Positions 1 to 64,000 of a stretch of DNA of 64,000 bases are shown piece after piece. Origin of the DNA: an uncultured Acidobacteriota bacterium. Lineage in GTDB: Bacteria; Acidobacteriota; Terriglobia; Terriglobales; Acidobacteriaceae. The stretch is from assembly GCA_903851035.1 (NCBI GenBank), contig CAINND010000060.1, forward strand, positions 1 to 64,000, read 5' to 3'. Both the position numbers and the translations under genes were made by a program. Positions within the stretch are counted from its first letter, which is position 1; the number at the start of each line of letters is the position of its first letter. Under the pieces are notes generated by a model. It was given only the letters and a program-made list of their open reading frames with translations, made no database searches and was not told the origin of the DNA.

Positions 1-1
1 G

Positions 2-460
2 AAGGCTCGCGTGAACGAGCAGCTGATCGCTGCAGGCTTCACCGCGGATGAAGCGAAGGTTGTCTTCACCTTCTTTCCGGTCCAGATCAAAAAGGCTCTG
101 CCGGACGAAAAGGTGCTGCAGGCGACGGCCAATCGTTCGGCCGAGGCCGAGAATCTGAAGATGCAGGAGACGCTGACCAAGCAGGCAGCGGAAGTTGCCA
201 AGCGACGCGTTAACGAAGGCTCCGGTCTGGCGAATGTGATCAAGGCGGCCCTGGGTCTCCAGGAAACCGACAAGATGCCGAATATCTCGCCTGCCCAGAT
301 GGCTGATCTCTTGCGCGCCATCGCGGCACAGGAACGGGCAACGGCGCTGGTCAAGATCGCTGACAGCAACCGGCCGCTCACCATCATCATCAATGGCGAC
401 GGTGGCGGCAGCCCGGTCTCGATTCCTGCTGGCGCGCCGACGGAAGCCCCGACCAAGTAG
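2..460 (+). CDS. 3' end of an unrecognised, possibly SPFH-like protein
   Basis: The reading frame is open from the window edge to the TAG at 458-460, so this is probably the C-terminal part of a longer gene. A GTG at 11 is possible as a start but has no visible ribosome site inside the window. The visible 150 residues are charged and helical (AEAENLKMQ, TLTKQAAEVAKRR), as in the coiled C-terminal halves of SPFH/flotillin-like proteins, and end in a Gly/Pro/Ala-rich tail. The family suggestion is weak because the N-terminal domain is outside the window. A terminator-like hairpin follows directly. Confidence 0.55.
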   Translation, partial: KARVNEQLIAAGFTADEAKVVFTFFPVQIKKALPDEKVLQATANRSAEAENLKMQETLTKQAAEVAKRRVNEGSGLANVIKAALGLQETDKMPNISPAQMADLLRAIAAQERATALVKIADSNRPLTIIINGDGGGSPVSIPAGAPTEAPTK

Positions 461-474
461 TCCGACCTGCTTAA

Positions 475-508
475 TGGGGCCGGACAGTTGCGAGACTGTC
501 TGGCTCCA
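475..508 (+). terminator. Long hairpin after the first gene
   Basis: A 14-bp stem (475-488 with 495-508, two G-U pairs) and a 6-nt loop begins 14 bases after the stop of the first gene. The T-run after it is poor, so termination is likely but not certain. Confidence 0.5.
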
Positions 509-520
509 TCTGTCAGCTAA

Positions 521-703
521 GCGGATAAGATCATTGTGATGCACAAGGGCCAGGTGCGCGAGATGGGAACACACCAGCAGTTGCTGGCCATGAAGGGCGT
601 TTACTACAAGCTCTACCAGTTGCAGTACAAGGATCAGGAGATGGCGGGGGCAGCGCAGTCCGCGCTTGTAAACGGCCTGCCGCAAGCTGCTCCAGCAGAC
701 TGA
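521..703 (+). pseudogene. 3' remnant of an ABC exporter (MsbA-like) ATPase domain
   Basis: Read from 521 to the TGA at 701-703, the frame encodes [18 protein letters not shown] followed by [17 protein letters not shown]. This matches the region after the H-loop at the C-terminal end of ABC exporter ATPase domains, where the family reads roughly ADRIIVLDKGxIxExGTHxELL. An in-frame TAA at 518-520 stands immediately upstream, and no Walker A, Walker B, signature motif or membrane domain precedes it. Only about 60 codons remain. The first ATG (539) would give a 54-residue peptide with no function I can suggest. MsbA-type exporters belong to the lipid A pathway, so a remnant next to lpxB may mark a former msbA-lpxB arrangement. 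Confidence 0.72.
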
Positions 704-745
704 GCGCCGCACCAGCCATGCTGACCTGATATCCTGACGGCGCAG

Positions 746-2125
746 ATGACACCCCCTCTACAATCCGCCCAGGCGCGCCCGTTGCGCGTGCTCATCAGCT
801 CGGGCGAGGCGTCGGGCGAGCTTTATGGCGCGGAGTTGCTCTCCGCCCTGCGCGGGCTGCATAACGGTCCCGTGGAGTGCTTCGGCCTGGGCGGCGAGCG
901 CATGAAGGCCGCAGGCTGCGAGTTGCTGGTGGAGGCCCGCGACGTCGCCGTCGTCGGACTCTTCGAGGTCGTCAGTCACCTGCCCTCTCTTTATCGACGC
1001 TTCCATCGCCTGCTGGACGAGGTGGACCGCCGACGGCCGGATGTGGCCGTGCTGATCGACTTTCCCGACTGGAATCTGCGGCTGGCCCGCGAGCTGCACC
1101 GGCGCGGCATCCCCGTGGTCTACTACGTCAGCCCTCAACTGTGGGCGTGGCGACGGGGGCGCATCCGCCAGGTGCAGAAGTACGTGCGCGAGATGCTGGT
1201 CATCTTTCCCTTTGAGCGCGAGTTCTACCTGAAGCATGGCGTGGAGGCCGAGTTTGTCGGCCATCCGCTCAGCGAGCTGGCGCCGCCGACCATCACGCGG
1301 GAAGTCTTTGCGGCACGCTGGGGCCTTGATGCCAGCAAGCAGTGGATTGCCCTGCTGCCCGGCAGCCGCCGCAAAGAGCTTCGTCTAAACCTGGGGGCCA
1401 TGCTTGGCGCCGCCCGCCGCCTGGGCGCGGAGTTCGAGTACGTGATGCCGGTGGCCAGTACGCTGGATGCGGGCTGGGTGCGTGGCGAGGTCCATGACTG
1501 CGAAGAAGCTTGGGACAGTCAGGGCCGCAGTGAGATGGCCTCGACGATCCGTCTTTGCGACGATGCCCGCGCCGCGCTGTTGCACTCGCGCGTGGGCGTG
1601 GTGGCCAGCGGCACGGCCACCGTGGAGGCGGCGCTGATCGGCACTCCGTTCGTCATGGTCTATCGCCTGGCGGGGCTGACGTGGACGCTGGGCCGCCACC
1701 TGGTCAAGCTGCCGCACTACGGCATGGTCAACCTTGTGGCTGGCCGCCGCGTGGTGCCGGAGCTGATCCAGGAGGGCTTTACCGCGGAGAGCGTGGAGCG
1801 CGAGGTGCTCCGCCTGCTGCCTGAGGGCGAGCCCCGCAGCCAGATGCTGGCGGCGCTGGCCGAGGTACGGCTGAAACTTCGCGGAGAGATCGACGATGGC
1901 GGGCGCACGGCGCTAAGCGCCGCGATGGCGGAGTCGGGTAACGCGCCAACAGATGGCGCTGCCGGCCGCGGGCGCTTGGCGGGTAACGCGGCTTCGCCGC
2001 TGCCGGCCGCAGGCGCACAGGCGGGTAACGCGGCTTCGCCGCTGCCGGCCACGGGCGCAACAGCGCTGCGCGCCGCGGAGGCGGTATTGCGCGTTGCGGA
2101 AAACGCTGCTGCGGCGAGAGAATGA
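746..2125 (+). CDS. lpxB: Lipid A disaccharide synthase LpxB
   Basis: LpxB joins UDP-2,3-diacylglucosamine and lipid X to make the disaccharide core of lipid A at the inner membrane. The N-terminus carries the family's SSGEASGELYGAELL motif, followed by FGLGGERMKAAG, IDFPDWNLRLA and VVYYVSPQLWAWRRGR (about residues 16-155). The glycosyltransferase-B donor half contains LLPGSRRKE and VVASGTATVEAAL. The protein is 459 aa against roughly 380-390 for the usual enzyme. The excess is an Ala/Gly/Pro-rich C-terminal tail built from a tandem DNA repeat. No lpxK or other lpx gene adjoins it, only an ABC exporter remnant upstream. The start at 746 was chosen because the conserved core begins 15 residues later. 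Confidence 0.93.
   Translation: MTPPLQSAQARPLRVLISSGEASGELYGAELLSALRGLHNGPVECFGLGGERMKAAGCELLVEARDVAVVGLFEVVSHLPSLYRRFHRLLDEVDRRRPDVAVLIDFPDWNLRLARELHRRGIPVVYYVSPQLWAWRRGRIRQVQKYVREMLVIFPFEREFYLKHGVEAEFVGHPLSELAPPTITREVFAARWGLDASKQWIALLPGSRRKELRLNLGAMLGAARRLGAEFEYVMPVASTLDAGWVRGEVHDCEEAWDSQGRSEMASTIRLCDDARAALLHSRVGVVASGTATVEAALIGTPFVMVYRLAGLTWTLGRHLVKLPHYGMVNLVAGRRVVPELIQEGFTAESVEREVLRLLPEGEPRSQMLAALAEVRLKLRGEIDDGGRTALSAAMAESGNAPTDGAAGRGRLAGNAASPLPAAGAQAGNAASPLPATGATALRAAEAVLRVAENAAAARE
1935..2060 (+). repeat. Tandem repeat inside the 3' end of lpxB
   Basis: Units beginning with cgggtaacgcg start at 1935, 1980 and 2022, spaced 45 and 42 bp, both multiples of three. The last two are nearly identical over about 38 bases and encode GNAASPLPAAGAQA-like peptides. 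The first copy is degenerate. The repeat lengthens the LpxB tail without breaking frame. Confidence 0.85.
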
Positions 2126-2235
2126 TGCCGCGCACGAAACCACATCGTGGCGGCTTAGGTAGGATCACGGTATAGGCTTTCTTTTGTTGGCTTCCGGTAG
2201 GAGCAACGCACGGCCTCCAGCAGGAGTATTGATTT

Positions 2236-4239
2236 ATGCAATACGCATGGCGCGGCGCACTTCGAATTCTTCTGGTGCTTGCGGCCTTTGCCGGTCTGAC
2301 CACAGCCATGCACGCCGCGGAAAAGCCCCGCCTACGCGCCATCGACTATACGATTGACGCGCGCCTCATGCCGCAATCGCGACACCTTGCCGCCCGGGTC
2401 GCCGTGCGCTTTGAAGCACTCGACGACATCAGCATAGCCACCTTTGAACTGCACAACGCCCTGCGCATCAGCCAGGTTACAGACCAGAGCGGCCGCCTCC
2501 TAGCGGCCGAGCGCGTCACCCGGAACTCCACCATTCGCGTTCCACTGCCAAATGGGCTCATCAAAGGACAGGAAGCCACGCTCATCTTCGACTACGAGGG
2601 CATACTCAACTCCGCCGATGACAGTCCCGTGCCCGGCCAGCGGCTGGCCTACGTGGGCGATCCCATCAGCTATCTGCTTTACTCCGGGCGCTGGTTCCCT
2701 GTCACCAACTACGGCATTGACCGCTTTACCGCCCGCATAAACATCACCGCACCTTACGGCTACACGGTCATCGGCAGCGGAGCCGACGGCAAGCCCAGCG
2801 ATGCCAGTCCTGCGGCAAAGTCATCTGCCCGTGGCGACGACAAGACCAGCACCTTCCATTTCGAGTGGACCAAGCCCAGCTTTCCCGGCACGGTCATTGC
2901 TGGCAAATTTACTGAGACCAAGGTGACCGAGGCCGGACTGACCGTTGGGGTTTACTTTCTGCCGGAGAAGGCCGAGTTTGCCGAAGCCTACGGCGAAGTG
3001 GCCGCCAGGGAGATGGGCTACTTCATCACAGCTTACGGAGTGCCATTCAGCACAAGTCTCAAGCTGGTCGAGCTACCAGACGATTCGGTGCCCAGCGCCT
3101 GGGCGCCGGAGGTGGCCGCCATTTCGGCACGCAACATACGCGCCAAGGTCAACTATCGCCTGCTCTCCAACGCCGTGGCGCACCAGTGGTTCGGCACCAT
3201 CGTCAGCCCGGCGCGCCGCAGCGACTGGTGGATTGAGGAGGGTGGCGCGCGTTACAGCGAGGCCCGCTACATTGAGCACGCCGCCGGCGAGGCCGGTGCG
3301 CAGGAGGCCGTCAAGGACCTGGCCGTGGGCGCGCTCGCCTATGAGAGCCTGCCGCTCAGCCAGATCGGCACACTGGACACCTTTGACCCCATCTTCCAGT
3401 CCATGGCCAACGACAAGGGCGGCATGGTCTATCACATGCTCCGCTGGGTAATGGGCGACGCGCACTTTGATAAGACCATGCGCACGCTGTTTACGCGCTA
3501 TGCGGGCAAAAGCATCGGCCTGAAAGACCTGCAAAAGATTGCCGAGGAGGTCGAGGGCGAATCGATGACCTGGTTCTTCTCCGAGTGGCTGGATTCGACC
3601 GGCGCGCCGGAGTTCAAGAACAAGTACACGGTTTATCGGGTCAAAAAAGGATTCCGCATCGTCGGCCAGCTGCGGCAGGACCTAGACCTCTTCCGCATGC
3701 CGGTGCAGATGCGCATTGAAACCGATGGCCAGACGGAGGAAAAGACGATCGATGCCGTTGGGCCGGAGAGCAGCTACGTGGTGGAAACCTTCGGCAAGCC
3801 GCGCAAGATCACCATCGATCCCAACAACCGGGTGCTACGCAACTCCTCCGAGCTTCGCCTGCGTTCGGCCATCATGCGTGGCCAGCAGTTTGTGCAGCAG
3901 GGCTCACTGGGCGACGCCATCCGCGAGTTCCAGAAGGCCATTGAGCGCAACGCCAACAGTTCGCTGGCGCACTACCGCCTGGCCGAGGTCTATTATTTGC
4001 AGCACAACTACCAGTCGGCGGCCAACTCCTATCGCGACGCCCTTAACGGCGACGGCGAGCCGCGCTGGACCGAGGTGTGGGCCCACGTTCAACTCGGCAA
4101 AATCTTTGACCTCACCGGGCAGCGCGAACGCGCGCAGGGCGAATATCGCCAGGCGCTGCAGACCAGTGACAATACCCAGGGCGCACTTAACGAGGCCGGC
4201 CGTTACCTGAACGCGCCCTATCTGCGCGATGAGAACTGA
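2236..4239 (+). CDS. Secreted M1-peptidase-like protein with a lost HExxH motif and TPR tail
   Basis: A signal peptide (about 1-28) is followed by an M1-type N-terminal beta domain (about 30-215), a gluzincin-like domain (about 215-470), a C-terminal beta segment and TPR-type helices (about 540-650). The zinc site is recognisable but altered. Where active M1 enzymes have HELAHQW, this protein has NAVAHQW (312-318). The first zinc His is Asn312 and the catalytic Glu is Ala313, while His316 and the third ligand Glu335 (WWIEEGG) remain at the correct spacing. No GAMEN motif is visible. I infer a non-catalytic binding or scaffold protein outside the cytoplasm. A ribosome site (caggag, 2221-2226) fits the ATG. 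Confidence 0.8.
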   Translation: MQYAWRGALRILLVLAAFAGLTTAMHAAEKPRLRAIDYTIDARLMPQSRHLAARVAVRFEALDDISIATFELHNALRISQVTDQSGRLLAAERVTRNSTIRVPLPNGLIKGQEATLIFDYEGILNSADDSPVPGQRLAYVGDPISYLLYSGRWFPVTNYGIDRFTARINITAPYGYTVIGSGADGKPSDASPAAKSSARGDDKTSTFHFEWTKPSFPGTVIAGKFTETKVTEAGLTVGVYFLPEKAEFAEAYGEVAAREMGYFITAYGVPFSTSLKLVELPDDSVPSAWAPEVAAISARNIRAKVNYRLLSNAVAHQWFGTIVSPARRSDWWIEEGGARYSEARYIEHAAGEAGAQEAVKDLAVGALAYESLPLSQIGTLDTFDPIFQSMANDKGGMVYHMLRWVMGDAHFDKTMRTLFTRYAGKSIGLKDLQKIAEEVEGESMTWFFSEWLDSTGAPEFKNKYTVYRVKKGFRIVGQLRQDLDLFRMPVQMRIETDGQTEEKTIDAVGPESSYVVETFGKPRKITIDPNNRVLRNSSELRLRSAIMRGQQFVQQGSLGDAIREFQKAIERNANSSLAHYRLAEVYYLQHNYQSAANSYRDALNGDGEPRWTEVWAHVQLGKIFDLTGQRERAQGEYRQALQTSDNTQGALNEAGRYLNAPYLRDEN

Positions 4240-4276
4240 CTCCGCCTAGATTTGCGCAAATTACAACGCGTATAAG

Positions 4277-4308
4277 AAAAGCCGCGCTCCAGGGCGCGGC
4301 TTCGTTTG
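4277..4308. terminator. Bidirectional intrinsic terminator
   Basis: Stem GCCGCGC (4281-4287) pairs with GCGCGGC (4294-4300). It is flanked by AAAA on the left and a T-rich stretch on the right, so it can serve both the peptidase-like gene and the convergent toxin gene. Confidence 0.75.
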
Positions 4309-4331
4309 TAGCAAATATCATCAGCAGAAAT

Positions 4332-4679
4332 TCACAAATCCAAGGCTATCTTCAATGCAACGTCTATTCGAGTCATTACATCTTTCTCGAATTTTCCCTT
4401 TTGTTCACGGAGTCGGCTTTTGTTGATAGTCCGCACTTGCTCACAAAGAACTATTCCATCAATCGTCTGTCCGCCTACACCAGCAGGAATCTGAACGTGA
4501 CTTGGGTATATCCGCTTCTTGTTGTTTGCATCGGTTATAGGGCAAATGCAAACTACAGGGCTGTACTTATTAAGAGAGTCCCTGCTTACAATTACGACTC
4601 TCCGAGTCCCGCCCTGCTCAGATCCCTCTACAGGATCAAGTGCTGCAATGAAAACATCACCTCGAAAGACTGGTGGCAT
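4332..4679 (-). CDS. MazF/PemK-type toxin (endoribonuclease)
   Basis: The 115-aa product has the compact PemK/MazF barrel signature: the start PPVFRGDVFIAALDPVEGSEQGG, then RRVVIVSRDSLN and the core VVCICPIT. Toxins of this family cleave mRNA and are held inactive by the partner antitoxin. The start codon lies 23 bp inside the end of the antitoxin gene, the usual translational coupling of such pairs. The module is visibly more AT-rich than the genes around it, which fits acquisition. Family assignment is firm, but the RNA specificity cannot be told. Confidence 0.88.
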   Translation of the reverse strand: MPPVFRGDVFIAALDPVEGSEQGGTRRVVIVSRDSLNKYSPVVCICPITDANNKKRIYPSHVQIPAGVGGQTIDGIVLCEQVRTINKSRLREQKGKFEKDVMTRIDVALKIALDL

Positions 4680-4995
4680 AGCTTATTTCGGCCTCCAAGG
4701 ATTCTTCTCCTGTTCGAAGTGCTTCCCAGTCTGAATCAGCAAACTCCTCCGAGAGCAAACTCGCTTCCTTTTGGTATTCAACATCTTCAGCCATCCCCGA
4801 AAAAGCCTGATCAATCTGGCGCCGCCTATATAGTTTCAAATACGCCTGAAGGGCATAAACCACCAGATCATTCATACTAACAACTGGCCCAGAACCATCC
4901 TTTTCATTTTCAACCACGCACTTGGCCTGATCGTAGATGAGACGAGGAATGCGCACAGTTGTCGTGCGAGTTTCCTTCATCTGCGCCAATGCCAT
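4657..4995 (-). CDS. Antitoxin, ribbon-helix-helix-like N-terminus
   Basis: This 112-aa protein precedes the MazF-like toxin on the same strand and overlaps it by 23 bp. The N-terminus (KETRTTTVRIPRLIYDQAK) has the strand-helix pattern of ribbon-helix-helix DNA-binding antitoxins. The acidic second half (residues about 70-112) suits a toxin-wrapping segment. An ideal ribosome site (AAGGAGG, complement of 5001-5007) fixes the start. As is usual for the class it should repress its own promoter, and two palindromes just upstream are candidate operators. Confidence 0.8.
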   Translation of the reverse strand: MALAQMKETRTTTVRIPRLIYDQAKCVVENEKDGSGPVVSMNDLVVYALQAYLKLYRRRQIDQAFSGMAEDVEYQKEASLLSEEFADSDWEALRTGEESLEAEISYATSLSR

Positions 4996-5041
4996 AACTG
5001 CCTCCTTAACCGTTATTCTGGTTCTTCCGTTAACTCAATTC

Positions 5042-5078
5042 CGTCTATTAGAATTAGACGCAACTCCCGATATATCGG
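5042..5078. promoter_or_regulatory. Candidate operator palindromes of the toxin-antitoxin module
   Basis: Two inverted repeats lie 45-85 bp upstream of the antitoxin start. One is cgtcta (5042-5047) with tagacg (5055-5060), separated by 7 bp. The other is the perfect 12-mer ccgatatatcgg (5067-5078). Paired short palindromes are typical antitoxin binding sites. No binding was tested. Confidence 0.45.
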
Positions 5079-5133
5079 TTGCCTCTAACAAACAATATCG
5101 TCATGTATTCAAGAAAAGATTACAAGAAAGAAA

Positions 5134-5191
5134 TGCGAATGGAATATATAAGTGATGTCATGACTGACATCACTTATATATTCCATTCGCA
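5134..5191. repeat. Perfect 27-bp inverted repeat with a 4-nt spacer
   Basis: Bases 5134-5160 are the exact reverse complement of 5165-5191, with the spacer tgac at 5161-5164. The arms are AT-rich and contain gtgatgtca. The structure stands about 140 bp upstream of the antitoxin gene and 87 bp beyond the end of the next minus-strand gene. It could be a very strong RNA hairpin, a dimeric-protein site, or the trace of a small inverted-repeat element. Confidence 0.9.
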
Positions 5192-5277
5192 CATCAATTG
5201 TCAAGTGAAATATTTATTTCGCTTTGTAATCAGGTAGATATGGGCCCCGAATCAAGGCTTCATATAGATAAATCAAA

Positions 5278-5871
5278 TCAATAATCGCCGGCGCCGTCGC
5301 TGGTCACAACGTAGCTCTTGGCCATGCGTGAAGCCAGTTGCTTGGCCACCTCCAGCGCGGCGGGGCTGGTGTAGGCCGAGCAGTGTACCTCGGCGCGGTC
5401 GCCATCAAAGTACAGGCCCACGATGGCCTCGGCCTTGGCCGCCGTGTCAGAGAGATCCAGCGTATGGCAGTTGCTGATGATCACCGTGCCGGGCAGGCAG
5501 ATGCGGTCGAGCAGGCAGAACATCTCCAACTTGCTTTCGAACTCGTCCGGGCCGGTCTCCATCACAATGCGGGCGCGGCGGGCAGCGCCTTCGATGCTGG
5601 TGACGCACTCGATGCGGCTGATGGCCTCATCGGCCTCCGGCTGGCTCAGGCCTCCGGCGGCAACGGCGTCATCCAGATAGCGGCGAATATCGGCCGTCGC
5701 GTGCTCCAGCGAGGTTGGGATCAGGTCTTCCAGCACGACGCGGTAACCGGCCATGGCTGCCCGGCGGGCCAGTTCGCGGCCCACGCGCCCGGCGCCGATG
5801 ACGGCCACCGTGTCTTCGATGCGAGCCGCGTCCTTACCTTCTGCAACTTTATGCGCATCAACGGCAGACAT
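5278..5871 (-). CDS. 3-hydroxyacyl-CoA dehydrogenase-like NAD-binding protein
   Basis: The 197-aa product matches the N-terminal Rossmann domain of 3-hydroxyacyl-CoA dehydrogenases. It has VAVIGAGRVGRELARRAAMAGYRVVLED with the GxGxxG nucleotide loop (about residues 23-28), then a RIVMETGPDEFESK segment and ISNCHTLDLSD, where the enzymes have ASNTSSL. The C-terminal dimerisation/catalytic domain of the roughly 280-aa enzymes is missing, so this is either a stand-alone NAD-binding protein or a partner of another polypeptide. The ATG lies two bases after the stop of the 59-codon gene upstream, so the two are co-transcribed. Confidence 0.75.
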   Translation of the reverse strand: MSAVDAHKVAEGKDAARIEDTVAVIGAGRVGRELARRAAMAGYRVVLEDLIPTSLEHATADIRRYLDDAVAAGGLSQPEADEAISRIECVTSIEGAARRARIVMETGPDEFESKLEMFCLLDRICLPGTVIISNCHTLDLSDTAAKAEAIVGLYFDGDRAEVHCSAYTSPAALEVAKQLASRMAKSYVVTSDGAGDY

Positions 5872-5873
5872 GG

Positions 5874-6053
5874 CTACTTTTCCAGGTTCTCAACCAGCTT
5901 GATAAAGTTCGGATCGGAGTTGCGCATGTACTCGGCCAGCTTGTGGCGCTCCTCCGGGGTGATGAACGTGCTGCTGGAAACGATGCGGCGCAGGGTGGCC
6001 GCGATGTCGTCCACGTAATTCATCAGCCGGATCAATTCTCCACTCGATGCCAT
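5874..6053 (-). CDS. Small protein of 59 residues, function unknown
   Basis: The frame starts at the ATG complementary to 6051-6053, behind a strong ribosome site (GAGGAGG, 4-nt spacing), and ends two bases before the dehydrogenase-like gene. The product is hydrophilic and mostly helical (MASSGELIRLMNYVDDIAA, then TPEERHKLAEYMRNSDPNF). It has no cysteines, signal peptide or membrane segment. I do not recognise the family. Tight spacing with the following gene suggests a joint role. Confidence 0.7.
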   Translation of the reverse strand: MASSGELIRLMNYVDDIAATLRRIVSSSTFITPEERHKLAEYMRNSDPNFIKLVENLEK

Positions 6054-6163
6054 GATGCCTCCTCAATGGTCCGAAAATAATGCTGCCGTGCGCCATCCAA
6101 CTGCGCCGGGCTGGAGTTCATTGTCAGGGCCAGCAGGGTGGAGTGTCAAAAGCCCGCGCTGCG

Positions 6164-7699
6164 TCAGGCGGCAAAGTCCTCGCCGCCGGAGTTCCACCCG
6201 GGATGCGAAGTGCGGTCGGTGACCTCGGCCAATGCGGCCAGCTTCTGTGCCAACTCCGTGCGCAGCGCCCCGGGAGCGTATCGCCACGCCCAGTTGCCAT
6301 CGCTGACGCTGGGAATGTTCATGCGCGCCTCCTGCCCCAGCCCCAGTACGTCCTGCAAGGGCACCACGCACAGGTTCGCCGTGGAACCCTCGGCAAGGCG
6401 AATCATCGCCCAGTTGGCGCCGTCCGCGGCTTCGCCCAGCAGGGCACCGGCCGAGCGGCGCTCGTAGTCCGTGCAGTGCTGCCACCAGCCCAGCGTGGTG
6501 TCGTTATCATGCGTGCCGGTGTACACCACGGTGTTGCGGTCGTAGCAGTGCGGCAGATAAACGTGCGCGCCGGGATCGCCAAAGGCGAATTGCAGAATGC
6601 GCATGCCGGGCATTCGCCAGCGCTCGCGCAGGGCGTTCACATCGGCGGTAATCACGCCCAGGTCTTCGGCGATAAAAGGCAACTCGCCCAGCCGCTCATG
6701 CAGCACGCGGAAGAGGTCTTCGCCCGGACCATCCTCCCAGCGTCCGTTTACCGCCGTGGGCTCATGGTTGGGAATGGCCCAGTACTGCTGAAAGCCGCGG
6801 AAGTGATCGAGGCGGATGATGTCGCAGTGCGCCAGCGCCCAGCTCATGCGGCGCACCCACCACTCATAGCCGCGCTCGCGCAGCACGTCCCAGCGGTAAA
6901 GCGGATTGCCCCAGCGCTGCCCGGTGTTGCTGAAGGCATCCGGAGGCACGCCGGCCACGGCCTCCGGCTGTAAGCTCCGCATATCAATGCGGAATTGTCC
7001 GGGATCAGTCCACACGTCGGCCGAGTCAAAGCTGACGAAGATGGCCACGTCGCCGACGACACGCACGCCACGCTGCCCGCAATAGGTGTGCAAGGCGCGC
7101 CACTGCTCGAAGAAGGCAAATTGCAGAAAGCGCGCGCGATCGAGCTGATCCGCCAGTTCCGTGCGCAGCGCGGCCAGCGTGGCCGCATCACGGCGGGCTT
7201 CGCCCTCCGGCCAGCGGTTCCAGCTTTGCAGGCCGTGACGCTCGCGCAACGCCTCAAACAGGACGTAATCTTCCAGCCACCAACTGTTCTCGGCCACAAA
7301 GTGGTCAAAGCGCGCGCGCTGCTCGCCCGTGGCGTTCGCCAAAAACCACGCGGCGGCTTCATCCAGCAGCGGAAGCTTTTCACGCGCCACGCGCAGGTAG
7401 TCCACCGGGCCTTCAGGACGATTGAGTGTGGCTACTTTTTCATGGGAGATCATGCCGCGCTCGGCCAACCGCTGCAGGCTGATGAGCAGCGGGTTGCCGG
7501 CAAAAGCCGAGGTCGAGGAGTAGGGAGAATTCCCGATGGCCGCCGGATTCAGCGGCAGAATCTGCCACAAGCCCTGGCGCGCCTCGGCCAGGAAGTTGAC
7601 GAACTCATAGGCGGCGGGGCCCAGGTCGCCAATGCCGGAGTGGCCCGGCAGCGAGGTGGGATGCAGAAGAATGCCACTGCTGCGTTGCTCAAGGTTCAA
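6164..7699 (-). CDS. malQ: 4-alpha-glucanotransferase (amylomaltase), GH77
   Basis: This cytoplasmic enzyme transfers alpha-1,4-glucan segments between maltodextrins or glycogen fragments. The 511-aa sequence is full length for the bacterial short form and shows the GH77 hallmarks: GILLHPTSLPG at the N-terminus, GNSPYSSTSAFAGNPLLI, IIRLDHFRGFQQYW (nucleophile Asp), FIAEDLGVIT (acid/base Glu) and VYTGTHDNDTT (third carboxylate). It is separated by about 130 bp from ppiD upstream, with ppiD's terminator between, so it probably has its own promoter. The small-gene operon follows in the same direction about 110 bp downstream. Confidence 0.95.
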   Translation of the reverse strand: MNLEQRSSGILLHPTSLPGHSGIGDLGPAAYEFVNFLAEARQGLWQILPLNPAAIGNSPYSSTSAFAGNPLLISLQRLAERGMISHEKVATLNRPEGPVDYLRVAREKLPLLDEAAAWFLANATGEQRARFDHFVAENSWWLEDYVLFEALRERHGLQSWNRWPEGEARRDAATLAALRTELADQLDRARFLQFAFFEQWRALHTYCGQRGVRVVGDVAIFVSFDSADVWTDPGQFRIDMRSLQPEAVAGVPPDAFSNTGQRWGNPLYRWDVLRERGYEWWVRRMSWALAHCDIIRLDHFRGFQQYWAIPNHEPTAVNGRWEDGPGEDLFRVLHERLGELPFIAEDLGVITADVNALRERWRMPGMRILQFAFGDPGAHVYLPHCYDRNTVVYTGTHDNDTTLGWWQHCTDYERRSAGALLGEAADGANWAMIRLAEGSTANLCVVPLQDVLGLGQEARMNIPSVSDGNWAWRYAPGALRTELAQKLAALAEVTDRTSHPGWNSGGEDFAA

Positions 7700-7776
7700 T
7701 GCTCTGGCGCCTTCCCTTCCGGACGGAACGACGGCCTATCAACTCCAGAATGCACCGCCGTCATGGCTTTGGCGAA

Positions 7777-7809
7777 CAAAAAAATGCGGGGAGGTGTTGA
7801 CCTCCCCGC
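7777..7809 (-). terminator. Intrinsic terminator after ppiD
   Basis: A 10-bp perfect stem (7786-7795 with 7800-7809) with loop GTTG is followed on the minus strand by a run of seven T's. It lies 19 bases after the ppiD stop. Confidence 0.9.
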
Positions 7810-7827
7810 CATGGATTCCGCGATTGA

Positions 7828-9822
7828 CTACTCGCCGCTGTTGGCGGAGCCGGCCATCGCCTCAACCTTCTTGCGGTCGATTACGATGCGGCCTTCCTTT
7901 TCCAGCTTCTGCCGTAGCGAGGCCACAAACACCTCTTCGGCTTCGCCGCGCTTGCGATCCAGCAGGCTGGCCTTGATCTGATCCTTCATTCCGGCAAACT
8001 CGGCATCTGTCGGCACGGTCTTTTCCAGCATCAGCACGACCGCGCCCTTCTGCCCCAGGTTAATCGCCTGGCTGAATTCGCCGGGCTTCAGGTCAAACAC
8101 CTGCGGAGCCACCGAAGCCACCTGCCCAAGATCGGGCACCTGGCCATCCGGCGTGATCGCGTCGCTGGTCTTCACCGTGGCGCCCACGGCCTTGGCCGCC
8201 TCGCGCAGATTGTGCGTGGTGCGGGCTTTTTGCGCCAGCTCCTGCATCTTCTGCGCCAGCATGGCACCGGCCTTCTGCGATTTCAGATCTTCGCTCAGCC
8301 GATCCTTTACCTGCTCAAAGCTCGGCGTTGCCGGAGGCTTAACCTCTGTTACCTGGAAGACCGCGACACCGCGCGTCAGCGGCACACTGGCCGCAGCGGC
8401 TCCGGGCTTGGCGGCAAACACCGCATCCATCAACTGTGCCGACTGGCCAACGCCGGGCAACGCGTCACGGTTGCTGACAAAGCCACTCTCTTCCACCTTT
8501 AGTCCGTTGGACGCCGCGGCCTTTTCGAGCCCTGCCGTCTTGGCCTGGCCTTCCACGCTGCGCGCCAGTTGACCGGCCACGGACTGGTTTTTCTGCGCCG
8601 CCACCATGGCCTCAATCATCGGCTTCAGCTCGTCCAGGCTGCGGGCATGCGCCGCCACCTTGTCGTCCACGCGGATGATCTCAAAGCCATAGCTGGTGCT
8701 GATGAGTTCGCTGACCTGGCCCTTGTTCAGGGCAAAGGCGGCCTTTTCAATGTCCGGCGCCGAGCCCGAGCCCAGCACCAGTTGATCGCCTACCACGCCG
8801 CCGTTTGGGGCCGTGGCGGTGTCATCGGAATACTTTTTTGCCAGCGCGGCAAAGTCGCCGCCCTTTTTCAGCTGCGCCAGCACGTCCTGCGCCTTGGCCC
8901 TGGCCACGTCGCTCTGCTTGGCGTCCACCTTGCCGTCGGGGCCGGGCAGCGGCAGCTTGACCAGGATGTGCCGCACCTTTACCGACTCCGGCACGCGGAA
9001 CTCCGCGGAGTGCTGGCGATAGTAGCCCTGCACCTCGTCACTGGTGGCCTTTGCCGGGTTCGGCAGATGCGCCGGATCCACCACCACGAACTTCACCTTG
9101 CGCTGCTCGGGGATGGTGTTGGCGAACATCTTCTGGTTCTTTTCGTAATAGGCCTTCAGCTCGGCCTCGTCCACCTTGACCGACTTCTTCAGATCGTCGC
9201 TGCCAAGCACGGCATAGTCGAACTTGTACTTGGTCTTAGCCCGGACAAATGCGTCATGCACATCAGAGTCGCTTACCGTCACGCCGGCGCCGATGATGGC
9301 GCGCAGCTTGCGCATGGTCAGGTCGTCGCGAATCTCCTGCTCGAACTGGGGGATGCTGACGTTGAACTGGTTTGCGATCTGATCGCGATACTGGTCGGCG
9401 CCAATGAAGGTTCCATTGGGATACAGCAACTGCGCAAAGTTGCCATGCTGCAACTCGTAGCGCACGTCGTCAGTAGTGGCTTCCAGGCCAAGACGCTTGG
9501 CCTCGCGCAAATAAACCTTGCGCATCACCACCATCTCCACGGCGCGCGGCAGCAACTGGGGCATCAGCACGGCGCGCAAGCGCTCCGGGTAGCCCTGCTG
9601 CTGCATGATGTTGCGCGCCGTCTGATCCACTTCCAGGCGCGAGATTTCCTGGCCATCCACCTTGGCCACTGCGTTGGCGCTCACGCCGGTACTCAAGTCG
9701 CTAAAGAGTCCGCTGCCGCCGGTGGGTATCAGGGTTACGACCATCATGATGCAGACGATGGAGAGGAAGCCGATCAGAAGTGCTTTCTGTATTCGGCCAG
9801 GGGTTTGCAGAAATCGAATCAT
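7828..9822 (-). CDS. ppiD: Periplasmic folding chaperone / peptidyl-prolyl isomerase PpiD
   Basis: The 664-aa protein has one N-terminal membrane anchor (about residues 13-33, KALLIGFLSIVCIMMVVTLI), a SurA-like N-terminal chaperone region (about 50-280) and a parvulin domain (about 280-390, with VRHILVKLPLP, GGDFAALAKKYSDDT and GGVVGDQLVLGSG). A second, degenerate parvulin-like region (about 480-590) precedes the C-terminal helices. This is the PpiD layout: an inner-membrane-tethered foldase acting on newly exported proteins. The start is placed just before the anchor. The gene is divergent from a radical SAM gene across 216 bp. Confidence 0.9.
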   Translation of the reverse strand: MIRFLQTPGRIQKALLIGFLSIVCIMMVVTLIPTGGSGLFSDLSTGVSANAVAKVDGQEISRLEVDQTARNIMQQQGYPERLRAVLMPQLLPRAVEMVVMRKVYLREAKRLGLEATTDDVRYELQHGNFAQLLYPNGTFIGADQYRDQIANQFNVSIPQFEQEIRDDLTMRKLRAIIGAGVTVSDSDVHDAFVRAKTKYKFDYAVLGSDDLKKSVKVDEAELKAYYEKNQKMFANTIPEQRKVKFVVVDPAHLPNPAKATSDEVQGYYRQHSAEFRVPESVKVRHILVKLPLPGPDGKVDAKQSDVARAKAQDVLAQLKKGGDFAALAKKYSDDTATAPNGGVVGDQLVLGSGSAPDIEKAAFALNKGQVSELISTSYGFEIIRVDDKVAAHARSLDELKPMIEAMVAAQKNQSVAGQLARSVEGQAKTAGLEKAAASNGLKVEESGFVSNRDALPGVGQSAQLMDAVFAAKPGAAAASVPLTRGVAVFQVTEVKPPATPSFEQVKDRLSEDLKSQKAGAMLAQKMQELAQKARTTHNLREAAKAVGATVKTSDAITPDGQVPDLGQVASVAPQVFDLKPGEFSQAINLGQKGAVVLMLEKTVPTDAEFAGMKDQIKASLLDRKRGEAEEVFVASLRQKLEKEGRIVIDRKKVEAMAGSANSGE

Positions 9823-10038
9823 CTTCCGGTTAGCTCCAAAGGTAGAGAAGGGCGAAGCTCAAATTATAAACCAGCCGGGCGCTTTGCCCGAATCCGTACC
9901 CGGCCCACGGTGGAATTCCCGCTTCGTCCATCCCCGCCCAATGGAGAACTTCGCCCTTCGGCCATGGAATTGCCCCTTTGGGCCCGCCGTCCTTCCCTTC
10001 CCTCGCCGGGCGCGTGATGTAATGGAGATTCGATTCCT

Positions 10039-11070
10039 ATGTCGCAGAGAAAACAGGGCTTTCGGATGAAATGGGTCGCCGCCAACCGCCGCCTGCGGGA
10101 GCTGCGCATGATTGCCCATGGCCTGGTGGATACCAACCACATCGTCATGGCCCACATCATCCCCATGCGCCGCTGCAACCTGGCCTGCGCCTACTGCAAC
10201 GAATACGACTCGACCAGCAAGCCCGTGCCCCTCAGCACCATGATTGAGCGCATTGATCACCTGGCGCGCCTCGGCACCGCCATCGTCACCATCAGCGGCG
10301 GCGAGCCAATCCTGCACCCGGAGCTCGACGACATCATCCGCCGCATCCGCCACCACGGCATGATCGCCGGCATGATCACCAACGGCTATCTGCTGACGGC
10401 CGACCGCATTGAGAAGCTCAACCGCGCCGGCCTGGACCACATGCAGATATCGATCGATAACGTCATGCCGGACGACGTCAGCAAGAAGAGCCTGAAGGTT
10501 TTAGACAAGAAGCTGCAACTGCTCAGCGAGCACGCCGAATTCCACGTCAACATCAACAGCGTCGTCGGCGGAGGCATCCACACGCCACACGATGCGCTGG
10601 TGGTGGGCCGCCGCGCCCGCCAACTGGGCTTCACCTCCACCGTGGGAATCATCCACGACGGCGACGGCCAGTTGCGCCCGCTGAATGGCGAAGAGCGCAC
10701 AGTCTTTTTCAAGATGCACAACATGGAGCGCAAAAACTATTCGCGCTTCAACTGGTTCCAGACCAACATTGCCAACGGCAAGCCCAACGACTGGCGCTGC
10801 CGGGCCGGCGCGCGTTACGTTTACATCTGCGAAGACGGCCTGGTGCACTACTGCTCGCAGCAGCGCGGCTACCCAGGCACGGCGCTGGCGGAATACGGCA
10901 AGGCCGACGTGAAGCGCGAGTTCCTGACCACCAAGGGCTGCGCCCCCAACTGCACCGTGAGCTGCGTCCACCAGGTCAGCTACATCGACTTCTGGCGCGC
11001 GCCGCAGACCCTGCAGCCGCAGCCGCGCGAGGCCAACCTCGGCGACCTCATCCAGATTCAGAGTGATTAG
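10039..11070 (+). CDS. Radical SAM protein with SPASM-like cysteine tail
   Basis: The 343-aa product has the radical SAM cluster motif CNLACAYC (Cys46, Cys50, Cys53), the SAM-binding segments [14 protein letters not shown] and ITNGYLL, and MQISID. The C-terminal part holds further cysteines ([32 protein letters not shown]) as in SPASM-type auxiliary-cluster domains. Substrate is not identifiable. No precursor peptide or partner enzyme is adjacent. The start at 10039 gives a basic N-terminus before the core. Later in-frame ATGs (10066, 10108) are possible alternatives. Confidence 0.85.
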
Positions 11071-11231
11071 CCGAAATTGGCAAGCGGGTTTCCACCGCGA
11101 TGGTGGCGAAAAGTTTGCGCGATGGACGTGCGTTTGTTACACTCGAAGAGGTCCTGAGCCAAATGCAGGACGCCTGTAGGACACGGCCCTCGCGACACTT
11201 CCACCAGGCCCTCCGGCAGCAACCTCAAGAT

Positions 11232-11307
<76 letters not shown>

Positions 11308-11499
11308 TCTTGTCAACAAGATACAACCCTTCATCTGCTGTCAAACCTGCCGTTTAGAGCTAACCATGTGACTTTGCCGCTAACTAGCCAAGTTCACATA
11401 TTTGGCGTTGATTGGAATGGCAAGGGGAGTCAAAACGATGGCAGGCACTGGAATGTTCTTTAGTCGATCAGCAGGGCATTCGATGCAGTGGATGGACGA

Positions 11500-14481
11500 T
11501 TATTGCTTGAATATGTCGCGCAGCTTATTGGCCAGGACTGTCAGCGAGAACGGCTTTTGAAGAAAGACAACCTTGGCAGCCTGAAACTCATTCCTCAGTA
11601 CCGAATCGTCTGTGTGCCCGGACATGTATAGTGTTTTGATGTCCGGCCTTAGCGATAAGAGTTTCTGGTGCAGTTCTCTTCCACCCATCTTTGGCATTAC
11701 GATATCGGTAATCAGTAAGTCGATGTGCTGTGTGTAAGCGTCGGCCAGTTTGACTGCCTCGATGCCATTTTCTGCCTGCAATACAATGTATCCACAATCA
11801 ACTAGAAATTCACTTACGATCTCCCGCAGTTGCGGTTCGTCTTCAACCAGGAGGATGGTTTCTCCGCCACAACCAATCCCGGTGGCAGGTTTGGCCAACT
11901 CGCTGACTTCCGGCTGGTTCACTCTCGGCAAGTAGCACTGAAAGCATGTCCCGTGCCCACTCTCACTAGTCACCAGAATATGCCCGGAACTCTGCTTGAT
12001 GATGCCGTAAACCGTTGCCAGTCCTAACCCCGTACCTCTGCCAAGTCCTTTCGTTGAGAAGAACGGTTCAAAGATCCGATCCACCACTTCCCTGGTCATT
12101 CCGCAGCCAGTGTCTGACACAGACAACATTACATATTGGCCACGGGTAAATCCGGGATGAGAATAAATAAAATCATCATCCACATTTACTGTTGCCGTCT
12201 CAATGCTCAGGAGCCCGCCCTGGGGCATCGCATCCCTGGCATTGACGCATAGGTTCATCAATACCTGCACAATCTGTCCTGGGTCTGCAACCACCATTCC
12301 AGGATCCCCGATAGGCCGGAATGAGATATCAATGTTCTCGCCGATGAGCCGTCGCAGCATCTGCATCGTCTCATCAACCAGTGCATTCAAACTGATCACC
12401 TGGTTGGTGACAATCTGCTTTCTGCTGAATGCCAGCAGCTGTCGCGTAAGGTCCGCGGCGCGTTTCGAGACAGTCAGTATCTGTTCCGCATGGCGTTTTC
12501 TGCTGCTCTCCGTTTCTGTGGACAACTGCAACATCTCGGCACAACTGGTGATCACCATCAAAATGTTATTAAAATCGTGCGCAATTCCCCCAGCAAGTTG
12601 TCCGATTGCCTCCATCTTCTGGGCCTGGTTCAACTGCTCCTGCATCTGAACATCGCGCGTGACATCGCGTTTGACTGCGACGTAGTTGATTACCTCGCCG
12701 GTCTTGTCACGAATCGGCGATATCGTGGCCTCTTCATGGTAGAGCGTTCCATCTTTGCGTCGGTTGATAAACTTCCCGACCCATGTTTCACCGCGCAACA
12801 ACCGTGCCCACATCTGTTCGTAAAATTCTTTCGTTTGCTGACCGCTGTTCAGAACTCGCGGATTATTCCCGAGAGCCTCCGCCTGGCTATAGCCGGAGAT
12901 CCTGACAAATGCAGGGTTGACGTACACGATCCGGGCTTCCCGGTCGGTGATCACAACCGACTCACCAACTTGTTCCACGCTTTCAATCAGCCGGGCGTGA
13001 TCAGCTTCTGCCTTCTTGCGCTGAGTAATGTCCCGCAACACTGCCTGTACGATTGCTGCGCCACCCTCGCGGAAGGAAGCAGCGGCGATGTCCACGTCAA
13101 TTACGGAACCGTCGCGGCGATGAACTCGCACCTCTTGCAAAGGAAGCTGCGTTTCATGCTCGTACATATATTCCGTGAGCTGCTCCGCTCTGTCACGATC
13201 TTCCGCGTGAATCAGTTCCAAGAGGCTGCGGCCCACCAGTTCATCCGCGGAGGCCACGCCAAACAGTTCCACCGCGGCCTTGTTGGCTATCGATATGGCA
13301 TGTTGTCTTCCTATGAGGACGGCATCGGGGAAGAGATCTAATAACTTCTTATAACGCTCTTCGCTGTCCTGTAGTGCCTGGTTCGCGGATGCCAGCTCTT
13401 CCATTGCCGTTTTCAGCTCCCGGGTGCGTTCGGCAACTGTCTGTGCAATGACGGACTGACGCTGGATACTAGACTGCACATAGGCAGCCCACAGCCCAGT
13501 CAGCAGGATTCCAAGAATCAGCGAACCCCAACTTCTGTAATGCGTAATCTCAAATGCTCCCGGTAGCGAATAAACTGTGATTTGCCAGCGACGGCCGGCC
13601 ACAGAAACTATCTGGACGCTTTGAAAGGCAATCGCGCGGTCAGTCGGCGATTTCGATTCCGCGCCCTTTGGATAGAGCAACTGTGAACCCGTCGAGGCTT
13701 CAAGATCGTTGATCGTAAGACCAAGACTGGTTGGAATATTGCTTGTCTGGCCGGCTCTATCCACCACATCGTTGAGCCGCAGAACACCTAGTGCCATTCC
13801 AAGCAGTGCCTTGCGCCTCTCCTCCACGGTTGGTGGCAAGGTTGCAGTGCTATAGATGGGATGGAAGATGAGTACACCGTATTGATTGGCGTTTTCCTGC
13901 ACCAGGATCACGCGGTTTGTGGAAACCGATTCTCCTGAGTCTGTAGCCCGTTGGATCGCTTCGCGTCGGGATGGGTCCGACAACAGATCGAAGCCGAGTG
14001 CACGTTCGTTTCCACTGAGTGGTTCCACAAAGTATACCGGAGCATACTCGTCACGCTCACCAGCGCGAACCATGGTTCCCTGTGAAATACGCTCCGTAAA
14101 TTGAAAGGAGGTCAGGCCATCGCGGCGGGCGTCAGTCTCAAATTGCCCTCGGCGACTCCTGGGCACTCGCGGAATCCACTCCAACGCTTGTATGGCTTTA
14201 TTGGATTCCAAAAGCGGGGCAGTGAAACGTTTGAAAGCCATGCGATCCAAATGTTGGGAGATGCTGAGATATGCACCGAGTGATGTGATGTCATTCAAGT
14301 TCAGTGCAATGTTTGATTCCAAACTCGCAATGCGATGCTGTGCCAGACGTTCAAAGTCCGCCTGAGCACTATTCTGCTCGAGATTTCTAAATTCGAAGAA
14401 GAAGCCAAACGTGAGCAGCAAGCCGAGGGGGATAGCCCGGGTCAGTGGCAGAGCACGGCGAATGGTGGAAAAACCCAACAT
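11500..14481 (-). CDS. Hybrid sensor histidine kinase (CHASE-PAS-PAS-HisKA-HATPase-REC)
   Basis: The 993-aa protein has a membrane segment near residues 17-33 and another near 318-336, enclosing a CHASE-type periplasmic sensor (YAPVYFVEPLSGNERALGFD). Two PAS domains follow (about 375-490 and 500-615), then a HisKA domain with phospho-acceptor His635 in GGIAHDFNN. The ATPase domain has N and G boxes (NLCVNARDAMPQGG, VSDTGCGM, GLGRGTGLGLATVYGI). The C-terminal receiver carries phosphorylatable Asp926 in LLITDIVMPKMGG. It should signal an extracytoplasmic ligand through phosphorelay. The partner is not in the window, because no response regulator with an output domain adjoins it. It is the sole cargo between the tRNA-Lys repeats. 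Confidence 0.92.
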   Translation of the reverse strand: MLGFSTIRRALPLTRAIPLGLLLTFGFFFEFRNLEQNSAQADFERLAQHRIASLESNIALNLNDITSLGAYLSISQHLDRMAFKRFTAPLLESNKAIQALEWIPRVPRSRRGQFETDARRDGLTSFQFTERISQGTMVRAGERDEYAPVYFVEPLSGNERALGFDLLSDPSRREAIQRATDSGESVSTNRVILVQENANQYGVLIFHPIYSTATLPPTVEERRKALLGMALGVLRLNDVVDRAGQTSNIPTSLGLTINDLEASTGSQLLYPKGAESKSPTDRAIAFQSVQIVSVAGRRWQITVYSLPGAFEITHYRSWGSLILGILLTGLWAAYVQSSIQRQSVIAQTVAERTRELKTAMEELASANQALQDSEERYKKLLDLFPDAVLIGRQHAISIANKAAVELFGVASADELVGRSLLELIHAEDRDRAEQLTEYMYEHETQLPLQEVRVHRRDGSVIDVDIAAASFREGGAAIVQAVLRDITQRKKAEADHARLIESVEQVGESVVITDREARIVYVNPAFVRISGYSQAEALGNNPRVLNSGQQTKEFYEQMWARLLRGETWVGKFINRRKDGTLYHEEATISPIRDKTGEVINYVAVKRDVTRDVQMQEQLNQAQKMEAIGQLAGGIAHDFNNILMVITSCAEMLQLSTETESSRKRHAEQILTVSKRAADLTRQLLAFSRKQIVTNQVISLNALVDETMQMLRRLIGENIDISFRPIGDPGMVVADPGQIVQVLMNLCVNARDAMPQGGLLSIETATVNVDDDFIYSHPGFTRGQYVMLSVSDTGCGMTREVVDRIFEPFFSTKGLGRGTGLGLATVYGIIKQSSGHILVTSESGHGTCFQCYLPRVNQPEVSELAKPATGIGCGGETILLVEDEPQLREIVSEFLVDCGYIVLQAENGIEAVKLADAYTQHIDLLITDIVMPKMGGRELHQKLLSLRPDIKTLYMSGHTDDSVLRNEFQAAKVVFLQKPFSLTVLANKLRDIFKQ

Positions 14482-14735
14482 ATGCTACCCATACCGTAAC
14501 TAAATTGCCATAAACGTACTATATGAATATTGAATGTACTACTAATTGCACGCATATCCATTCCTGTTTGCAATGACCGGATAAGCCTTTTTCGTCCTCT
14601 GAATGCAATAGTTCAGCTCCGCTATTCAGTTTCGTGCAATCCACCGGCAATCCGCTAAACTCGACTTCCTCGAAACTTCACTTACCTTGGCAACGTCCAC
14701 GCTCTGTAAGTACTTGAAAATATGCGTCATCGCGA
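14482..14735. other. Gap between the kinase start and the right tRNA repeat
   Basis: AT-rich, with no credible gene. It should contain the kinase promoter, but I see no clear -35/-10 pair. Confidence 0.5.
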
Positions 14736-14763
14736 GTTCGACTCCTACCGCGCTCACCATCTT
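14736..14763 (+). repeat. attR-like repeat of the tRNA-Lys 3' end
   Basis: This is the right copy of the 28-bp direct repeat, identical to 11284-11311 except for one T to C change in the T-loop region. The rest of a tRNA is absent here. Confidence 0.78.
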
Positions 14764-14786
14764 AAGTCCTAGCCAGAAACAAAGAT

Positions 14787-14815
14787 GCGGCCATCTGGCC
14801 GCTTTTCCTTTTTGA
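14787..14815 (+). terminator. Terminator, probably the original tRNA-Lys terminator
   Basis: Stem GCGGCC with GGCCGC and loop ATCT (within 14787-14802) is followed by TTTTCCTTTTT. It lies 24 bp after the right tRNA repeat, with no other plus-strand gene upstream to terminate. Confidence 0.75.
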
Positions 14816-14927
14816 GGCAACTAGATTAGTTGTACCCAATTTTGTGCCACCGCAAACGGCACTCACACACAAAGACATGATGTTGGTTGAACATGCCTTT
14901 CACAGAAAGCTATTTGCAGGCAGAAGG

Positions 14928-16352
14928 TCATTGGCTTGTATCCATTGGGGCGAAAGTCATCCTAATTCTGTCGATTCTGGCTTCGATCTCGGGCAAGGGA
15001 TGGATTTTTTCGGCCACCGTAAGGCAATAAAGAGCCTGCTCCTGTTGGTTCGTTTGCTCATAGGCATAGGCCAGGGTCAGTAAAATTTGTTGTTGGCTAT
15101 AAGCTGACTCCTGTGGCTCGTTCAGCAGCGGCACCAGCAGGTTGATGACATCCTGCATGCGCCCTAGCTGGGCATATTCGCGGGCAAGATTCGCGCGAAC
15201 CAACTGGCTCTTTGGTGCAGTCTCCCTTGCTCGCTCATATAGGTGCAGATTATTCCGCCATGGCTGCTCCTCTCGAATGCAACCACACGACATTAGAGTT
15301 AGCAGCGCCAAGATCGCCGGGCCTGGAACTTTTTCCAGCAGAAGGCCAAGCAGCATCGCGGCGCCAATCGAAGGCAGATACAGATAGCGATCCTGCACCA
15401 GCATGTCCGCTTTAAACATACCCACCCTGAGCAGCGGGAGTAGAGGAACCATCAGCAGGGTAACGGCCAATGCCAGGTAGCGTCCCCTGGTGGCGAGATA
15501 CGTTAGCGCCACCAGCAGGATCAACAGGCACGCTGCTGCCAGTTTGCTCGGCTCTATGTCGTAAAAAGGGCTTAAATGCACCGGCCAGACAAGATGGCGG
15601 AAGTACGTGGCCATGACGGTTGGCAAAAGCCATCCCGAAGTTGCCCGCGGTTGCGTGACCGATATGTGTCCGAGTACTGCAATACGAATGAGCAAATATG
15701 CTCCCGCTGTCGCCACAAAGGGCAGCACCTTCTTAAGCGTCGGCACAAACTCCGTGTACATGGCAGCGAACAGTATGATTGGCCCGACGATCGCAGTTTC
15801 TTTGCATAACAGCGAGCAGAAATAGAGAATGACCGCATAGGGCCATTGCTTAGCATGTCGAGCCAGGATCGCTGCGCCCAGCAAAAACGCTGTCATCATC
15901 AATTCTTCAATGGCTGATATCCAAGAGACCGCTTCTGCGTGCACCGGGTGAAGAGCAAAAATAGCCGTTACGATCAGTGCTGCCTTGGCACCGCGTAACT
16001 CTCGAATAAATCGATAGACCAGGGTACAGGTCAAAAGGTGCGTCAATACCAGCACCACGTGCCAACCCATGGCGGAGTTGCCAAAGAGAGAATCACAGCA
16101 TCGCATTGCCAGCAGAAAGAGCGGACGGTAATACTGGCTGGGCACGAACGGGTTGTGTGCCCAAAGATGCTGCGTGAAATACGAAGGAACAAAAGCCCAC
16201 GCGTGTATCCGTGGATTATCCATGATTTGCAGGGTATCGTCCCAGACAAAATCGAATTGGAACGTTGGCAGATACGTCAGCAAAGTGGCGGCAAGCAGGG
16301 CCATGAGAGTGGCCACATCTTGCCGTTTACGGACAGAATCAAAGAGAGACAT
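14928..16352 (-). CDS. TMTC/GT39-like polytopic membrane protein with C-terminal TPRs
   Basis: The 474-aa product begins with a helix, then the motif FDFVWDDTLQIMDN in the first extracytoplasmic loop. An acidic pair in that loop is typical of GT-C, dolichol/undecaprenyl-phosphate-sugar-dependent glycosyltransferases of the TMTC type. About nine to ten membrane helices follow (to about residue 350), with FALHPVHAEAVSWISAIEELM, a strong TMTC-like signature, near residues 135-155. TPR-like helices occupy about 370-460 (LVRANLAREYAQLGRMQDV). Transfer of a sugar to exported proteins is inferred from the family. The GC content is lower than that of neighbouring core genes. Confidence 0.75.
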   Translation of the reverse strand: MSLFDSVRKRQDVATLMALLAATLLTYLPTFQFDFVWDDTLQIMDNPRIHAWAFVPSYFTQHLWAHNPFVPSQYYRPLFLLAMRCCDSLFGNSAMGWHVVLVLTHLLTCTLVYRFIRELRGAKAALIVTAIFALHPVHAEAVSWISAIEELMMTAFLLGAAILARHAKQWPYAVILYFCSLLCKETAIVGPIILFAAMYTEFVPTLKKVLPFVATAGAYLLIRIAVLGHISVTQPRATSGWLLPTVMATYFRHLVWPVHLSPFYDIEPSKLAAACLLILLVALTYLATRGRYLALAVTLLMVPLLPLLRVGMFKADMLVQDRYLYLPSIGAAMLLGLLLEKVPGPAILALLTLMSCGCIREEQPWRNNLHLYERARETAPKSQLVRANLAREYAQLGRMQDVINLLVPLLNEPQESAYSQQQILLTLAYAYEQTNQQEQALYCLTVAEKIHPLPEIEARIDRIRMTFAPMDTSQ

Positions 16353-16888
16353 ACGAATCGTTCATTTCTGCCACTTTAGAGGAGATATCCCAGCTGCAAT
16401 ATCCCTTCAATACTCCAAGTCGCTGGCATTTATCTGCCGAATAGTTTTCATCACGTAAAACCATTTTATTGCAATGGATAAGCTCATCGCCCAGTGTTTG
16501 TCTTTTCTTCCATCGGCTGCATCGTCCACAGAAATTTCTGACACTGCTTCCGAGCCGGGATTCTCGGCAATTCGTTACATCCTATGATGGCAACCATTAG
16601 ATGGGCGGATAGATGGGCTGAAGCGTCATAATAAAATGCGGCTTTGGGGCAAATCGTGAATATTATACTCGAGCATTACAACGCTTGGATTTTGCCCCTG
16701 TAAATGCGCGCCATTGCCGCAAGCCTGGAGACAAGGCCTGTCAGGACATTTCGTTTCTTGGCACTTCCAGCATCAAAAAACAGTCCGCAGCAACCCCGGT
16801 CACAGAGAGTCCACAGGGTGTTCCCCGGGGACTGCGTGACTGGCCATTGACCCAAGTTTTTCTAGCGCCATGATGGTAAAACCGCCCC
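16353..16888. other. 536-bp gap without a recognisable gene
   Basis: AT-richer than its surroundings. The promoter of the TMTC-like gene must be at its left end. No RNA gene, repeat or convincing open frame is visible. Confidence 0.6.
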
Positions 16889-18916
16889 TCAGGGCTTCGT
16901 TACCAGGGGAACCTCCTTTGAGGCGGGGCCACGGGAGCCATCGGCGGCCTGGTAAAGAATGCGGTAACTGGCCCGAGTATCCGTGGGAGGATCGAGGTCA
17001 ACAAATTTACTGCTGGCGTCACTCACTCCGGCACTCTGGCTCTCCACCTCTGCTGTCTCAATGGGGCCGCCGAGCGTGGTCCAGGCAGTGGCGCCTTCCG
17101 CCTTTACCTGAATCAAAATTGCCAGCCCGGCCGGTGCTGGAGCAAAACTGATCTCCGCGCGAGTGGGATGGAGGGCAAAGGCAACTCTCGGGTCGGAGGG
17201 AACGGGGATATCGCCGGCGCCGATGCGTATGGTGACCATGGCTGTGGGTTCACTGCGGATGCCGCCAGCGTCGAGTGTATAGAGGCGGTAATAGTAGTGG
17301 CGGCCCACGCTGACAAAATTGTCCTCATAGTGACGTGCCGAACCTGGCAGCGGATCGCCGATCACCAGACCCGGATCGTCCGGCCGGTCGCTGCGAACAA
17401 CCAGAAACTGGGCGGACTTTCCAGGATTGCCACTCGGCATAAAGTCAATTGCTGCCTTGCCGCCTGCGCCCGAGGTCTGCATGATGATGGGCGGCAGCGG
17501 CACCGTGGTATCCGGCACCGTGACAGTGACCTCGGCGGAAGGCGTAGATTCCTGATTGTCATAGGCGATAGCGACGATACGGTAGTTGAGTCCGCCGTAG
17601 CCGCCACGCTGATGGTCTTCGTACTGCGGTTCGGGCCACGGGCGCTCGTTCAACCGATGCCACAAGTGATCGGCGCCGCTGGCGTTGCGCTCAATCCAGT
17701 AGCCGGCCACACGGAAAGGCACCGCCGACCATCTGACCAGGACGCGATCGGCGCCAAGTTCGGCATGAACATCGGCGGGCGGCGGAGGCGGTGTGCTGTT
17801 GCGCGCCTGCGCAAAGACTGTGATCGAAGGTGGGCCGGGATTGCCGGCCGCCGAGATCGAGCGCACACGGTAATAGTAGGTTGTGCCGCCATCCACGTTG
17901 GAATCCTCATAGCGCAGCACCGTTCCGGGCAGTGAGCGATCCATCAGCGCTTCGAATGGGCCGTTGTTGCTCATCCCGCGCTCCACCAGGTAACCAACGA
18001 CGGCAACCGATTCGGCCGCGCTCCAGATGATCTGGTTCATCCCGGGCACCACCGTCGCTTTCACTTCCAGCGGTGGAACCAGAGAGGGCGGCAGCGTGGC
18101 CTTGATGGTGGCTGGCGGGCTGAAGCGACCGAAGATGTCCATGCTGCTGACGCGATAGACCAGTTCCAACTCCTCGGGTGCATGCACATCAACAAACTGC
18201 GCCGCCTTCTCGTTCCAGCGTGAGCCCAGAAGGAGTGGCGGCTCGGTCAGTGTGCCGGCACCATCGCGCTCCACCCGGTAGGCAATCACCGGGAACTTTG
18301 CATCAAAGGGCGCTGGCGACCAAAGCAGTGCCACGCCGCGAGGCTGGGCAACCTGCGCGCGCAGGTTGTTGGCAGGCGGCGGCAGCGGAGATGCAGTGGC
18401 CGAATCCACCGCCATAGTTGTCAGCACAGCGCCAATAGGCTGCCCTCCGGCATTGAGCGCACGCACGCTGTAGCTATGCGCGCCGGCCGGAACTTGCGTG
18501 AGGATTCTGGCAAGCCCTGCGGCCTGGGCGAAGGCAAAGTCAGAGAAAACACGGGAGCCGAGGATGCCCAGCGCGTTGGCCTGAGAGTTCGCATCACTCG
18601 CCTGCTGTAGTTGTTGCTGCATGGTCTTGAGCCGGTTGACATCGTCGGCTGAGAGATTAGCGAGATAGGCTGGGTCATTTGGCGCGACGTTGGCCAGCCA
18701 CACATGCCCGGTATCATCCTGAATAGACCACGCGGCAGTGGTTGAGCCTATCGGCGGAATCCACAGGATGGCGACCGAGCCGGAGCCCAGCGAGGCGGCA
18801 AAGGCGCCTCCGTTGCCCTTCTGCGTATCGGCGGCCATAGCAGGCAGCGCCAGTGCCAGCAGGGCCGCAAGGAGGAGTGCACAACACAGTACGCGAGTCA
18901 GATAGGTTCGAGTCAT
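16889..18916 (-). CDS. Exported fibronectin type III protein
   Basis: The 675-aa product has a classical signal peptide (about 1-28, ending ALPAMAA) and a series of FN3-like domains. Typical strand pairs include VALLWSPAPFDAKFPVIAYRVE, YYYRVRSISAAGNPGPPS, VLVRWSAVPFRVAGYWIER and YYYRLYTLDAGGIRSEPT. No catalytic domain is visible. It is the third gene of a minus-strand run and starts 12 bp after the 2158-residue protein gene, so they are surely co-transcribed. An extracellular or periplasmic binding or structural role beside its two large partners is the best inference. Confidence 0.8.
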   Translation of the reverse strand: MTRTYLTRVLCCALLLAALLALALPAMAADTQKGNGGAFAASLGSGSVAILWIPPIGSTTAAWSIQDDTGHVWLANVAPNDPAYLANLSADDVNRLKTMQQQLQQASDANSQANALGILGSRVFSDFAFAQAAGLARILTQVPAGAHSYSVRALNAGGQPIGAVLTTMAVDSATASPLPPPANNLRAQVAQPRGVALLWSPAPFDAKFPVIAYRVERDGAGTLTEPPLLLGSRWNEKAAQFVDVHAPEELELVYRVSSMDIFGRFSPPATIKATLPPSLVPPLEVKATVVPGMNQIIWSAAESVAVVGYLVERGMSNNGPFEALMDRSLPGTVLRYEDSNVDGGTTYYYRVRSISAAGNPGPPSITVFAQARNSTPPPPPADVHAELGADRVLVRWSAVPFRVAGYWIERNASGADHLWHRLNERPWPEPQYEDHQRGGYGGLNYRIVAIAYDNQESTPSAEVTVTVPDTTVPLPPIIMQTSGAGGKAAIDFMPSGNPGKSAQFLVVRSDRPDDPGLVIGDPLPGSARHYEDNFVSVGRHYYYRLYTLDAGGIRSEPTAMVTIRIGAGDIPVPSDPRVAFALHPTRAEISFAPAPAGLAILIQVKAEGATAWTTLGGPIETAEVESQSAGVSDASSKFVDLDPPTDTRASYRILYQAADGSRGPASKEVPLVTKP

Positions 18917-18928
18917 TGCAATCTCTCC

Positions 18929-21900
18929 TTACAGGTGCACCTTGACGTGGACGTCGGGCAGTGGGAAGGGCAAGTCCATGGTGAAAGTGGCATTGATGTC
19001 GATGGGCAATGCCTCGGCGTGGATGGCGGCCGTGACGGAACCATCAACGCAGGCGCCCATGGCGCAGACGCCGGCAGAGATGCTCTCCGAGAAATCACCA
19101 ATGAGGTGCGGTTGCGGCGTTACCTGCAACCCGAGGTCAACGTTGCCGCTGACATAGGCTGAGGCCACGCTGCTGTCCCCCACTCCCAGGTAGATGCCCT
19201 CCGAGCCACCGATGGCCAGGCCGCAATCATTGCCGAGCATTACATAGGCGTCGGCATCGGAGGTCATCACGCGGCCATGGATGCGTGGCCCCTCCTTTTT
19301 GCCGGCGTAGACGTGCCAGGTGCCGTGGCCGAAGTGCAAACTGGCAGCGCCTGGTGGAACGACGATGTTCACCGTGTTATCAAGGAAACTAAGCTGCCCG
19401 GAGAGGTTGCCGTCAATGTCTCCGTTGGCGTATTGCAAGGAGCCCTGGAAATCACCGTTGCCGCTGTGATTTGCGCTCAGCAGCCAGGCCTTGAAGTCCA
19501 TGCGGGCGCCGGGGTTGCTGCCGCCCACCGAGACCGTGAAATCGCCGTCAAATGCATAGGCGAAGCCGTCGCTGGAGCCGACCAGCATCCCGGCATTGAA
19601 TTGATAGGAGTTGTCTATCGTCGGCTGAATGGTCTTGATATCCGCCGTGCCGATGAAGTCGTTGATCCCGAAGTTGTGCCCCAGACCGCCGTTGATTCTA
19701 AACAGCGTGAGGAAGGGCGGGAAGATATTGACTGGTGTGCCTTCCAGTGAAAGCGTCGCCTTAGTCATCCAGTAGTCATGGCCATTCTGGCGGCCAAGGA
19801 TAAACGATGCGCTAACCGCGTTACCGCCAAACATGGCAAGGTCAACATCGCCATCGTAGCGGTCGTTGTCATCGGGATGATACTGCGGGCGGATAGCCGC
19901 GGTGACCGTCGGATTGGTCGCCGGCAACGCGGCGTTGATGGTGAACTTCTCTATCGAGGCCTTGCTGGCCGAGTACACTGTGCCATCACGGAAGAGGGAG
20001 TAATCCACTTTTACATCGGTCGACGGCATGACCTCGGAGAGATGCAGCTTCGTAGAGAAGATGAAATCCATGATGTCGCGGCTGTTTTGCGGCGTCGTCA
20101 TGTGCACGTTGGCCAGGTCCACGGGTGTGCTGCCGAGCGATGACTGGCCGCTGAGAGCAACATCGTGACTGGGCGCGGCCTTGTCAAAGTGCGGCAGGCC
20201 GTCGAAGCCGTAGATGAGTGGCGTGGTAAAGCTGGCAAGGGTCTTGCCCGCCGCCTTCATGGTGAAGCTGGTATTGGAGTCCATGGCCCAGTCAAGGTTC
20301 TCCACATGGCGGAAGACAAAATCCTTGGCCGTGAAGGAGACATCGCCGTAGGTCAGGTTGACGGCAGGTGCCGAGGGGAAGGTGAAGGTGATGGATGTGT
20401 CCTTGCCGTTGCCCGCCACCAGCCTGCCGTTGCCCGTGATGTGCGTGTTGAGCCAGGGCATGAGGATGTCCACGTTCGCAAGCGAGCCACTGTAGTTGCC
20501 GCCCTGCGCATCAAAGTTGTAGTCGAACTTGATGTGCCCTCCTCCCTTGTCGCTGTCAAAGTGCACCGGTCCCATATGTCCGCAAATACCGCTGTCGGTG
20601 ATGCCCCAATCCTTTACCGAAGACGAGATTTGCACCATGCCCATGGTGTAGGGATAGATGGTCGCGTTGCCCAGGTGCACGCCGACAAAGTTTTCCGGCT
20701 TGCCATAGCTGCCGCACTTCGGTCCCGGGGCCTTGCCATCCTTCAGGCTCAGGTCAATTGCGAGGCTGCTGGACTCGATCAGGAAGGCGGTGGCGCCGAT
20801 TATCGTCTTCGGCATCGTTAACCCGTCCTTGTACCAGGAACCGTCAGCACCAAGTGGCGCCTCCACGCTGCTCCACGAAGGTGGAACCTCGGTCTGGCCC
20901 GGGATGCGCAGCGTCTTATCCTTCAGTTGCAGTGTCATCTCTGCCAGTAGTGGCTGGTTGGCGCTGCCGTGAATTCGATTCAGCGTCCCCTGTACGGCAG
21001 GCGTGGCCGAGAGCTGTATCTTAGGCTGCACGTCGAGTGACCCCGAACTGACATGGATCGCATCCGGCACCTGCCAACCCTGGAACTGCACCCGCACCGG
21101 CGGATACTGACGCACCGAGCCGGCGCCATCCACGAGTGAAACAACCAGGTTGCCGCCACCGGAGAAGGTGCCGTCCGCGTTCCGCTTGGTCTTGCCTTCA
21201 AGCGCGGTGATTGCAAAGTTGCCAGACGGTGTAGGCAGGTAGAAGGTACAGGGAGCCCCGGGCGTGCTTTCCATTACGGCATAAATACGCCGCTCGGAGC
21301 CGATCGGTGTGCCAAACTGCGCTGCAAGGGCCGCTTCCGCCGCTGCCTGCGCCGCGGCCAGCATCGCAGAGTTGGTGCCCGCCTGTGTCTTCACTGTCGC
21401 TTGCGCACTGCCACCGCTCTGCAGGTAAATGACCGAGGGCTGCCCCGCAATCGGAATGCTGTTAGGCGAGAGAATGCCCAGCTTGGGTGGAGCTTTGGCC
21501 GAGCGCACTGTCATGTCTCCCACTGCGCCCTGCTGTATTGTCAGTGACATTGCCATCGCCTTGCCGCTGCTACCCAGCGGTGTGGCAACCTGCGTAAACT
21601 TCCCGGCGCTGACGGCTGTCTGTAGCGCTCCCTGCACTGTTCTGGTCAGGTTGTCGCTGGCGTCGTACTTCGCCTTGGCGATCTCTACATACACCCCATG
21701 CTCGCCCAGGTCGCGGTGCGGCAACGCCGGCGAGTAGTATCCGGCGCGCTCGTCCACGATAATCGCAGGCCATTTTGATTTGTCGCGCGGCAGGTTCGTA
21801 CGCTGCGTCGAGGACGGCAGGTCTATCACCTCTTGCCCTACCGTAAAGTTGTCCACCTTCCAGGTCAGCAGTGCCCGGCCATGCCCGTAGTAGTCGATTG

Positions 21901-24900
21901 CAGCTTCGGCCACCATGGATAGATCGCATTGCGAGCAGCGCGGCAAATGGCTATAGTCCGGCGTACTGCCGCCGATGAGCGCCGCGGCCGCAGATGCATT
22001 CACCGCTGTAGCTTCCCCGGTGCCGGGGCGCGAAGACAATGACGCGCTCCCCGCTCCTTTTTGCCCTGGCGCTGCTTTGGACATAGCGGGCGGCTCCGCC
22101 GTCTGAGTGGGAAGATGCGGAGACACAGAAGGCATATTGAGTTGTGTAGTTTTATCGCCTGCATGTGAAAGCTTGGGTTGCGTTACATCTCCCGCCATGT
22201 TCTGCATCGTCCCAACCTTGGGAGATTGCATCGGCGAAAGAAAATCGCTGGGGTTGTGTCCTGGGAAGCTCTTCACCGCAATCTTCTGCAGGTGCAGCGG
22301 ACCAGTGGCATCCGGATCCTGTCGATTCGTGACCAGCACGTCGTAACAGAAGATCATGTAGGCGCGGTCGGCCACAGTCGCTCCCTGGTCGCCCACTCCG
22401 CCGCCAATCCCCTGGTAAGTGTTGCTGGATGTCGAGGTCCCTGTATTACCGCCGGGCAAACTGGCGGGATTCATGTTGGCGGCCACATTGCGGGCGGTGC
22501 TCTGACTGGCGGTGGTGCCCTTTCCCGCAGAAACGGTTGTGCCTCCGCCCAGGGCTCCTGCCAGACGGAAGTACGACTGCTGCGCCAGATTGTTGGCCGA
22601 TGCTGAGCCCGCCATGTAATTGCCGGAGGAAACATCCGACATTGCCAACTCATAGACGCGAACCGAAAACGTGCCGGTGTCTTGGTACTGGTGGATCATC
22701 GCCAGCGGATTTGTGGCGTCCTGCGGCAGGCTGAGAGTTCCTGAGGGTGAAGCGTTGACACCCGTCGCGTTCGTCAGCGCCGTGACCGGCTGAACCTTGC
22801 CATCGCCCCAGTCCACAAAAAGGTTCTTGAAGCTATAAGAGAAGGGCGCCTGAACGTTTGAAGTGTTGTTTATGGTGGTCTGCGTTTTGCCACCTGTCTT
22901 ATTCAGGGGATTGCTTGCATTCAGGCTCGCGACCGCCGAGGCGATTCCCTGGGCGATTCCCTGATATGGCGAAGCATTGCCAACCGCAGAGATATCCCAT
23001 GGACTTCCGGCCAGACTGAAGCTGCCGTAAATGAACATGCGATCCATGATGTAGTTGTTGGGATCGTTGCCTGGCCCCTTGTCCTCAGCGTTCCCAACCG
23101 TCAGCGCGCTCTTCATTCCGCTGGTAGGACAACTCATACCGGTGGGCGACTTGGGACGCTTCAGCGCCCAATGTTCAGAGACCTCAACCTCCACCGGCGT
23201 ACCGGGATCGAGCGCCGAAGCCACCGCAGACGTGGATGCCGTGGCGCTGGTGTTGAGCGTCGCCGTGGTCTTGCTTCCCGCCGTAGCGGATGTGGTGCCA
23301 GCTCCGGTGGTTGCCGTCAGCGCGCCTTGCGAAATCTTCTCTCCAGCCAGCGGCTGTGCGGCAGGGGCCTGAATGGTCTTAGCAATTGTGACCTTGGAGC
23401 CGAGGTTCACCGTCGGCGTCGTACTGCTCTGTGAGCTGCCACCGGAGACGAGCGCCACGGTTCCAGCCAGCGTGGCCGCATTCGGCGCTGATACCGTTGG
23501 GGAAGTCTTCGTCGTCTTTTGATAGTGATAGCCGGAGATCGACCACTGTATGTCGGCCTCGTGGAGATAATGGTTGCCGTGCTTGGTGTCCGGCACGCCA
23601 CTGCCGCCACTGCCGCTACCAGTTACTGCGGATGAAATCGATACCAAATTCTTGGCAGTGGTGGTCAGCAACTGCGTCAGCACCTGGGTGGAAGGATGAT
23701 AGTAGGTGGGCAGAACGTTGGCCATTTTGCCGCCGACCATCATCTTGTCGGGCTGAATCTTTTCACTGGCCAGCAGGGTGATGCCGTCATTGGAAAAGAA
23801 GTGAATCTCGTAGTAGTCCGCCGTCCCCGGGTTCTGCTCGCTCCACTGGAAGCTGATGCTATCGTTGACGACCGGAATGTCACAGCTCGTAAATTCGCCA
23901 CCACCGCAAATGCCCCACGGAGGCGACTTAAGTGTAACCACACCTTTCTTGACAGATGGCGCAGGCGCGGTTGAAGCATTGATGTTGACTGGCCCGAGGT
24001 TGTTGCGCACCGCAGGTGTAATCTGCAGGGCTCCCCTGGCAACCGCGGGCTGCCTGCCGGAGACCGTCGCCACACCCGCCACTGCATTGCTGTTGATGGC
24101 CAGGGGCGCAACTGCCGCCGTAGTCGAAGGCGCCGCCGAACTACTGCGCTTGAGTGACTCCACGCTCATGGTTGGCGAAGTTTGCGCCGGCTGCTTACCG
24201 GGCGACGAAGGCACGGCTCCCAAGCGCGGTGTGTTTGAGGCAGTCGGAAGCATCATTCCGGAAGCAGAAGCCATCAGTGCCTGCGGAGCCGCCTGCGCAA
24301 GGCTGTCAGCCACTACCAGGTCGCGGGGGCCGGTGGAAGCTGCTCCATGCACGGAGATGTGCATGCGTAATTCGTTGCTGCTGATGAATTGAACCTTGTT
24401 GTTGCTGAGAATTCCCGTTCCGCTGAAGACGACATGGCTGGACGGCGTAAATCCTTCGCCGCGAATGACGAGTTCTACGTCGGTGGCTCCCGGCGATATC
24501 TGCGCCGGGCTGATGCCGGTTACGCGCGCCGGGCTGGAGGGCGCCGTGGCCAGGGGAAGCGTGAGGCTCTGCGAGCGCACGATGAATTGTCCGGGGATGG
24601 ACCGGCCTGCACCCGCGATGCCTCCCAGGCCGCTGCGCAAAGACAAAGTGCGCGGCCCCGGCACAGCACCGGCATCCACTACCACGGTGAAATCAAGCTG
24701 GCTGGTGGAGACCAGGTGGGCCGCGGTGGCGCGCACGCCACCGGCAGGCAGGAACTCCAGCGCCGAGTCGGGCTTCAAGTCAGAGCCAAGTACGGAGAGC
24801 GTCAGCGTCTGGCCGGACGCGGCATCGCCGGGAGAGAAACTGCGCGCACCGCTGCTGATGAACCCGCCACGCTGCAAGCTTTCGCCCTGCGTCATCACGC

Positions 24901-25405
24901 CGGTTGCGCTGGTGATGGTGAAGCTCCCAGGCACGGGATAGCTATCGCGGCCATGTTGCAGGGTAATGGTTCGCGCAGTAGCCGCGGTGCCGGAGGCAAT
25001 CTTGATCTCAACGCGCAACTCGCTGTCAGACACAGGCTGAACCTTGCTGACTGCAATGCCATCGGCGGGCTGGAAGTGAACGCCCAGCCCGGAGCGCAGC
25101 CCGCTTCCGTGGAAGACGAGGGTCACGGTCTGCCCTGCTGGAGCGCTGTTGGGAGTCAAGCTGGAAACGGAGATGGCCGTGGGGCGCTCGGCGCTGGCGG
25201 CAGCTCCAGCCGGAGTCGCTGTGCCACGCTGCTGCACGGGCGCTCGCTGGCCAGGCTCAGCTGCCGTCGATGGTGACGGGGACGGCGACAGCGTGCGCAC
25301 CGGCTCCGGCAGGCTTTTTTGCTGGCCGCCCAGTGGCTGGCAGAGCAGGCTGAATAAACATACCGGCAGGAAGATAAGAGCAGCGGTTCGCGAATGCCGA
25401 ATCAT
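18929..25405 (-). CDS. Giant exported IPT/TIG- and PKD-containing protein (2158 aa)
   Basis: A signal peptide (about 1-28) is followed by a Pro/Ser/Ala-rich linker and about three IPT/TIG-like repeats (about 75-370), e.g. ISVSSLTPNSAPAGQTVTLV and VTGISPAQISPGATDVELVI. Long Thr/Ser/Ala linkers alternate with beta domains. One PKD-like domain (about 860-930) has the VDWGDGK motif and a matching QYQDTGTFSVRVYE strand. A two-cysteine patch (LPRCSQC) lies near residue 1165. The C-terminal 750 residues are repetitive beta-rich sequence without a known enzyme motif. No membrane anchor, sorting motif or autotransporter barrel is seen. The preceding gene encodes a protein with a barrel, so a surface-assembly partnership is plausible. 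I do not recognise the whole protein. Confidence 0.8.
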   Translation of the reverse strand: MIRHSRTAALIFLPVCLFSLLCQPLGGQQKSLPEPVRTLSPSPSPSTAAEPGQRAPVQQRGTATPAGAAASAERPTAISVSSLTPNSAPAGQTVTLVFHGSGLRSGLGVHFQPADGIAVSKVQPVSDSELRVEIKIASGTAATARTITLQHGRDSYPVPGSFTITSATGVMTQGESLQRGGFISSGARSFSPGDAASGQTLTLSVLGSDLKPDSALEFLPAGGVRATAAHLVSTSQLDFTVVVDAGAVPGPRTLSLRSGLGGIAGAGRSIPGQFIVRSQSLTLPLATAPSSPARVTGISPAQISPGATDVELVIRGEGFTPSSHVVFSGTGILSNNKVQFISSNELRMHISVHGAASTGPRDLVVADSLAQAAPQALMASASGMMLPTASNTPRLGAVPSSPGKQPAQTSPTMSVESLKRSSSAAPSTTAAVAPLAINSNAVAGVATVSGRQPAVARGALQITPAVRNNLGPVNINASTAPAPSVKKGVVTLKSPPWGICGGGEFTSCDIPVVNDSISFQWSEQNPGTADYYEIHFFSNDGITLLASEKIQPDKMMVGGKMANVLPTYYHPSTQVLTQLLTTTAKNLVSISSAVTGSGSGGSGVPDTKHGNHYLHEADIQWSISGYHYQKTTKTSPTVSAPNAATLAGTVALVSGGSSQSSTTPTVNLGSKVTIAKTIQAPAAQPLAGEKISQGALTATTGAGTTSATAGSKTTATLNTSATASTSAVASALDPGTPVEVEVSEHWALKRPKSPTGMSCPTSGMKSALTVGNAEDKGPGNDPNNYIMDRMFIYGSFSLAGSPWDISAVGNASPYQGIAQGIASAVASLNASNPLNKTGGKTQTTINNTSNVQAPFSYSFKNLFVDWGDGKVQPVTALTNATGVNASPSGTLSLPQDATNPLAMIHQYQDTGTFSVRVYELAMSDVSSGNYMAGSASANNLAQQSYFRLAGALGGGTTVSAGKGTTASQSTARNVAANMNPASLPGGNTGTSTSSNTYQGIGGGVGDQGATVADRAYMIFCYDVLVTNRQDPDATGPLHLQKIAVKSFPGHNPSDFLSPMQSPKVGTMQNMAGDVTQPKLSHAGDKTTQLNMPSVSPHLPTQTAEPPAMSKAAPGQKGAGSASLSSRPGTGEATAVNASAAAALIGGSTPDYSHLPRCSQCDLSMVAEAAIDYYGHGRALLTWKVDNFTVGQEVIDLPSSTQRTNLPRDKSKWPAIIVDERAGYYSPALPHRDLGEHGVYVEIAKAKYDASDNLTRTVQGALQTAVSAGKFTQVATPLGSSGKAMAMSLTIQQGAVGDMTVRSAKAPPKLGILSPNSIPIAGQPSVIYLQSGGSAQATVKTQAGTNSAMLAAAQAAAEAALAAQFGTPIGSERRIYAVMESTPGAPCTFYLPTPSGNFAITALEGKTKRNADGTFSGGGNLVVSLVDGAGSVRQYPPVRVQFQGWQVPDAIHVSSGSLDVQPKIQLSATPAVQGTLNRIHGSANQPLLAEMTLQLKDKTLRIPGQTEVPPSWSSVEAPLGADGSWYKDGLTMPKTIIGATAFLIESSSLAIDLSLKDGKAPGPKCGSYGKPENFVGVHLGNATIYPYTMGMVQISSSVKDWGITDSGICGHMGPVHFDSDKGGGHIKFDYNFDAQGGNYSGSLANVDILMPWLNTHITGNGRLVAGNGKDTSITFTFPSAPAVNLTYGDVSFTAKDFVFRHVENLDWAMDSNTSFTMKAAGKTLASFTTPLIYGFDGLPHFDKAAPSHDVALSGQSSLGSTPVDLANVHMTTPQNSRDIMDFIFSTKLHLSEVMPSTDVKVDYSLFRDGTVYSASKASIEKFTINAALPATNPTVTAAIRPQYHPDDNDRYDGDVDLAMFGGNAVSASFILGRQNGHDYWMTKATLSLEGTPVNIFPPFLTLFRINGGLGHNFGINDFIGTADIKTIQPTIDNSYQFNAGMLVGSSDGFAYAFDGDFTVSVGGSNPGARMDFKAWLLSANHSGNGDFQGSLQYANGDIDGNLSGQLSFLDNTVNIVVPPGAASLHFGHGTWHVYAGKKEGPRIHGRVMTSDADAYVMLGNDCGLAIGGSEGIYLGVGDSSVASAYVSGNVDLGLQVTPQPHLIGDFSESISAGVCAMGACVDGSVTAAIHAEALPIDINATFTMDLPFPLPDVHVKVHL

Positions 25406-25531
25406 AAGGGCCTTTCTCTATGGCATGGCGCAAGGCCGGGCAGGGCGCGCCGGATGGCGATGCCACTAACAAATCCATCTGCTGCCGCGGAGCTTCTCCC
25501 GTCGATAAGCTCCAAGACAGGGAAAATGGCA

Positions 25532-25566
25532 GCAGACCCCGGAATACGACTCTCTACGGGGTCTGC
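25532..25566 (-). terminator. Hairpin between the first two genes of the envelope operon
   Basis: GCAGACCCC (25532-25540) pairs with GGGGTCTGC (25558-25566) around a 17-nt loop. The minus-strand tail (TGCCATTTTCCC) has only a weak T-run, so it may be an attenuator or an mRNA-stability element rather than a full terminator. Confidence 0.45.
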
Positions 25567-25574
25567 GCCGTGCG

Positions 25575-28500
25575 CTAGCGGCGGCGATCCCAGGTGATAT
25601 TCCACACCACCAGCAGCCGCGGAGTTTCGGTATCGACGCCTGTCAGGTTGTCGTGCATGCGGGTCATGCCGCCTTCCAGCGAAAACGTGCTGAAGCGGTA
25701 ATGTCCCGGCATCTGCCAAGTCAGCCGTCCGGAGTACTGCAACGAATAAGTGTCGGCCGTATGCACTCCCCCCGTCAGATCGGTAACGGCGTTGGAGTAA
25801 TTCACCAGGGGAGTAAAGTTGAGCTTCTGGCGCTGCCACAACAACATCGGCTGCACAGATACGGTGACGTTCCTGCTGTCTCCCACCGTGCTTCCGTCAC
25901 CGTCCACCCAGTTGACGCCTACATTCGACTGCACGCGGAACCAGGACTGCCGCGCCCAATTGGCTCCCACGGAAATGTTGGAGGTGATGTTGTTCTGCCC
26001 CGTGACCAGGCGATTGCGGAAGAAGTCGCGCCCGGCGGTAAAGTAAACCGATGCTTTGCCCACTCCCTGGGAGATGCGAGCGTTCACGCCCAGATCGCGG
26101 GTATCGGCCAGCAACTGCTCTCTCTGGTCAGCCGGCAACGCCAGCACGCCGCCGGCACATCGCCGGTCATGTTGCGCACCTCGTGAACCTGCAGCCAGAG
26201 TGAAGTTTTCTTGTGGATTGACTTGGCCCAGGTTGCCGAGAGGTTGTGCAGAATCAGCTCGGGCCGGTCGGTTTGATTGGCGCTGTTCTGCTGGTACACA
26301 TAGGCTATGTTGAACTGGCCCGCCGGAGTCGGTCGCCCAAGGTTCGCGTCAAGACCCCGTCGATCTGGCTGGGCGCCGGACATCAACCCCGTGTTGGCCG
26401 GCGTGGCATAGTTTGCCGTCACGTCGCGATAGTTCACTATGAGCTGAAACTTGCGCCACAGACCGTTGATTCCCGCCTTCCAGGCGCGGCCGTAAAGGCG
26501 TGAGCCCGTCGAGGGCGTGCCGCTGCTGGTGTAGCCTGTGTTGTTATAGGACCAGGCATACTCGCTGCGCAGGTTCCAGCCTTCTCTCAGCTTGACGTAT
26601 AGAGTCGATCCATAGGCATCGCCCGATCCCTTGACGGCGCTTTCCGATGTGGAAACCGGATTGCCGTACTGGTCGTAAACGGTGGAGATTGCGCTGCCGT
26701 TATCGTAGGCGTTCAGCCACAACAGGCGGAGGACGGAGCGGTTGGGCGGTAGTGGAGCCTCCCAGGCCGAGCCCATCAGTTGCTGGTGAAATGCCGAGCC
26801 GAGGCCCGCGCCACTGGCAGCGTCGTTGGTGTTGATGAAGTAGCTGAACTTGCCGGCCGGGGTAAGCACGGCGCTCTCCAGCGCCTGGCGCGGCATGCCC
26901 GGAGTGACAAATTCCGCGCCCGAATACATCAGCGGTGCGATGACTCCAAAACGCATGTCCATGCCCCACTTGCCCTTGATGTAGCGCATGCGGGTCACCC
27001 AATCATTAAAGTGGCCGATGGAACTGCGCGGTTCCGGACCGAGGGTTGACAGCAGCATGCCGCTGCCGTTGACCTCGTAATTCCAGCGGCCGTGCTTGGC
27101 AGTCGCCTGTTCGGCGACGGTAATCTGATTCGTGTCAGCCTCTGAGCCCGATGCCCATTCGGTGACCACGCCAAGATGAGTGGAACTGTGCTTCTCCCAA
27201 GTGGCGGGCGCTGCAGCGGCCTTGCCAGTCTTGCCCGGCTCTGCCTTGCCTGGGGTTGCGGGCTTGGCTTCTGTGGATGATTTCGGAGTTGCCGCAGAGG
27301 ATGGGCCAATCTTCGCCTGCGCAGCCGCCGTCTCCGGCTCGGCGTCGCTCTTGCTTTCCACCGCCGAGGAAATCAGTTGCGCACTCTCGGCAGGCGCTTC
27401 GTCGCCATTGCCGCTGGCGGCTACCGTGAAGCTCCATGTAGCCGTATCCTCACCCGAGGCGACATTGAATTTGTGTGCGCCGTTGGTCAGCGGCAAGAAG
27501 GGTCGAAAACCAATCTGTCGCTCTTCCATCTGGAGGAATGCCGTCACGTCAGTGTCATCCACTGCAACCGACAGCACCTTCGGCACCTCCACCTGGAACT
27601 CCACTAAAAAGGAGGGCCGGGCTTCCTTGACCGATTCGCCCGGCGCAGGCTGCCTCTTGGTGATGTAGGCATCCAAGCCTGACGGTGGTGCTACGGGCGC
27701 TGCCGAGGCCAGCCAGTAGGGGTGATATAAATTCCTGCTGATCTTTGGCTGTAGCGGAGCATCAAAGGTCTGCACTGGGCCAACCTGACGCAGACGGCCA
27801 TCGGGGGAGAAGGACTCCACCTGCCAGTAGTAGGTGCGGCCGGGCTCGAGTTTTGCAGCGATGGCCACCAGGTCCACCGATCCCTGCGGTGTCAGATAGC
27901 GGCGCATCACATCATGGGCCTCCGGATCGCGGCTGACCGTGACGCGATAATAGGAGTTGCCGGCATCCACCTGCCATTCGAGGATGGGCGAGCCGGTGCG
28001 GCTGAGGCGCAAGGTATTGGTGGACGCCAGCACGCCGGGGGCGGAGCGTATGATGCGGCGCATCGGCGCCGGCCGCGATGGCTCACCGGCAATCACAACC
28101 CGTACGGTCCAAAACAGCTCTCCCATGGATAGCGACTTCCAGACCGAGTCCGGCACCTTCCACTCGTTGTCCGCAACCTCATACCAGCTTGTAACGGAGC
28201 GGAACGACGGCGACGAGGAGAAGCCGACCTGGTATCCACTTGCTCCCGGAACCATCGTCCAGCTTAATGTCGGTGCGAACTCGGCTGCGTACCCCGCCCG
28301 CGACACCGGTCCCACAAGCCGCATAGCCTGCCAGTTGCCCGGTGTGACGTTGACGTGGACCGACTTGGTTTCCACCACATTGGGAGATGTGACGCGCAGC
28401 GCCAGCGTGTGTCCACCCAGCGCGAGCGTCGTAAAACTGCGCTCCGTTTTGACGGTCACGCGCTCGCCCGCGGCAAACAGGGCGGTGAACTGCTCGCTTA

Positions 28501-29038
28501 CCGCGCCATCCCATAACCATTCGCCAAGTACCGTACCTGTGCCGCTGCCGGCCAGCACCGCTTCGCCATATAGTTCGTCACCATAGGAAACCATCGTGCC
28601 ATCGCGCGGCCCTACCAGTGCGACACTGCGCACCTGCAAAGGAGCGGCAAACGAGGAGCCGGGAAGCAGTTGGACAATGGGGCCGGGCATGATGGTGACC
28701 GTGGTGCCGATCATCATCTGATAGGAGCCGGGGCGCGCGTCGGGGCGCACCGTAACGTCCATCATCAGCAATGTGTTGGAGACGCTGCGGTAGCTATCAA
28801 CGGTGATTGCAGTGCCGGTAGGCGAACCCGCCGAACCTATCGGCAGGAAGTAAACAAGTACTACGTTGTTGAGGCCGCCGCCCTGAACATTGAGTTGCGC
28901 ATGCTGCCCTCCGCTGACCAGACTGGCAGGCGTTACGGTAAAGCCGCCAAAGCCCCAGCCTGTTCCGCATAGCAGCACTAGCACTAAAGTGGTGGCAAGA
29001 AAGTGCAAAAGGGGAGAGGATACCCGCATGCGTACCAT
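25575..29038 (-). CDS. Ig/FN3 protein with C-terminal outer-membrane beta-barrel, frameshifted
   Basis: Two frames together make one protein of about 1155 residues: 29038 down to about 26150, then a second frame down to 25575. The first frame runs on as unrelated sequence (ACWRCRLTRESSCWP) to a stop at 26084. The second frame resumes natural sequence (VLALPADQREQLLADTRDLG). Inserting one G near 26145-26155 (ccggcggcgtg to ccggcgggcgtg) restores a single frame. Domains: signal peptide, an IPT-like domain (about 35-120), Ig/FN3-like domains (about 130-430, GRTYYWQVESFSPDGR), an Ala/Lys/Pro-rich linker (about 560-640), then many amphipathic strands rich in aromatic residues (about 640 to the end, WNITWDRRR), typical of an outer-membrane barrel. 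It leads the three-gene operon. The shift may be a sequencing error or a true mutation. Confidence 0.72.
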
Positions 29039-29253
29039 GGGTTCATGCTCCGAGGTCAGGCTGTCGGAATTAAAAAGGATGGCAGCACTGGCAAAGATGT
29101 ATTAGAAAAACGGCAACAATATATCCGCATTACTATCTTTTGGCTATTCGAATTTAATAAAAATCGAATGGATGCCTTAGGTCATATTGCGGTATCTAAA
29201 TTGCACTTTCGCAGTCCATATTTGCTTTCAATCCCTCATAGGGGAGGTTCGGA

Positions 29254-30687
29254 ATGCAGATCGCATGGATACCCCGTTCGCTGGCAATTCTCCCGCTTCT
29301 GCTCTCCTTTAGCCTTTCTTCTCCGGCGCAGGAGGCAATAACCACTGAAATCTTTGAACGATCGCTCTTCCATGTCCACCCGGAGCAGGTGGAGCAAACC
29401 ATTACCGGCTTTGGCTCCGGCTTCAACGACCGCTCGGCGGCTCTGATCTCGGCGCTGTCCAATCCCGAGGACCGTGAGCGCGCATACGACTTGTTGTATG
29501 GCGAAGGGCGCAGTGCGCGGCTGAACATAGTGCGGCTGAAGATCTCTCCCGATGCCGCGCCGCTCGATGCCACGGGCCTGCACTACAACTGGTCGGGTGA
29601 TCAACGCACCCAGCAGACCTGGCAGGCGATTCAACCGGTGCTTAAACGCACCCGGCCACTGCTGTATGCCGTGCCTTTTACTCCCCCAGTGCGCTGGAAA
29701 GTTTATGCCCCGCCGCGCTGCCCGGAGAAGACCGGATGCCTTAACCCGGCGCACTATCGCGACTATGCCAACTACCTGGCCGACTTTGTCGAGTACTACC
29801 ACCGGACTCTGGGCGTTGATCTGGACGTCATCAGCATACAAAATGAGCCCGGTGTGGCCGCGCCCTGGGAGTCCTGCTTATGGACCGGGGATCAGATGCG
29901 GGATTTCCTCCGCATCTTTGCGCCCATCCTGCGCCAGCGCGGATTGACCACGCGCATCATGTCATCGGAGGGAACGGCATGGGCCGGAGCCTGGGCGCAC
30001 CTGTTGCCCACATTGGCCGACAGCGGAACCCGTGGCGAGTTGGGGGTGATGGCCAGCCACTCCTATGGCATGTTGGCCGATACGCTGGCCGACGGATCCC
30101 GCCGCCAGTTTGCCGCCGCCAACGGGCGCAACAGCCTTCCCGTTTGGATGAGCGAGATGTCGTTGATGCCGCCCTACTTTAAAGGCCCTGACGATCCCTC
30201 GATTGATGCCGCCATCACCATGGCGCGCTTTGTGCATCGCGATCTCACCCTTGCACGCGCCTCGGCCTGGATCTACTGCTTCGCCATCTTTACCTCGAAG
30301 TTCCCCGGCAGCCTGGGACTACTCTCTCCGGCTGATGCTAACGGCACGTTGCAGATTCCCAAACGCTTCTGGGCGTTGGCCAACTACAGCGCCTTTGTGC
30401 GCCCGGGGTGGAAGCGCATCGCACTGGACGGCGCAGGGCCGGAGAGCTCGGCCTTTATCAGCCCGCAGGGAGACCGTTACGTCATTGTGGCTATCAATGA
30501 GGCGGCGCGGCCGCGACATGCCGTTTACGACTTCGGTATCCATGCCCTTGGCGGCGTTGAGGCCTGGGCGACCAACAACGAGCTGAACCTGGCACAGGTC
30601 ACTGCGCCCCAGGTGGAGGGATCCCGCTTCTCGGCGACCCTATCCCCGCGCAGTGTAACCACATTTGTCGTGACCGCCAAACGCTGA
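29254..30687 (+). CDS. Secreted GH30-family glycoside hydrolase
   Basis: A signal peptide (about 1-26) precedes a TIM-barrel plus C-terminal beta domain. GH30 features are QTITGFGSGFNDRSA at the start of the barrel, ARLNIVRLKISPD, ISIQNEP with the acid/base Glu198, and VWMSEMSLM with the nucleophile Glu301. The C-terminal part (SAFISPQGDRYVIVAINE) is the beta-sandwich usual in this clan. The substrate could be a xylan, beta-1,6-glucan or glucosylceramide-like glycan and cannot be decided here. A strong ribosome site (GGGGAGG) fixes the ATG. It is divergent from the envelope operon across 215 bp. Confidence 0.87.
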   Translation: MQIAWIPRSLAILPLLLSFSLSSPAQEAITTEIFERSLFHVHPEQVEQTITGFGSGFNDRSAALISALSNPEDRERAYDLLYGEGRSARLNIVRLKISPDAAPLDATGLHYNWSGDQRTQQTWQAIQPVLKRTRPLLYAVPFTPPVRWKVYAPPRCPEKTGCLNPAHYRDYANYLADFVEYYHRTLGVDLDVISIQNEPGVAAPWESCLWTGDQMRDFLRIFAPILRQRGLTTRIMSSEGTAWAGAWAHLLPTLADSGTRGELGVMASHSYGMLADTLADGSRRQFAAANGRNSLPVWMSEMSLMPPYFKGPDDPSIDAAITMARFVHRDLTLARASAWIYCFAIFTSKFPGSLGLLSPADANGTLQIPKRFWALANYSAFVRPGWKRIALDGAGPESSAFISPQGDRYVIVAINEAARPRHAVYDFGIHALGGVEAWATNNELNLAQVTAPQVEGSRFSATLSPRSVTTFVVTAKR

Positions 30688-30718
30688 GGAGGATGAGATT
30701 GCCCTGTCACCCTGTTGC

Positions 30719-31594
30719 TTATTCTTCGGCTATTTGCAGCAGGTACTTGCCATAGCCGCTCTTCAACAGCGGCTCGGCCAGTTCACGCAGTTGCTCGCGA
30801 GTGATGAAGCCCATGCGGAAGGCAACTTCCTCCGGCGCGGCGATCTTCAACCCCTGGCGTTTTTCCAGCGTGGCAATAAAGCTGGAAGCCTCCAGCATGC
30901 TGTCGTGCGTGCCCGTATCCAGCCACGCCGTGCCGCGGCTGAAGGTCACCACGTTCAGTTCGCCGCGCTCCAGGTAAATGCGGTTCAGATCGGTGATCTC
31001 CAGTTCACCACGCTTGCTTGGCCGCAAGCTCCTGGCCCGCTCCACAACCTGCGCGTCATAAAAGTACAGCCCTGTAACCGCAAAGCGTGAGCGTGGCCGC
31101 TCCGGTTTTTCCTCAATGCTGATGGCCCGCCCCGCCGCGTCGAACTCCACCACACCATAGGCCGAAGGCTCCTGCACTGCATAGGCAAAGATGGTTGCGC
31201 CCTTTTCCTGCGCAGCGCTGCGTTGCAGCAGCCTGGAGAGATCCTGACCGTAAAAAATGTTATCGCCCAGCACCAGCGCGCATGGCGATCCATTGATGAA
31301 GTTTTCCCCGATGATGAACGCCTGCGCCAGGCCTTCCGGCTTCGGCTGCTCCGCATAGCTGATCTTCAATCCCCATCGCCCGCCATCGCCCAGCAGTTCG
31401 CGAAAGCGCGGCACCTCCAGCGGCGTGCTGATCAGCAGAATTTCTCGAATCCCGGCCAGCATCAGCGTTGTCAGCGGGTAATAGACCATCGGCTTGTCAT
31501 AGACAGGTATCAACTGCTTGCTGATCACCATTGTCGCCGGATAAAGCCGTGTGCCGGAGCCGCCGGCCAGGATGATTCCCTTCATGCCCTGCAC
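30719..31594 (-). CDS. rfbA: Glucose-1-phosphate thymidylyltransferase
   Basis: RfbA/RmlA makes dTDP-glucose, the first step to dTDP-L-rhamnose. The 291-aa sequence is full length and carries the nucleotide-binding start [26 protein letters not shown], and [12 protein letters not shown]. The start lies 13 bp inside the end of rfbB, so the two are translationally coupled. It is the last gene of the rfbCDBA operon. The GH30 gene converges on it, and no clear hairpin separates them. Confidence 0.96.
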
Positions 31595-32655
31595 TCCCTC
31601 GCTTCATAATTCGCACTGATCCAGCGGCGATACTCACCGCTCGTCACCTCGGCGATCCACTCCGGGTTGGCCAGGTACCACTCCACTGTGCGTCGTATGC
31701 CGGTGGCAAAGCTCTCGCGCGGCCGCCATCCCAGTTCCCGCTTAATCTTCGACGTGTCCACGGCGTAGCGGCGGTCGTGCCCGGGACGATCCTTCACAAA
31801 CGTAATTAACTTCTCGTGCGGAGCGCCGGCTGGGTGCGCCTCGTCCATGATGCTGCATATGGTGCGCACCACGTCCAGGTTGGCCTTTTCGCTCTCTCCG
31901 CCGATGTTGTAGCTCTCGCCCACGCGGCCTTTATCCAGGACCTGGGCGATGGCTTCGCAATGGTCGCCCACGTAGAGCCAGTCGCGCACGTTCATGCCGT
32001 CGCCGTAAATCGGCAGCGGACGCCCGTTCAGCGCGTTCAATATCACCAGCGGAATCAGCTTCTCCGGAAACTGATACGGCCCATAGTTGTTGGAGCAGTT
32101 CGTCGTCAGCGTCGGCAGCCCATGGGTGTGCTGATAGGCGCGCACCAGGTGATCGCTGGCGGCCTTCGACGCCGAGTACGGACTGTTCGGCTCGTACGCC
32201 TTCTCCTCGGTAAACGCCGCATCGGCCGCAGACAGCGAACCATAAACCTCATCGGTGGAAACGTGCAGGAAGCGGAAGTCCCTCTGTGCCTCGGCATCAA
32301 GCTTGCGATAGTAGGCCAGCGACTCATGCAGCAGGCGGAAGGTGCCCACCACGTTCGTCTGGATGAACTCCTCCGGGCTGACGATGGAGCGGTCCACATG
32401 ACTTTCGGCGGCCAGGTTCACTACAGCCTGGGGACGGTGCTCCTCCAGCAGGCGGCGAACCCGGGAGGAGTCCTCGATGCCACCCTGCACAAAGATGTGG
32501 CGCGGATTTCCCTTAAGTGATGCCAGGTTGCCCAGGTTGCCGGCATAGGTCAGCTTGTCCAGGTTCACCACGCGGTCACCGGCGGCCACGCGCTGCAATA
32601 CAAAATTCGATCCGATGAAACCGGCGCCTCCCGTCACAACGATTGTGCGTTCCAC
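31582..32655 (-). CDS. rfbB: dTDP-glucose 4,6-dehydratase
   Basis: RfbB/RmlB converts dTDP-glucose to the 4-keto-6-deoxy sugar. Family motifs include [16 protein letters not shown] (NAD loop), [27 protein letters not shown] (catalytic Tyr-xxx-Lys) and [16 protein letters not shown] place the start at the GTG complementary to 32653-32655, which gives 357 aa, the usual length, and begins directly before the Rossmann strand. Upstream in-frame starts add about 70 residues of non-family sequence that runs over the end of rfbD. Confidence 0.94.
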
Positions 32656-32723
32656 CTGTTGGCCCCTGGCCTTTCCACGGCGAATTTCAACAACAAACAG
32701 CCCGGCTGCTGGCCGGATGATAT

Positions 32724-33719
32724 TCAGCCCTGCATCTGCCCGTGGCGTATTTCTCCGCGCAATTCGCCAACCAACACGCCGGACAAATCGCCCATCACCT
32801 CGGCCAGCGCCGTCGGCCAATCTTCCAACTGGAAGCCGAATGTACGCGCAAACTTCTGGTTGCACAGCACACTGTTCAGCGGCCGCCGCGCCGGAGCCGG
32901 ATATTCGCAGCTCGGGATGCCGACGATGCGGCGCACATTTAATTCATTCTTCACGTTGGCCGCGGGGTTCTCCGCAACACTGGCCGCTACAATCGCGCGG
33001 GCAAATCCGCACCAGCTCACGCTGCCCGCGGCCGTCAGGTGATATACACCCGATGGCGTTGCATTTTCGTTTACGCCATGCGCCTTTGGCGCCGCGCCGT
33101 AACGCTCAACCAGTCGCACCGTGGCCCGGGCCAGTTGCGCGGTGCTGGTCGGCGAACCCACCTGGTCGTCCACAATCTGTAGTTCTTCGCGCTCAGCGGC
33201 CAAGCGGAGGATGGTCAACAGAAAGTTGTTGCCCGTCGCGCCATACACCCAGCTCGTACGCAATATCAGATGACGTCCCCCGGCGGCCTGAACCGCCTGC
33301 TCGCCGGCCAGTTTGCTGGCGCCATACACATTCAACGGCTCTGTTGCATCATCCTCCGTGTACGGCCCATGCTTGCTGCCATCAAAAACGTAATCGGTGG
33401 AGTAGTGCACCATGAGCGCACCCGTTTGTTTCGCCTCCTCGGCCAGCACTCCGGGAGCCACGCCGTTGACGGCCATTGCCAGCTCACGGTTGGTCTCCGC
33501 GTCATTCACGCGTGTGTAGGCCGCAGCGTTCACAATCACCTCGGGCGCAACGCGGCGCACCAGTTGGCGCAGGGCGCCGACGTCAGTCAGATCGCAATCG
33601 GCGCGGCCCACGGCCGTCACCTCGCCCTGCTCGCGCAGTACAGGCAGTAGCTTTCCGCCCAGTTGTCCGTTCACGCCCGTCAGCAGAATCCGCAATGTCT
33701 TCGTCCTGTCCTGCGCCAT
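32724..33719 (-). CDS. rfbD: dTDP-4-dehydrorhamnose reductase
   Basis: RfbD/RmlD performs the last, NAD(P)H-dependent step to dTDP-L-rhamnose. The sequence begins [20 protein letters not shown] (nucleotide loop) and contains [12 protein letters not shown] (catalytic Tyr-xxx-Lys) and [15 protein letters not shown]. The start at 33719 (residue sequence [13 protein letters not shown]) was chosen over an ATG 147 bp upstream because the latter adds unrelated sequence overlapping rfbC. The 331 aa include about 30 more residues than the usual enzyme, at the C-terminus. It starts 7 bp after the rfbC stop. Confidence 0.94.
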
Positions 33720-33726
33720 CGTTGTT

Positions 33727-34284
33727 CTATTCTTCTTCGTGATATCCGAATAGCTCTGCATCGCGCAGCGGCACGCCCTGGCTATCCCTGGCGGAGAGAA
33801 TCGCCTTGTCACGCAGCGGCCATGGAATCGCCAGCTCGGGGTCGTTCCACAGGATTGTGCGCTCACACTCCGGCGCGTAAAAATCCGTCACCCTGTACAG
33901 CACGTCGGCCACATCACTCAGCACCACAAAGCCGTGCGCAAAACCCTCGGGAATCCACAGCATCCGCCGGTTCTCCGCTGTTAGTTCGGCGGCAACGTGA
34001 CGGCCAAAGGTAGGCGAGCCACGGCGAATGTCCACCGCCACGTCCCAGATGGCGCCTGCGACCACTCTCACTAATTTGCACTGCGGCTGTTGTAACTGGT
34101 AATGCAATCCGCGCAACACGTTACGCACCGAGCGCGAGTGGTTGTCCTGCACAAAGCTGCGGTTCAACCCGATTTCGGCGAATGTGCGCGCGTTGTAGCT
34201 CTCCAGAAAGAAGCCGCGCTCGTCGCCAAAGACCTTTGGCTCCAGCAGCATCACTTCCGCTATCTCGGTATCAATCCGTCGCAT
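33727..34284 (-). CDS. rfbC: dTDP-4-dehydrorhamnose 3,5-epimerase
   Basis: RfbC/RmlC epimerises dTDP-4-keto-6-deoxyglucose. The 185-aa cupin contains GDERGFFLESYN, FVQDNHSRSVRNVLRGLHYQ with the catalytic His, and WIPEGFAHGF. The start at 34284 (MRRIDTEIAEVMLLEP) follows a GGAAG ribosome site and gives the normal family length. A longer in-frame extension lacks family similarity. It is the first gene of the rfbCDBA operon, whose product feeds rhamnose into LPS or exopolysaccharide. Confidence 0.95.
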   Translation of the reverse strand: MRRIDTEIAEVMLLEPKVFGDERGFFLESYNARTFAEIGLNRSFVQDNHSRSVRNVLRGLHYQLQQPQCKLVRVVAGAIWDVAVDIRRGSPTFGRHVAAELTAENRRMLWIPEGFAHGFVVLSDVADVLYRVTDFYAPECERTILWNDPELAIPWPLRDKAILSARDSQGVPLRDAELFGYHEEE

Positions 34285-34579
34285 GCCATCTTCCGTGGTG
34301 TGTTTATGAAGCAATAATTGCTCGCCATCGCAGTGGCTATTCCGCTGCAGGCTTTCGATGCAAGTGCCAGCCCTGCATTGCCTTACAAAGGAACCATACC
34401 ATTGGCCGGCCCTCGCACTGGTTATCTTTCGTCCCAATTATGGGTAGAGAAAAGACTGTCGTGCACTCTTAGGAGTGAGCGCTCCACTTTGAAATTACAT
34501 GGGAATTACTGACCGCAAGACTAACTGTCACTTCTCATCTATTAGCAGCTTAGTTAGTGCGACTTCGCCGCCTGTATCC
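34285..34579. other. Gap upstream of rfbC
   Basis: AT-richer, with no gene visible. It must contain the rfb operon promoter, but no box pair is compelling. Confidence 0.5.
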
Positions 34580-34611
34580 GCAAAAAGAGCGGAGCCGCCT
34601 GGACTCCGCTC
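34580..34611 (-). terminator. Intrinsic terminator after asnA
   Basis: GAGCGGAG (34587-34594) pairs with CTCCGCTC (34604-34611) around a 9-nt loop. On the minus strand the stem is followed by TTTTTG. It lies about 100 bp past the asnA stop. Confidence 0.85.
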
Positions 34612-34707
34612 GGTTGGGTTTTACGGCCTTCGCACGGCCTGGAGGTCCCTCTCCAGCGGCGTGCAACGGATTGCAGCAAATAGACTTGGCCTGTCTATTC
34701 CGGCTGA

Positions 34708-35850
34708 TTATTCCAGTACGTGGATGTTGTGCTTGCGGCCGATCTCCTTGAGGATCTTCGGCCACACGCTGACCGTTACCTCGCCGAGATGGGCCTTGCG
34801 CAACAACAACATCATGGTGCGGGCCTGCCCAATACCACCGCCGATGGAGAGCGGAATTTCTCCGTTCATGATCGCCTTGTGGTAGGGGAAGTCCAGGAAG
34901 TTCAACTGGTTGGAGATGGTGAGCTGCTGGCGCAGGGTTTGCGCGTTGACGCGAATGCCCATGCTGCTGAGCTCGTGGCGGCGCTTGGTCACCGGGTTCC
35001 AGACCAGGATGTCGCCGTTCAGGCCATGCCCCTCTTCTCCATTAGGCAAGGTCGTCGGTGTGACCCAGTCGTCGTAGTCGGCGGCGCGGTTTTCATGCGG
35101 CAGTCCGTCTTTGAGCGGCCAGCCGATACCGATGATGAAGACCGCCGGATACTTTTGCAGGATGGCCGTTTCGCGCTGCTTGCGCGGCAGGTCGGGATAC
35201 ATCTCCAGCAGTTCTTCCGCGTGCAGGAAGTGGATATGCTCGGGCAGGTTCGGATAGCGAGGATCGGCCAGGGCCGGGAACATCTTCTGGGCGAAGTGCT
35301 CGGCGCCGACCAGAACTTTCCAGATGCCGCCGACGATCATCTTGAGAAAGTGCAGGTTACGCTCACCGTGACGCATGACGCGTTCCCAGTCCCACTGATC
35401 CACATAGCAACTGTGGTCGTGGTCAAGGAAATAGTCCTTGCGAACGGCGCGCATATCGGTGCAGATGCCCTCTTCCACCTGGCAGTCGAACTGCTTGAGG
35501 GCCATCCTCTTCCACTTGGTGGCGGCCTGCACCACCTGCGCCTCAATGGGGTGCTCGTTGCGGTCGTTATTGATGTGGAACTGGATGGGAGTGCGTGAGC
35601 CATCACGGTCCAGGAAGTCGTTAACGCCGGTCTCGCAGTCCACGATGAGCGGCACGGCGGTCATGATGAGGTTGAGTTCGTGGCAAAGATGATCTTCGAT
35701 GTAGCGTTTGACGGCGTAAAGCGCCTTTTGAGTCTCGCGGGGCGAGAGCAGGGATTTGTAGTCGTTGGGCAGGATGCGATCTACGTCGGCGTAGTTGCCA
35801 ATGCCGGGGCCGGCGAGGTCCGCACGCTTGTCCGCAAGTGTGGTTGCCAT
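34708..35850 (-). CDS. asnA: Aspartate-ammonia ligase (asparagine synthetase A)
   Basis: AsnA makes asparagine from aspartate, free ammonia and ATP, and resembles class II tRNA synthetases in fold. Recognisable segments are LIVDCETGVNDFLDRDG, PIQFHINNDRNEHPIEAQVVQAATKWKR (given in part), DYFLDHDHSCYVDQWDWE and the C-terminal LSIGGGIGQARTMMLLL. The start (35850) follows an AAGGAGAT ribosome site. An upstream in-frame start would add 16 residues before that site. At 380 aa it is longer than the roughly 330-aa enterobacterial enzyme. Use of free ammonia suits a diazotroph, though the link to the nif genes 14 kb away is only an inference. Confidence 0.93.
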   Translation of the reverse strand: MATTLADKRADLAGPGIGNYADVDRILPNDYKSLLSPRETQKALYAVKRYIEDHLCHELNLIMTAVPLIVDCETGVNDFLDRDGSRTPIQFHINNDRNEHPIEAQVVQAATKWKRMALKQFDCQVEEGICTDMRAVRKDYFLDHDHSCYVDQWDWERVMRHGERNLHFLKMIVGGIWKVLVGAEHFAQKMFPALADPRYPNLPEHIHFLHAEELLEMYPDLPRKQRETAILQKYPAVFIIGIGWPLKDGLPHENRAADYDDWVTPTTLPNGEEGHGLNGDILVWNPVTKRRHELSSMGIRVNAQTLRQQLTISNQLNFLDFPYHKAIMNGEIPLSIGGGIGQARTMMLLLRKAHLGEVTVSVWPKILKEIGRKHNIHVLE

Positions 35851-36097
35851 GGGTATCTCCTTCGGGTCAAACACGTTCCGCGGGAACCAGGAACACAATC
35901 AACGGAGCACAAAAAGTGCGCAAGTATGGGAACACGCCGGGCAAATGGCTGTCTGTATCCGGGGTCACCTCGTGCTGTGCATCGCGGGCATTTCCATATG
36001 CCGGGCAATGCCCGGTGGGAGTACACTGCCAAACGACGTAAGTGATTGATGGTGTTGCCGCAGGAACTATGCCGGGAACAACCGCCAGGGGATGACC

Positions 36098-39000
36098 ATG
36101 AAACGATTTACCGCGCTGCTGACGCTACTGCTGGCCGCCATTTTCGCCTGTGCCCAGGCTCCGCAGGCCAGCCCCTACAAGAACGCAATGGAGCAATTGC
36201 GCTCCGTGGTGGTGATGCCGCTGCCGGAGTGGCACGCGCACGCCGGCAACCTCGCACATGGAGAAGACTTGACGGCCAACGACGAAGGCTGGGCGGCGGC
36301 AAAGACGGGCGAGAAGTGGACGGACGGCTCACACTGGCTGCGGCGGACGATTGAAGTTCCGGCGACGCTGAACGGTTATTCGCTGGTGGGCGCGCGAATT
36401 GAGCTGGATGCACGCGTATCCAGCGGCGAGGCCATCCAGATTGCCAGCTTCAGCAACGGCTCGCTGATTGGCCGCACCGATGAGGACACGCAACTGCCCA
36501 TCCTGCTGACTACGAGGGCCAAGGCGGGCGAAAAGTTTGTGGTGGCCATGCGCGTGACAGGCTCGCCGGTGGAGACCAGGTTTGATCGGGCACAGTTGAT
36601 CATCCATCCCGCGGAGGGACGGCCCGACCCGGGGCTGCTGCGCGATGAGATTCTTTCCGTGCTGCCGCTGGTGGAGGCCTACCCGACGGGCCTGGCCACG
36701 CGGCGCGCGCTGCTGGATGCGGCGGTGGCGGCCATCGACTTTAAGGCACTTGCAGGCGGCGATCAGAAGGGCTTTGACGATTCCCTGCGCGCGGCACAAG
36801 TGAAGCTGGAGGCACTGCGCCCCTACCTGAGCCAGTTCAGCATCCGCGCCACCGGCAACTCTCACATCGACATGGCGTGGCTGTGGCCGTGGACGGAGAC
36901 CGTGGAGGTCACGCGCAACACCTTCAGCAGCGCGTTGCAGATGATGCGCGAGTATCCTGACCTGACTTTTACCATGGCCACGGCGCAGAGCTATGAGTGG
37001 ATGGAGGAGAAGTATCCGCACCTCTTCCGGGAGATACAGCAGCGCGTGAAGGAAGGCCGCTGGGAGATCGTGGGCGGCATGTGGGTGGAGCCGGACTTGA
37101 ACCTCCCTGCCGGCGAATCGCTGACGCGTCAACTGCTGTACGGCAAGCGCTACTTTCAACAGAAGTTCGGCGTGGACGTGAAGATTGGCTGGAATCCGGA
37201 CAGCTTTGGCTATAACTGGCAACTGCCGCAAATCTACAAGCGCGCGGGCATTGATTACTTTGTAACGCAGAAGATCTACTGGAACGAGACGACGAAGTTT
37301 CCCTACAAGCTCTTCTGGTGGCAGGCTCCGGATGGCAGCCGTTTGCTGACCTACTTCCCGCACGATTATGCGAATCCATTGGAAGCCCAACGCATGACCA
37401 CGGACCTGGCCGAGTACGCGCCCAGCATGTATAAGGCCGATGCCGGTGCCGGCGCGGTGCCCGAGGGCAAGCTGGAGATGATGCACCTGTTCGGCGTGGG
37501 CGACCACGGCGGCGGGCCGACGCGGCTGGACCTGGATACGGCACTGGAGCTGCGGAAGAAAGGCGTGCTGTATCCACGGCTGAAGTTCGGCACGGCGGGC
37601 GATTACTTCCACGAGCTTGAGGGCAAACTGAGCGGGTTAAATGTTCCCACGTGGAACGACGAGCTTTACCTGGAGTTTCATCGCGGCGTGCAGACCACAC
37701 AATCGGAGAACAAGCGGCGTAATCGCGAGGCGGAGGTGCTGCTGACACAGGCGGAGAAATTTGCGGCATTCGATTCGCTGTACGGCCCGGTGTATCCACA
37801 TGCGGAGTTCGACAGGGCGTGGAAGCACGTATTGTTCAACCAGTTCCACGACATCCTGCCGGGCAGCGGCATCGCCATCAACTATGTGGATGCCGAGCGG
37901 CGCTATGACGAGGTTCGGCTGATTGGGCAGGCGATTGAACACCACGCGCTGGCGGATCTGGCGGCGCGGGTGGAGGCTCCCGCGGCGGGCGTGGTGCTGT
38001 TTAACTCGCTGAACTGGCCGCGCACCGAGGCAGTGGAGTTTGATGTGCAGATGCCGGACAAGTTCAACGCTCTGCGCGCCACCGACCCCCAGGGCCGCGA
38101 GCTGCCAGTGGAGGTGCTGAGCATCGACCGCTCCACCAGCCGCGTGCGGCTGCGCATGATCGCCACGCAGGTTCCGGCCATGGGCTATGAGTACATTCGG
38201 CTGGAGGCGGCGCAACCCAAGGGATTGCAGACCGCGTTGCGCGCGAGCGGCACCACGCTGGAAAACGAATTCTTCCGCGTGGAGGTTGAGCCGTCGAGCG
38301 GCTGCATGACCAGCCTGTACGACAAGCACAGCCGGCAGGAGACACTGGCCGCAGCCGATGCCGAGCCGGGAGCTCCGGCGCTGGCCGCAAATGGCAAGCC
38401 CTGCGGCAACCTGCTGCAGATATTTGAAGACAAGCCCAAGCAGTGGGACGCCTGGAACGTGGATGCCGACTTCATCGAGCATCACACCGACCTGCTGACG
38501 GCCGACGAAGTGAAGCTGGTGGAGGTCTCTCCGCTACGGGCCGTGCTGCGCGTACACAAACACCACCTGGGCTCGACCTTTGTGCAGGACATTACTATGT
38601 ATCCGGGCGTGGAGCGCATTGACGTGCGCACCACGGTGGACTGGCACGCCGAGCACCAATTACTGAAGGTGGCCTTCCCGCTGCGCGCGCACAGCGAACA
38701 CGCTGCGTTTGAAATTCCATATGGTGCCATTGAGCGGCCCACAACGCGGCGCACGCCGGAGGAAAAAGCCAAGTTCGAGGTTCCTGCATTGCAGTGGGCC
38801 GACCTCGGCGACGCCAACGGCGGCTTTAGCCTGCTGAATGCCAGCAAGTATGGCTACGACGCGCTGGGCAACGTGCTGCGGCTGAGCCTGCTGCGGGCTC
38901 CCAAATGGCCCGACCCCATGGCCGACCAGGGTCACCACGAGTTCACCTACGCGCTCTATCCTCATGGCGGAAGCTGGCAGCAGGCTATGACGGTGCGGCG

Positions 39001-39343
39001 TGGTTTTGAGCTGAATCAGCCGCTGCTTAGCGTGGCCGTTGCGGCACACCATGGACCGCTGCCGCAGCAGGCTTCACTGGTCAGCAGCACGGCGGAAAAC
39101 ATCGTCATCACGGCCGTCAAGCAGGCAGAAGATGGCAACTCGCTGGTGGTGCGCTACTACGAGTGGGCGGGCAAAGCGGGCGATGTAACGCTGCAACTGG
39201 GTCAAGCCGCCGCCCTGGCCATGGAGGCCAACCTGCTGGAAAAACCGGAGACGCAACTGGCGCTCAGCAGCGACGGACGAAGCATCACGGTGCCGACCCG
39301 CGCGTTTGAGATCAAAACCGTGCTGGTGAAGCTGCGTCCTTAA
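36098..39343 (+). CDS. Secreted GH38 alpha-mannosidase
   Basis: The 1081-aa protein has a signal peptide (about 1-21) and a GH38 core. FSIRATGNSHIDMAWLWPW carries the HxD zinc ligands, WEIVGGMWVEPDLNLPAGES is typical of the family, IGWNPDSFGYNW holds the nucleophile Asp, and HLFGVGDHGGGPTR and FNQFHDILPGSGI follow. The C-terminal beta domains complete the usual fold. It should trim alpha-mannosides outside the cytoplasm. The start at 36098 is preferred to the ATG at 36092 because the only purine-rich ribosome site (AGGGG) ends directly at 36092. It stands alone between asnA (divergent) and transketolase. Confidence 0.93.
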   Translation: MKRFTALLTLLLAAIFACAQAPQASPYKNAMEQLRSVVVMPLPEWHAHAGNLAHGEDLTANDEGWAAAKTGEKWTDGSHWLRRTIEVPATLNGYSLVGARIELDARVSSGEAIQIASFSNGSLIGRTDEDTQLPILLTTRAKAGEKFVVAMRVTGSPVETRFDRAQLIIHPAEGRPDPGLLRDEILSVLPLVEAYPTGLATRRALLDAAVAAIDFKALAGGDQKGFDDSLRAAQVKLEALRPYLSQFSIRATGNSHIDMAWLWPWTETVEVTRNTFSSALQMMREYPDLTFTMATAQSYEWMEEKYPHLFREIQQRVKEGRWEIVGGMWVEPDLNLPAGESLTRQLLYGKRYFQQKFGVDVKIGWNPDSFGYNWQLPQIYKRAGIDYFVTQKIYWNETTKFPYKLFWWQAPDGSRLLTYFPHDYANPLEAQRMTTDLAEYAPSMYKADAGAGAVPEGKLEMMHLFGVGDHGGGPTRLDLDTALELRKKGVLYPRLKFGTAGDYFHELEGKLSGLNVPTWNDELYLEFHRGVQTTQSENKRRNREAEVLLTQAEKFAAFDSLYGPVYPHAEFDRAWKHVLFNQFHDILPGSGIAINYVDAERRYDEVRLIGQAIEHHALADLAARVEAPAAGVVLFNSLNWPRTEAVEFDVQMPDKFNALRATDPQGRELPVEVLSIDRSTSRVRLRMIATQVPAMGYEYIRLEAAQPKGLQTALRASGTTLENEFFRVEVEPSSGCMTSLYDKHSRQETLAAADAEPGAPALAANGKPCGNLLQIFEDKPKQWDAWNVDADFIEHHTDLLTADEVKLVEVSPLRAVLRVHKHHLGSTFVQDITMYPGVERIDVRTTVDWHAEHQLLKVAFPLRAHSEHAAFEIPYGAIERPTTRRTPEEKAKFEVPALQWADLGDANGGFSLLNASKYGYDALGNVLRLSLLRAPKWPDPMADQGHHEFTYALYPHGGSWQQAMTVRRGFELNQPLLSVAVAAHHGPLPQQASLVSSTAENIVITAVKQAEDGNSLVVRYYEWAGKAGDVTLQLGQAAALAMEANLLEKPETQLALSSDGRSITVPTRAFEIKTVLVKLRP

Positions 39344-39365
39344 ACACCCATGGTGCGTGGGAATG

Positions 39366-39386
39366 GGGGATGCCGATGGCATCCCC
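39366..39386 (+). terminator. Terminator-like hairpin after the alpha-mannosidase
   Basis: GGGGATGCC pairs perfectly with GGCATCCCC around the loop GAT, followed by a T-rich stretch (TCATTCTTTG). Confidence 0.75.
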
Positions 39387-39467
39387 TCATTCTTTGTGGG
39401 CAGCCTGTCACAGCCGGGTGGTGACTCGCCTCACAGCTTTCAGCACCCGTAGCGAATAAAGTTACGC

Positions 39468-39490
39468 GGTTCTGGGGCTTTCAGAACCCC
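39468..39490 (+). promoter_or_regulatory. Hairpin with competing pairings upstream of transketolase
   Basis: GGTTCTG (39468-39474) pairs with CAGAACC (39482-39488). A competing pairing joins GGGG (39474-39477) with CCCC (39487-39490). No T-run follows and no thiamine-box sequence is visible. Confidence 0.35.
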
Positions 39491-39579
39491 GTCTGTCCGG
39501 AGATGTGTTTTCCGGCGGCGGCGACCTTTGCCCGCCCGATGCGCGAAGCGTCCGCAACGCCCCAGCCCCGAGGTAAAAC

Positions 39580-41628
39580 GTGGCGATTCTTGACTCCTCC
39601 TCCCTGCGCCCGATCAAGCAGTTTTCCATTGACGAACTGAAGAAGGAAGCCGCCCTGATGCGCGGCTACAACCTGGCCATGCTGCACTGCGCCGGCAGCG
39701 GACACAGCGGCGGCACCTTGAGCGTGATGGACCTTATGGCCGCACTCTACCTGCATGTGGCCGATCACGATCCGAAGAATCCACACTGGGTGGCGCGCGA
39801 CCGGATTATCTGGTCGGCGGGTCACAAGGCTCCCGCGCTGTATGTGAGCCTGGCCTTTAGCGGCTACTGCAAAAAGATTGACCTGGCGCTGCTGCGCCGG
39901 CTGAGTTCGGCCTTCCAGGGTCATCCACACTGGCTTAAGCTGCCGGGCGTCGAGGTGAGCAGCGGCTCGCTGGGCCAGGGGCTGAGCGTGGCCGTGGGCA
40001 ACGCGCTGGCCGCTCGGCTGGACAAAAAGGGCTACAAGGTTTTCTGCATCATGGGCGACGGCGAGCAGCAGGAGGGCCAGGTGTGGGAGGCCGCGATGGA
40101 GGCCGCGCATCACAAGCTGGATAACCTGGTAGCCATCATCGACAACAACCATCTGCAGATTGACGGCAAGACCAGCGACGTGATGAACGTTGAATCCATC
40201 GCTGAAAAGTACAAGTCCTTTGGCTGGGACGTGATCTCAATTGACGGCCACGACATGGCGCAGATTGTGGAGGCCCTGGAGAAGGCGAAGCGCAATCATG
40301 ATGGGCGTCCGACGCTGGTGCTGGCTGAGACGGTCAAGGGCAAGGGCGTCAGCTTTATGGAAAACGTGGCGGGCTGGCACGGCAAGGCTCCCAACCGCGA
40401 GGAGCTGACCAAGGCGCTGGCCGAGTTGGGCGTGGCCGATGCCATTCCCGTGGAAGAGATGCTGGCGCACGCCGCCGAATATCAGACGACTGTTGACGCA
40501 AAGCTCAACACCAAGATGCCGAAGTTCAAGGCCGACTACTGGTGGAATCGCGGCGAGACCATGAAGGTGAAGATGGAGCCGACGCGCATGGGCTTTGGCC
40601 GGGCATTGGCCGAAGAGGGCGGCGACGAGCGCGTGGTTTGCCTGGGGCTGGATATCTCCGGCTCCATCACCATCAGCGACTTTTACACAAAGAATCCCGA
40701 GCGCAAGCCGCGCTGGCTGAGCATGGGCATCGCCGAGCAAAGTGCCACGGCAGTTGCCGTGGGGCTGGCCAAGGAGGGCAAGCTGCCCGTCTTTGGCACC
40801 TACGCCACGTTTGCGGCGGCGCGCAACCTGGACCAGATCCGCGTCTCCATTTGCTATGGCAACTTCAACGTCTTCATCGCCGGAGCGCATGGCGGCGTCA
40901 GCGTCGGTCCGGATGGCGCGACGCACCAGGCGTTGGAAGACCTGTTCGCCATGTGCGGACTGCCCAACATGAGCGTTGTGGTTCCGGCCGATGCCGTTGA
41001 GACGCGCAAGGCGACGCGCTACATGCTGCTGGAGCACAAGGGTCCCAAGTACGTGCGCTTTGCCCGCGAGGCAACGCCCATCATCAGCACCGAGGAAACG
41101 CCGTTTGTCTTTGGCAAGGCCAACGTCATTCGTCTGCGCGGCGAGCAGCCCAACATGGTGGACGCCTTCGAACACAAGCTGGCCGCCGACTACAAGGACG
41201 AGCACGAGGCGCTGACCATCATCGCCTGCGGGCCCATGGTTCCGGAGGCGATGCGCGCGGCGTGGATACTGAAGAAAGACTTCGGCTACGAGACGCGCAT
41301 CCTGAACATGCACACCCTCAAACCACTCGACCGCGAGGCGATTCTGCGCGCGGCACGCGAGACCGGCGCGATCGTTACGGCCGAGGAGCACCAGGTGGGC
41401 GCGCTGGGCTGGCAGGTGGCGGGCATCATTCTGGAAGACCCGTCGCTGATGCACCATCCCGTGCTGGCCGGCTACATCGGCGTGCAGGATCGCTTCGGCG
41501 ACAGCGGCGCGCCGTGGGAGCTGGTCAAGGAGTTCGAAGTCAGCGCCGAACACATTGCGCAGAAGGCGGCCAAGCTGATGAAGGAGCGGGCTCAGCAGAC
41601 GGAGCCGGCGTTGGCCGGACATCGGTAG
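39580..41628 (+). CDS. tkt: Transketolase
   Basis: The 682-aa single-chain protein joins both transketolase halves. It exchanges two-carbon units in the pentose phosphate pathway using thiamine diphosphate. N-terminal half: HCAGSGHSGGTLSVMDLMAALY, SSGSLGQGLSVAVG, and IMGDGEQQEGQVWEA with the ThDP/Mg motif GDGxx(x)E...N. C-terminal half: LDISGSITISDF, SMGIAEQSATAVAVGLA with the catalytic Glu, and GAHGGVSVGPDGATHQALEDL. The start is a GTG behind a GAGGTA ribosome site. The organisation resembles archaeal-type split enzymes fused into one chain, so the substrate range may be broader. Confidence 0.92.
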   Translation: MAILDSSSLRPIKQFSIDELKKEAALMRGYNLAMLHCAGSGHSGGTLSVMDLMAALYLHVADHDPKNPHWVARDRIIWSAGHKAPALYVSLAFSGYCKKIDLALLRRLSSAFQGHPHWLKLPGVEVSSGSLGQGLSVAVGNALAARLDKKGYKVFCIMGDGEQQEGQVWEAAMEAAHHKLDNLVAIIDNNHLQIDGKTSDVMNVESIAEKYKSFGWDVISIDGHDMAQIVEALEKAKRNHDGRPTLVLAETVKGKGVSFMENVAGWHGKAPNREELTKALAELGVADAIPVEEMLAHAAEYQTTVDAKLNTKMPKFKADYWWNRGETMKVKMEPTRMGFGRALAEEGGDERVVCLGLDISGSITISDFYTKNPERKPRWLSMGIAEQSATAVAVGLAKEGKLPVFGTYATFAAARNLDQIRVSICYGNFNVFIAGAHGGVSVGPDGATHQALEDLFAMCGLPNMSVVVPADAVETRKATRYMLLEHKGPKYVRFAREATPIISTEETPFVFGKANVIRLRGEQPNMVDAFEHKLAADYKDEHEALTIIACGPMVPEAMRAAWILKKDFGYETRILNMHTLKPLDREAILRAARETGAIVTAEEHQVGALGWQVAGIILEDPSLMHHPVLAGYIGVQDRFGDSGAPWELVKEFEVSAEHIAQKAAKLMKERAQQTEPALAGHR

Positions 41629-41647
41629 GCGTTTGTTCGTAAGCTAC

Positions 41648-41677
41648 GCGCGCGGGCCAAAGTGGCCCGCGCGTTTA
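41648..41677 (+). terminator. Intrinsic terminator after transketolase
   Basis: An 11-bp GC-rich stem (41649-41659 with 41663-41673) with loop AAG is followed by TTTATTC. Confidence 0.88.
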
Positions 41678-41725
41678 TTCGTTGGAGGGGATTTGTAAGG
41701 ATGTGAATTCGTTAGCTATCTATCT

Positions 41726-42163
41726 TCAACTACCATAGCTGCAAACATCCCCCTCCTTTTCAGGATGGAGCATCTTTCTTAGCATCTCTGTGCGCTGGAT
41801 AGTCAACTCCGCAATTTCCAAAGACCAGCACATCGGGTGTACTGAACCCTCTTCATCAGGATGAGGGTGTAGTGCCTTCATCTGCGCATCTCTGAAGTTG
41901 ATCCAGGCACGCTGCGAAGCCTTGAGAGTTTCAATGGCCGCAGTATCGCCAGTTAATTTATTCATCAAAGCCTGATAGACACGGTTGAGCTCTGCGTCTG
42001 CTTGACGAAATTCAGTGCTGCCGCACTCGTTTAATTCTGCCTGTGTCATTGCAGTGTCCCAGCACGACTTCTTACCTGCCGCTCGTTTGCTCGTCTGTGA
42101 AATGCCGCATTGCAGGCTGAAAATCACCGTTATGGCAATTAAGAGCAATCTCCGTATTCTCAT
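41726..42163 (-). CDS. LprI-like (DUF1311) exported protein
   Basis: The 145-aa product has a signal peptide with a possible lipobox-free cleavage near residue 22 and a mature domain of the LprI/DUF1311 type. Its pattern is CWDTAMTQAELNECGSTEF, then ADAELNRVYQALMNKL, then LKASQRAWINFRDAQ, with four cysteines likely forming disulfides. Some family members inhibit lysozyme. Whether this one does is unknown. The gene is clearly less GC-rich than its neighbours and stands alone. Confidence 0.8.
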   Translation of the reverse strand: MRIRRLLLIAITVIFSLQCGISQTSKRAAGKKSCWDTAMTQAELNECGSTEFRQADAELNRVYQALMNKLTGDTAAIETLKASQRAWINFRDAQMKALHPHPDEEGSVHPMCWSLEIAELTIQRTEMLRKMLHPEKEGDVCSYGS

Positions 42164-42318
42164 GCACCGAATGATACTAGATGTTTACCAAAGTAAGGCT
42201 CAGTACCTAACTAAATACAAGCTTTTGCATTCACTATCCGGCTTATAGAGTTGCATAGCAGCATCCGCCCCGCAAAATTCACAATCCTTTACCGAGAATT
42301 TGCCGCAAGTTCATTAAC

Positions 42319-43233
42319 ATGGAAAGGCAGTTTATTTTTCCTTGGAGCGACCCTTTGTCTTTGAAGTCTTTTTTCTGGCCGGTGCGGCTGGCCTGTGCGG
42401 CACTCTTTTTGTTTCTGTTGGCGCCGGTGGCCGTGGTGGCGCAGGGCGGACCTCCGCTGCTGACCGATGATCCCGGCACTCCGGGGCGCAACAACTGGGA
42501 GATCAACGCCGGGTACACGCAGGACCGCGCGCGCGGTGACAACCAGTACGAGACGCCGATCCTGGACATCAACTACGGATGGGGCGACCGCATCCAGCTC
42601 AAGTACGAGACGCCGTACATCTTTAACAGCGCGGACGGCCAGAAGCTGAAAGGCGGCCCGGGAGACAGCAAGGCCGGCGTGAAGATTCGCTTCTATCAGA
42701 ACGAGAAGCTCGACCTGAACATCGGCAGCTATCCGCAGTACCAGTTCAACAACACGCAGAACTCGGTGACGCGCGGGCTGGTGTACAAGGGGCCGCAGTT
42801 CCTGCTGCCGCTGGAGGTGACGAAGAAGGTCGGCCCGGTGGATGTGAACCTGGAGGTGGGCCACTGGTTCACCCAGCAGAAGGGATACTGGATCAGCGGG
42901 CTGGCCCTGGGTCACCAGGCGACGAAGCGGCTGGAGGTGCTGACCGAGGTGTACAGCACGGGTTCCCCTGACGGTGAGCGCGACACGACCTTTGACTTTG
43001 GCGGACGCTACCGGCTGAGCCGCAACGCGCTGTTCATCTTCATGGCCGGGCGCAGCTTCCTGGGCCCCGCAAGCGGACAGTCACAGTTCATCGGCTACTT
43101 CGGCATGCAGTTCCAGCTGGGGCGGCATCTTCGCGATGACGAGGAAAAGGAAGGCAAGGAGAAAGAAGGGGAGCATGCCCACACGCGCCCCGGAGCCTTC
43201 AGCCGTCCGATGAACGCGGCGGCGATGCGGTAG
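42319..43233 (+). CDS. Outer-membrane beta-barrel of the MetA-pathway/transporter type
   Basis: A signal peptide (to about residue 42) precedes LLTDDPGTPGRNNWEINAGY, the typical opening of the Phenol_MetA_deg-like barrel family. A dozen or so amphipathic strands follow (LQLKYETPYIF-like, VNLEVGHWFTQQ, FIGYFGMQFQLG). The C-terminal tail is charged (EEKEGKEKEGEHAHT). The role is unknown, and a pore or structural role in the outer membrane is likely. It converges on the TolB-like gene with a shared terminator. Confidence 0.72.
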   Translation: MERQFIFPWSDPLSLKSFFWPVRLACAALFLFLLAPVAVVAQGGPPLLTDDPGTPGRNNWEINAGYTQDRARGDNQYETPILDINYGWGDRIQLKYETPYIFNSADGQKLKGGPGDSKAGVKIRFYQNEKLDLNIGSYPQYQFNNTQNSVTRGLVYKGPQFLLPLEVTKKVGPVDVNLEVGHWFTQQKGYWISGLALGHQATKRLEVLTEVYSTGSPDGERDTTFDFGGRYRLSRNALFIFMAGRSFLGPASGQSQFIGYFGMQFQLGRHLRDDEEKEGKEKEGEHAHTRPGAFSRPMNAAAMR

Positions 43234-43254
43234 GCATCTTTCGCGCAAACAAAC

Positions 43255-43290
43255 AGGGGAGCCTCCAGTGAGGCTCCCCTATTTATTTTC
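43255..43290. terminator. Bidirectional terminator
   Basis: AGGGGAGCCTC (43255-43265) pairs with GAGGCTCCCCT (43270-43280), loop CAGT, followed by ATTTATTTT. It separates two convergent genes. Confidence 0.88.
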
Positions 43291-43301
43291 TTCGGCTCAG
43301 T

Positions 43302-44414
43302 TTACGGCACCCAGTCGGCGATGAAGACGTTCGTCTCATGCGGTTTGCCGTTGCGGTTGCTGGCCCACACCAGGTGCTTGCCGTCGCTGGTGAACATGGG
43401 GAAGCTGTCGAAGGTTGGGTTGTAGGTAATGCGCTCCAGGCCCGTGCCGTCCACGTTAATCATCCACAGCTCGAAGTTGCCCATCGTCCCCTTCTCCGCG
43501 CCGTTGTTGCTGGCGAAGATGATCTTCTTGCTATCCGGGGTCATGAAGGGAGCAAAGCTTGCGTAGCCCAGGTGTGTGACCTGGTGCTTGTGGCTGCCAT
43601 CGGCCTTCATCACCCAAATCTCCAGGGTCGAGGGGCGGATGAGATTCTTCGCCAGCAGTTCCTTGTAATCCTTAATCTCCTCCGGAGTCTGGGGATGGTA
43701 GGCGCGATAAACGATCCACTTGCCGTCCATGGACCAGAAGGGTCCGCCGTCGTAGCCAAGCTCGTGCGTCAGGCGCTTCACGTGCGAGCCGTCGGCGTTC
43801 ATGGTGTAAATGTCCAGGTCGCCGTCGCGCATGGAGGTGAAGACGATGTGCTTGCCGTCGCGGGAGATGGTGGACTCGGCGTCATAACCCGGCGTGGTGG
43901 TCAGGCGATGCTTGTCGCTGCCATCCAGCTTGCTGACCCACACGTCAAAAGAGGCATACACCGGCCACACGTAGCCGTGCTCGTAGCTGGGTCGCGGCGG
44001 ACACTGCGGGGCTTCGCCCTCGGTGGAGGAGTACAGAATGTGCTGGCCATCCGGAAAGAGATAGGCGCAGGTATCGGCACCCTTGCCGCTGGAGACCATG
44101 CGCTGGTTGCTGCCATCGGCGTTCATCACAAATATCTGGTCGCACTTCATGTCGCCGCGCATGCTCTGGAAGCTGAGCATCTTGTCGTCGGCGCTGAAGT
44201 AGGCCTCGGCGTTCTGGCCTCCCCAGGTGAGCTGGCGAATGTTTTTGAGGTGCTTCTCCTCGGGAAAGCGCAACGGGTCGCCGGGGTCGGCTCCGGGGAC
44301 GGGCTGAATGACGTGAGACTCCGAAGCAGACGGAGCCGCCGGCTGCGCCAAGGCAAAGGCGGCAAGCAGCAGGCACAGGATGGAGGCAAAGAGAAAGCGA
44401 AGTCGTACGGGCAT
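43302..44414 (-). CDS. TolB-like beta-propeller, exported
   Basis: A signal peptide (MPVRLRFLFASILCLLLAA, to about residue 23) precedes five to six PD40/TolB-type blades. Recurrent motifs are IFVMNADGSNQRM, FPDGQHILYSS, DIYTMNADGSHVKRLTHE, SMDGKWIVYRA and FTSDGKHLVWASNRNG. No peptidase domain follows, so it is a propeller-only protein, probably periplasmic and protein- or glycan-binding. The start at 44414 was chosen because the signal peptide begins there. An in-frame extension of 45 codons crosses the terminator of the upstream gene. Confidence 0.82.
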   Translation of the reverse strand: MPVRLRFLFASILCLLLAAFALAQPAAPSASESHVIQPVPGADPGDPLRFPEEKHLKNIRQLTWGGQNAEAYFSADDKMLSFQSMRGDMKCDQIFVMNADGSNQRMVSSGKGADTCAYLFPDGQHILYSSTEGEAPQCPPRPSYEHGYVWPVYASFDVWVSKLDGSDKHRLTTTPGYDAESTISRDGKHIVFTSMRDGDLDIYTMNADGSHVKRLTHELGYDGGPFWSMDGKWIVYRAYHPQTPEEIKDYKELLAKNLIRPSTLEIWVMKADGSHKHQVTHLGYASFAPFMTPDSKKIIFASNNGAEKGTMGNFELWMINVDGTGLERITYNPTFDSFPMFTSDGKHLVWASNRNGKPHETNVFIADWVP

Positions 44415-44483
44415 AGGCGGGAAGTGTAGCGAATCCAGCGCGAGGAAACAAGATACGCCGACTTGCATTCGGAAAAGTTGAGA

Positions 44484-44519
44484 CATAAAAAAGCTCCTGA
44501 AGAAAGTGCCCCAGGAGCT
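44484..44519 (-). terminator. Intrinsic terminator after the 1.2-kaa secreted protein
   Basis: AGCTCCTG (44492-44499) pairs with CAGGAGCT (44512-44519) around a 12-nt loop. The minus-strand tail is TTTTTT. Confidence 0.85.
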
Positions 44520-44579
44520 GAATTTGAGCGAGAGATGAGGAGAAGCCACAGGGCGGATCGAAGTCCGCCCCGCAGCCGG

Positions 44580-47500
44580 TTACCTAGTGGTGGTGAAGCT
44601 CATGACGGAACCCACGCTCTGGCCTCCGCCGTTGCTGGCAACGATACGGTAGTAATAGGTCGTCTTACTCTTAAGCCCTGTGATTGCGGCGCTGACCGTT
44701 GTGGCCGAAGTGCCCGTAAGCGCTCCCGTAACGGGCGTGCTGTTGGGCATTGAGCTCGCGGTGGGACCGTAGCAGAACCAGTATTGCGTGGTTGCGTTGT
44801 TGGCCGTCACCATGCCGTTCAAGGTTGCGCCGCTGGTGGTCTGTCCACTGGCGGATTTGGTGCTGACTGTCGGCGCCGAGGCGATGACAAAACTGCCCGT
44901 CACGGCGCCGCTCGCCGGATACCCGCTGGCCACGGCAATGGCCTTGACCGTGGTGGCGGCCGTGATCTTGATTCCAGTGGACGAGTACTTGGTGCTGGAC
45001 GTGGTGGGCGTGGCGCCGTTGGTCGTGTAGTAGATCGTGGCGTTGCTCAGCGAGTCAGTGAGCCTCAAGGTCTGCGCGCCAAAGTAAGTGCCGGGGGTAA
45101 GCGAGAAGGTTGGCGCAGGCGTCTGCTGGCTGATGGTGTAGGTGGCCGAGGCCACGGCACTGGCGATGTATCCGTTGGCGACAGCGATGGCCTTGACGGT
45201 CTGTGTGGCGCTGATGGTGATGGCGCCGCTGTAAAGCGTGGAAGACGTAGTCGGGGTCGCGCCGTTGGTCGTGTAATAGATGGCCGCGCCATTCGTGGCA
45301 TCGCTGATGGTCACGGACTGCGCGCTGGTGTAGCTGCCGGTGGCCAGTGAGAAGGTGGGCGTGGCCGTGGTGGCTGAGAACTCGGTAAAGGTGTAGTCCG
45401 TGGAAGTCCAGTTGCCGCTGATGCACGACCACAGGCGCACATAGAGCGTAGCGCCCGTCATGGGAATTCCGCTGACGGAGGCCGCGGTGGCCGTGGTGTG
45501 TCCGGTGCTGGAAAGGTTGGTGGATCCGACGCCGGTCGTGCCCAGGTCAAGCTCGTACTGCGTGACGCCGGTGCCCGCAGTCCACGTAAAGGTGGCGCTG
45601 GAGCCGGTGAGCGTGCTGCCCGCCGCGGGCGAAGTGAGCACGGAAGCCACGGGAGTGACCGTGTTGGTGGATGCCGCGTAAGTGTAGGAGTTCGACTCCC
45701 ACTGGCCGTTGACGAAGGACGAGAGCGTTGCGTAAATCGTTCCGCTAGTGGGCAGGCCCGTGACGCTGGCCGCGGTGGTGGCCACCTGTCCGGAGTTGTA
45801 CAGGTCATAGGCGCCCGATGTGCTGCCCAGCATGAGTTGATACAGAGTGACCGCGCCGCCCGCGCTCCAGGTAAAGGTAGCGCTGGTGGACGTAAGCTGG
45901 CTGCCCGGCGTGGGCGTCAGCATGGCGGCCGGGGCCGGTGTGGACGATGCCTTGTAGGTGGTGGAGTTGCTGACCCAGCTGCCGTTGACCAGCGTGGCAA
46001 GCGTGGCATACACCGTGGCTCCGCTGGTGGGCAGTCCGGTGACGTTGGCCTGTGTAGTAGTGATGGCGCCGGAGTTAAACAGGTCGCTGGCGCCGGCCGT
46101 GCTGCCCAGGTAGAGACGGTAGCTGGTGCCGGGCGCGCCGCTGGCCGTCCACACAAAGCTGGCCGCAGTGCCGGTGAAAGTGCTGCCCGATACGGGCGTA
46201 GTGATTGTGGCGGCCGTGGTGCTGATGCTGCCGCTGGCCAGATTATAGAGGTTCGTGTCCAGCGTGCTGTTCATCGCCGTCACTGGGGCCAGGAAGTTTC
46301 CGTAATTGCCCATCTCACCGCCGCAATTGTAGGAGTTGGCGGGCGAGGAACACGATGCGGTGGCGGCAGTGGCGTCATGACCGTCGTAGGCGTTGTCTCG
46401 CCAGCTCACCAACCCGAATGAGGTGAACTGCGGGAAGCCATAGCTGAGGTAGGCCCACCAGTCATAGCCAACCCACGGGCAGGAACCAGTGGTGGAGGAG
46501 CACATGTTCCAGTAGTCGGTCATGTCGTTCTGGAACTGTGCGCCACGCGCCGCCTGCGTGGGGTAGTCGCCCGCGACTGGAGACTGGAGACCCTGGCTGC
46601 GCAGGTAAGGCGCCACGTCGGAGTCATAGTTCGCCGTCACCGAGTACCAGTTCTGATAAGGCTTGTCGCCAAAGCATTTGCCAATGAATTCGAGCTGCGC
46701 CTGCGAACCGTCAAAGCTGAACTGGCCCACGTCCAGCACCTGACCTGCGGCCTTCAGCACGGGGCAGCGCGCGGGAGCCTGCCAGCTTCCAATCGAGCTG
46801 GGTCCGAGGAAGAGGTTGTTGGGCGCGTACTTTTTGAAGCCGTTCTTCATAGCCACCAGGAAGGTGTAGGCATAACCCTCAAGGAAATTGTCGAGGTCGG
46901 TCTTGTAAGCCGCGGTGCCGTAGCTATCGGGCGATGTGGTGGAGCCGTTGTAAGTGGGCTCGTAGTTGTCCAGTAACCCGGTGCCGCCGTTGCCAAAGCC
47001 ATTGTAGTAGTAGCTGACGGTGATGGCGCCGGTCAGAGCCGAGGTGAGCGTGACCGCTCCAGTGGAGTAGTTGATGGAGCCGCTGCTGATGCCCGTGCCG
47101 ATCAGGTTGTAGTCACTGTTCGGCGTGCCGTTGTCACCGCCGGCTACCGTGCCGCCGATGGTGATGAGCACGGAGTAGCGATCCACGCTGGCGTGCTTGA
47201 GCGTGAAGCTGACCTGGCTGCCGGTGCTGCTGACGCCCGTGGATTCATTCGTGGCCTGCGCTGCCGTGGAGCCGAACGTGGTGTAGTTGGTGCCCCAGGC
47301 GGAGTTCAAGGCCGCGATGCTGCCGTACTGGCTTTGCAGGAAGGAAGCCAGTTGCGCCTTACTGTGGTTGTTGATGTCGGTAAACGGCGTCACCGTGGAG
47401 GCGAATGGATTCATCGTCTGGCGCGGCGCGGAGTTGAGGATGACCCAGCCGGCGTGCGAGAAGCTGTTGCCCGCTGGCGTGGTGGGAAAGTCCACACCGG

Positions 47501-48236
47501 CCTCAAAACCCGTGAAGTAATCGCTGTCGCCGGCGACGCCGCCGATGAAATAGGGCGACTGCGAAGCCGTGGAAGTGCCATAACAGTTGCTGGAGCCCGT
47601 GGATGAAAGATTGCAATCGTTGGCGTATACGTTCATTACCACGCCGGCGTAGTTGGGATCGTAAACGTCGGTCAGATGAAAGTTGGAGCCCGTGCCGATC
47701 GTCGGATCGTAGAGGTACCAGAGATTTTTGCAGGTGGAAGTCTGCTCGCAGCTGATGTGCGCGTTGTTGCCAAAGTAATTGATGAACGGCGTGGGGGTGG
47801 CTACCGGCGGACCATAGGGATCGTACGGGTAAGCCATGCGATATCCGCCGGGGCCGATGCCGTTAAATCCCCAGGAGCGGAGGCGCGCTACGGCCGTGCT
47901 GTTCTTGCTCTCGGCATCGGGATACTTGCTGCTGGTAGTGGTGTCCCAGCTCTGTGGAATATACGGCTCCGCCGTGTGTCCGTCAGAATAGCCGACGTAG
48001 TAAACGCCGCGGTGAATGTAGGGATGGCCGAGGGGATCGCAATAGACCCAGTGATTGGCGATCTTGGCTGTGTAGAACGTTCCGGTGGCGCCCGCCGGGC
48101 AGGTGGCACTCAGCACTCCGCTGTATTCGTCGAGTTGTGGTTGCGCCATGGCGCAGATGGAGACGAAGAGGACAACCGCGACGAGCAGGGCCGTGCGGGC
48201 GATGTGTTTAAGCGGAATGAAGTGTGAGTGCGTCAC
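44580..48236 (-). CDS. Secreted glycosidase-like protein with chitobiase-type C-terminal repeats
   Basis: A GTG start at 48236 follows an AAGGAG site at 7-nt spacing. The ATG at 48263 would put that site inside the gene. The 1218-aa product has a signal peptide (to about residue 32), then a TIM-barrel-like region (about 35-640) with GVYYVGYSDG, LRSWGFNGIG and SQYGSIAALNSAWGTNY, the last resembling GH42/agarase-type helices. The C-terminal half has Ig-like Ala/Thr/Ser-rich repeats (about 680-960), two chitobiase-C-type repeats (IYYTTNGATPTTSS twice) and an FN3 domain (TTYYYRIVASNGGG). I see no definite catalytic Glu pair, so the enzyme class is open. It stands alone. Confidence 0.7.
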   Translation of the reverse strand: MTHSHFIPLKHIARTALLVAVVLFVSICAMAQPQLDEYSGVLSATCPAGATGTFYTAKIANHWVYCDPLGHPYIHRGVYYVGYSDGHTAEPYIPQSWDTTTSSKYPDAESKNSTAVARLRSWGFNGIGPGGYRMAYPYDPYGPPVATPTPFINYFGNNAHISCEQTSTCKNLWYLYDPTIGTGSNFHLTDVYDPNYAGVVMNVYANDCNLSSTGSSNCYGTSTASQSPYFIGGVAGDSDYFTGFEAGVDFPTTPAGNSFSHAGWVILNSAPRQTMNPFASTVTPFTDINNHSKAQLASFLQSQYGSIAALNSAWGTNYTTFGSTAAQATNESTGVSSTGSQVSFTLKHASVDRYSVLITIGGTVAGGDNGTPNSDYNLIGTGISSGSINYSTGAVTLTSALTGAITVSYYYNGFGNGGTGLLDNYEPTYNGSTTSPDSYGTAAYKTDLDNFLEGYAYTFLVAMKNGFKKYAPNNLFLGPSSIGSWQAPARCPVLKAAGQVLDVGQFSFDGSQAQLEFIGKCFGDKPYQNWYSVTANYDSDVAPYLRSQGLQSPVAGDYPTQAARGAQFQNDMTDYWNMCSSTTGSCPWVGYDWWAYLSYGFPQFTSFGLVSWRDNAYDGHDATAATASCSSPANSYNCGGEMGNYGNFLAPVTAMNSTLDTNLYNLASGSISTTAATITTPVSGSTFTGTAASFVWTASGAPGTSYRLYLGSTAGASDLFNSGAITTTQANVTGLPTSGATVYATLATLVNGSWVSNSTTYKASSTPAPAAMLTPTPGSQLTSTSATFTWSAGGAVTLYQLMLGSTSGAYDLYNSGQVATTAASVTGLPTSGTIYATLSSFVNGQWESNSYTYAASTNTVTPVASVLTSPAAGSTLTGSSATFTWTAGTGVTQYELDLGTTGVGSTNLSSTGHTTATAASVSGIPMTGATLYVRLWSCISGNWTSTDYTFTEFSATTATPTFSLATGSYTSAQSVTISDATNGAAIYYTTNGATPTTSSTLYSGAITISATQTVKAIAVANGYIASAVASATYTISQQTPAPTFSLTPGTYFGAQTLRLTDSLSNATIYYTTNGATPTTSSTKYSSTGIKITAATTVKAIAVASGYPASGAVTGSFVIASAPTVSTKSASGQTTSGATLNGMVTANNATTQYWFCYGPTASSMPNSTPVTGALTGTSATTVSAAITGLKSKTTYYYRIVASNGGGQSVGSVMSFTTTR

Positions 48237-48524
48237 TGAAAATCTCCTTGCTAGGGAAATCATCGGACGCGCCGGGGGTGCTCAGAAACTTACGAACGTA
48301 ACAATCAGCAGGTTTCGCGAATCAGCAGTACATGACCTTCCATTTGTGATCGAAATCACCGCGTTTTTATTGGGGTAAATGAGTTTAGGGCACTGTTACG
48401 AGAGTAACCAAAGAGTTGCAAAACGGTGCGGTGTCGCGGGTCGCGCACGTATGGGGGGTGGGCGCAAATTAAGCGAGAGCTCCCGTGGCGCGCCGCTACG
48501 GCCCCGCGCCAATCGGAGAGGTTT

Positions 48525-49295
48525 CTACCTGTTGCTTTCGGAGTCGTCTTTTTTGCCGCGCGGCCGCTCCTGGCCAAGCCCTTCGACCATCAAAACGGCT
48601 TCGGAAACCTCGCGTATGGAGCGGCGCAGACGGCGGCTCTCTTCGCGCAGCCTCTGGTAGGCTTCCTCTTCGGTGAGGCTGAAGCGCTGCTGCAGAATTC
48701 CCTTGGCGCGCTCCACCAGTTTGCGTTCTTCCAGCTGCTGCCGCACGAGCAGCGCCTCTTTCTTCAGCTTGATGTTGTGGTCGGCAAGCATGGAGTAGGC
48801 CAGGGCGCCGCCCATCTGCTCGCCGAGGAAGCAGAGCACACTGATCTCCTGGGGGGTGTGGACGTGCGGCTCACGGTGGTGGACGTTGAGCACGCCAATT
48901 ACCTCGCCGCCGCGAATCAGTGGAACGGAGAGCAGCGCCTCGTAGGTGTCTTCAATTAGCGTGGTGAAGAGCTTGAATCGCGAATCGGCAAAGGCATGGC
49001 TGCTTAGCGCCACGGCTGATTTATGCTGCGCCACCCAGCCGGCAATGCCCTCGCCCAGGTTCAGGCGGACGGAGCCGATCTCAGCGTCATGAGGCAGTTG
49101 CGATGCGCGCAGCACAATGTCTCCCGTCTCATGGTCGGGCAAATAGACGAGACAGGCATCACAGGCGCTGACCTCCACGGTAATGGCGATCAGTTCCTGC
49201 AGCATGTCGCCAATCGCCAGCCCGGAGCTGACAACACGGCTTGTCCGGTGCAGAATGGCAACCTGCCAATCTGCGGCGTCGCTCTCCCTGTGCAT
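48525..49295 (-). CDS. GAF-ANTAR antitermination regulator, divergent from nif
   Basis: The 256-aa protein has a GAF sensor domain (about residues 25-165: LNLGEGIAGWVAQHKSAV, LLSVPLIRGGEVIGVLNVHH), a short coiled coil (about 170-195, LKKEALLVRQQLEERKLVERA) and a C-terminal ANTAR domain (about 190-245, AKGILQQRFSLTEEEAYQRL). ANTAR domains bind paired RNA hairpins and block transcription termination in nitrogen-related operons such as nas and ami. The gene points away from nifH across a 481-bp region and is the only regulator next to the nif cluster. Sensing of a small molecule or redox state by GAF and control of nif by antitermination are inferences from family and position. Confidence 0.88.
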   Translation of the reverse strand: MHRESDAADWQVAILHRTSRVVSSGLAIGDMLQELIAITVEVSACDACLVYLPDHETGDIVLRASQLPHDAEIGSVRLNLGEGIAGWVAQHKSAVALSSHAFADSRFKLFTTLIEDTYEALLSVPLIRGGEVIGVLNVHHREPHVHTPQEISVLCFLGEQMGGALAYSMLADHNIKLKKEALLVRQQLEERKLVERAKGILQQRFSLTEEEAYQRLREESRRLRRSIREVSEAVLMVEGLGQERPRGKKDDSESNR

Positions 49296-49468
49296 ATTCG
49301 CTCACAACTCTCCCCCGTCCCCACGCGGGATATTTCCAGTTATGCCGAGGGTAACGGCTGGCGGCGCGGCTTAGCCAATCGAAACTTCTTATCACGTCCA
49401 TAAGAAGGCCGCCGCGGTGACAAATTCCCCGCACTTTGCCGCTTTATGCCCTCCATAACGAAAATGAA

Positions 49469-49498
49469 TTGGACGGCCGCGCGGGGCTGCCCTACTAT
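49469..49498 (+). promoter_or_regulatory. Candidate sigma-70-type promoter of the nif operon
   Basis: TTGGAC (49469-49474) and TACTAT (49493-49498) are separated by 18 bp, about 280 bp upstream of nifH. I found no -24/-12 element and no TGT-N10-ACA NifA site in the region. Confidence 0.45.
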
Positions 49499-49504
49499 CG
49501 AATC

Positions 49505-50634
<1,130 letters not shown>

Positions 50635-50694
50635 CCGGCAAAGCACAACAACTTAGCGCCCGATGAGGGCCAGCCAGATATTTTGGAGTGAGAT

Positions 50695-52314
50695 ATGTCC
50701 GTAGATCCCCGAGTTCTAAAAGAAGAGATTCTTCAAATCTATCCGAAGAAGCTTCGTCAGAAGCGTTCCGATTCGATCGTCATCAACGAGCATCGGGAGG
50801 ACGGCACGGTTCCGGAGATCAAGGCCAACGTGCGCAGCAACCCCGGTATCATCACCCAGCGCGGCTGCACCTATGCCGGCTGCAAGGGTGTGGTCATCGG
50901 CCCCAGCCGCGACATTCTCAGCCTGGTGCACGGCCCCATCGGATGCAGCTTCTACGCCTGGCTCACGCGCCGCAACCAGACGCGTCCGGAGTCGCCGGAG
51001 GCGCAGAACTTCATCAACTACTGCCTGTCCACCGACATGCAGGAGGAAAACATTGTCTTCGGCGGGGAGAAGAAGCTGAAGGAAGCCGTGCGCGAGGCCT
51101 TCCATCTTTTCCACCCCAAGGCCATCGCCATCTTCTCCACCTGCCCGGTCGGACTCATCGGAGACGATGTACACGCCGTGGCGCGCGAGATGAAGGCCGA
51201 GCTTGGCATCAACATCTTCGGCTTCAGTTGCGAGGGCTATCGCGGCGTCAGCCAGTCGGCCGGCCACCACATCGCCAACAACGGGCTGTTCAAGCACATC
51301 ATCGGCAACGATGAGACCCCGCACCCCGAGAAGTTCAAGGTCAACCTGCTGGGTGAGTACAACATCGGGGGCGACGGCTTTGTGCTGGAAGACATCCTCT
51401 CCCGCTGCGGCATCAAGCAGATCTCGACCTTCAGCGGCAACTCGACCTATGACACGATGGCGAACTCGCACACCGCCGACCTCAACCTCGTCATGTGCCA
51501 CCGCTCCATTAACTATGTGGCGGAGATGATGGAAAAGCGCTTCGGCATTCCGTGGATGAAGGTCAACTTCATCGGCGCCACGGCCACCGCCAAGTCGCTG
51601 CGCCGCATCGGCGAATACTTTGAGGATGACGGCCTGAAGGCCCGCATTGAAGAGGTGATCGCCGAGGAGATGGCCAAGGTGGAAGCCGTGCAGGCCGTGG
51701 TCAAGTCGCGCTGCCAGGGCAAAACAGCCATGCTCTTCGTCGGCGGCTCCAGGGCCCATCACTACCAGCAGCTATTCACCGAGATCGGCATGAAGACCGT
51801 CGTGGCCGGCTACGAATTTGGCCACCGCGACGATTACGAAGGCCGCAAGGTATTGCCCGGCCTGAAGGTGGATGCCGACAGCAAGAACATCGAAGAGATC
51901 GACGTGGTGCCCGATCCCGAGCGCTACCGTCCGCGGCGCACGCCCGAACAGATCGCCAAGCTCGAGGCCAAGACCGAGATGGAATTCCGTGATTACGTGG
52001 GCATGATGCCGGAGATGGATTCCGACGCCATGGTCATCGACGACATCAGCCATTACGAGACCGAACGCATCCTGGAAGCCTACCGGCCGGACATCTTCTG
52101 CGCCGGCATCAAGGAGAAGTTCGGCGTGCAGAAGATGGGCATTCCCTGCAAGCAACTGCACAGCTACGACTACGGTGGCCCCTACGCGGGCTTTGCCGGC
52201 GCCATCAATTTCTTCAACGACATTGACCGCCTGGTGAACATGAAGATCTGGCGCTATGCGACTCCGCCCTGGCAGCCGCCCACGCAGCAGCCGGAGCAGG
52301 TCGCCGCCGACTAA
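50695..52314 (+). CDS. nifD: Molybdenum nitrogenase alpha subunit NifD (long, clostridial-type)
   Basis: P-cluster ligands are Cys58 (RGCTYAG), Cys84 (GPIGCSFY) and Cys150 (STCPVGLIGDD). FeMo-cofactor ligands are Cys268 (VMCHRSINY) and His489 (LHSYDYGGPY). The environment motif SQSAGHHIAN carries the conserved Gln and His. At 539 aa it is about 45-50 residues longer than the Azotobacter subunit. The extra residues lie between GYEFGHRDDY (372-381) and the KEKFGVQKMGIP segment, as in Clostridium pasteurianum. No AnfG/VnfG delta subunit is present, which supports the molybdenum type. A GGAGTGA ribosome site precedes the ATG. Confidence 0.97.
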   Translation: MSVDPRVLKEEILQIYPKKLRQKRSDSIVINEHREDGTVPEIKANVRSNPGIITQRGCTYAGCKGVVIGPSRDILSLVHGPIGCSFYAWLTRRNQTRPESPEAQNFINYCLSTDMQEENIVFGGEKKLKEAVREAFHLFHPKAIAIFSTCPVGLIGDDVHAVAREMKAELGINIFGFSCEGYRGVSQSAGHHIANNGLFKHIIGNDETPHPEKFKVNLLGEYNIGGDGFVLEDILSRCGIKQISTFSGNSTYDTMANSHTADLNLVMCHRSINYVAEMMEKRFGIPWMKVNFIGATATAKSLRRIGEYFEDDGLKARIEEVIAEEMAKVEAVQAVVKSRCQGKTAMLFVGGSRAHHYQQLFTEIGMKTVVAGYEFGHRDDYEGRKVLPGLKVDADSKNIEEIDVVPDPERYRPRRTPEQIAKLEAKTEMEFRDYVGMMPEMDSDAMVIDDISHYETERILEAYRPDIFCAGIKEKFGVQKMGIPCKQLHSYDYGGPYAGFAGAINFFNDIDRLVNMKIWRYATPPWQPPTQQPEQVAAD

Positions 52315-52374
52315 GGAACCGATAGCCAACGCCGCAGCACAGCGACTGTCCAGGCGGCAGAAAGGGATTGCCAT

Positions 52375-53757
52375 ATGTTGTTACGACACACTACCGACGA
52401 GGTTCTGGAGCGCACTTCGCTCACCATCAACCCGGCCAAAACCTGCCAGCCCGTGGGCGCCATGTACGCCGCCCTGGGACTGCATAACTGTCTGCCGCAC
52501 AGCCACGGTTCGCAGGGCTGCTGCAGCTATCACCGCTCGGCGCTCACCAAGCATTACAAGGAGCCGGTGATGGCCGCGACCAGCTCGTTTACCGAAGGCG
52601 CATCCGTCTTTGGCGGACAGGCCAACCTGCTGCAGGCCATCACGACGATCTTCACGCTCTACAACCCGGACGTCATCGCCGTGCACACCACCTGCCTGTC
52701 GGAGACGATCGGCGACGACCTGGTGCAGATCATCGCCAAGGCCGTGGCCGAGGGCAAAGTGCCGGAGGGCAAGCACGTCATCCACGCCAGCACGCCCAGC
52801 TACCAGGGCTCGCACGTGACGGGCTTCAGCAACATGGCGAAGGCGCTGGTCACCTACTTCGCCGATCCGGAGGCGGCAAAGAGCAAGCAGATTACGCTGA
52901 TGCCGGGCTGGGTTGAACCCAGTGACATGCGCGAGCTGAAGAACCTTGCGGCCCGGCTCGGAGTGGAAGTCACGCTCTACCCCGACACCAGCGACGTACT
53001 GGACACGCCGCACACCGGCAAGCACGAGTTTTATCCCAAGGGCGGCGCAACGGTGGAGCAGATCAAGGCCAGTGGCGGCAGCCTGGCGGCCATCGGCATG
53101 GGGCCTTCGGCCTCGCAGGCCGCGTTGGAGGCGCTGCAAAGCAAGTGCGGCGTACCGGGCACACTGCTTGAGCTGCCCATCGGACTGCAGGCGACGGACC
53201 GCTTCATCGACACACTGCGTACCCTGGCTGGCGTCGAGGTTCCGCAGTCCATCACCGATGAGCGCGGCCGTTTGCTCGACGTCATCAGCGACATGCACCA
53301 GTACCTGCATGGCAAGCGCGTGGCCATCTTCGGCGACCCCGATCAGTTGGTCTCTCTGGTGGAGTTTCTCAACCTGCTGGATATGAAGCCGGTGTACATC
53401 GTCACCGGCACACCGACGCCGCAGTTTGAAACCCGCATTCAAACCGCGCTGGGCGGCAACGTGCCGGAGGCCAAGATCAAGGCCGGCCTGCAGGCAGACA
53501 TGTACCTGCTGCATCAGTGGATTAAGCAGGAGTCGGTCGATCTGCTGATCGGCAACACCTACGGCAAGTACATTGCTCGCGATGAGGACATTCCCTTCAT
53601 CCGCCACGGCTTCCCGATTCTTGATCGCGTGGGACACAGCTACTTCCCCTCGGTCGGCTACGCGGGCGCCATGCGGCTGCTGGAAAAGATCCTCGGAGCC
53701 TTCATGGACCGCCAGGATCGCGATGCTCCGGAAGAGCGCTTTGAACTGACCATGTAG
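52375..53757 (+). CDS. nifK: Molybdenum nitrogenase beta subunit NifK (short form)
   Basis: NifK completes the P-cluster with Cys24 (PAKTCQPVGAM), Cys49 (HGSQGCCSYH) and Cys107 (VHTTCLSETIGDD). It lacks the roughly 50 N-terminal residues that proteobacterial NifK (about 520 aa) has. At 460 aa it matches the clostridial-type beta subunit that pairs with a long NifD. Other signatures are TSSFTEGASVFGGQANLLQA and RHGFPILDRVGH. It follows nifD by 60 bp with a GAAAGGG ribosome site and precedes nifE by 27 bp. Confidence 0.97.
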   Translation: MLLRHTTDEVLERTSLTINPAKTCQPVGAMYAALGLHNCLPHSHGSQGCCSYHRSALTKHYKEPVMAATSSFTEGASVFGGQANLLQAITTIFTLYNPDVIAVHTTCLSETIGDDLVQIIAKAVAEGKVPEGKHVIHASTPSYQGSHVTGFSNMAKALVTYFADPEAAKSKQITLMPGWVEPSDMRELKNLAARLGVEVTLYPDTSDVLDTPHTGKHEFYPKGGATVEQIKASGGSLAAIGMGPSASQAALEALQSKCGVPGTLLELPIGLQATDRFIDTLRTLAGVEVPQSITDERGRLLDVISDMHQYLHGKRVAIFGDPDQLVSLVEFLNLLDMKPVYIVTGTPTPQFETRIQTALGGNVPEAKIKAGLQADMYLLHQWIKQESVDLLIGNTYGKYIARDEDIPFIRHGFPILDRVGHSYFPSVGYAGAMRLLEKILGAFMDRQDRDAPEERFELTM

Positions 53758-53784
53758 TTAACCGAAGACCACGGGGCGTCGGCG

Positions 53785-55149
53785 ATGGCGGATATTCTGA
53801 GAGAGCGCGAGCGGCAGGTGTACCGGAAGGGCGACCTACAGCCCTTCCAGCTCGACTGCGAGAAGCAGAGCGCGGCTGGTTCGGTGAGCCAACGCGCCTG
53901 CGTCTTCTGCGGCTCGCGCGTCGTTCTCTACCCCATCGCCGACGCCCTGCACATTGTGCACGGCCCGATCGGCTGCGCCAGTTACACGTGGGACATCCGC
54001 GGCGCGCTCTCCAGTGGGCCGGAACTGCACCGGCTTAGCTTCTCTACCGACCTGCAGGAGATGGACGTGGTGCAGGGCGGCGAGAAGAAGCTCTACGCCG
54101 GACTCTGCGAGCTGATTGATGCGCATCAGCCCAAAGCAGCCTTCGTCTACGCCACCTGCATCGTCGGCGTCATTGGCGATGACGTAGAGGCGGTCTGCAA
54201 ACGCGTCAGCCTGGAAAAAGGCATCCCCGTGCTGCCCGTGCACAGCGAGGGCTTCAAGGGTACGAAGAAAGACGGCTACCGCGCCGCCTGCGATGCGCTG
54301 CTCAAACTGGTCGGCACCGGCTCCCCTGAGGGCATTACGCCGCACAGCATCAACATCCTCGGCGACTTCAACCTCGCCGGCGAAACCTGGATGATCCGCG
54401 ACTACTACAAGCGCATGGGCGTGGAAGTGGTCAGCTGCATTACGGGCGACGGCCGCGTGGACGAGATTCGCCGCGCCCACGGCGCCGCATTGAACGTGGT
54501 GCAGTGCTCGGGCTCCATGACACACCTGGCCAAGCAGCTTGAGGAAAAATACGGCACACCCTTCATCCGCGTCTCTTATTTTGGCGTCGAGGACATGTCC
54601 AAGTCGCTTTACGACGTGGCCCGCCACTTTAAAGACAAAGAGATGATGAAGCGCACCCAGGCGATGGTTCGCGAGGAACTGGAACGCCTGATGCCGCAGC
54701 TCGCCGACTACAAGCGCGCGCTCACCGGCAAACGCGCGGCCATCTACGTGGGTGGAGCCTTTAAGGCATTCTCGCTGGTCGCTGCCTTGCGGCACCTCGG
54801 CATGACGACCGTGATGGTCGGCTCGCAGACCGGCAACAAGGACGATTACGAACAGCTTCGCGAACTCTGCGACGAGGGCACCATCATCGCCGACGACTCC
54901 AACCCGCTCGAGCTCTCCAGCTTTCTGGAAGAGAAGGACGTGGATGTTTTCATCGGCGGCGTAAAAGAGCGGCCCATCGCCTACAAGCTTGGCATCGGCT
55001 TTTGCGATCACAACCACGAACGCAAGGAAGCCCTCGCCGGCTTTGAAGGCATGTTGAACTTTGCGCGAGAGGTATACAGCAGCGTGATGAGCCCGGTGTG
55101 GCGGCTGACGCCGCGGCGGCGCGGCAGCAACCTGGAGGTGGTGAAATGA
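53785..55149 (+). CDS. nifE: FeMo-cofactor scaffold subunit NifE
   Basis: NifEN is the scaffold on which the NifB product is matured with Mo and homocitrate. The 454-aa protein is NifD-like with QRACVFCGSRVVLYPIADALH, HGPIGCASYTWD and YATCIVGVIGDDVEAVC retaining P-cluster-like cysteines. GSMTHLAKQLEEKYGTPFI and GGVKERPIAYKLGIGF also fit NifE. Its TGA overlaps the nifN ATG (ATGA), so the subunits are translationally coupled. The N-terminus starts MADILRERERQVYRKG, a usual NifE opening. Confidence 0.95.
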   Translation: MADILRERERQVYRKGDLQPFQLDCEKQSAAGSVSQRACVFCGSRVVLYPIADALHIVHGPIGCASYTWDIRGALSSGPELHRLSFSTDLQEMDVVQGGEKKLYAGLCELIDAHQPKAAFVYATCIVGVIGDDVEAVCKRVSLEKGIPVLPVHSEGFKGTKKDGYRAACDALLKLVGTGSPEGITPHSINILGDFNLAGETWMIRDYYKRMGVEVVSCITGDGRVDEIRRAHGAALNVVQCSGSMTHLAKQLEEKYGTPFIRVSYFGVEDMSKSLYDVARHFKDKEMMKRTQAMVREELERLMPQLADYKRALTGKRAAIYVGGAFKAFSLVAALRHLGMTTVMVGSQTGNKDDYEQLRELCDEGTIIADDSNPLELSSFLEEKDVDVFIGGVKERPIAYKLGIGFCDHNHERKEALAGFEGMLNFAREVYSSVMSPVWRLTPRRRGSNLEVVK

Positions 55150-56543
55150 GTTCGCAACCACGCCCCTCTAAGAGCCCGCGTCCCAACTGGGTCTCCACGC
55201 GCAATCCTTGCAAGGCCTGTGCCCCGCTGGGTGCGGCACTGGTGATGCGCGGCATTGAAGGCGCGCTGCCCTTTCTGCACGGTTCGCAGGGCTGCGCTAC
55301 CTACATGCGCCGCTACCTCATCAGCCACTTCCGCGAGCCCATGGACATTGCCACCTCGGGCTTCAGCGAGGCGACCACCATCTTCGGCGGCGAGAAGAAT
55401 CTGTGCCAGGGTCTGGATAACGTGACCTCGCAGTACCATCCCGCGCTCATCGGCATCGCCACCACTTGCCTCACTGAGACCATCGGCGAGGATATGCACG
55501 GCATGTTGCATCAGTATCGCGCGCGTCCCGGCGAGGCGGATGATCCGCTGCTTGTGCATGTCTCCACGCCCGCCTACAGCGGCACCCACATTGACGGATT
55601 CAACGATGCGGTGCGCGCCGTGGTGGAGCAGCTTGCCGAGGCCGGCCACGCCCCCAGCGCCTACCTCGAGAACTTCGTCAATGTCTTCCCCGGGCTCGTC
55701 TCGTCGGAGGACCTGCGCTTCCTCAAGGAAGTCTGTGCGGACTTTGCTCTGCCGGCAACACTCTTTCCGGATTACTCGGAGACCCTCGACGGCCCCTCGA
55801 TGGAGATCTACAAGAAGATTCCCGAGGGTGGCACCAGCCTGGCCGCTCTGCGCGCCACGCCCTCGGCCAAGGCCAGCATCGAACTGGGACGCACCCTGCG
55901 CCAGAAGCGCACCGCCGCATCGTTTCTCCAGGAGCGCTTCAGCGTGCCGGCCAAGCGCATCGGCCTGCCCATTGGAATCAACGAGAGCGACAGCTTCTTC
56001 GCCGCGCTGGAAAAACTTAGCGGCCACAAGACTCCGGAGAAGTACACGCGCGAGCGCGGCCGCCTGGTGGACGCCTACGTGGATGGACACAAGTATCTCT
56101 TCGGCAAGCGTGCCCTGATCATCGGCGACGAAGACATGGTCGTCGGACTGACCTCTTTCCTGGCCGAAACCGGCGTCCTGCCCGTACTCTGCGCCAGCGG
56201 CGGCAAAAGCGGAGCCTTTGCCCGCAGCATCGCCGAGGTCACCACGCACCTGCGCGAGCCGGCCATGGTGCGCGAGGGCGTGGACTTCATGACCATCGCC
56301 GAGGAACTCGCACTGAAGGATCTGAAGCCGGACTTCGTCATCGGCAGCAGCAAGGCCGCCAAACTGGCACGCACGCTCGGAGTGCCGCTCATCCGCCTTG
56401 GCTTTCCCATCCATGACCGCATCGGAGGACAGCGCATTCTGCACCTCGGTTATCGCGGGGCGCAGCAGTTGTTCGATCTCGTCGTCAACACCCTGCTGGA
56501 AGTGAAGCAGGATTCGAACTCAATCGGATACAGCTACTTGTAG
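55146..56543 (+). CDS. nifN: FeMo-cofactor scaffold subunit NifN
   Basis: The ATG overlaps the nifE stop by four bases. The 465-aa product is NifK-like: NPCKACAPLGAALVMRGIEG, FLHGSQGCATYMRRYLISHF, SEATTIFGGEKNLCQGL, TTCLTETIGEDMHGM and RLGFPIHDRIGGQRI. With NifE it forms the alpha2beta2 scaffold. No NifX fusion is seen on this subunit. nifB follows after 9 bp, so nifE-nifN-nifB form one tight biosynthetic block. Confidence 0.95.
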   Translation: MSSQPRPSKSPRPNWVSTRNPCKACAPLGAALVMRGIEGALPFLHGSQGCATYMRRYLISHFREPMDIATSGFSEATTIFGGEKNLCQGLDNVTSQYHPALIGIATTCLTETIGEDMHGMLHQYRARPGEADDPLLVHVSTPAYSGTHIDGFNDAVRAVVEQLAEAGHAPSAYLENFVNVFPGLVSSEDLRFLKEVCADFALPATLFPDYSETLDGPSMEIYKKIPEGGTSLAALRATPSAKASIELGRTLRQKRTAASFLQERFSVPAKRIGLPIGINESDSFFAALEKLSGHKTPEKYTRERGRLVDAYVDGHKYLFGKRALIIGDEDMVVGLTSFLAETGVLPVLCASGGKSGAFARSIAEVTTHLREPAMVREGVDFMTIAEELALKDLKPDFVIGSSKAAKLARTLGVPLIRLGFPIHDRIGGQRILHLGYRGAQQLFDLVVNTLLEVKQDSNSIGYSYL

Positions 56544-56552
56544 AGGTGGAAG

Positions 56553-57821
56553 ATGGCACTGGACCTGACACAGCACCCTTGTTTCAACTCGGACAAACGT
56601 CACACCACCGGGCGCATTCATCTGCCCGTGGCGCCCAAGTGCAACATCCAGTGCAACTACTGCGATCGCAAGTTCGACTGCATGAATGAGAGCCGTCCCG
56701 GCGTGACCAGCGCCGTGCTGGAGCCCCGCCAGGCGCTGGCCTACCTGGACAAGGTGATGGAGCGCGTGCCGCAGTTGCGGGTCGTGGGCATCGCCGGGCC
56801 GGGCGATCCCTTTGCCAGTCCCAACGAGACGCTGGAGACGCTTCGCCTGGTGCGGGAGAAGTATCCCGAGATGCTGCTTTGCGTGGCCAGCAACGGCCTC
56901 AACCTTGCCCCCTACGCCGAGGACCTGGCGCGGCTGGAGGTCAGCCACGTCACCGTCACGGTGAACACCGTCGATCCCGCCATCGGCAGCCGCATTTACA
57001 GCTGGGTGCGCGACCACAAGACCATCTATCGCGGTGAGCAGGCCGCCCGTGTGCTGCTGGAGCGTCAGTTGGAATCGATCAAGGCGGTCAAGGCCGCCGG
57101 CGTCACACTCAAGATCAACACCATCATCGTGCCCGGCATCAACGACGAGCACGCCGCCGTGGTAGCCGAGGAGATGCGCGCGCTCGGCGCAGACGTGATG
57201 AACTGCATCCCGCTGTACCCGGTGGCCAGCACTCCGTTTGCCGGCTTTACGGAGATGCCGCTCTCCGAGGTCAAACAGATTCGCAGCCGGGTGGCGGAGA
57301 TCATTCCGCAGATGGAGCACTGCACGCGCTGCCGCGCCGACGCCGTCGGCCTGCTCGGCCAGGATCAGTCGCAGGAGCTGGTCAGCCTGATGAAGGACTC
57401 CGCTGCCGGGCTCTTCGACGACCGCAGCGCGCGGCCCTATGTCGCCGTGGCCAGCATGGAGGGCATTCTCATCAACCAGCACCTCGGCGAGGCTGACAAG
57501 GTCTGGATTTTCGAGCACGATGAGATCTCTCCCAAGCTGGTTGCCATGCGCGACGCGCCCGAGGAGGGTGGCGGTAACGCGCGCTGGCGCGAGTTGTCTA
57601 AGTCGCTGGAAGACTGCCACACCATTCTCGTCAGCGGCGTGGGCCGCGCTCCGCGCTGGGTGCTGGAGAACAGTGGCCTGCGCGTCATCGAAGCCGCGGG
57701 GTTGATCTCGACTGCGATGGAGAGCCTGCACCGCAGCGGCGAGGTTCCGGTGGCGATGCAGAAACAGTTCAAGTCCTGTGGAAGTTCCGGCTGCCAGGGT
57801 ACCGGCACCGGCTGCGCGTAA
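56553..57821 (+). CDS. nifB: FeMo-cofactor core synthase NifB (radical SAM plus NifX-like domain)
   Basis: NifB fuses two [4Fe-4S] clusters with a carbide from SAM to give the NifB-co precursor. The radical SAM motif is CNIQCNYC (Cys30, 34, 37). Further family motifs are IAGPGDPFASPNETLETL, VTVTVNTVDPAIGSRIYSWV and HCTRCRADAVGLLGQD. Residues about 290-400 form the C-terminal NifX/NafY-like domain (VASMEGILINQHLGEADKVWIF). The last residues are cysteine-rich (CGSSGCQGTGTGC), found in some NifB tails. It begins 9 bp after nifN with a GAGGTGGAAG ribosome site. Confidence 0.97.
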   Translation: MALDLTQHPCFNSDKRHTTGRIHLPVAPKCNIQCNYCDRKFDCMNESRPGVTSAVLEPRQALAYLDKVMERVPQLRVVGIAGPGDPFASPNETLETLRLVREKYPEMLLCVASNGLNLAPYAEDLARLEVSHVTVTVNTVDPAIGSRIYSWVRDHKTIYRGEQAARVLLERQLESIKAVKAAGVTLKINTIIVPGINDEHAAVVAEEMRALGADVMNCIPLYPVASTPFAGFTEMPLSEVKQIRSRVAEIIPQMEHCTRCRADAVGLLGQDQSQELVSLMKDSAAGLFDDRSARPYVAVASMEGILINQHLGEADKVWIFEHDEISPKLVAMRDAPEEGGGNARWRELSKSLEDCHTILVSGVGRAPRWVLENSGLRVIEAAGLISTAMESLHRSGEVPVAMQKQFKSCGSSGCQGTGTGCA

Positions 57822-57848
57822 TCATTTTATTCATCAAGGAGAATTTTC

Positions 57849-58154
57849 ATGCAGAAACCGACGCACCATATTTTAGTTTGCGCCAGCTTCCGCACCAGCG
57901 GAGAGAGCAAGGGAATGTGCTTCAAAAAAGACTCCGCCTCGCTGCTGCCCTACATTGAAAACGAGCTGAGCGACCGCGGCATGGAAGACGTCATGGTCTC
58001 CAGCACGGGCTGTATGAATCGCTGCGAGAATGGCCCGCTGATGGTCGTCTACCCGGCTGGCTCATGGTACGCCGAGGTGAACGAGGAGAAAATTGACAGC
58101 ATTCTCGACGCCCTGGCCGAGGGCAACGAAGCCACCGAGTATCTGCTTACTTAG
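57849..58154 (+). CDS. Thioredoxin-like [2Fe-2S] ferredoxin
   Basis: The 101-aa protein has the four-cysteine pattern of the Shethna/clostridial thioredoxin-fold [2Fe-2S] ferredoxins: Cys11 (ILVCASF), Cys24 (KGMCFKK), Cys55 and Cys59 (STGCMNRCENGP). Similar proteins sit in nif clusters of Azotobacter and clostridia and probably supply electrons or take part in cluster handling. The exact partner is not settled. It lies 27 bp after nifB behind an AAGGAG site, and nifV follows after 21 bp. Confidence 0.92.
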   Translation: MQKPTHHILVCASFRTSGESKGMCFKKDSASLLPYIENELSDRGMEDVMVSSTGCMNRCENGPLMVVYPAGSWYAEVNEEKIDSILDALAEGNEATEYLLT

Positions 58155-58175
58155 TTGTACCGGAGCGAGAATGGC

Positions 58176-59345
58176 ATGACGGCAACTGTGCGGATTATCG
58201 ACTGCACCCTGCGTGACGGTGAGCAGGCTCCGGGCGTGGCCTTTACGCGCGCGGAAAAGCTGGCGATCGCCCGCGCCCTGGATGCAGCCGGTGTGCCGGA
58301 GCTGGAGTGCGGCGTAGCCGCCATGGGCGAGGCCGAGCGCCAGGACATCCGCGCCCTGCTGGAGCTTGAACTCCGTGCCCGCCTTACCGGCTGGAGCCGC
58401 GCCCGAATGACGGACGTGGATGCCACCGCCGCCTGCGGCCTCAACGCCATCCACATCGCCTTTCCGCTCTCGACGATTCAGCTTGAGTGCATTGGCAAGA
58501 ACACCGCCTGGGCCATGCGTGAGTTGCACACCGTCGTGCAGTACGCACGCCAGCATTTCGATTTCGTTAGCGTGGGCGCGCAGGACGCCTCGCGCACCTC
58601 GCCGCTCATCCTGCGGGAGTTTGTCGCCGCCGCATCCGCATTGGGCGTGCATCGCATCCGCATTGCCGACACGGTCGGCATCTGGAACCCCATGCAAACC
58701 GCCGAAGCGATCAGCGTGCTCTCTGAGGCCTCAGCACCAGCCGTGATCGAGTTCCACGGCCACAACGATCTCGGCATGGCCGTGGCCAACAGCATCGCCG
58801 CCCTGCAGGCCGGAGCCACGGCCATCAGCGGCACCTTCACCGGCCTGGGCGAGCGCGCCGGCAACGCCGCGCTGGAGCAGGTAGTGATGGCCGCGCGCCA
58901 CTCGCTGGGTGTGGAGTGCGGCATTGAGAGCAGCGCGATTCCTGGAATCTGCGAGCTTGTCTCACGGGCCGCGCAGCGCCCGATTCCGCCCGCGCAGCCC
59001 ATCATCGGGGAGGCCGTTTTTCAGCACGAATCCGGCATCCACTGCCACGCCCTGCTGAAGGATCGCCGCAGCTTTGAGCCGTTTTCCGCAAGCGAGCTGG
59101 GGCGGCAGGCAGCAGCGCCCGTCATCGGCCGCCACTCCGGCACGGAGAGCGTACGGCAGCACCTTGCACAGATGGGCATCGACGTTCCGCGCATGGTGGT
59201 GGAGTGCATGATGCCGAGGATTCGCCTCCAGTCGGTACGCAACAAGGGCGCAGTCACAGCGCAGCAATTGATGGAGATTCATGCCGTCATCAGTCAGGAG
59301 CTTGGACTCAACCGGCAGATTGGCAAGACAGGCACGGCCGGATAA
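58176..59345 (+). CDS. nifV: Homocitrate synthase NifV
   Basis: NifV condenses acetyl-CoA with 2-oxoglutarate to homocitrate, the organic ligand of FeMo-cofactor. The 389-aa protein shows the HMGL/isopropylmalate synthase barrel: IIDCTLRDGEQAPGVAF, RIADTVGIWNP, IEFHGHNDLGMAVANS (metal-binding HxH) and GTFTGLGERAGNAALE. AVFQHESGIHCHALLKD marks the C-terminal subdomain. The start at 58176 (MTATVRIIDCT) follows GGAGCGAG. No leucine-feedback regulatory domain follows, which separates it from LeuA. Confidence 0.95.
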   Translation: MTATVRIIDCTLRDGEQAPGVAFTRAEKLAIARALDAAGVPELECGVAAMGEAERQDIRALLELELRARLTGWSRARMTDVDATAACGLNAIHIAFPLSTIQLECIGKNTAWAMRELHTVVQYARQHFDFVSVGAQDASRTSPLILREFVAAASALGVHRIRIADTVGIWNPMQTAEAISVLSEASAPAVIEFHGHNDLGMAVANSIAALQAGATAISGTFTGLGERAGNAALEQVVMAARHSLGVECGIESSAIPGICELVSRAAQRPIPPAQPIIGEAVFQHESGIHCHALLKDRRSFEPFSASELGRQAAAPVIGRHSGTESVRQHLAQMGIDVPRMVVECMMPRIRLQSVRNKGAVTAQQLMEIHAVISQELGLNRQIGKTGTAG

Positions 59346-59394
59346 CAGATTCCGTGTAACGAATTACGATTCGCAAACAAAAGGAGTGAACAGA

Positions 59395-59706
59395 ATGTTC
59401 AATCTAGTTGCCATTAATCTTCCCGATGAAAAGCACCAATTCGCCAACCAGTGCCACAAGGCCAAGTGCACCAACGAGGGCCGCTACCAGCTGTTTGCGG
59501 ATATTGATGAGACGGGTCTGCCCGACTGGGAAGGCAGGGCCATTTGCTCCTTCCACCTGGTGGAGGAGGCGCGTCTGCGTCCGGAGATCATCATGTCCCT
59601 CATCGACATCATGATCGACACCATGGAGCAGCATCGTCTCTTTACCAGCGCCCACGCGCCGGAAGGTAACGCCGCTCGTCAGGTCCTCAGCTTTCCCCGC
59701 GGCTAG
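59395..59706 (+). CDS. Small cysteine/histidine protein in the nif operon, unknown
   Basis: The ATG at 59395 has an AAGGAG ribosome site. The 103-aa product contains QCHKAKC (Cys20 and Cys25) and, after a 25-residue segment with aromatic and acidic residues, AICSFH (a third Cys and a His). This spacing could bind one zinc or an iron-sulfur cluster. The C-terminal half is a predicted helix (RPEIIMSLIDIMIDTMEQH). I do not recognise the family, and it is not NifT, NifX, NifW or NifZ by inspection. It follows nifV by 49 bp in the same direction, so a role in nitrogen fixation is likely. Confidence 0.75.
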   Translation: MFNLVAINLPDEKHQFANQCHKAKCTNEGRYQLFADIDETGLPDWEGRAICSFHLVEEARLRPEIIMSLIDIMIDTMEQHRLFTSAHAPEGNAARQVLSFPRG

Positions 59707-59779
59707 CGCCGGCCAATCCAGCAGCCGGATACGCGATGTTGCCTCCGGTCGCAGACGCCCCTGCGCGAATTAACTCCAC

Positions 59780-59836
59780 GGCCAGAATGATGCTGGCCGG
59801 AGTGTCTCTGCTACGGGCCGGGAGTTCACAGCCCGG
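59780..59836 (+). promoter_or_regulatory. Tandem hairpins upstream of the cytochrome b gene
   Basis: GGCCAG (59780-59785) pairs with CTGGCC (59793-59798), and CCGGG (59818-59822) pairs with CCCGG (59832-59836). They lie 40-100 nt before the next start. No T-run follows, so processing or regulation is as likely as termination. Confidence 0.4.
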
Positions 59837-59877
59837 TGTTGTATGCGTTGATCGCTTCTTTGTTTTGAGGTTCTCTC

Positions 59878-60693
59878 ATGAGTTCGAATGCAGCACAGCC
59901 GAATGCGCTGCCAGCCGCCGGCAGCATTTCGCCCACGGCCTATAACCACCCCCTGCTGCAGGCTCAGGCCGCAGCCAAGCCCGGCTGCAAGTGCGGTGTG
60001 TTGCGTCCGCCGCGCAAACTGCACGCGGCCGTCGGACTCTGGCTGGCGATCTTTGTCACCGTCCACTTCGTCATCGGCCTGACGGCCATGACCCCCACCC
60101 GGTACGATGGAGTTGTCGGCCAGCTTCATCGCTTGACCGCAGCTCTGCCTGGCATGGTACTGCTGCTCATTCTTATTCCCATGCTGGTGCAGGCAGGCAG
60201 CGGAATCTTTCTTCTCGTCAAAGAAGGCGTGCAGTACGACGTCAAACGCTGCGACCGCGGTGGCAAGCTGCGCTACTTCCTGCAGCGCTGGAGCGGACTG
60301 GCGATGCTGGTCTTTCTCCTGCCGCACATCGCCATCCTGCGCGGATGGGCACACGCGCTGCTGGGTGACGCAGTCTCCTCGTCTGGTGTGCAGCAGAGTG
60401 GAGGCTTTAGCTCAACGCTCCTCGCGCTGCATCCGTGGAGTTCGGCGGCCGCAAATTCCGCAATGATCGGCCTGCTGCTCGTCGGTGTGCTTGGCACGGT
60501 CTTTCACGTTGCGAACGGCGCATGGTCGGGTTCTGTGCTGTGGAAGGTCGTGAACACCGATCGCGGCAAGGCCTGGCTGAACCTTGCCAGCCTGGCTGCC
60601 GGCATCGCGCTGGCGGCAATCGGATGCATCGCCTGGTACGCCTTCAGCCTTCGCCCGTACCTGCACGGCAGCGTCGCGTCATTGCTTCGCTAG
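59878..60693 (+). CDS. Succinate dehydrogenase-type cytochrome b subunit, orphan in the nif cluster
   Basis: The 271-aa protein has an N-terminal cytoplasmic stretch (with PGCKCGVLRPPRKLH) and five predicted membrane helices (about 47-70, 85-112, 138-160, 190-212, 228-255). His residues that could hold heme b include TVHFVIG, LHRLTAA, LLPHIAIL and TVFHVANG, as in the SdhC/FrdC cytochrome b558 class. No flavoprotein or iron-sulfur subunit gene is adjacent. Its position after nifV suggests a role in electron supply or respiratory protection of nitrogenase, but that is inference. It could also be a separate gene that merely follows the operon. Confidence 0.75.
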   Translation: MSSNAAQPNALPAAGSISPTAYNHPLLQAQAAAKPGCKCGVLRPPRKLHAAVGLWLAIFVTVHFVIGLTAMTPTRYDGVVGQLHRLTAALPGMVLLLILIPMLVQAGSGIFLLVKEGVQYDVKRCDRGGKLRYFLQRWSGLAMLVFLLPHIAILRGWAHALLGDAVSSSGVQQSGGFSSTLLALHPWSSAAANSAMIGLLLVGVLGTVFHVANGAWSGSVLWKVVNTDRGKAWLNLASLAAGIALAAIGCIAWYAFSLRPYLHGSVASLLR

Positions 60694-61411
60694 TGGAGCC
60701 CGGCCCTGTGCCGGAAAGCCGCCGATCTATCTGTACGATCAATTCATCAGCAGTGACAACGGGCAGCGGAGATCGCTAATGCGGCAAAGCATGATGCAGC
60801 GGTCTCATGCGCTTTTTGAAGTGAAGAAACACAGCGGCAGTGAATCTGATTGCGCGGATAAACACATCATACGTTCTGAACAGAATTCGCTTGGGTGGCA
60901 GTAAGAATGCTTCCTTTAGCAGGGTTCTAATTGGATGACTCATAAAATAAAAGAGCGTTTATGCCGAATGCTCCTTCCGACCTCCATTCTGATTGCGGCA
61001 ATAATGCCGTCAGATGGCATACATCATGATATGGCCCTCCCCGGGGTTCAGCGCAGTGATAGTGTGGCCCCGCTTATGTGCTTGCGGTCACTTGCACGGA
61101 GCTAAAGGCATAGAACTACTCGTATCTTCCTCTATCTACATCCTTTTTTAGTTTTTTACAAATAGTGGAATCTCCGCGTTTATCAGGCCTGTGCATCTCG
61201 CAGTATGGGAACGAACTGGTTGTCAGACGCGGCGGCCACGGAACCTCTTTGCCGGGCTTCGCCCAGAATACAGGCCCCGATGAGATAGCTTTTACCCGGC
61301 AACGTACGCTTTCGCACCGTGGCCCATATTGCGCCCATGCCGCCGGAATTTCATCGGCCGTGATGCCGACGCAGCACCCGCTGCAATAGACTGATGGCTG
61401 AGGAGAGAATC
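60694..61411. other. 718-bp gap between the cytochrome b and scpB-like genes
   Basis: AT-richer than its flanks and without a credible gene. Short inverted repeats occur (ATGCC/GGCAT within 61003-61019), and T-rich tracts lie near 61141-61157. The scpB-like promoter must be here. I see no RNA gene or mobile element. Confidence 0.55.
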
Positions 61412-62188
61412 ATGTCCACTGTCATTGCCGAAACCTCCAATGAGATTGGAATCATCACGCTCAACCGTCCGAAGGTGAACGCCCTCAGCGCGGAGCTGAT
61501 CGAAGAGGTCACACGCGCGCTCGACGGGATGAAGGCGCATAACCTGCGCGTGGTGATTCTGCGCGCCATGCCCGGTGTCAAGGTCTTCTCCGCCGGGCAC
61601 GAGGTTACGGAGCTGCCCACCAACGGCCGCGATCCGCTCACCTACAACGACCCGCTGCGCGCCGTCATCCGCGAGATTCAGCACCACCCCTGCCCGGTGG
61701 TCGCCATGATCGAAGGCTCGGTGTGGGGCGGCGCCTGTGAGATGGTCATGAGCTGCGACCTGATTGTCTGCGGCGAGGACACGACCTTCGCCATCACTCC
61801 GGCGCGCCTCGGCGTGCCCTATAACATCTCCGGCATCCTGAACATGATGAAGGTCGCCGACATTCCGTTCATCAAGGAGATGCTGTTCACGGCAAGGCCA
61901 GTCTCCGCCGAGCGGCTGATGTCCTGCGGCGTGGTGAATCACCTGGTGCCACGGAATGAGCTGGAAAGCTTCACGATGAATCTGGCCGGGCAGATCGCCG
62001 AGTGTTCGCCGCTCGTGCTGCGCATCCTGAAGGAAGAGCTGCGCGTGCTCACCTCGGCGCACCCCATTACGCCGGAGGCCTACGAGCGCCTGCAATCGCT
62101 GCGCCGCGAGGTGTATGACAGCGAGGACTATCACGAGGGCATCCGCTCCTTCTTCGAGAAGCGCAAGCCGAACTTCCAAGGACGTTAG
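61412..62188 (+). CDS. scpB: Methylmalonyl-CoA decarboxylase-like crotonase (ScpB/YgfG type)
   Basis: The 258-aa crotonase-fold protein closely follows the E. coli ScpB pattern: KVFSAGHEVTELPTNGRDPL, EGSVWGGACEMVMSCDLIV, ITPARLGVPYN and the C-terminal VYDSEDYHEGIRSFFEKRKPNF. ScpB decarboxylates methylmalonyl-CoA to propionyl-CoA. No methylmalonyl-CoA mutase or CoA transferase is nearby, so the pathway context is unknown. The start at 61412 follows a GAGGAGAG site. An ATG 18 bp upstream is less likely. Confidence 0.87.
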   Translation: MSTVIAETSNEIGIITLNRPKVNALSAELIEEVTRALDGMKAHNLRVVILRAMPGVKVFSAGHEVTELPTNGRDPLTYNDPLRAVIREIQHHPCPVVAMIEGSVWGGACEMVMSCDLIVCGEDTTFAITPARLGVPYNISGILNMMKVADIPFIKEMLFTARPVSAERLMSCGVVNHLVPRNELESFTMNLAGQIAECSPLVLRILKEELRVLTSAHPITPEAYERLQSLRREVYDSEDYHEGIRSFFEKRKPNFQGR

Positions 62189-62236
62189 CGGTACGGATTA
62201 TGCCGCGCAGATGCATTGCAGATTATGTGGCGCGGC

Positions 62237-63049
62237 TTACTCGGCGCGGATCAGGTACTCCTCGAAGCCGAGTCCAATGACGCGCACCAGCTCCGGCCGC
62301 ACCTCGATCATGTTCACCGCCGGATAGGTTTGCGCCGGAGAGGAGAAGTGCGCCAGCACTTCGGCCGCGGGGATCACGCCCTCCACCATGGCGGCCCTCG
62401 TGTTCTGAATCATCGGGTCCACTGACTGATTTGCCTCGGGCTGCCATCCACTCTTCAGGTGCAATCCGCTGGCGAGAAGAAAATCCAGCACCTGCCATGC
62501 CACTGCCCCGCCAGCCGCCTCCAGAGAATCGGCTGCAAACAGTCCAAGCCAGTCCGTGGTGAGCCGGTAGGTAAATCCCCAAACCGGATGCGCACACCAG
62601 TCAACGGCGGGAAACAGGCAGCTCTCCGGCATATTGGGCACAGGCCGCAGGCGGTGCCGCGCCGCGTTCCGCCACTCGCTGAGCGGCATCCAAACGGCCG
62701 CCACCGCTTCTTCCGGGTCCACCGTAGTCGGCAACGCTTTATCCACATGGAAGACGAACGGCGCTACCAGCATGAACGGCCCACGCCGCCGCCGAGCCAC
62801 AACCGGCTCCAGTGCGCGCTCCAGGCTGGCGGGAAGCAGTTCCACGCCACACTCCTCGTGCAGTTCACGCAGCGCGGTTTGCAGTGGAGTAGTGTCCGAG
62901 CTCTCGCGCCGGCCGCCGGGATACGACCAGTGTCCCGACCAGGGGTCATCGGGATGCTCGGTCCGTCGCATCAGCAGAATCGAATCCGTGTCGCGCGCCC
63001 GCACAATGGCCACTGCGGCCTGCGGTTCTGCGGGTTGCACCGTGCTCAT
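62237..63049 (-). CDS. Nudix hydrolase, CoA-pyrophosphatase-like, with extended C-terminus
   Basis: The Nudix box reads PGGRRESSDTTPL then TALRELHEECGV. The one-residue-longer spacing and an Asp where most Nudix proteins have Glu match the CoA/acyl-CoA pyrophosphatase branch. The first 170 residues make the Nudix fold. The C-terminal 100 residues (QVLDFLLASGLHL..., NMIEVRPELVRVIGLGFEEYL) are not part of the standard domain. The start was set at 63049 because the N-terminal core begins shortly after. An ATG at 63079 is possible. Convergent with scpB, 48 bp apart. Confidence 0.82.
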   Translation of the reverse strand: MSTVQPAEPQAAVAIVRARDTDSILLMRRTEHPDDPWSGHWSYPGGRRESSDTTPLQTALRELHEECGVELLPASLERALEPVVARRRRGPFMLVAPFVFHVDKALPTTVDPEEAVAAVWMPLSEWRNAARHRLRPVPNMPESCLFPAVDWCAHPVWGFTYRLTTDWLGLFAADSLEAAGGAVAWQVLDFLLASGLHLKSGWQPEANQSVDPMIQNTRAAMVEGVIPAAEVLAHFSSPAQTYPAVNMIEVRPELVRVIGLGFEEYLIRAE

Positions 63050-63218
63050 GGCCACTGTTCCCCTGCTTTGATTCTGCACTTACCACAGGCTTGACGCCAA
63101 GAGCCGGTTGCAGCCTGGAAATCGGCTCACTCCCATGGAGCGGAAGTGTAGCCGGATATTCCATTGAAAGAGAGTCAATCAGGCGAAAGAACCGGCCGTT
63201 TTACCGCGCTACAAAGTA

Positions 63219-63252
63219 AAGCGCCTCGCAGCGGATTGCCTGCGAGGCGCTT
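63219..63252. terminator. Long hairpin in the gap near the right end
   Basis: A perfect 12-bp stem (63219-63230 with 63241-63252) with a 10-nt loop is followed by AAAAA on the right. It is terminator-like for a minus-strand transcript only if the T-run lies left, which it does not clearly do, so its direction is uncertain. Confidence 0.5.
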
Positions 63253-63542
63253 AAAAATCTTGGTGCCGAAAAATGGACATGCCACCCAGCCGTATTCAAT
63301 TTGCCCCGTATTAAGGGCTAAATCGTCCTTGCCCAATGGTTTACGGCTGCACCACTGAGCACCCCTCCAAGCAATCCAATACCACATGGTACAAAAACCG
63401 CCAGGCATGTCATACGGCTAAGCCAATCTCTACAAAGGTCACAGATGTTGAATTGATCTCCTGTTGACTAGCCGACTCCATAGAACACCCTGACTCAACA
63501 GCAAATTTTCCCATGGTTCCCAATCAAGCTTGTCATGGAGCT
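63253..63542. other. Gap without a recognisable gene
   Basis: AT-richer. The only minus-strand frame here (63175-63408) crosses the hairpin and has no family resemblance. Nothing else is visible. Confidence 0.5.
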
Positions 63543-64000
63543 CTAGTAATCCACTCCCTTCCAATAGTTTGGCGTGTTGACGATCTCGTACTTGTTGGGA
63601 TCGGCCTTGACCATGGCGTTGGCCGCGGAGTTCCAGACCGTGGCGTGGCCCACGGCTCCGGTGCCACCGACGTTGTTGTTCTGCACCACGGACTGATCGA
63701 GCAGGTAGTTGCTGAAGCCTGCGGAGGTGCGCGCGTTGTTGTCCTGCTGCGCCCAGTATCCGGCATGTTGCGCGTCATTGGCGGCTTCAGTGGCGTTCAT
63801 GCGTGCGGTGGCCGCCTGGCCTATCTGGTGGATCTGGTTCACGCGCTGCTGCGAGGCGGCCATAATCTGCTGATCGTTCTGTTGCTTTTGCTGCAACACT
63901 GCGGACATCTGCTGGTTCACCACCTGGTTGTTGATCTGGTAGCTGGCGATGATCGCCTTCAGAAGGTCAAACTCCTTGTTTTCCACGGCTGCGGGCAGCA
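63543..64000 (-). CDS. 3' end of a Gln/Asn-rich protein, unrecognised
   Basis: The frame is open to the window edge, so this is probably the C-terminal 152 residues of a longer gene. A GTG at 63986 is possible as a start but unsupported. A helical, Gln-rich stretch (QQMSAVLQQKQQNDQQIM, AASQQRVNQIHQIGQAA) suggests a coiled coil. The tail (AVGHATVWNSAANAMVKADP) is of a secreted-protein type. I do not recognise the family. Confidence 0.6.
   Translation of the reverse strand, partial: LPAAVENKEFDLLKAIIASYQINNQVVNQQMSAVLQQKQQNDQQIMAASQQRVNQIHQIGQAATARMNATEAANDAQHAGYWAQQDNNARTSAGFSNYLLDQSVVQNNNVGGTGAVGHATVWNSAANAMVKADPNKYEIVNTPNYWKGVDY

Follow-up and report, generated by a model that had tools for sequence, protein, structure and literature searches.

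A probable integrase-deleted integrative element with a lone hybrid histidine kinase gene at tRNA-Lys(CTT) of an Acidobacteriota bacterium

Within the window, the stretch of 64,000 nucleotides analysed here, positions 11284-14763 are best explained as a decayed integrative element at the tRNA-Lys(CTT) gene, which has lost its integrase by deletion and retains a hybrid histidine kinase as its sole remaining gene; we put the probability of this reading at about 0.87. Both att copies are present, the right end is conserved and integrase-bearing relatives have the same ends (Table 1). We propose that a tyrosine integrase recombining in the tRNA T loop would have inserted the element into tRNA-Lys(CTT). 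On the left (attL) the gene would have regained its 3' end from the att sequence that the element carried, its original 3' end being displaced to the right (attR). A later deletion would then have taken nearly the whole integrase gene, the 3' end of which adjoins attL in relatives, and spared a trace of its last codons, the kinase gene and an intact right end with its arm repeats. It is likely that two relics now stand in tandem, the older one having been separated from the tRNA gene when the kinase element was inserted; such an insertion would give the order of kinase unit followed by older unit.

Table 1. Coordinates of features at the tRNA-Lys locus of the window and, in the last row, of proteins in stretches from related units
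Feature	Position	Strand	Basis
tRNA-Lys(CTT), intact target gene	11232..11307	+	ARAGORN
attL core, T loop to tRNA-Lys 3' end plus TCTT	11284..11311	+	direct repeat
Left-end motif TCTTGTCAACAAGATACAA, resembling TTTCAACAACTTACA that adjoins the core in several integrase-bearing relatives	11308..11326	+	by-eye comparison, weak alone
Probable integrase C-terminus trace SGKVTWLALNGRFDSR (stop), like SKVAGLALNGSRTDRTAS (stop) of a relative	11331..11381	-	in frame, expected place
Hybrid histidine kinase, 993 aa, sole remaining long gene	11500..14481	-	ORF list, Pfam
Conserved right end: arms and CGTCC..GCTCTGTAAGTACTTGAAA block	14632..14734	+	nhmmer, E 3.9e-10
Right arm-type direct repeat GCAATCC-N4-GCAATCC	14636..14653	+	repeat search
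attR core, displaced copy of the tRNA-Lys 3' end	14736..14763	+	direct repeat
Probable left end of a second, older element of another integrase class	14764..14850		left-end alignment, moderate
Terminator-like hairpin behind the distal copy	14787..14802		hairpin search
Arm-like pair GTACCCAATTTTGTGCC	14832..14848		alignment with relatives' left ends
PMT_2-like protein gene, same AT-rich stretch	14928..16352	-	Pfam, GC
Second recombinase-like proteins of related units	L049 11358..13139; L041 12650..14554; L184 10404..12161; L159 6683..8422		

A preliminary description of this DNA had reported a 28-bp duplication of the tRNA-Lys 3' end with one mismatch, and direct-repeat comparison confirmed it. 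The two copies are 96% identical, the single T/C difference lying in the T loop, and consist of the final 24 nt of the gene followed by TCTT. Two matches to the core pattern are present in the window, against 0.00 expected from shuffles. The search for further copies that had been proposed was run on the bacterium's own assembly (3.26 Mb, 121 contigs, 98.9% complete), where a tRNA-Lys query gave four matches, namely the gene, the distal copy and two tRNA-like places at 78-80%, and no third copy of the repeat. We also observed that the distal core, mismatch included, agrees at all of 24 nt with the tRNA-Lys allele carried by a genome from another genus (G025; L010, L042), which is perhaps a hint of the donor.

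The duplication had been taken as a mark of site-specific integration into tRNA-Lys, and this now has strong support, as a conserved element end abuts the distal copy and integrase-bearing relatives share the ends. The roughly 100 bp just inside the distal copy can be aligned with sequence on the left side of short copies of the tRNA-Lys 3' end in two genomes of other genera, G033 and G018. At the other end of the unit in these genomes, 7353 and 6841 bp away, a tyrosine integrase adjoins tRNA-Lys or its 3' half, and the two integrases are 87% identical to each other. The columns that are invariant across the three right ends include the GCAATCC..GCAATC pair and the block CGTCC..GCTCTG.AAGTACTT.AAA. 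The GCAATCC pair is the sole one of its kind in the window, allowing at most one mismatch, against 0.07 expected, and similar repeats are found at both ends of relatives. A first model of the right end, made from three sequences including the window's own, matched 75 of 398 family genomes at E <= 1e-4, the bacterium's own genome counted. The model was then rebuilt with the window excluded: each of 56 other right ends supplied the roughly 112 nt that precede its core, and two of the 56 contained part of a tRNA core. Against the 64-kb window it gave one significant match, at the end directly before the distal copy (E 3.9e-10; the next, E 3.3), a test that is not wholly independent, the training ends having been found with the first model. 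The window thus has the family's conserved right end, with an arm pair, abutting a tRNA 3' fragment. Strict exact patterns of this right end gave no match in either a genome-contig or a viral-contig collection.

At the left end, the family has an integrase next to attL; the window has only the probable C-terminal trace, and the element is therefore a derivative and not a complete member of the family. A nine-residue motif drawn from 15 integrases or fragments ranks the trace site third of 103370 nine-mers in the window, two unrelated sites outranking it, and the site lies on the right strand at the position where the end of the integrase gene should fall. The same motif found no such site in the other integrase-less units. 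A DNA model of left ends gave E 0.36 against the window, which is not significant, and left arm repeats are not recognisable there. From frame, strand, place and motif rank taken together, we read the trace as probably what is left of an integrase gene deleted down to its last codons.

Two origins had been suggested for the element, a relic of a genomic island or mobilisation in trans. The first is supported, with a short integrase C-terminal trace and left arms that are not recognisable. Mobilisation in trans did not find support in the bacterium's own genome, which has nine PF00589 matches, two of them within one frame. When these loci were compared by tblastn with the G018 and G033 integrases none was closely similar to the cognate integrase. 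The best match, beside tRNA-Ala (L058), was 24-27% identical, so no likely helper was found in the assembly.

The interval had further been described as holding an AT-richer hybrid kinase and no integrase. The kinase is indeed the only long ORF and no integrase gene is present between 11284 and 14763 (ORFs, Pfam), but the short integrase-like trace remains and the AT-richness is not confined to the element. The GC content is 0.518 in the element and 0.512 in 14764-16700, compared with 0.615 in 1-11231, the AT-richer stretch continuing beyond the distal repeat to about 16700. Transfer genes are likewise absent from the interval by ORFs and Pfam. The kinase has the domain order CHASE-PAS-PAS-HisKA-HATPase-REC. 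At E <= 1e-200 it has, besides itself, one match among the 398 family genomes, in G002 at 42% identity, together with many weaker matches, and PADLOC gave no match to it at E <= 0.001. The kinase is probably passenger cargo. That the only gene left is one for a hybrid kinase suggests that such elements can carry signalling genes as well.

The terminator of the tRNA gene had been placed behind the distal copy. A terminator-like hairpin does lie there, but it is probably not the tRNA's own. Because 14764-14850 looks like a left end as found in elements from another integrase class, we would assign the hairpin to the left end of a second element. This flank was aligned with left ends in G001, G013, G054, G031 and G029; the first four, which have the different integrase class, show a TCTTAA-like start, a hairpin in some, and then the GTACCCAATTTTGTGCC pair. 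The region has 7 terminator-like sites compared with 5.2 expected, which is no enrichment. The PMT_2-like gene is a possible candidate for cargo of the second element. Neither a right end of this element nor a further att copy was found downstream by the tRNA search of the own assembly and the flank comparison.

Just upstream of the tRNA gene, a radical SAM gene is present in all four genomes of the genus, own included, with 84-92% identity in the three relatives. Downstream, a 2158-aa ORF occurs in just one of the four, the own genome, and a search with the DNA from 14500 to 20500 hit two relatives, in each case at the tRNA-end repeat alone. Parts of 28000-47000 match all three relatives, on other contigs, so not all of the downstream DNA is foreign. 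An empty tRNA-Lys site was not seen among the three: two (G002, G003) have tyrosine integrases of other elements directly after tRNA-Lys, and the contig of the third (G001) ends 95 bp after the gene. More widely, 10 of 30 tRNA-Lys loci, the own genome included, match an integrase panel within 1.6 kb downstream; the panel includes integrases of some of the loci tested, and some locus contigs end early. From these matches tRNA-Lys would appear to be an integration hot spot. In one further genome (L039, G030:C11) the 3' part of a tRNA-Lys gene is repeated over 41 bp at a distance of about 2.1 kb, and the sequence after this tRNA resembles, by eye, an integrase C-terminal remnant. A product in G024 that is 65% identical to window positions 36173-39337 and lies 3.2 kb after tRNA-Lys was set aside, as it may be a paralogue. 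An IMG/VR contig (L304) carries a 58% identical integrase beside tRNA-SeC, and no conserved right end was found on it. Integrase relatives in phages (508 records) and plasmids (at least 5000 matches) were all below 60% identity, at about 24-27% among the matches listed. We found no intact form from which the kinase element could have been derived.

To describe the family more fully we used 80 stretches, taken by hand from among the places matched by the first right-end model, together with L041, L049 and the first 26 kb of the window. Scanning these 83 stretches gave 92 matches, of which 7 were core-only and were dropped, leaving 85 right ends. A right end was counted as paired where an upstream copy had at most three mismatches in 22 nt. 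This was the case for 26, and one of them, L119, was rejected (3 mismatches, unit of 246 bp), leaving 25 paired units; the remaining 59 right ends are unpaired within the stretch analysed. Among the 25, and with shares that lean towards small units since both ends are likelier to fall within 15 kb in short ones, 13 have a full integrase of 366-470 aa beside the left att copy, two have a fragment (L134, L188), and in 10, the window included, none was found. The tRNA genes called at the units are Lys, Ser, SeC, Asn, His and Val. No tRNA was called at L131 or at L174, an integrase-less unit of 11994 bp that was excluded from the comparisons of arm repeats and att cores, and the units of L150 and L184 begin at a second att copy instead of a tRNA gene. 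By eye, each of the 13 complete units has an arm repeat at the integrase end that is similar to the one at its right end, even where the repeats differ between units (GCAATCC, GCAATCA, AAATCA, GCGCTC, GCGTTC); L192 has a single clear right arm, also by eye. We infer that such matching within each unit is what an integrase with arm sites of its own would be expected to produce.

The cargo of the related units was assigned from family matches of predicted proteins (Pfam, PADLOC), few proteins being scanned. Four of the 13 integrase-bearing units have defence-like families, namely TIR/Thoeris ThsB, AIPR, a Cas9-like HNH/RuvC protein and a SMODS nucleotidyltransferase, and matches to NERD and RHS families also occur in integrase-bearing units. 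The Cas9-like protein has 1254 aa (L159, 12059-15823; HNH_4, RuvC_III, Cas9_a) and lies in a unit with an integrase. Integrase-less units gave matches to a type ISP restriction protein and Abi_alpha. Several of the proteins scanned have no family match, and no relaxase or conjugation protein was found among the 29 related-unit proteins, a subset of the ORFs, that were scanned with Pfam. We also noted a larger second tyrosine-recombinase-like protein of 579-634 aa behind the integrase in four units (Table 1, last row). These proteins are homologous to each other, and in three of the four units a small ORF lies between the integrase and the second protein.

Are the integrase-less units still mobile? 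The kinase unit could be a non-autonomous cassette if the integrases of incoming T-loop elements move att-bounded units without an integrase in trans, a dependence that may be likened to that of CALIN arrays on integron integrases. Within this Acidobacteriota family, units of this kind, with one or few genes and the right end of about 130 bp, would then amount to tRNA-gene cassettes of a functional class that includes the kinase unit. In favour of such cassettes, 10 of the 25 paired units have no integrase, nine of them being 0.7-3.8 kb long, and the att cores are identical in 6 of 11 integrase-less or truncated units (nine without integrase plus L134 and L188). The cores differ, however, in the other five, compared with none of the 13 integrase-bearing units, as would be expected for decay. 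A tandem pair of integrase-less units behind tRNA-Ser(GCT) (L156, G103:C294; 1684 and 3567 bp) is also suggestive, as the two share both ends (left, 168 bp at 97.6%; right, 134 bp at 94%) and differ in cargo, one carrying Abi_alpha. We rejected this pair as proof of mobility in trans, because the left end as query, with two candidates scored per genome, returned mostly a dispersed repeat (bases 52-91) in 92 of 398 genomes, which makes local duplication equally likely. Some of the matches extend to base 144 at 75-81%, and only the first 25 or so bases have no match outside G103 among the matches listed. The window itself has no recognisable left arms and a probable integrase trace, and no cognate integrase was found in its genome. 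Each observation that supports cassettes moved in trans also fits decay; we consider it very unlikely that the kinase unit is still mobile, and see little prospect that the integrase-less units make up a functional class.

A different possibility is that the AT-rich DNA from 11.3 to 16.7 kb, with both the kinase and the PMT_2 gene, is one island in which 14736-14763 is an internal att copy. The similar GC on either side of the distal copy and the lack of matches to 14500-20500 in the genus, except for the repeat, would be consistent with this. Against a single island, the right end of one element stands directly before the distal copy and sequence like the left end of another directly after it, an arrangement that two stacked elements fit better, and no further att copy was found downstream, making it very unlikely that the whole stretch is one island. 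A decayed duplicate tRNA gene or a chance repeat, without integration, might be considered from the shared length of just 28 bp, but the similarity ends within the T arm, at no gene boundary, and gives way there to the different, conserved sequence of an element end, and 0.00 chance matches are expected. We rejected a decayed second tRNA gene, and there is next to no chance that the repeat arose without integration. A decayed, integrase-deleted element next to an older one remains the reading that we prefer.

In the literature searched, covered in part as titles and openings of abstracts and so weak evidence, no description of elements that share this right end came up. Small tRNA-integrated cargo elements with tyrosine recombinases are also known from another phylum than the window's, as tycheposons and other 'hitchers'; both names occur in PMC11389934. 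In the Islander collection, as set out in PMC4383910, the ends of islands are marked by an intact tRNA gene and a displaced 3' fragment, just as in the window, attP sites in the T-stem region are common (1836 of 3919 islands), and an integrase gene is required. The window has no integrase gene, and on that description its element would therefore be filtered out. The right end of about 130 bp may serve as a marker for close mapping of T-loop tRNA islands even after the integrase is lost, and might aid in finding mobile defence cargo missed by integrase-based island finders.

The ssrA islands of Dehalococcoides, as described in PMC3146451, resemble the present family in T-loop insertion, in tandem islands behind a direct repeat and in members without an integration module (15 there), but they use a serine recombinase and the tmRNA gene in place of a tyrosine integrase and tRNA genes. 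The closest description is that of a cis-mobilizable element (CIME), which, as defined in PMC5704250, has lost integration and transfer genes and kept attL and attR, with accretion as the tandem stacking of elements at a tRNA gene. At the sequence level the window element retains attL and attR, has at most a C-terminal trace of an integrase, has no transfer genes and stands in tandem. It differs in that a single gene is left and in that its relatives, known from integrases and ends, are only possible ICEs or IMEs. Its mobility in cis is doubtful because left arm sites are not recognisable. The locus is an ordinary relic that fits the published descriptions of CIMEs and accretion, and its value lies in the right-end marker, which matched 75 of the 398 genomes searched in one Acidobacteriota family.
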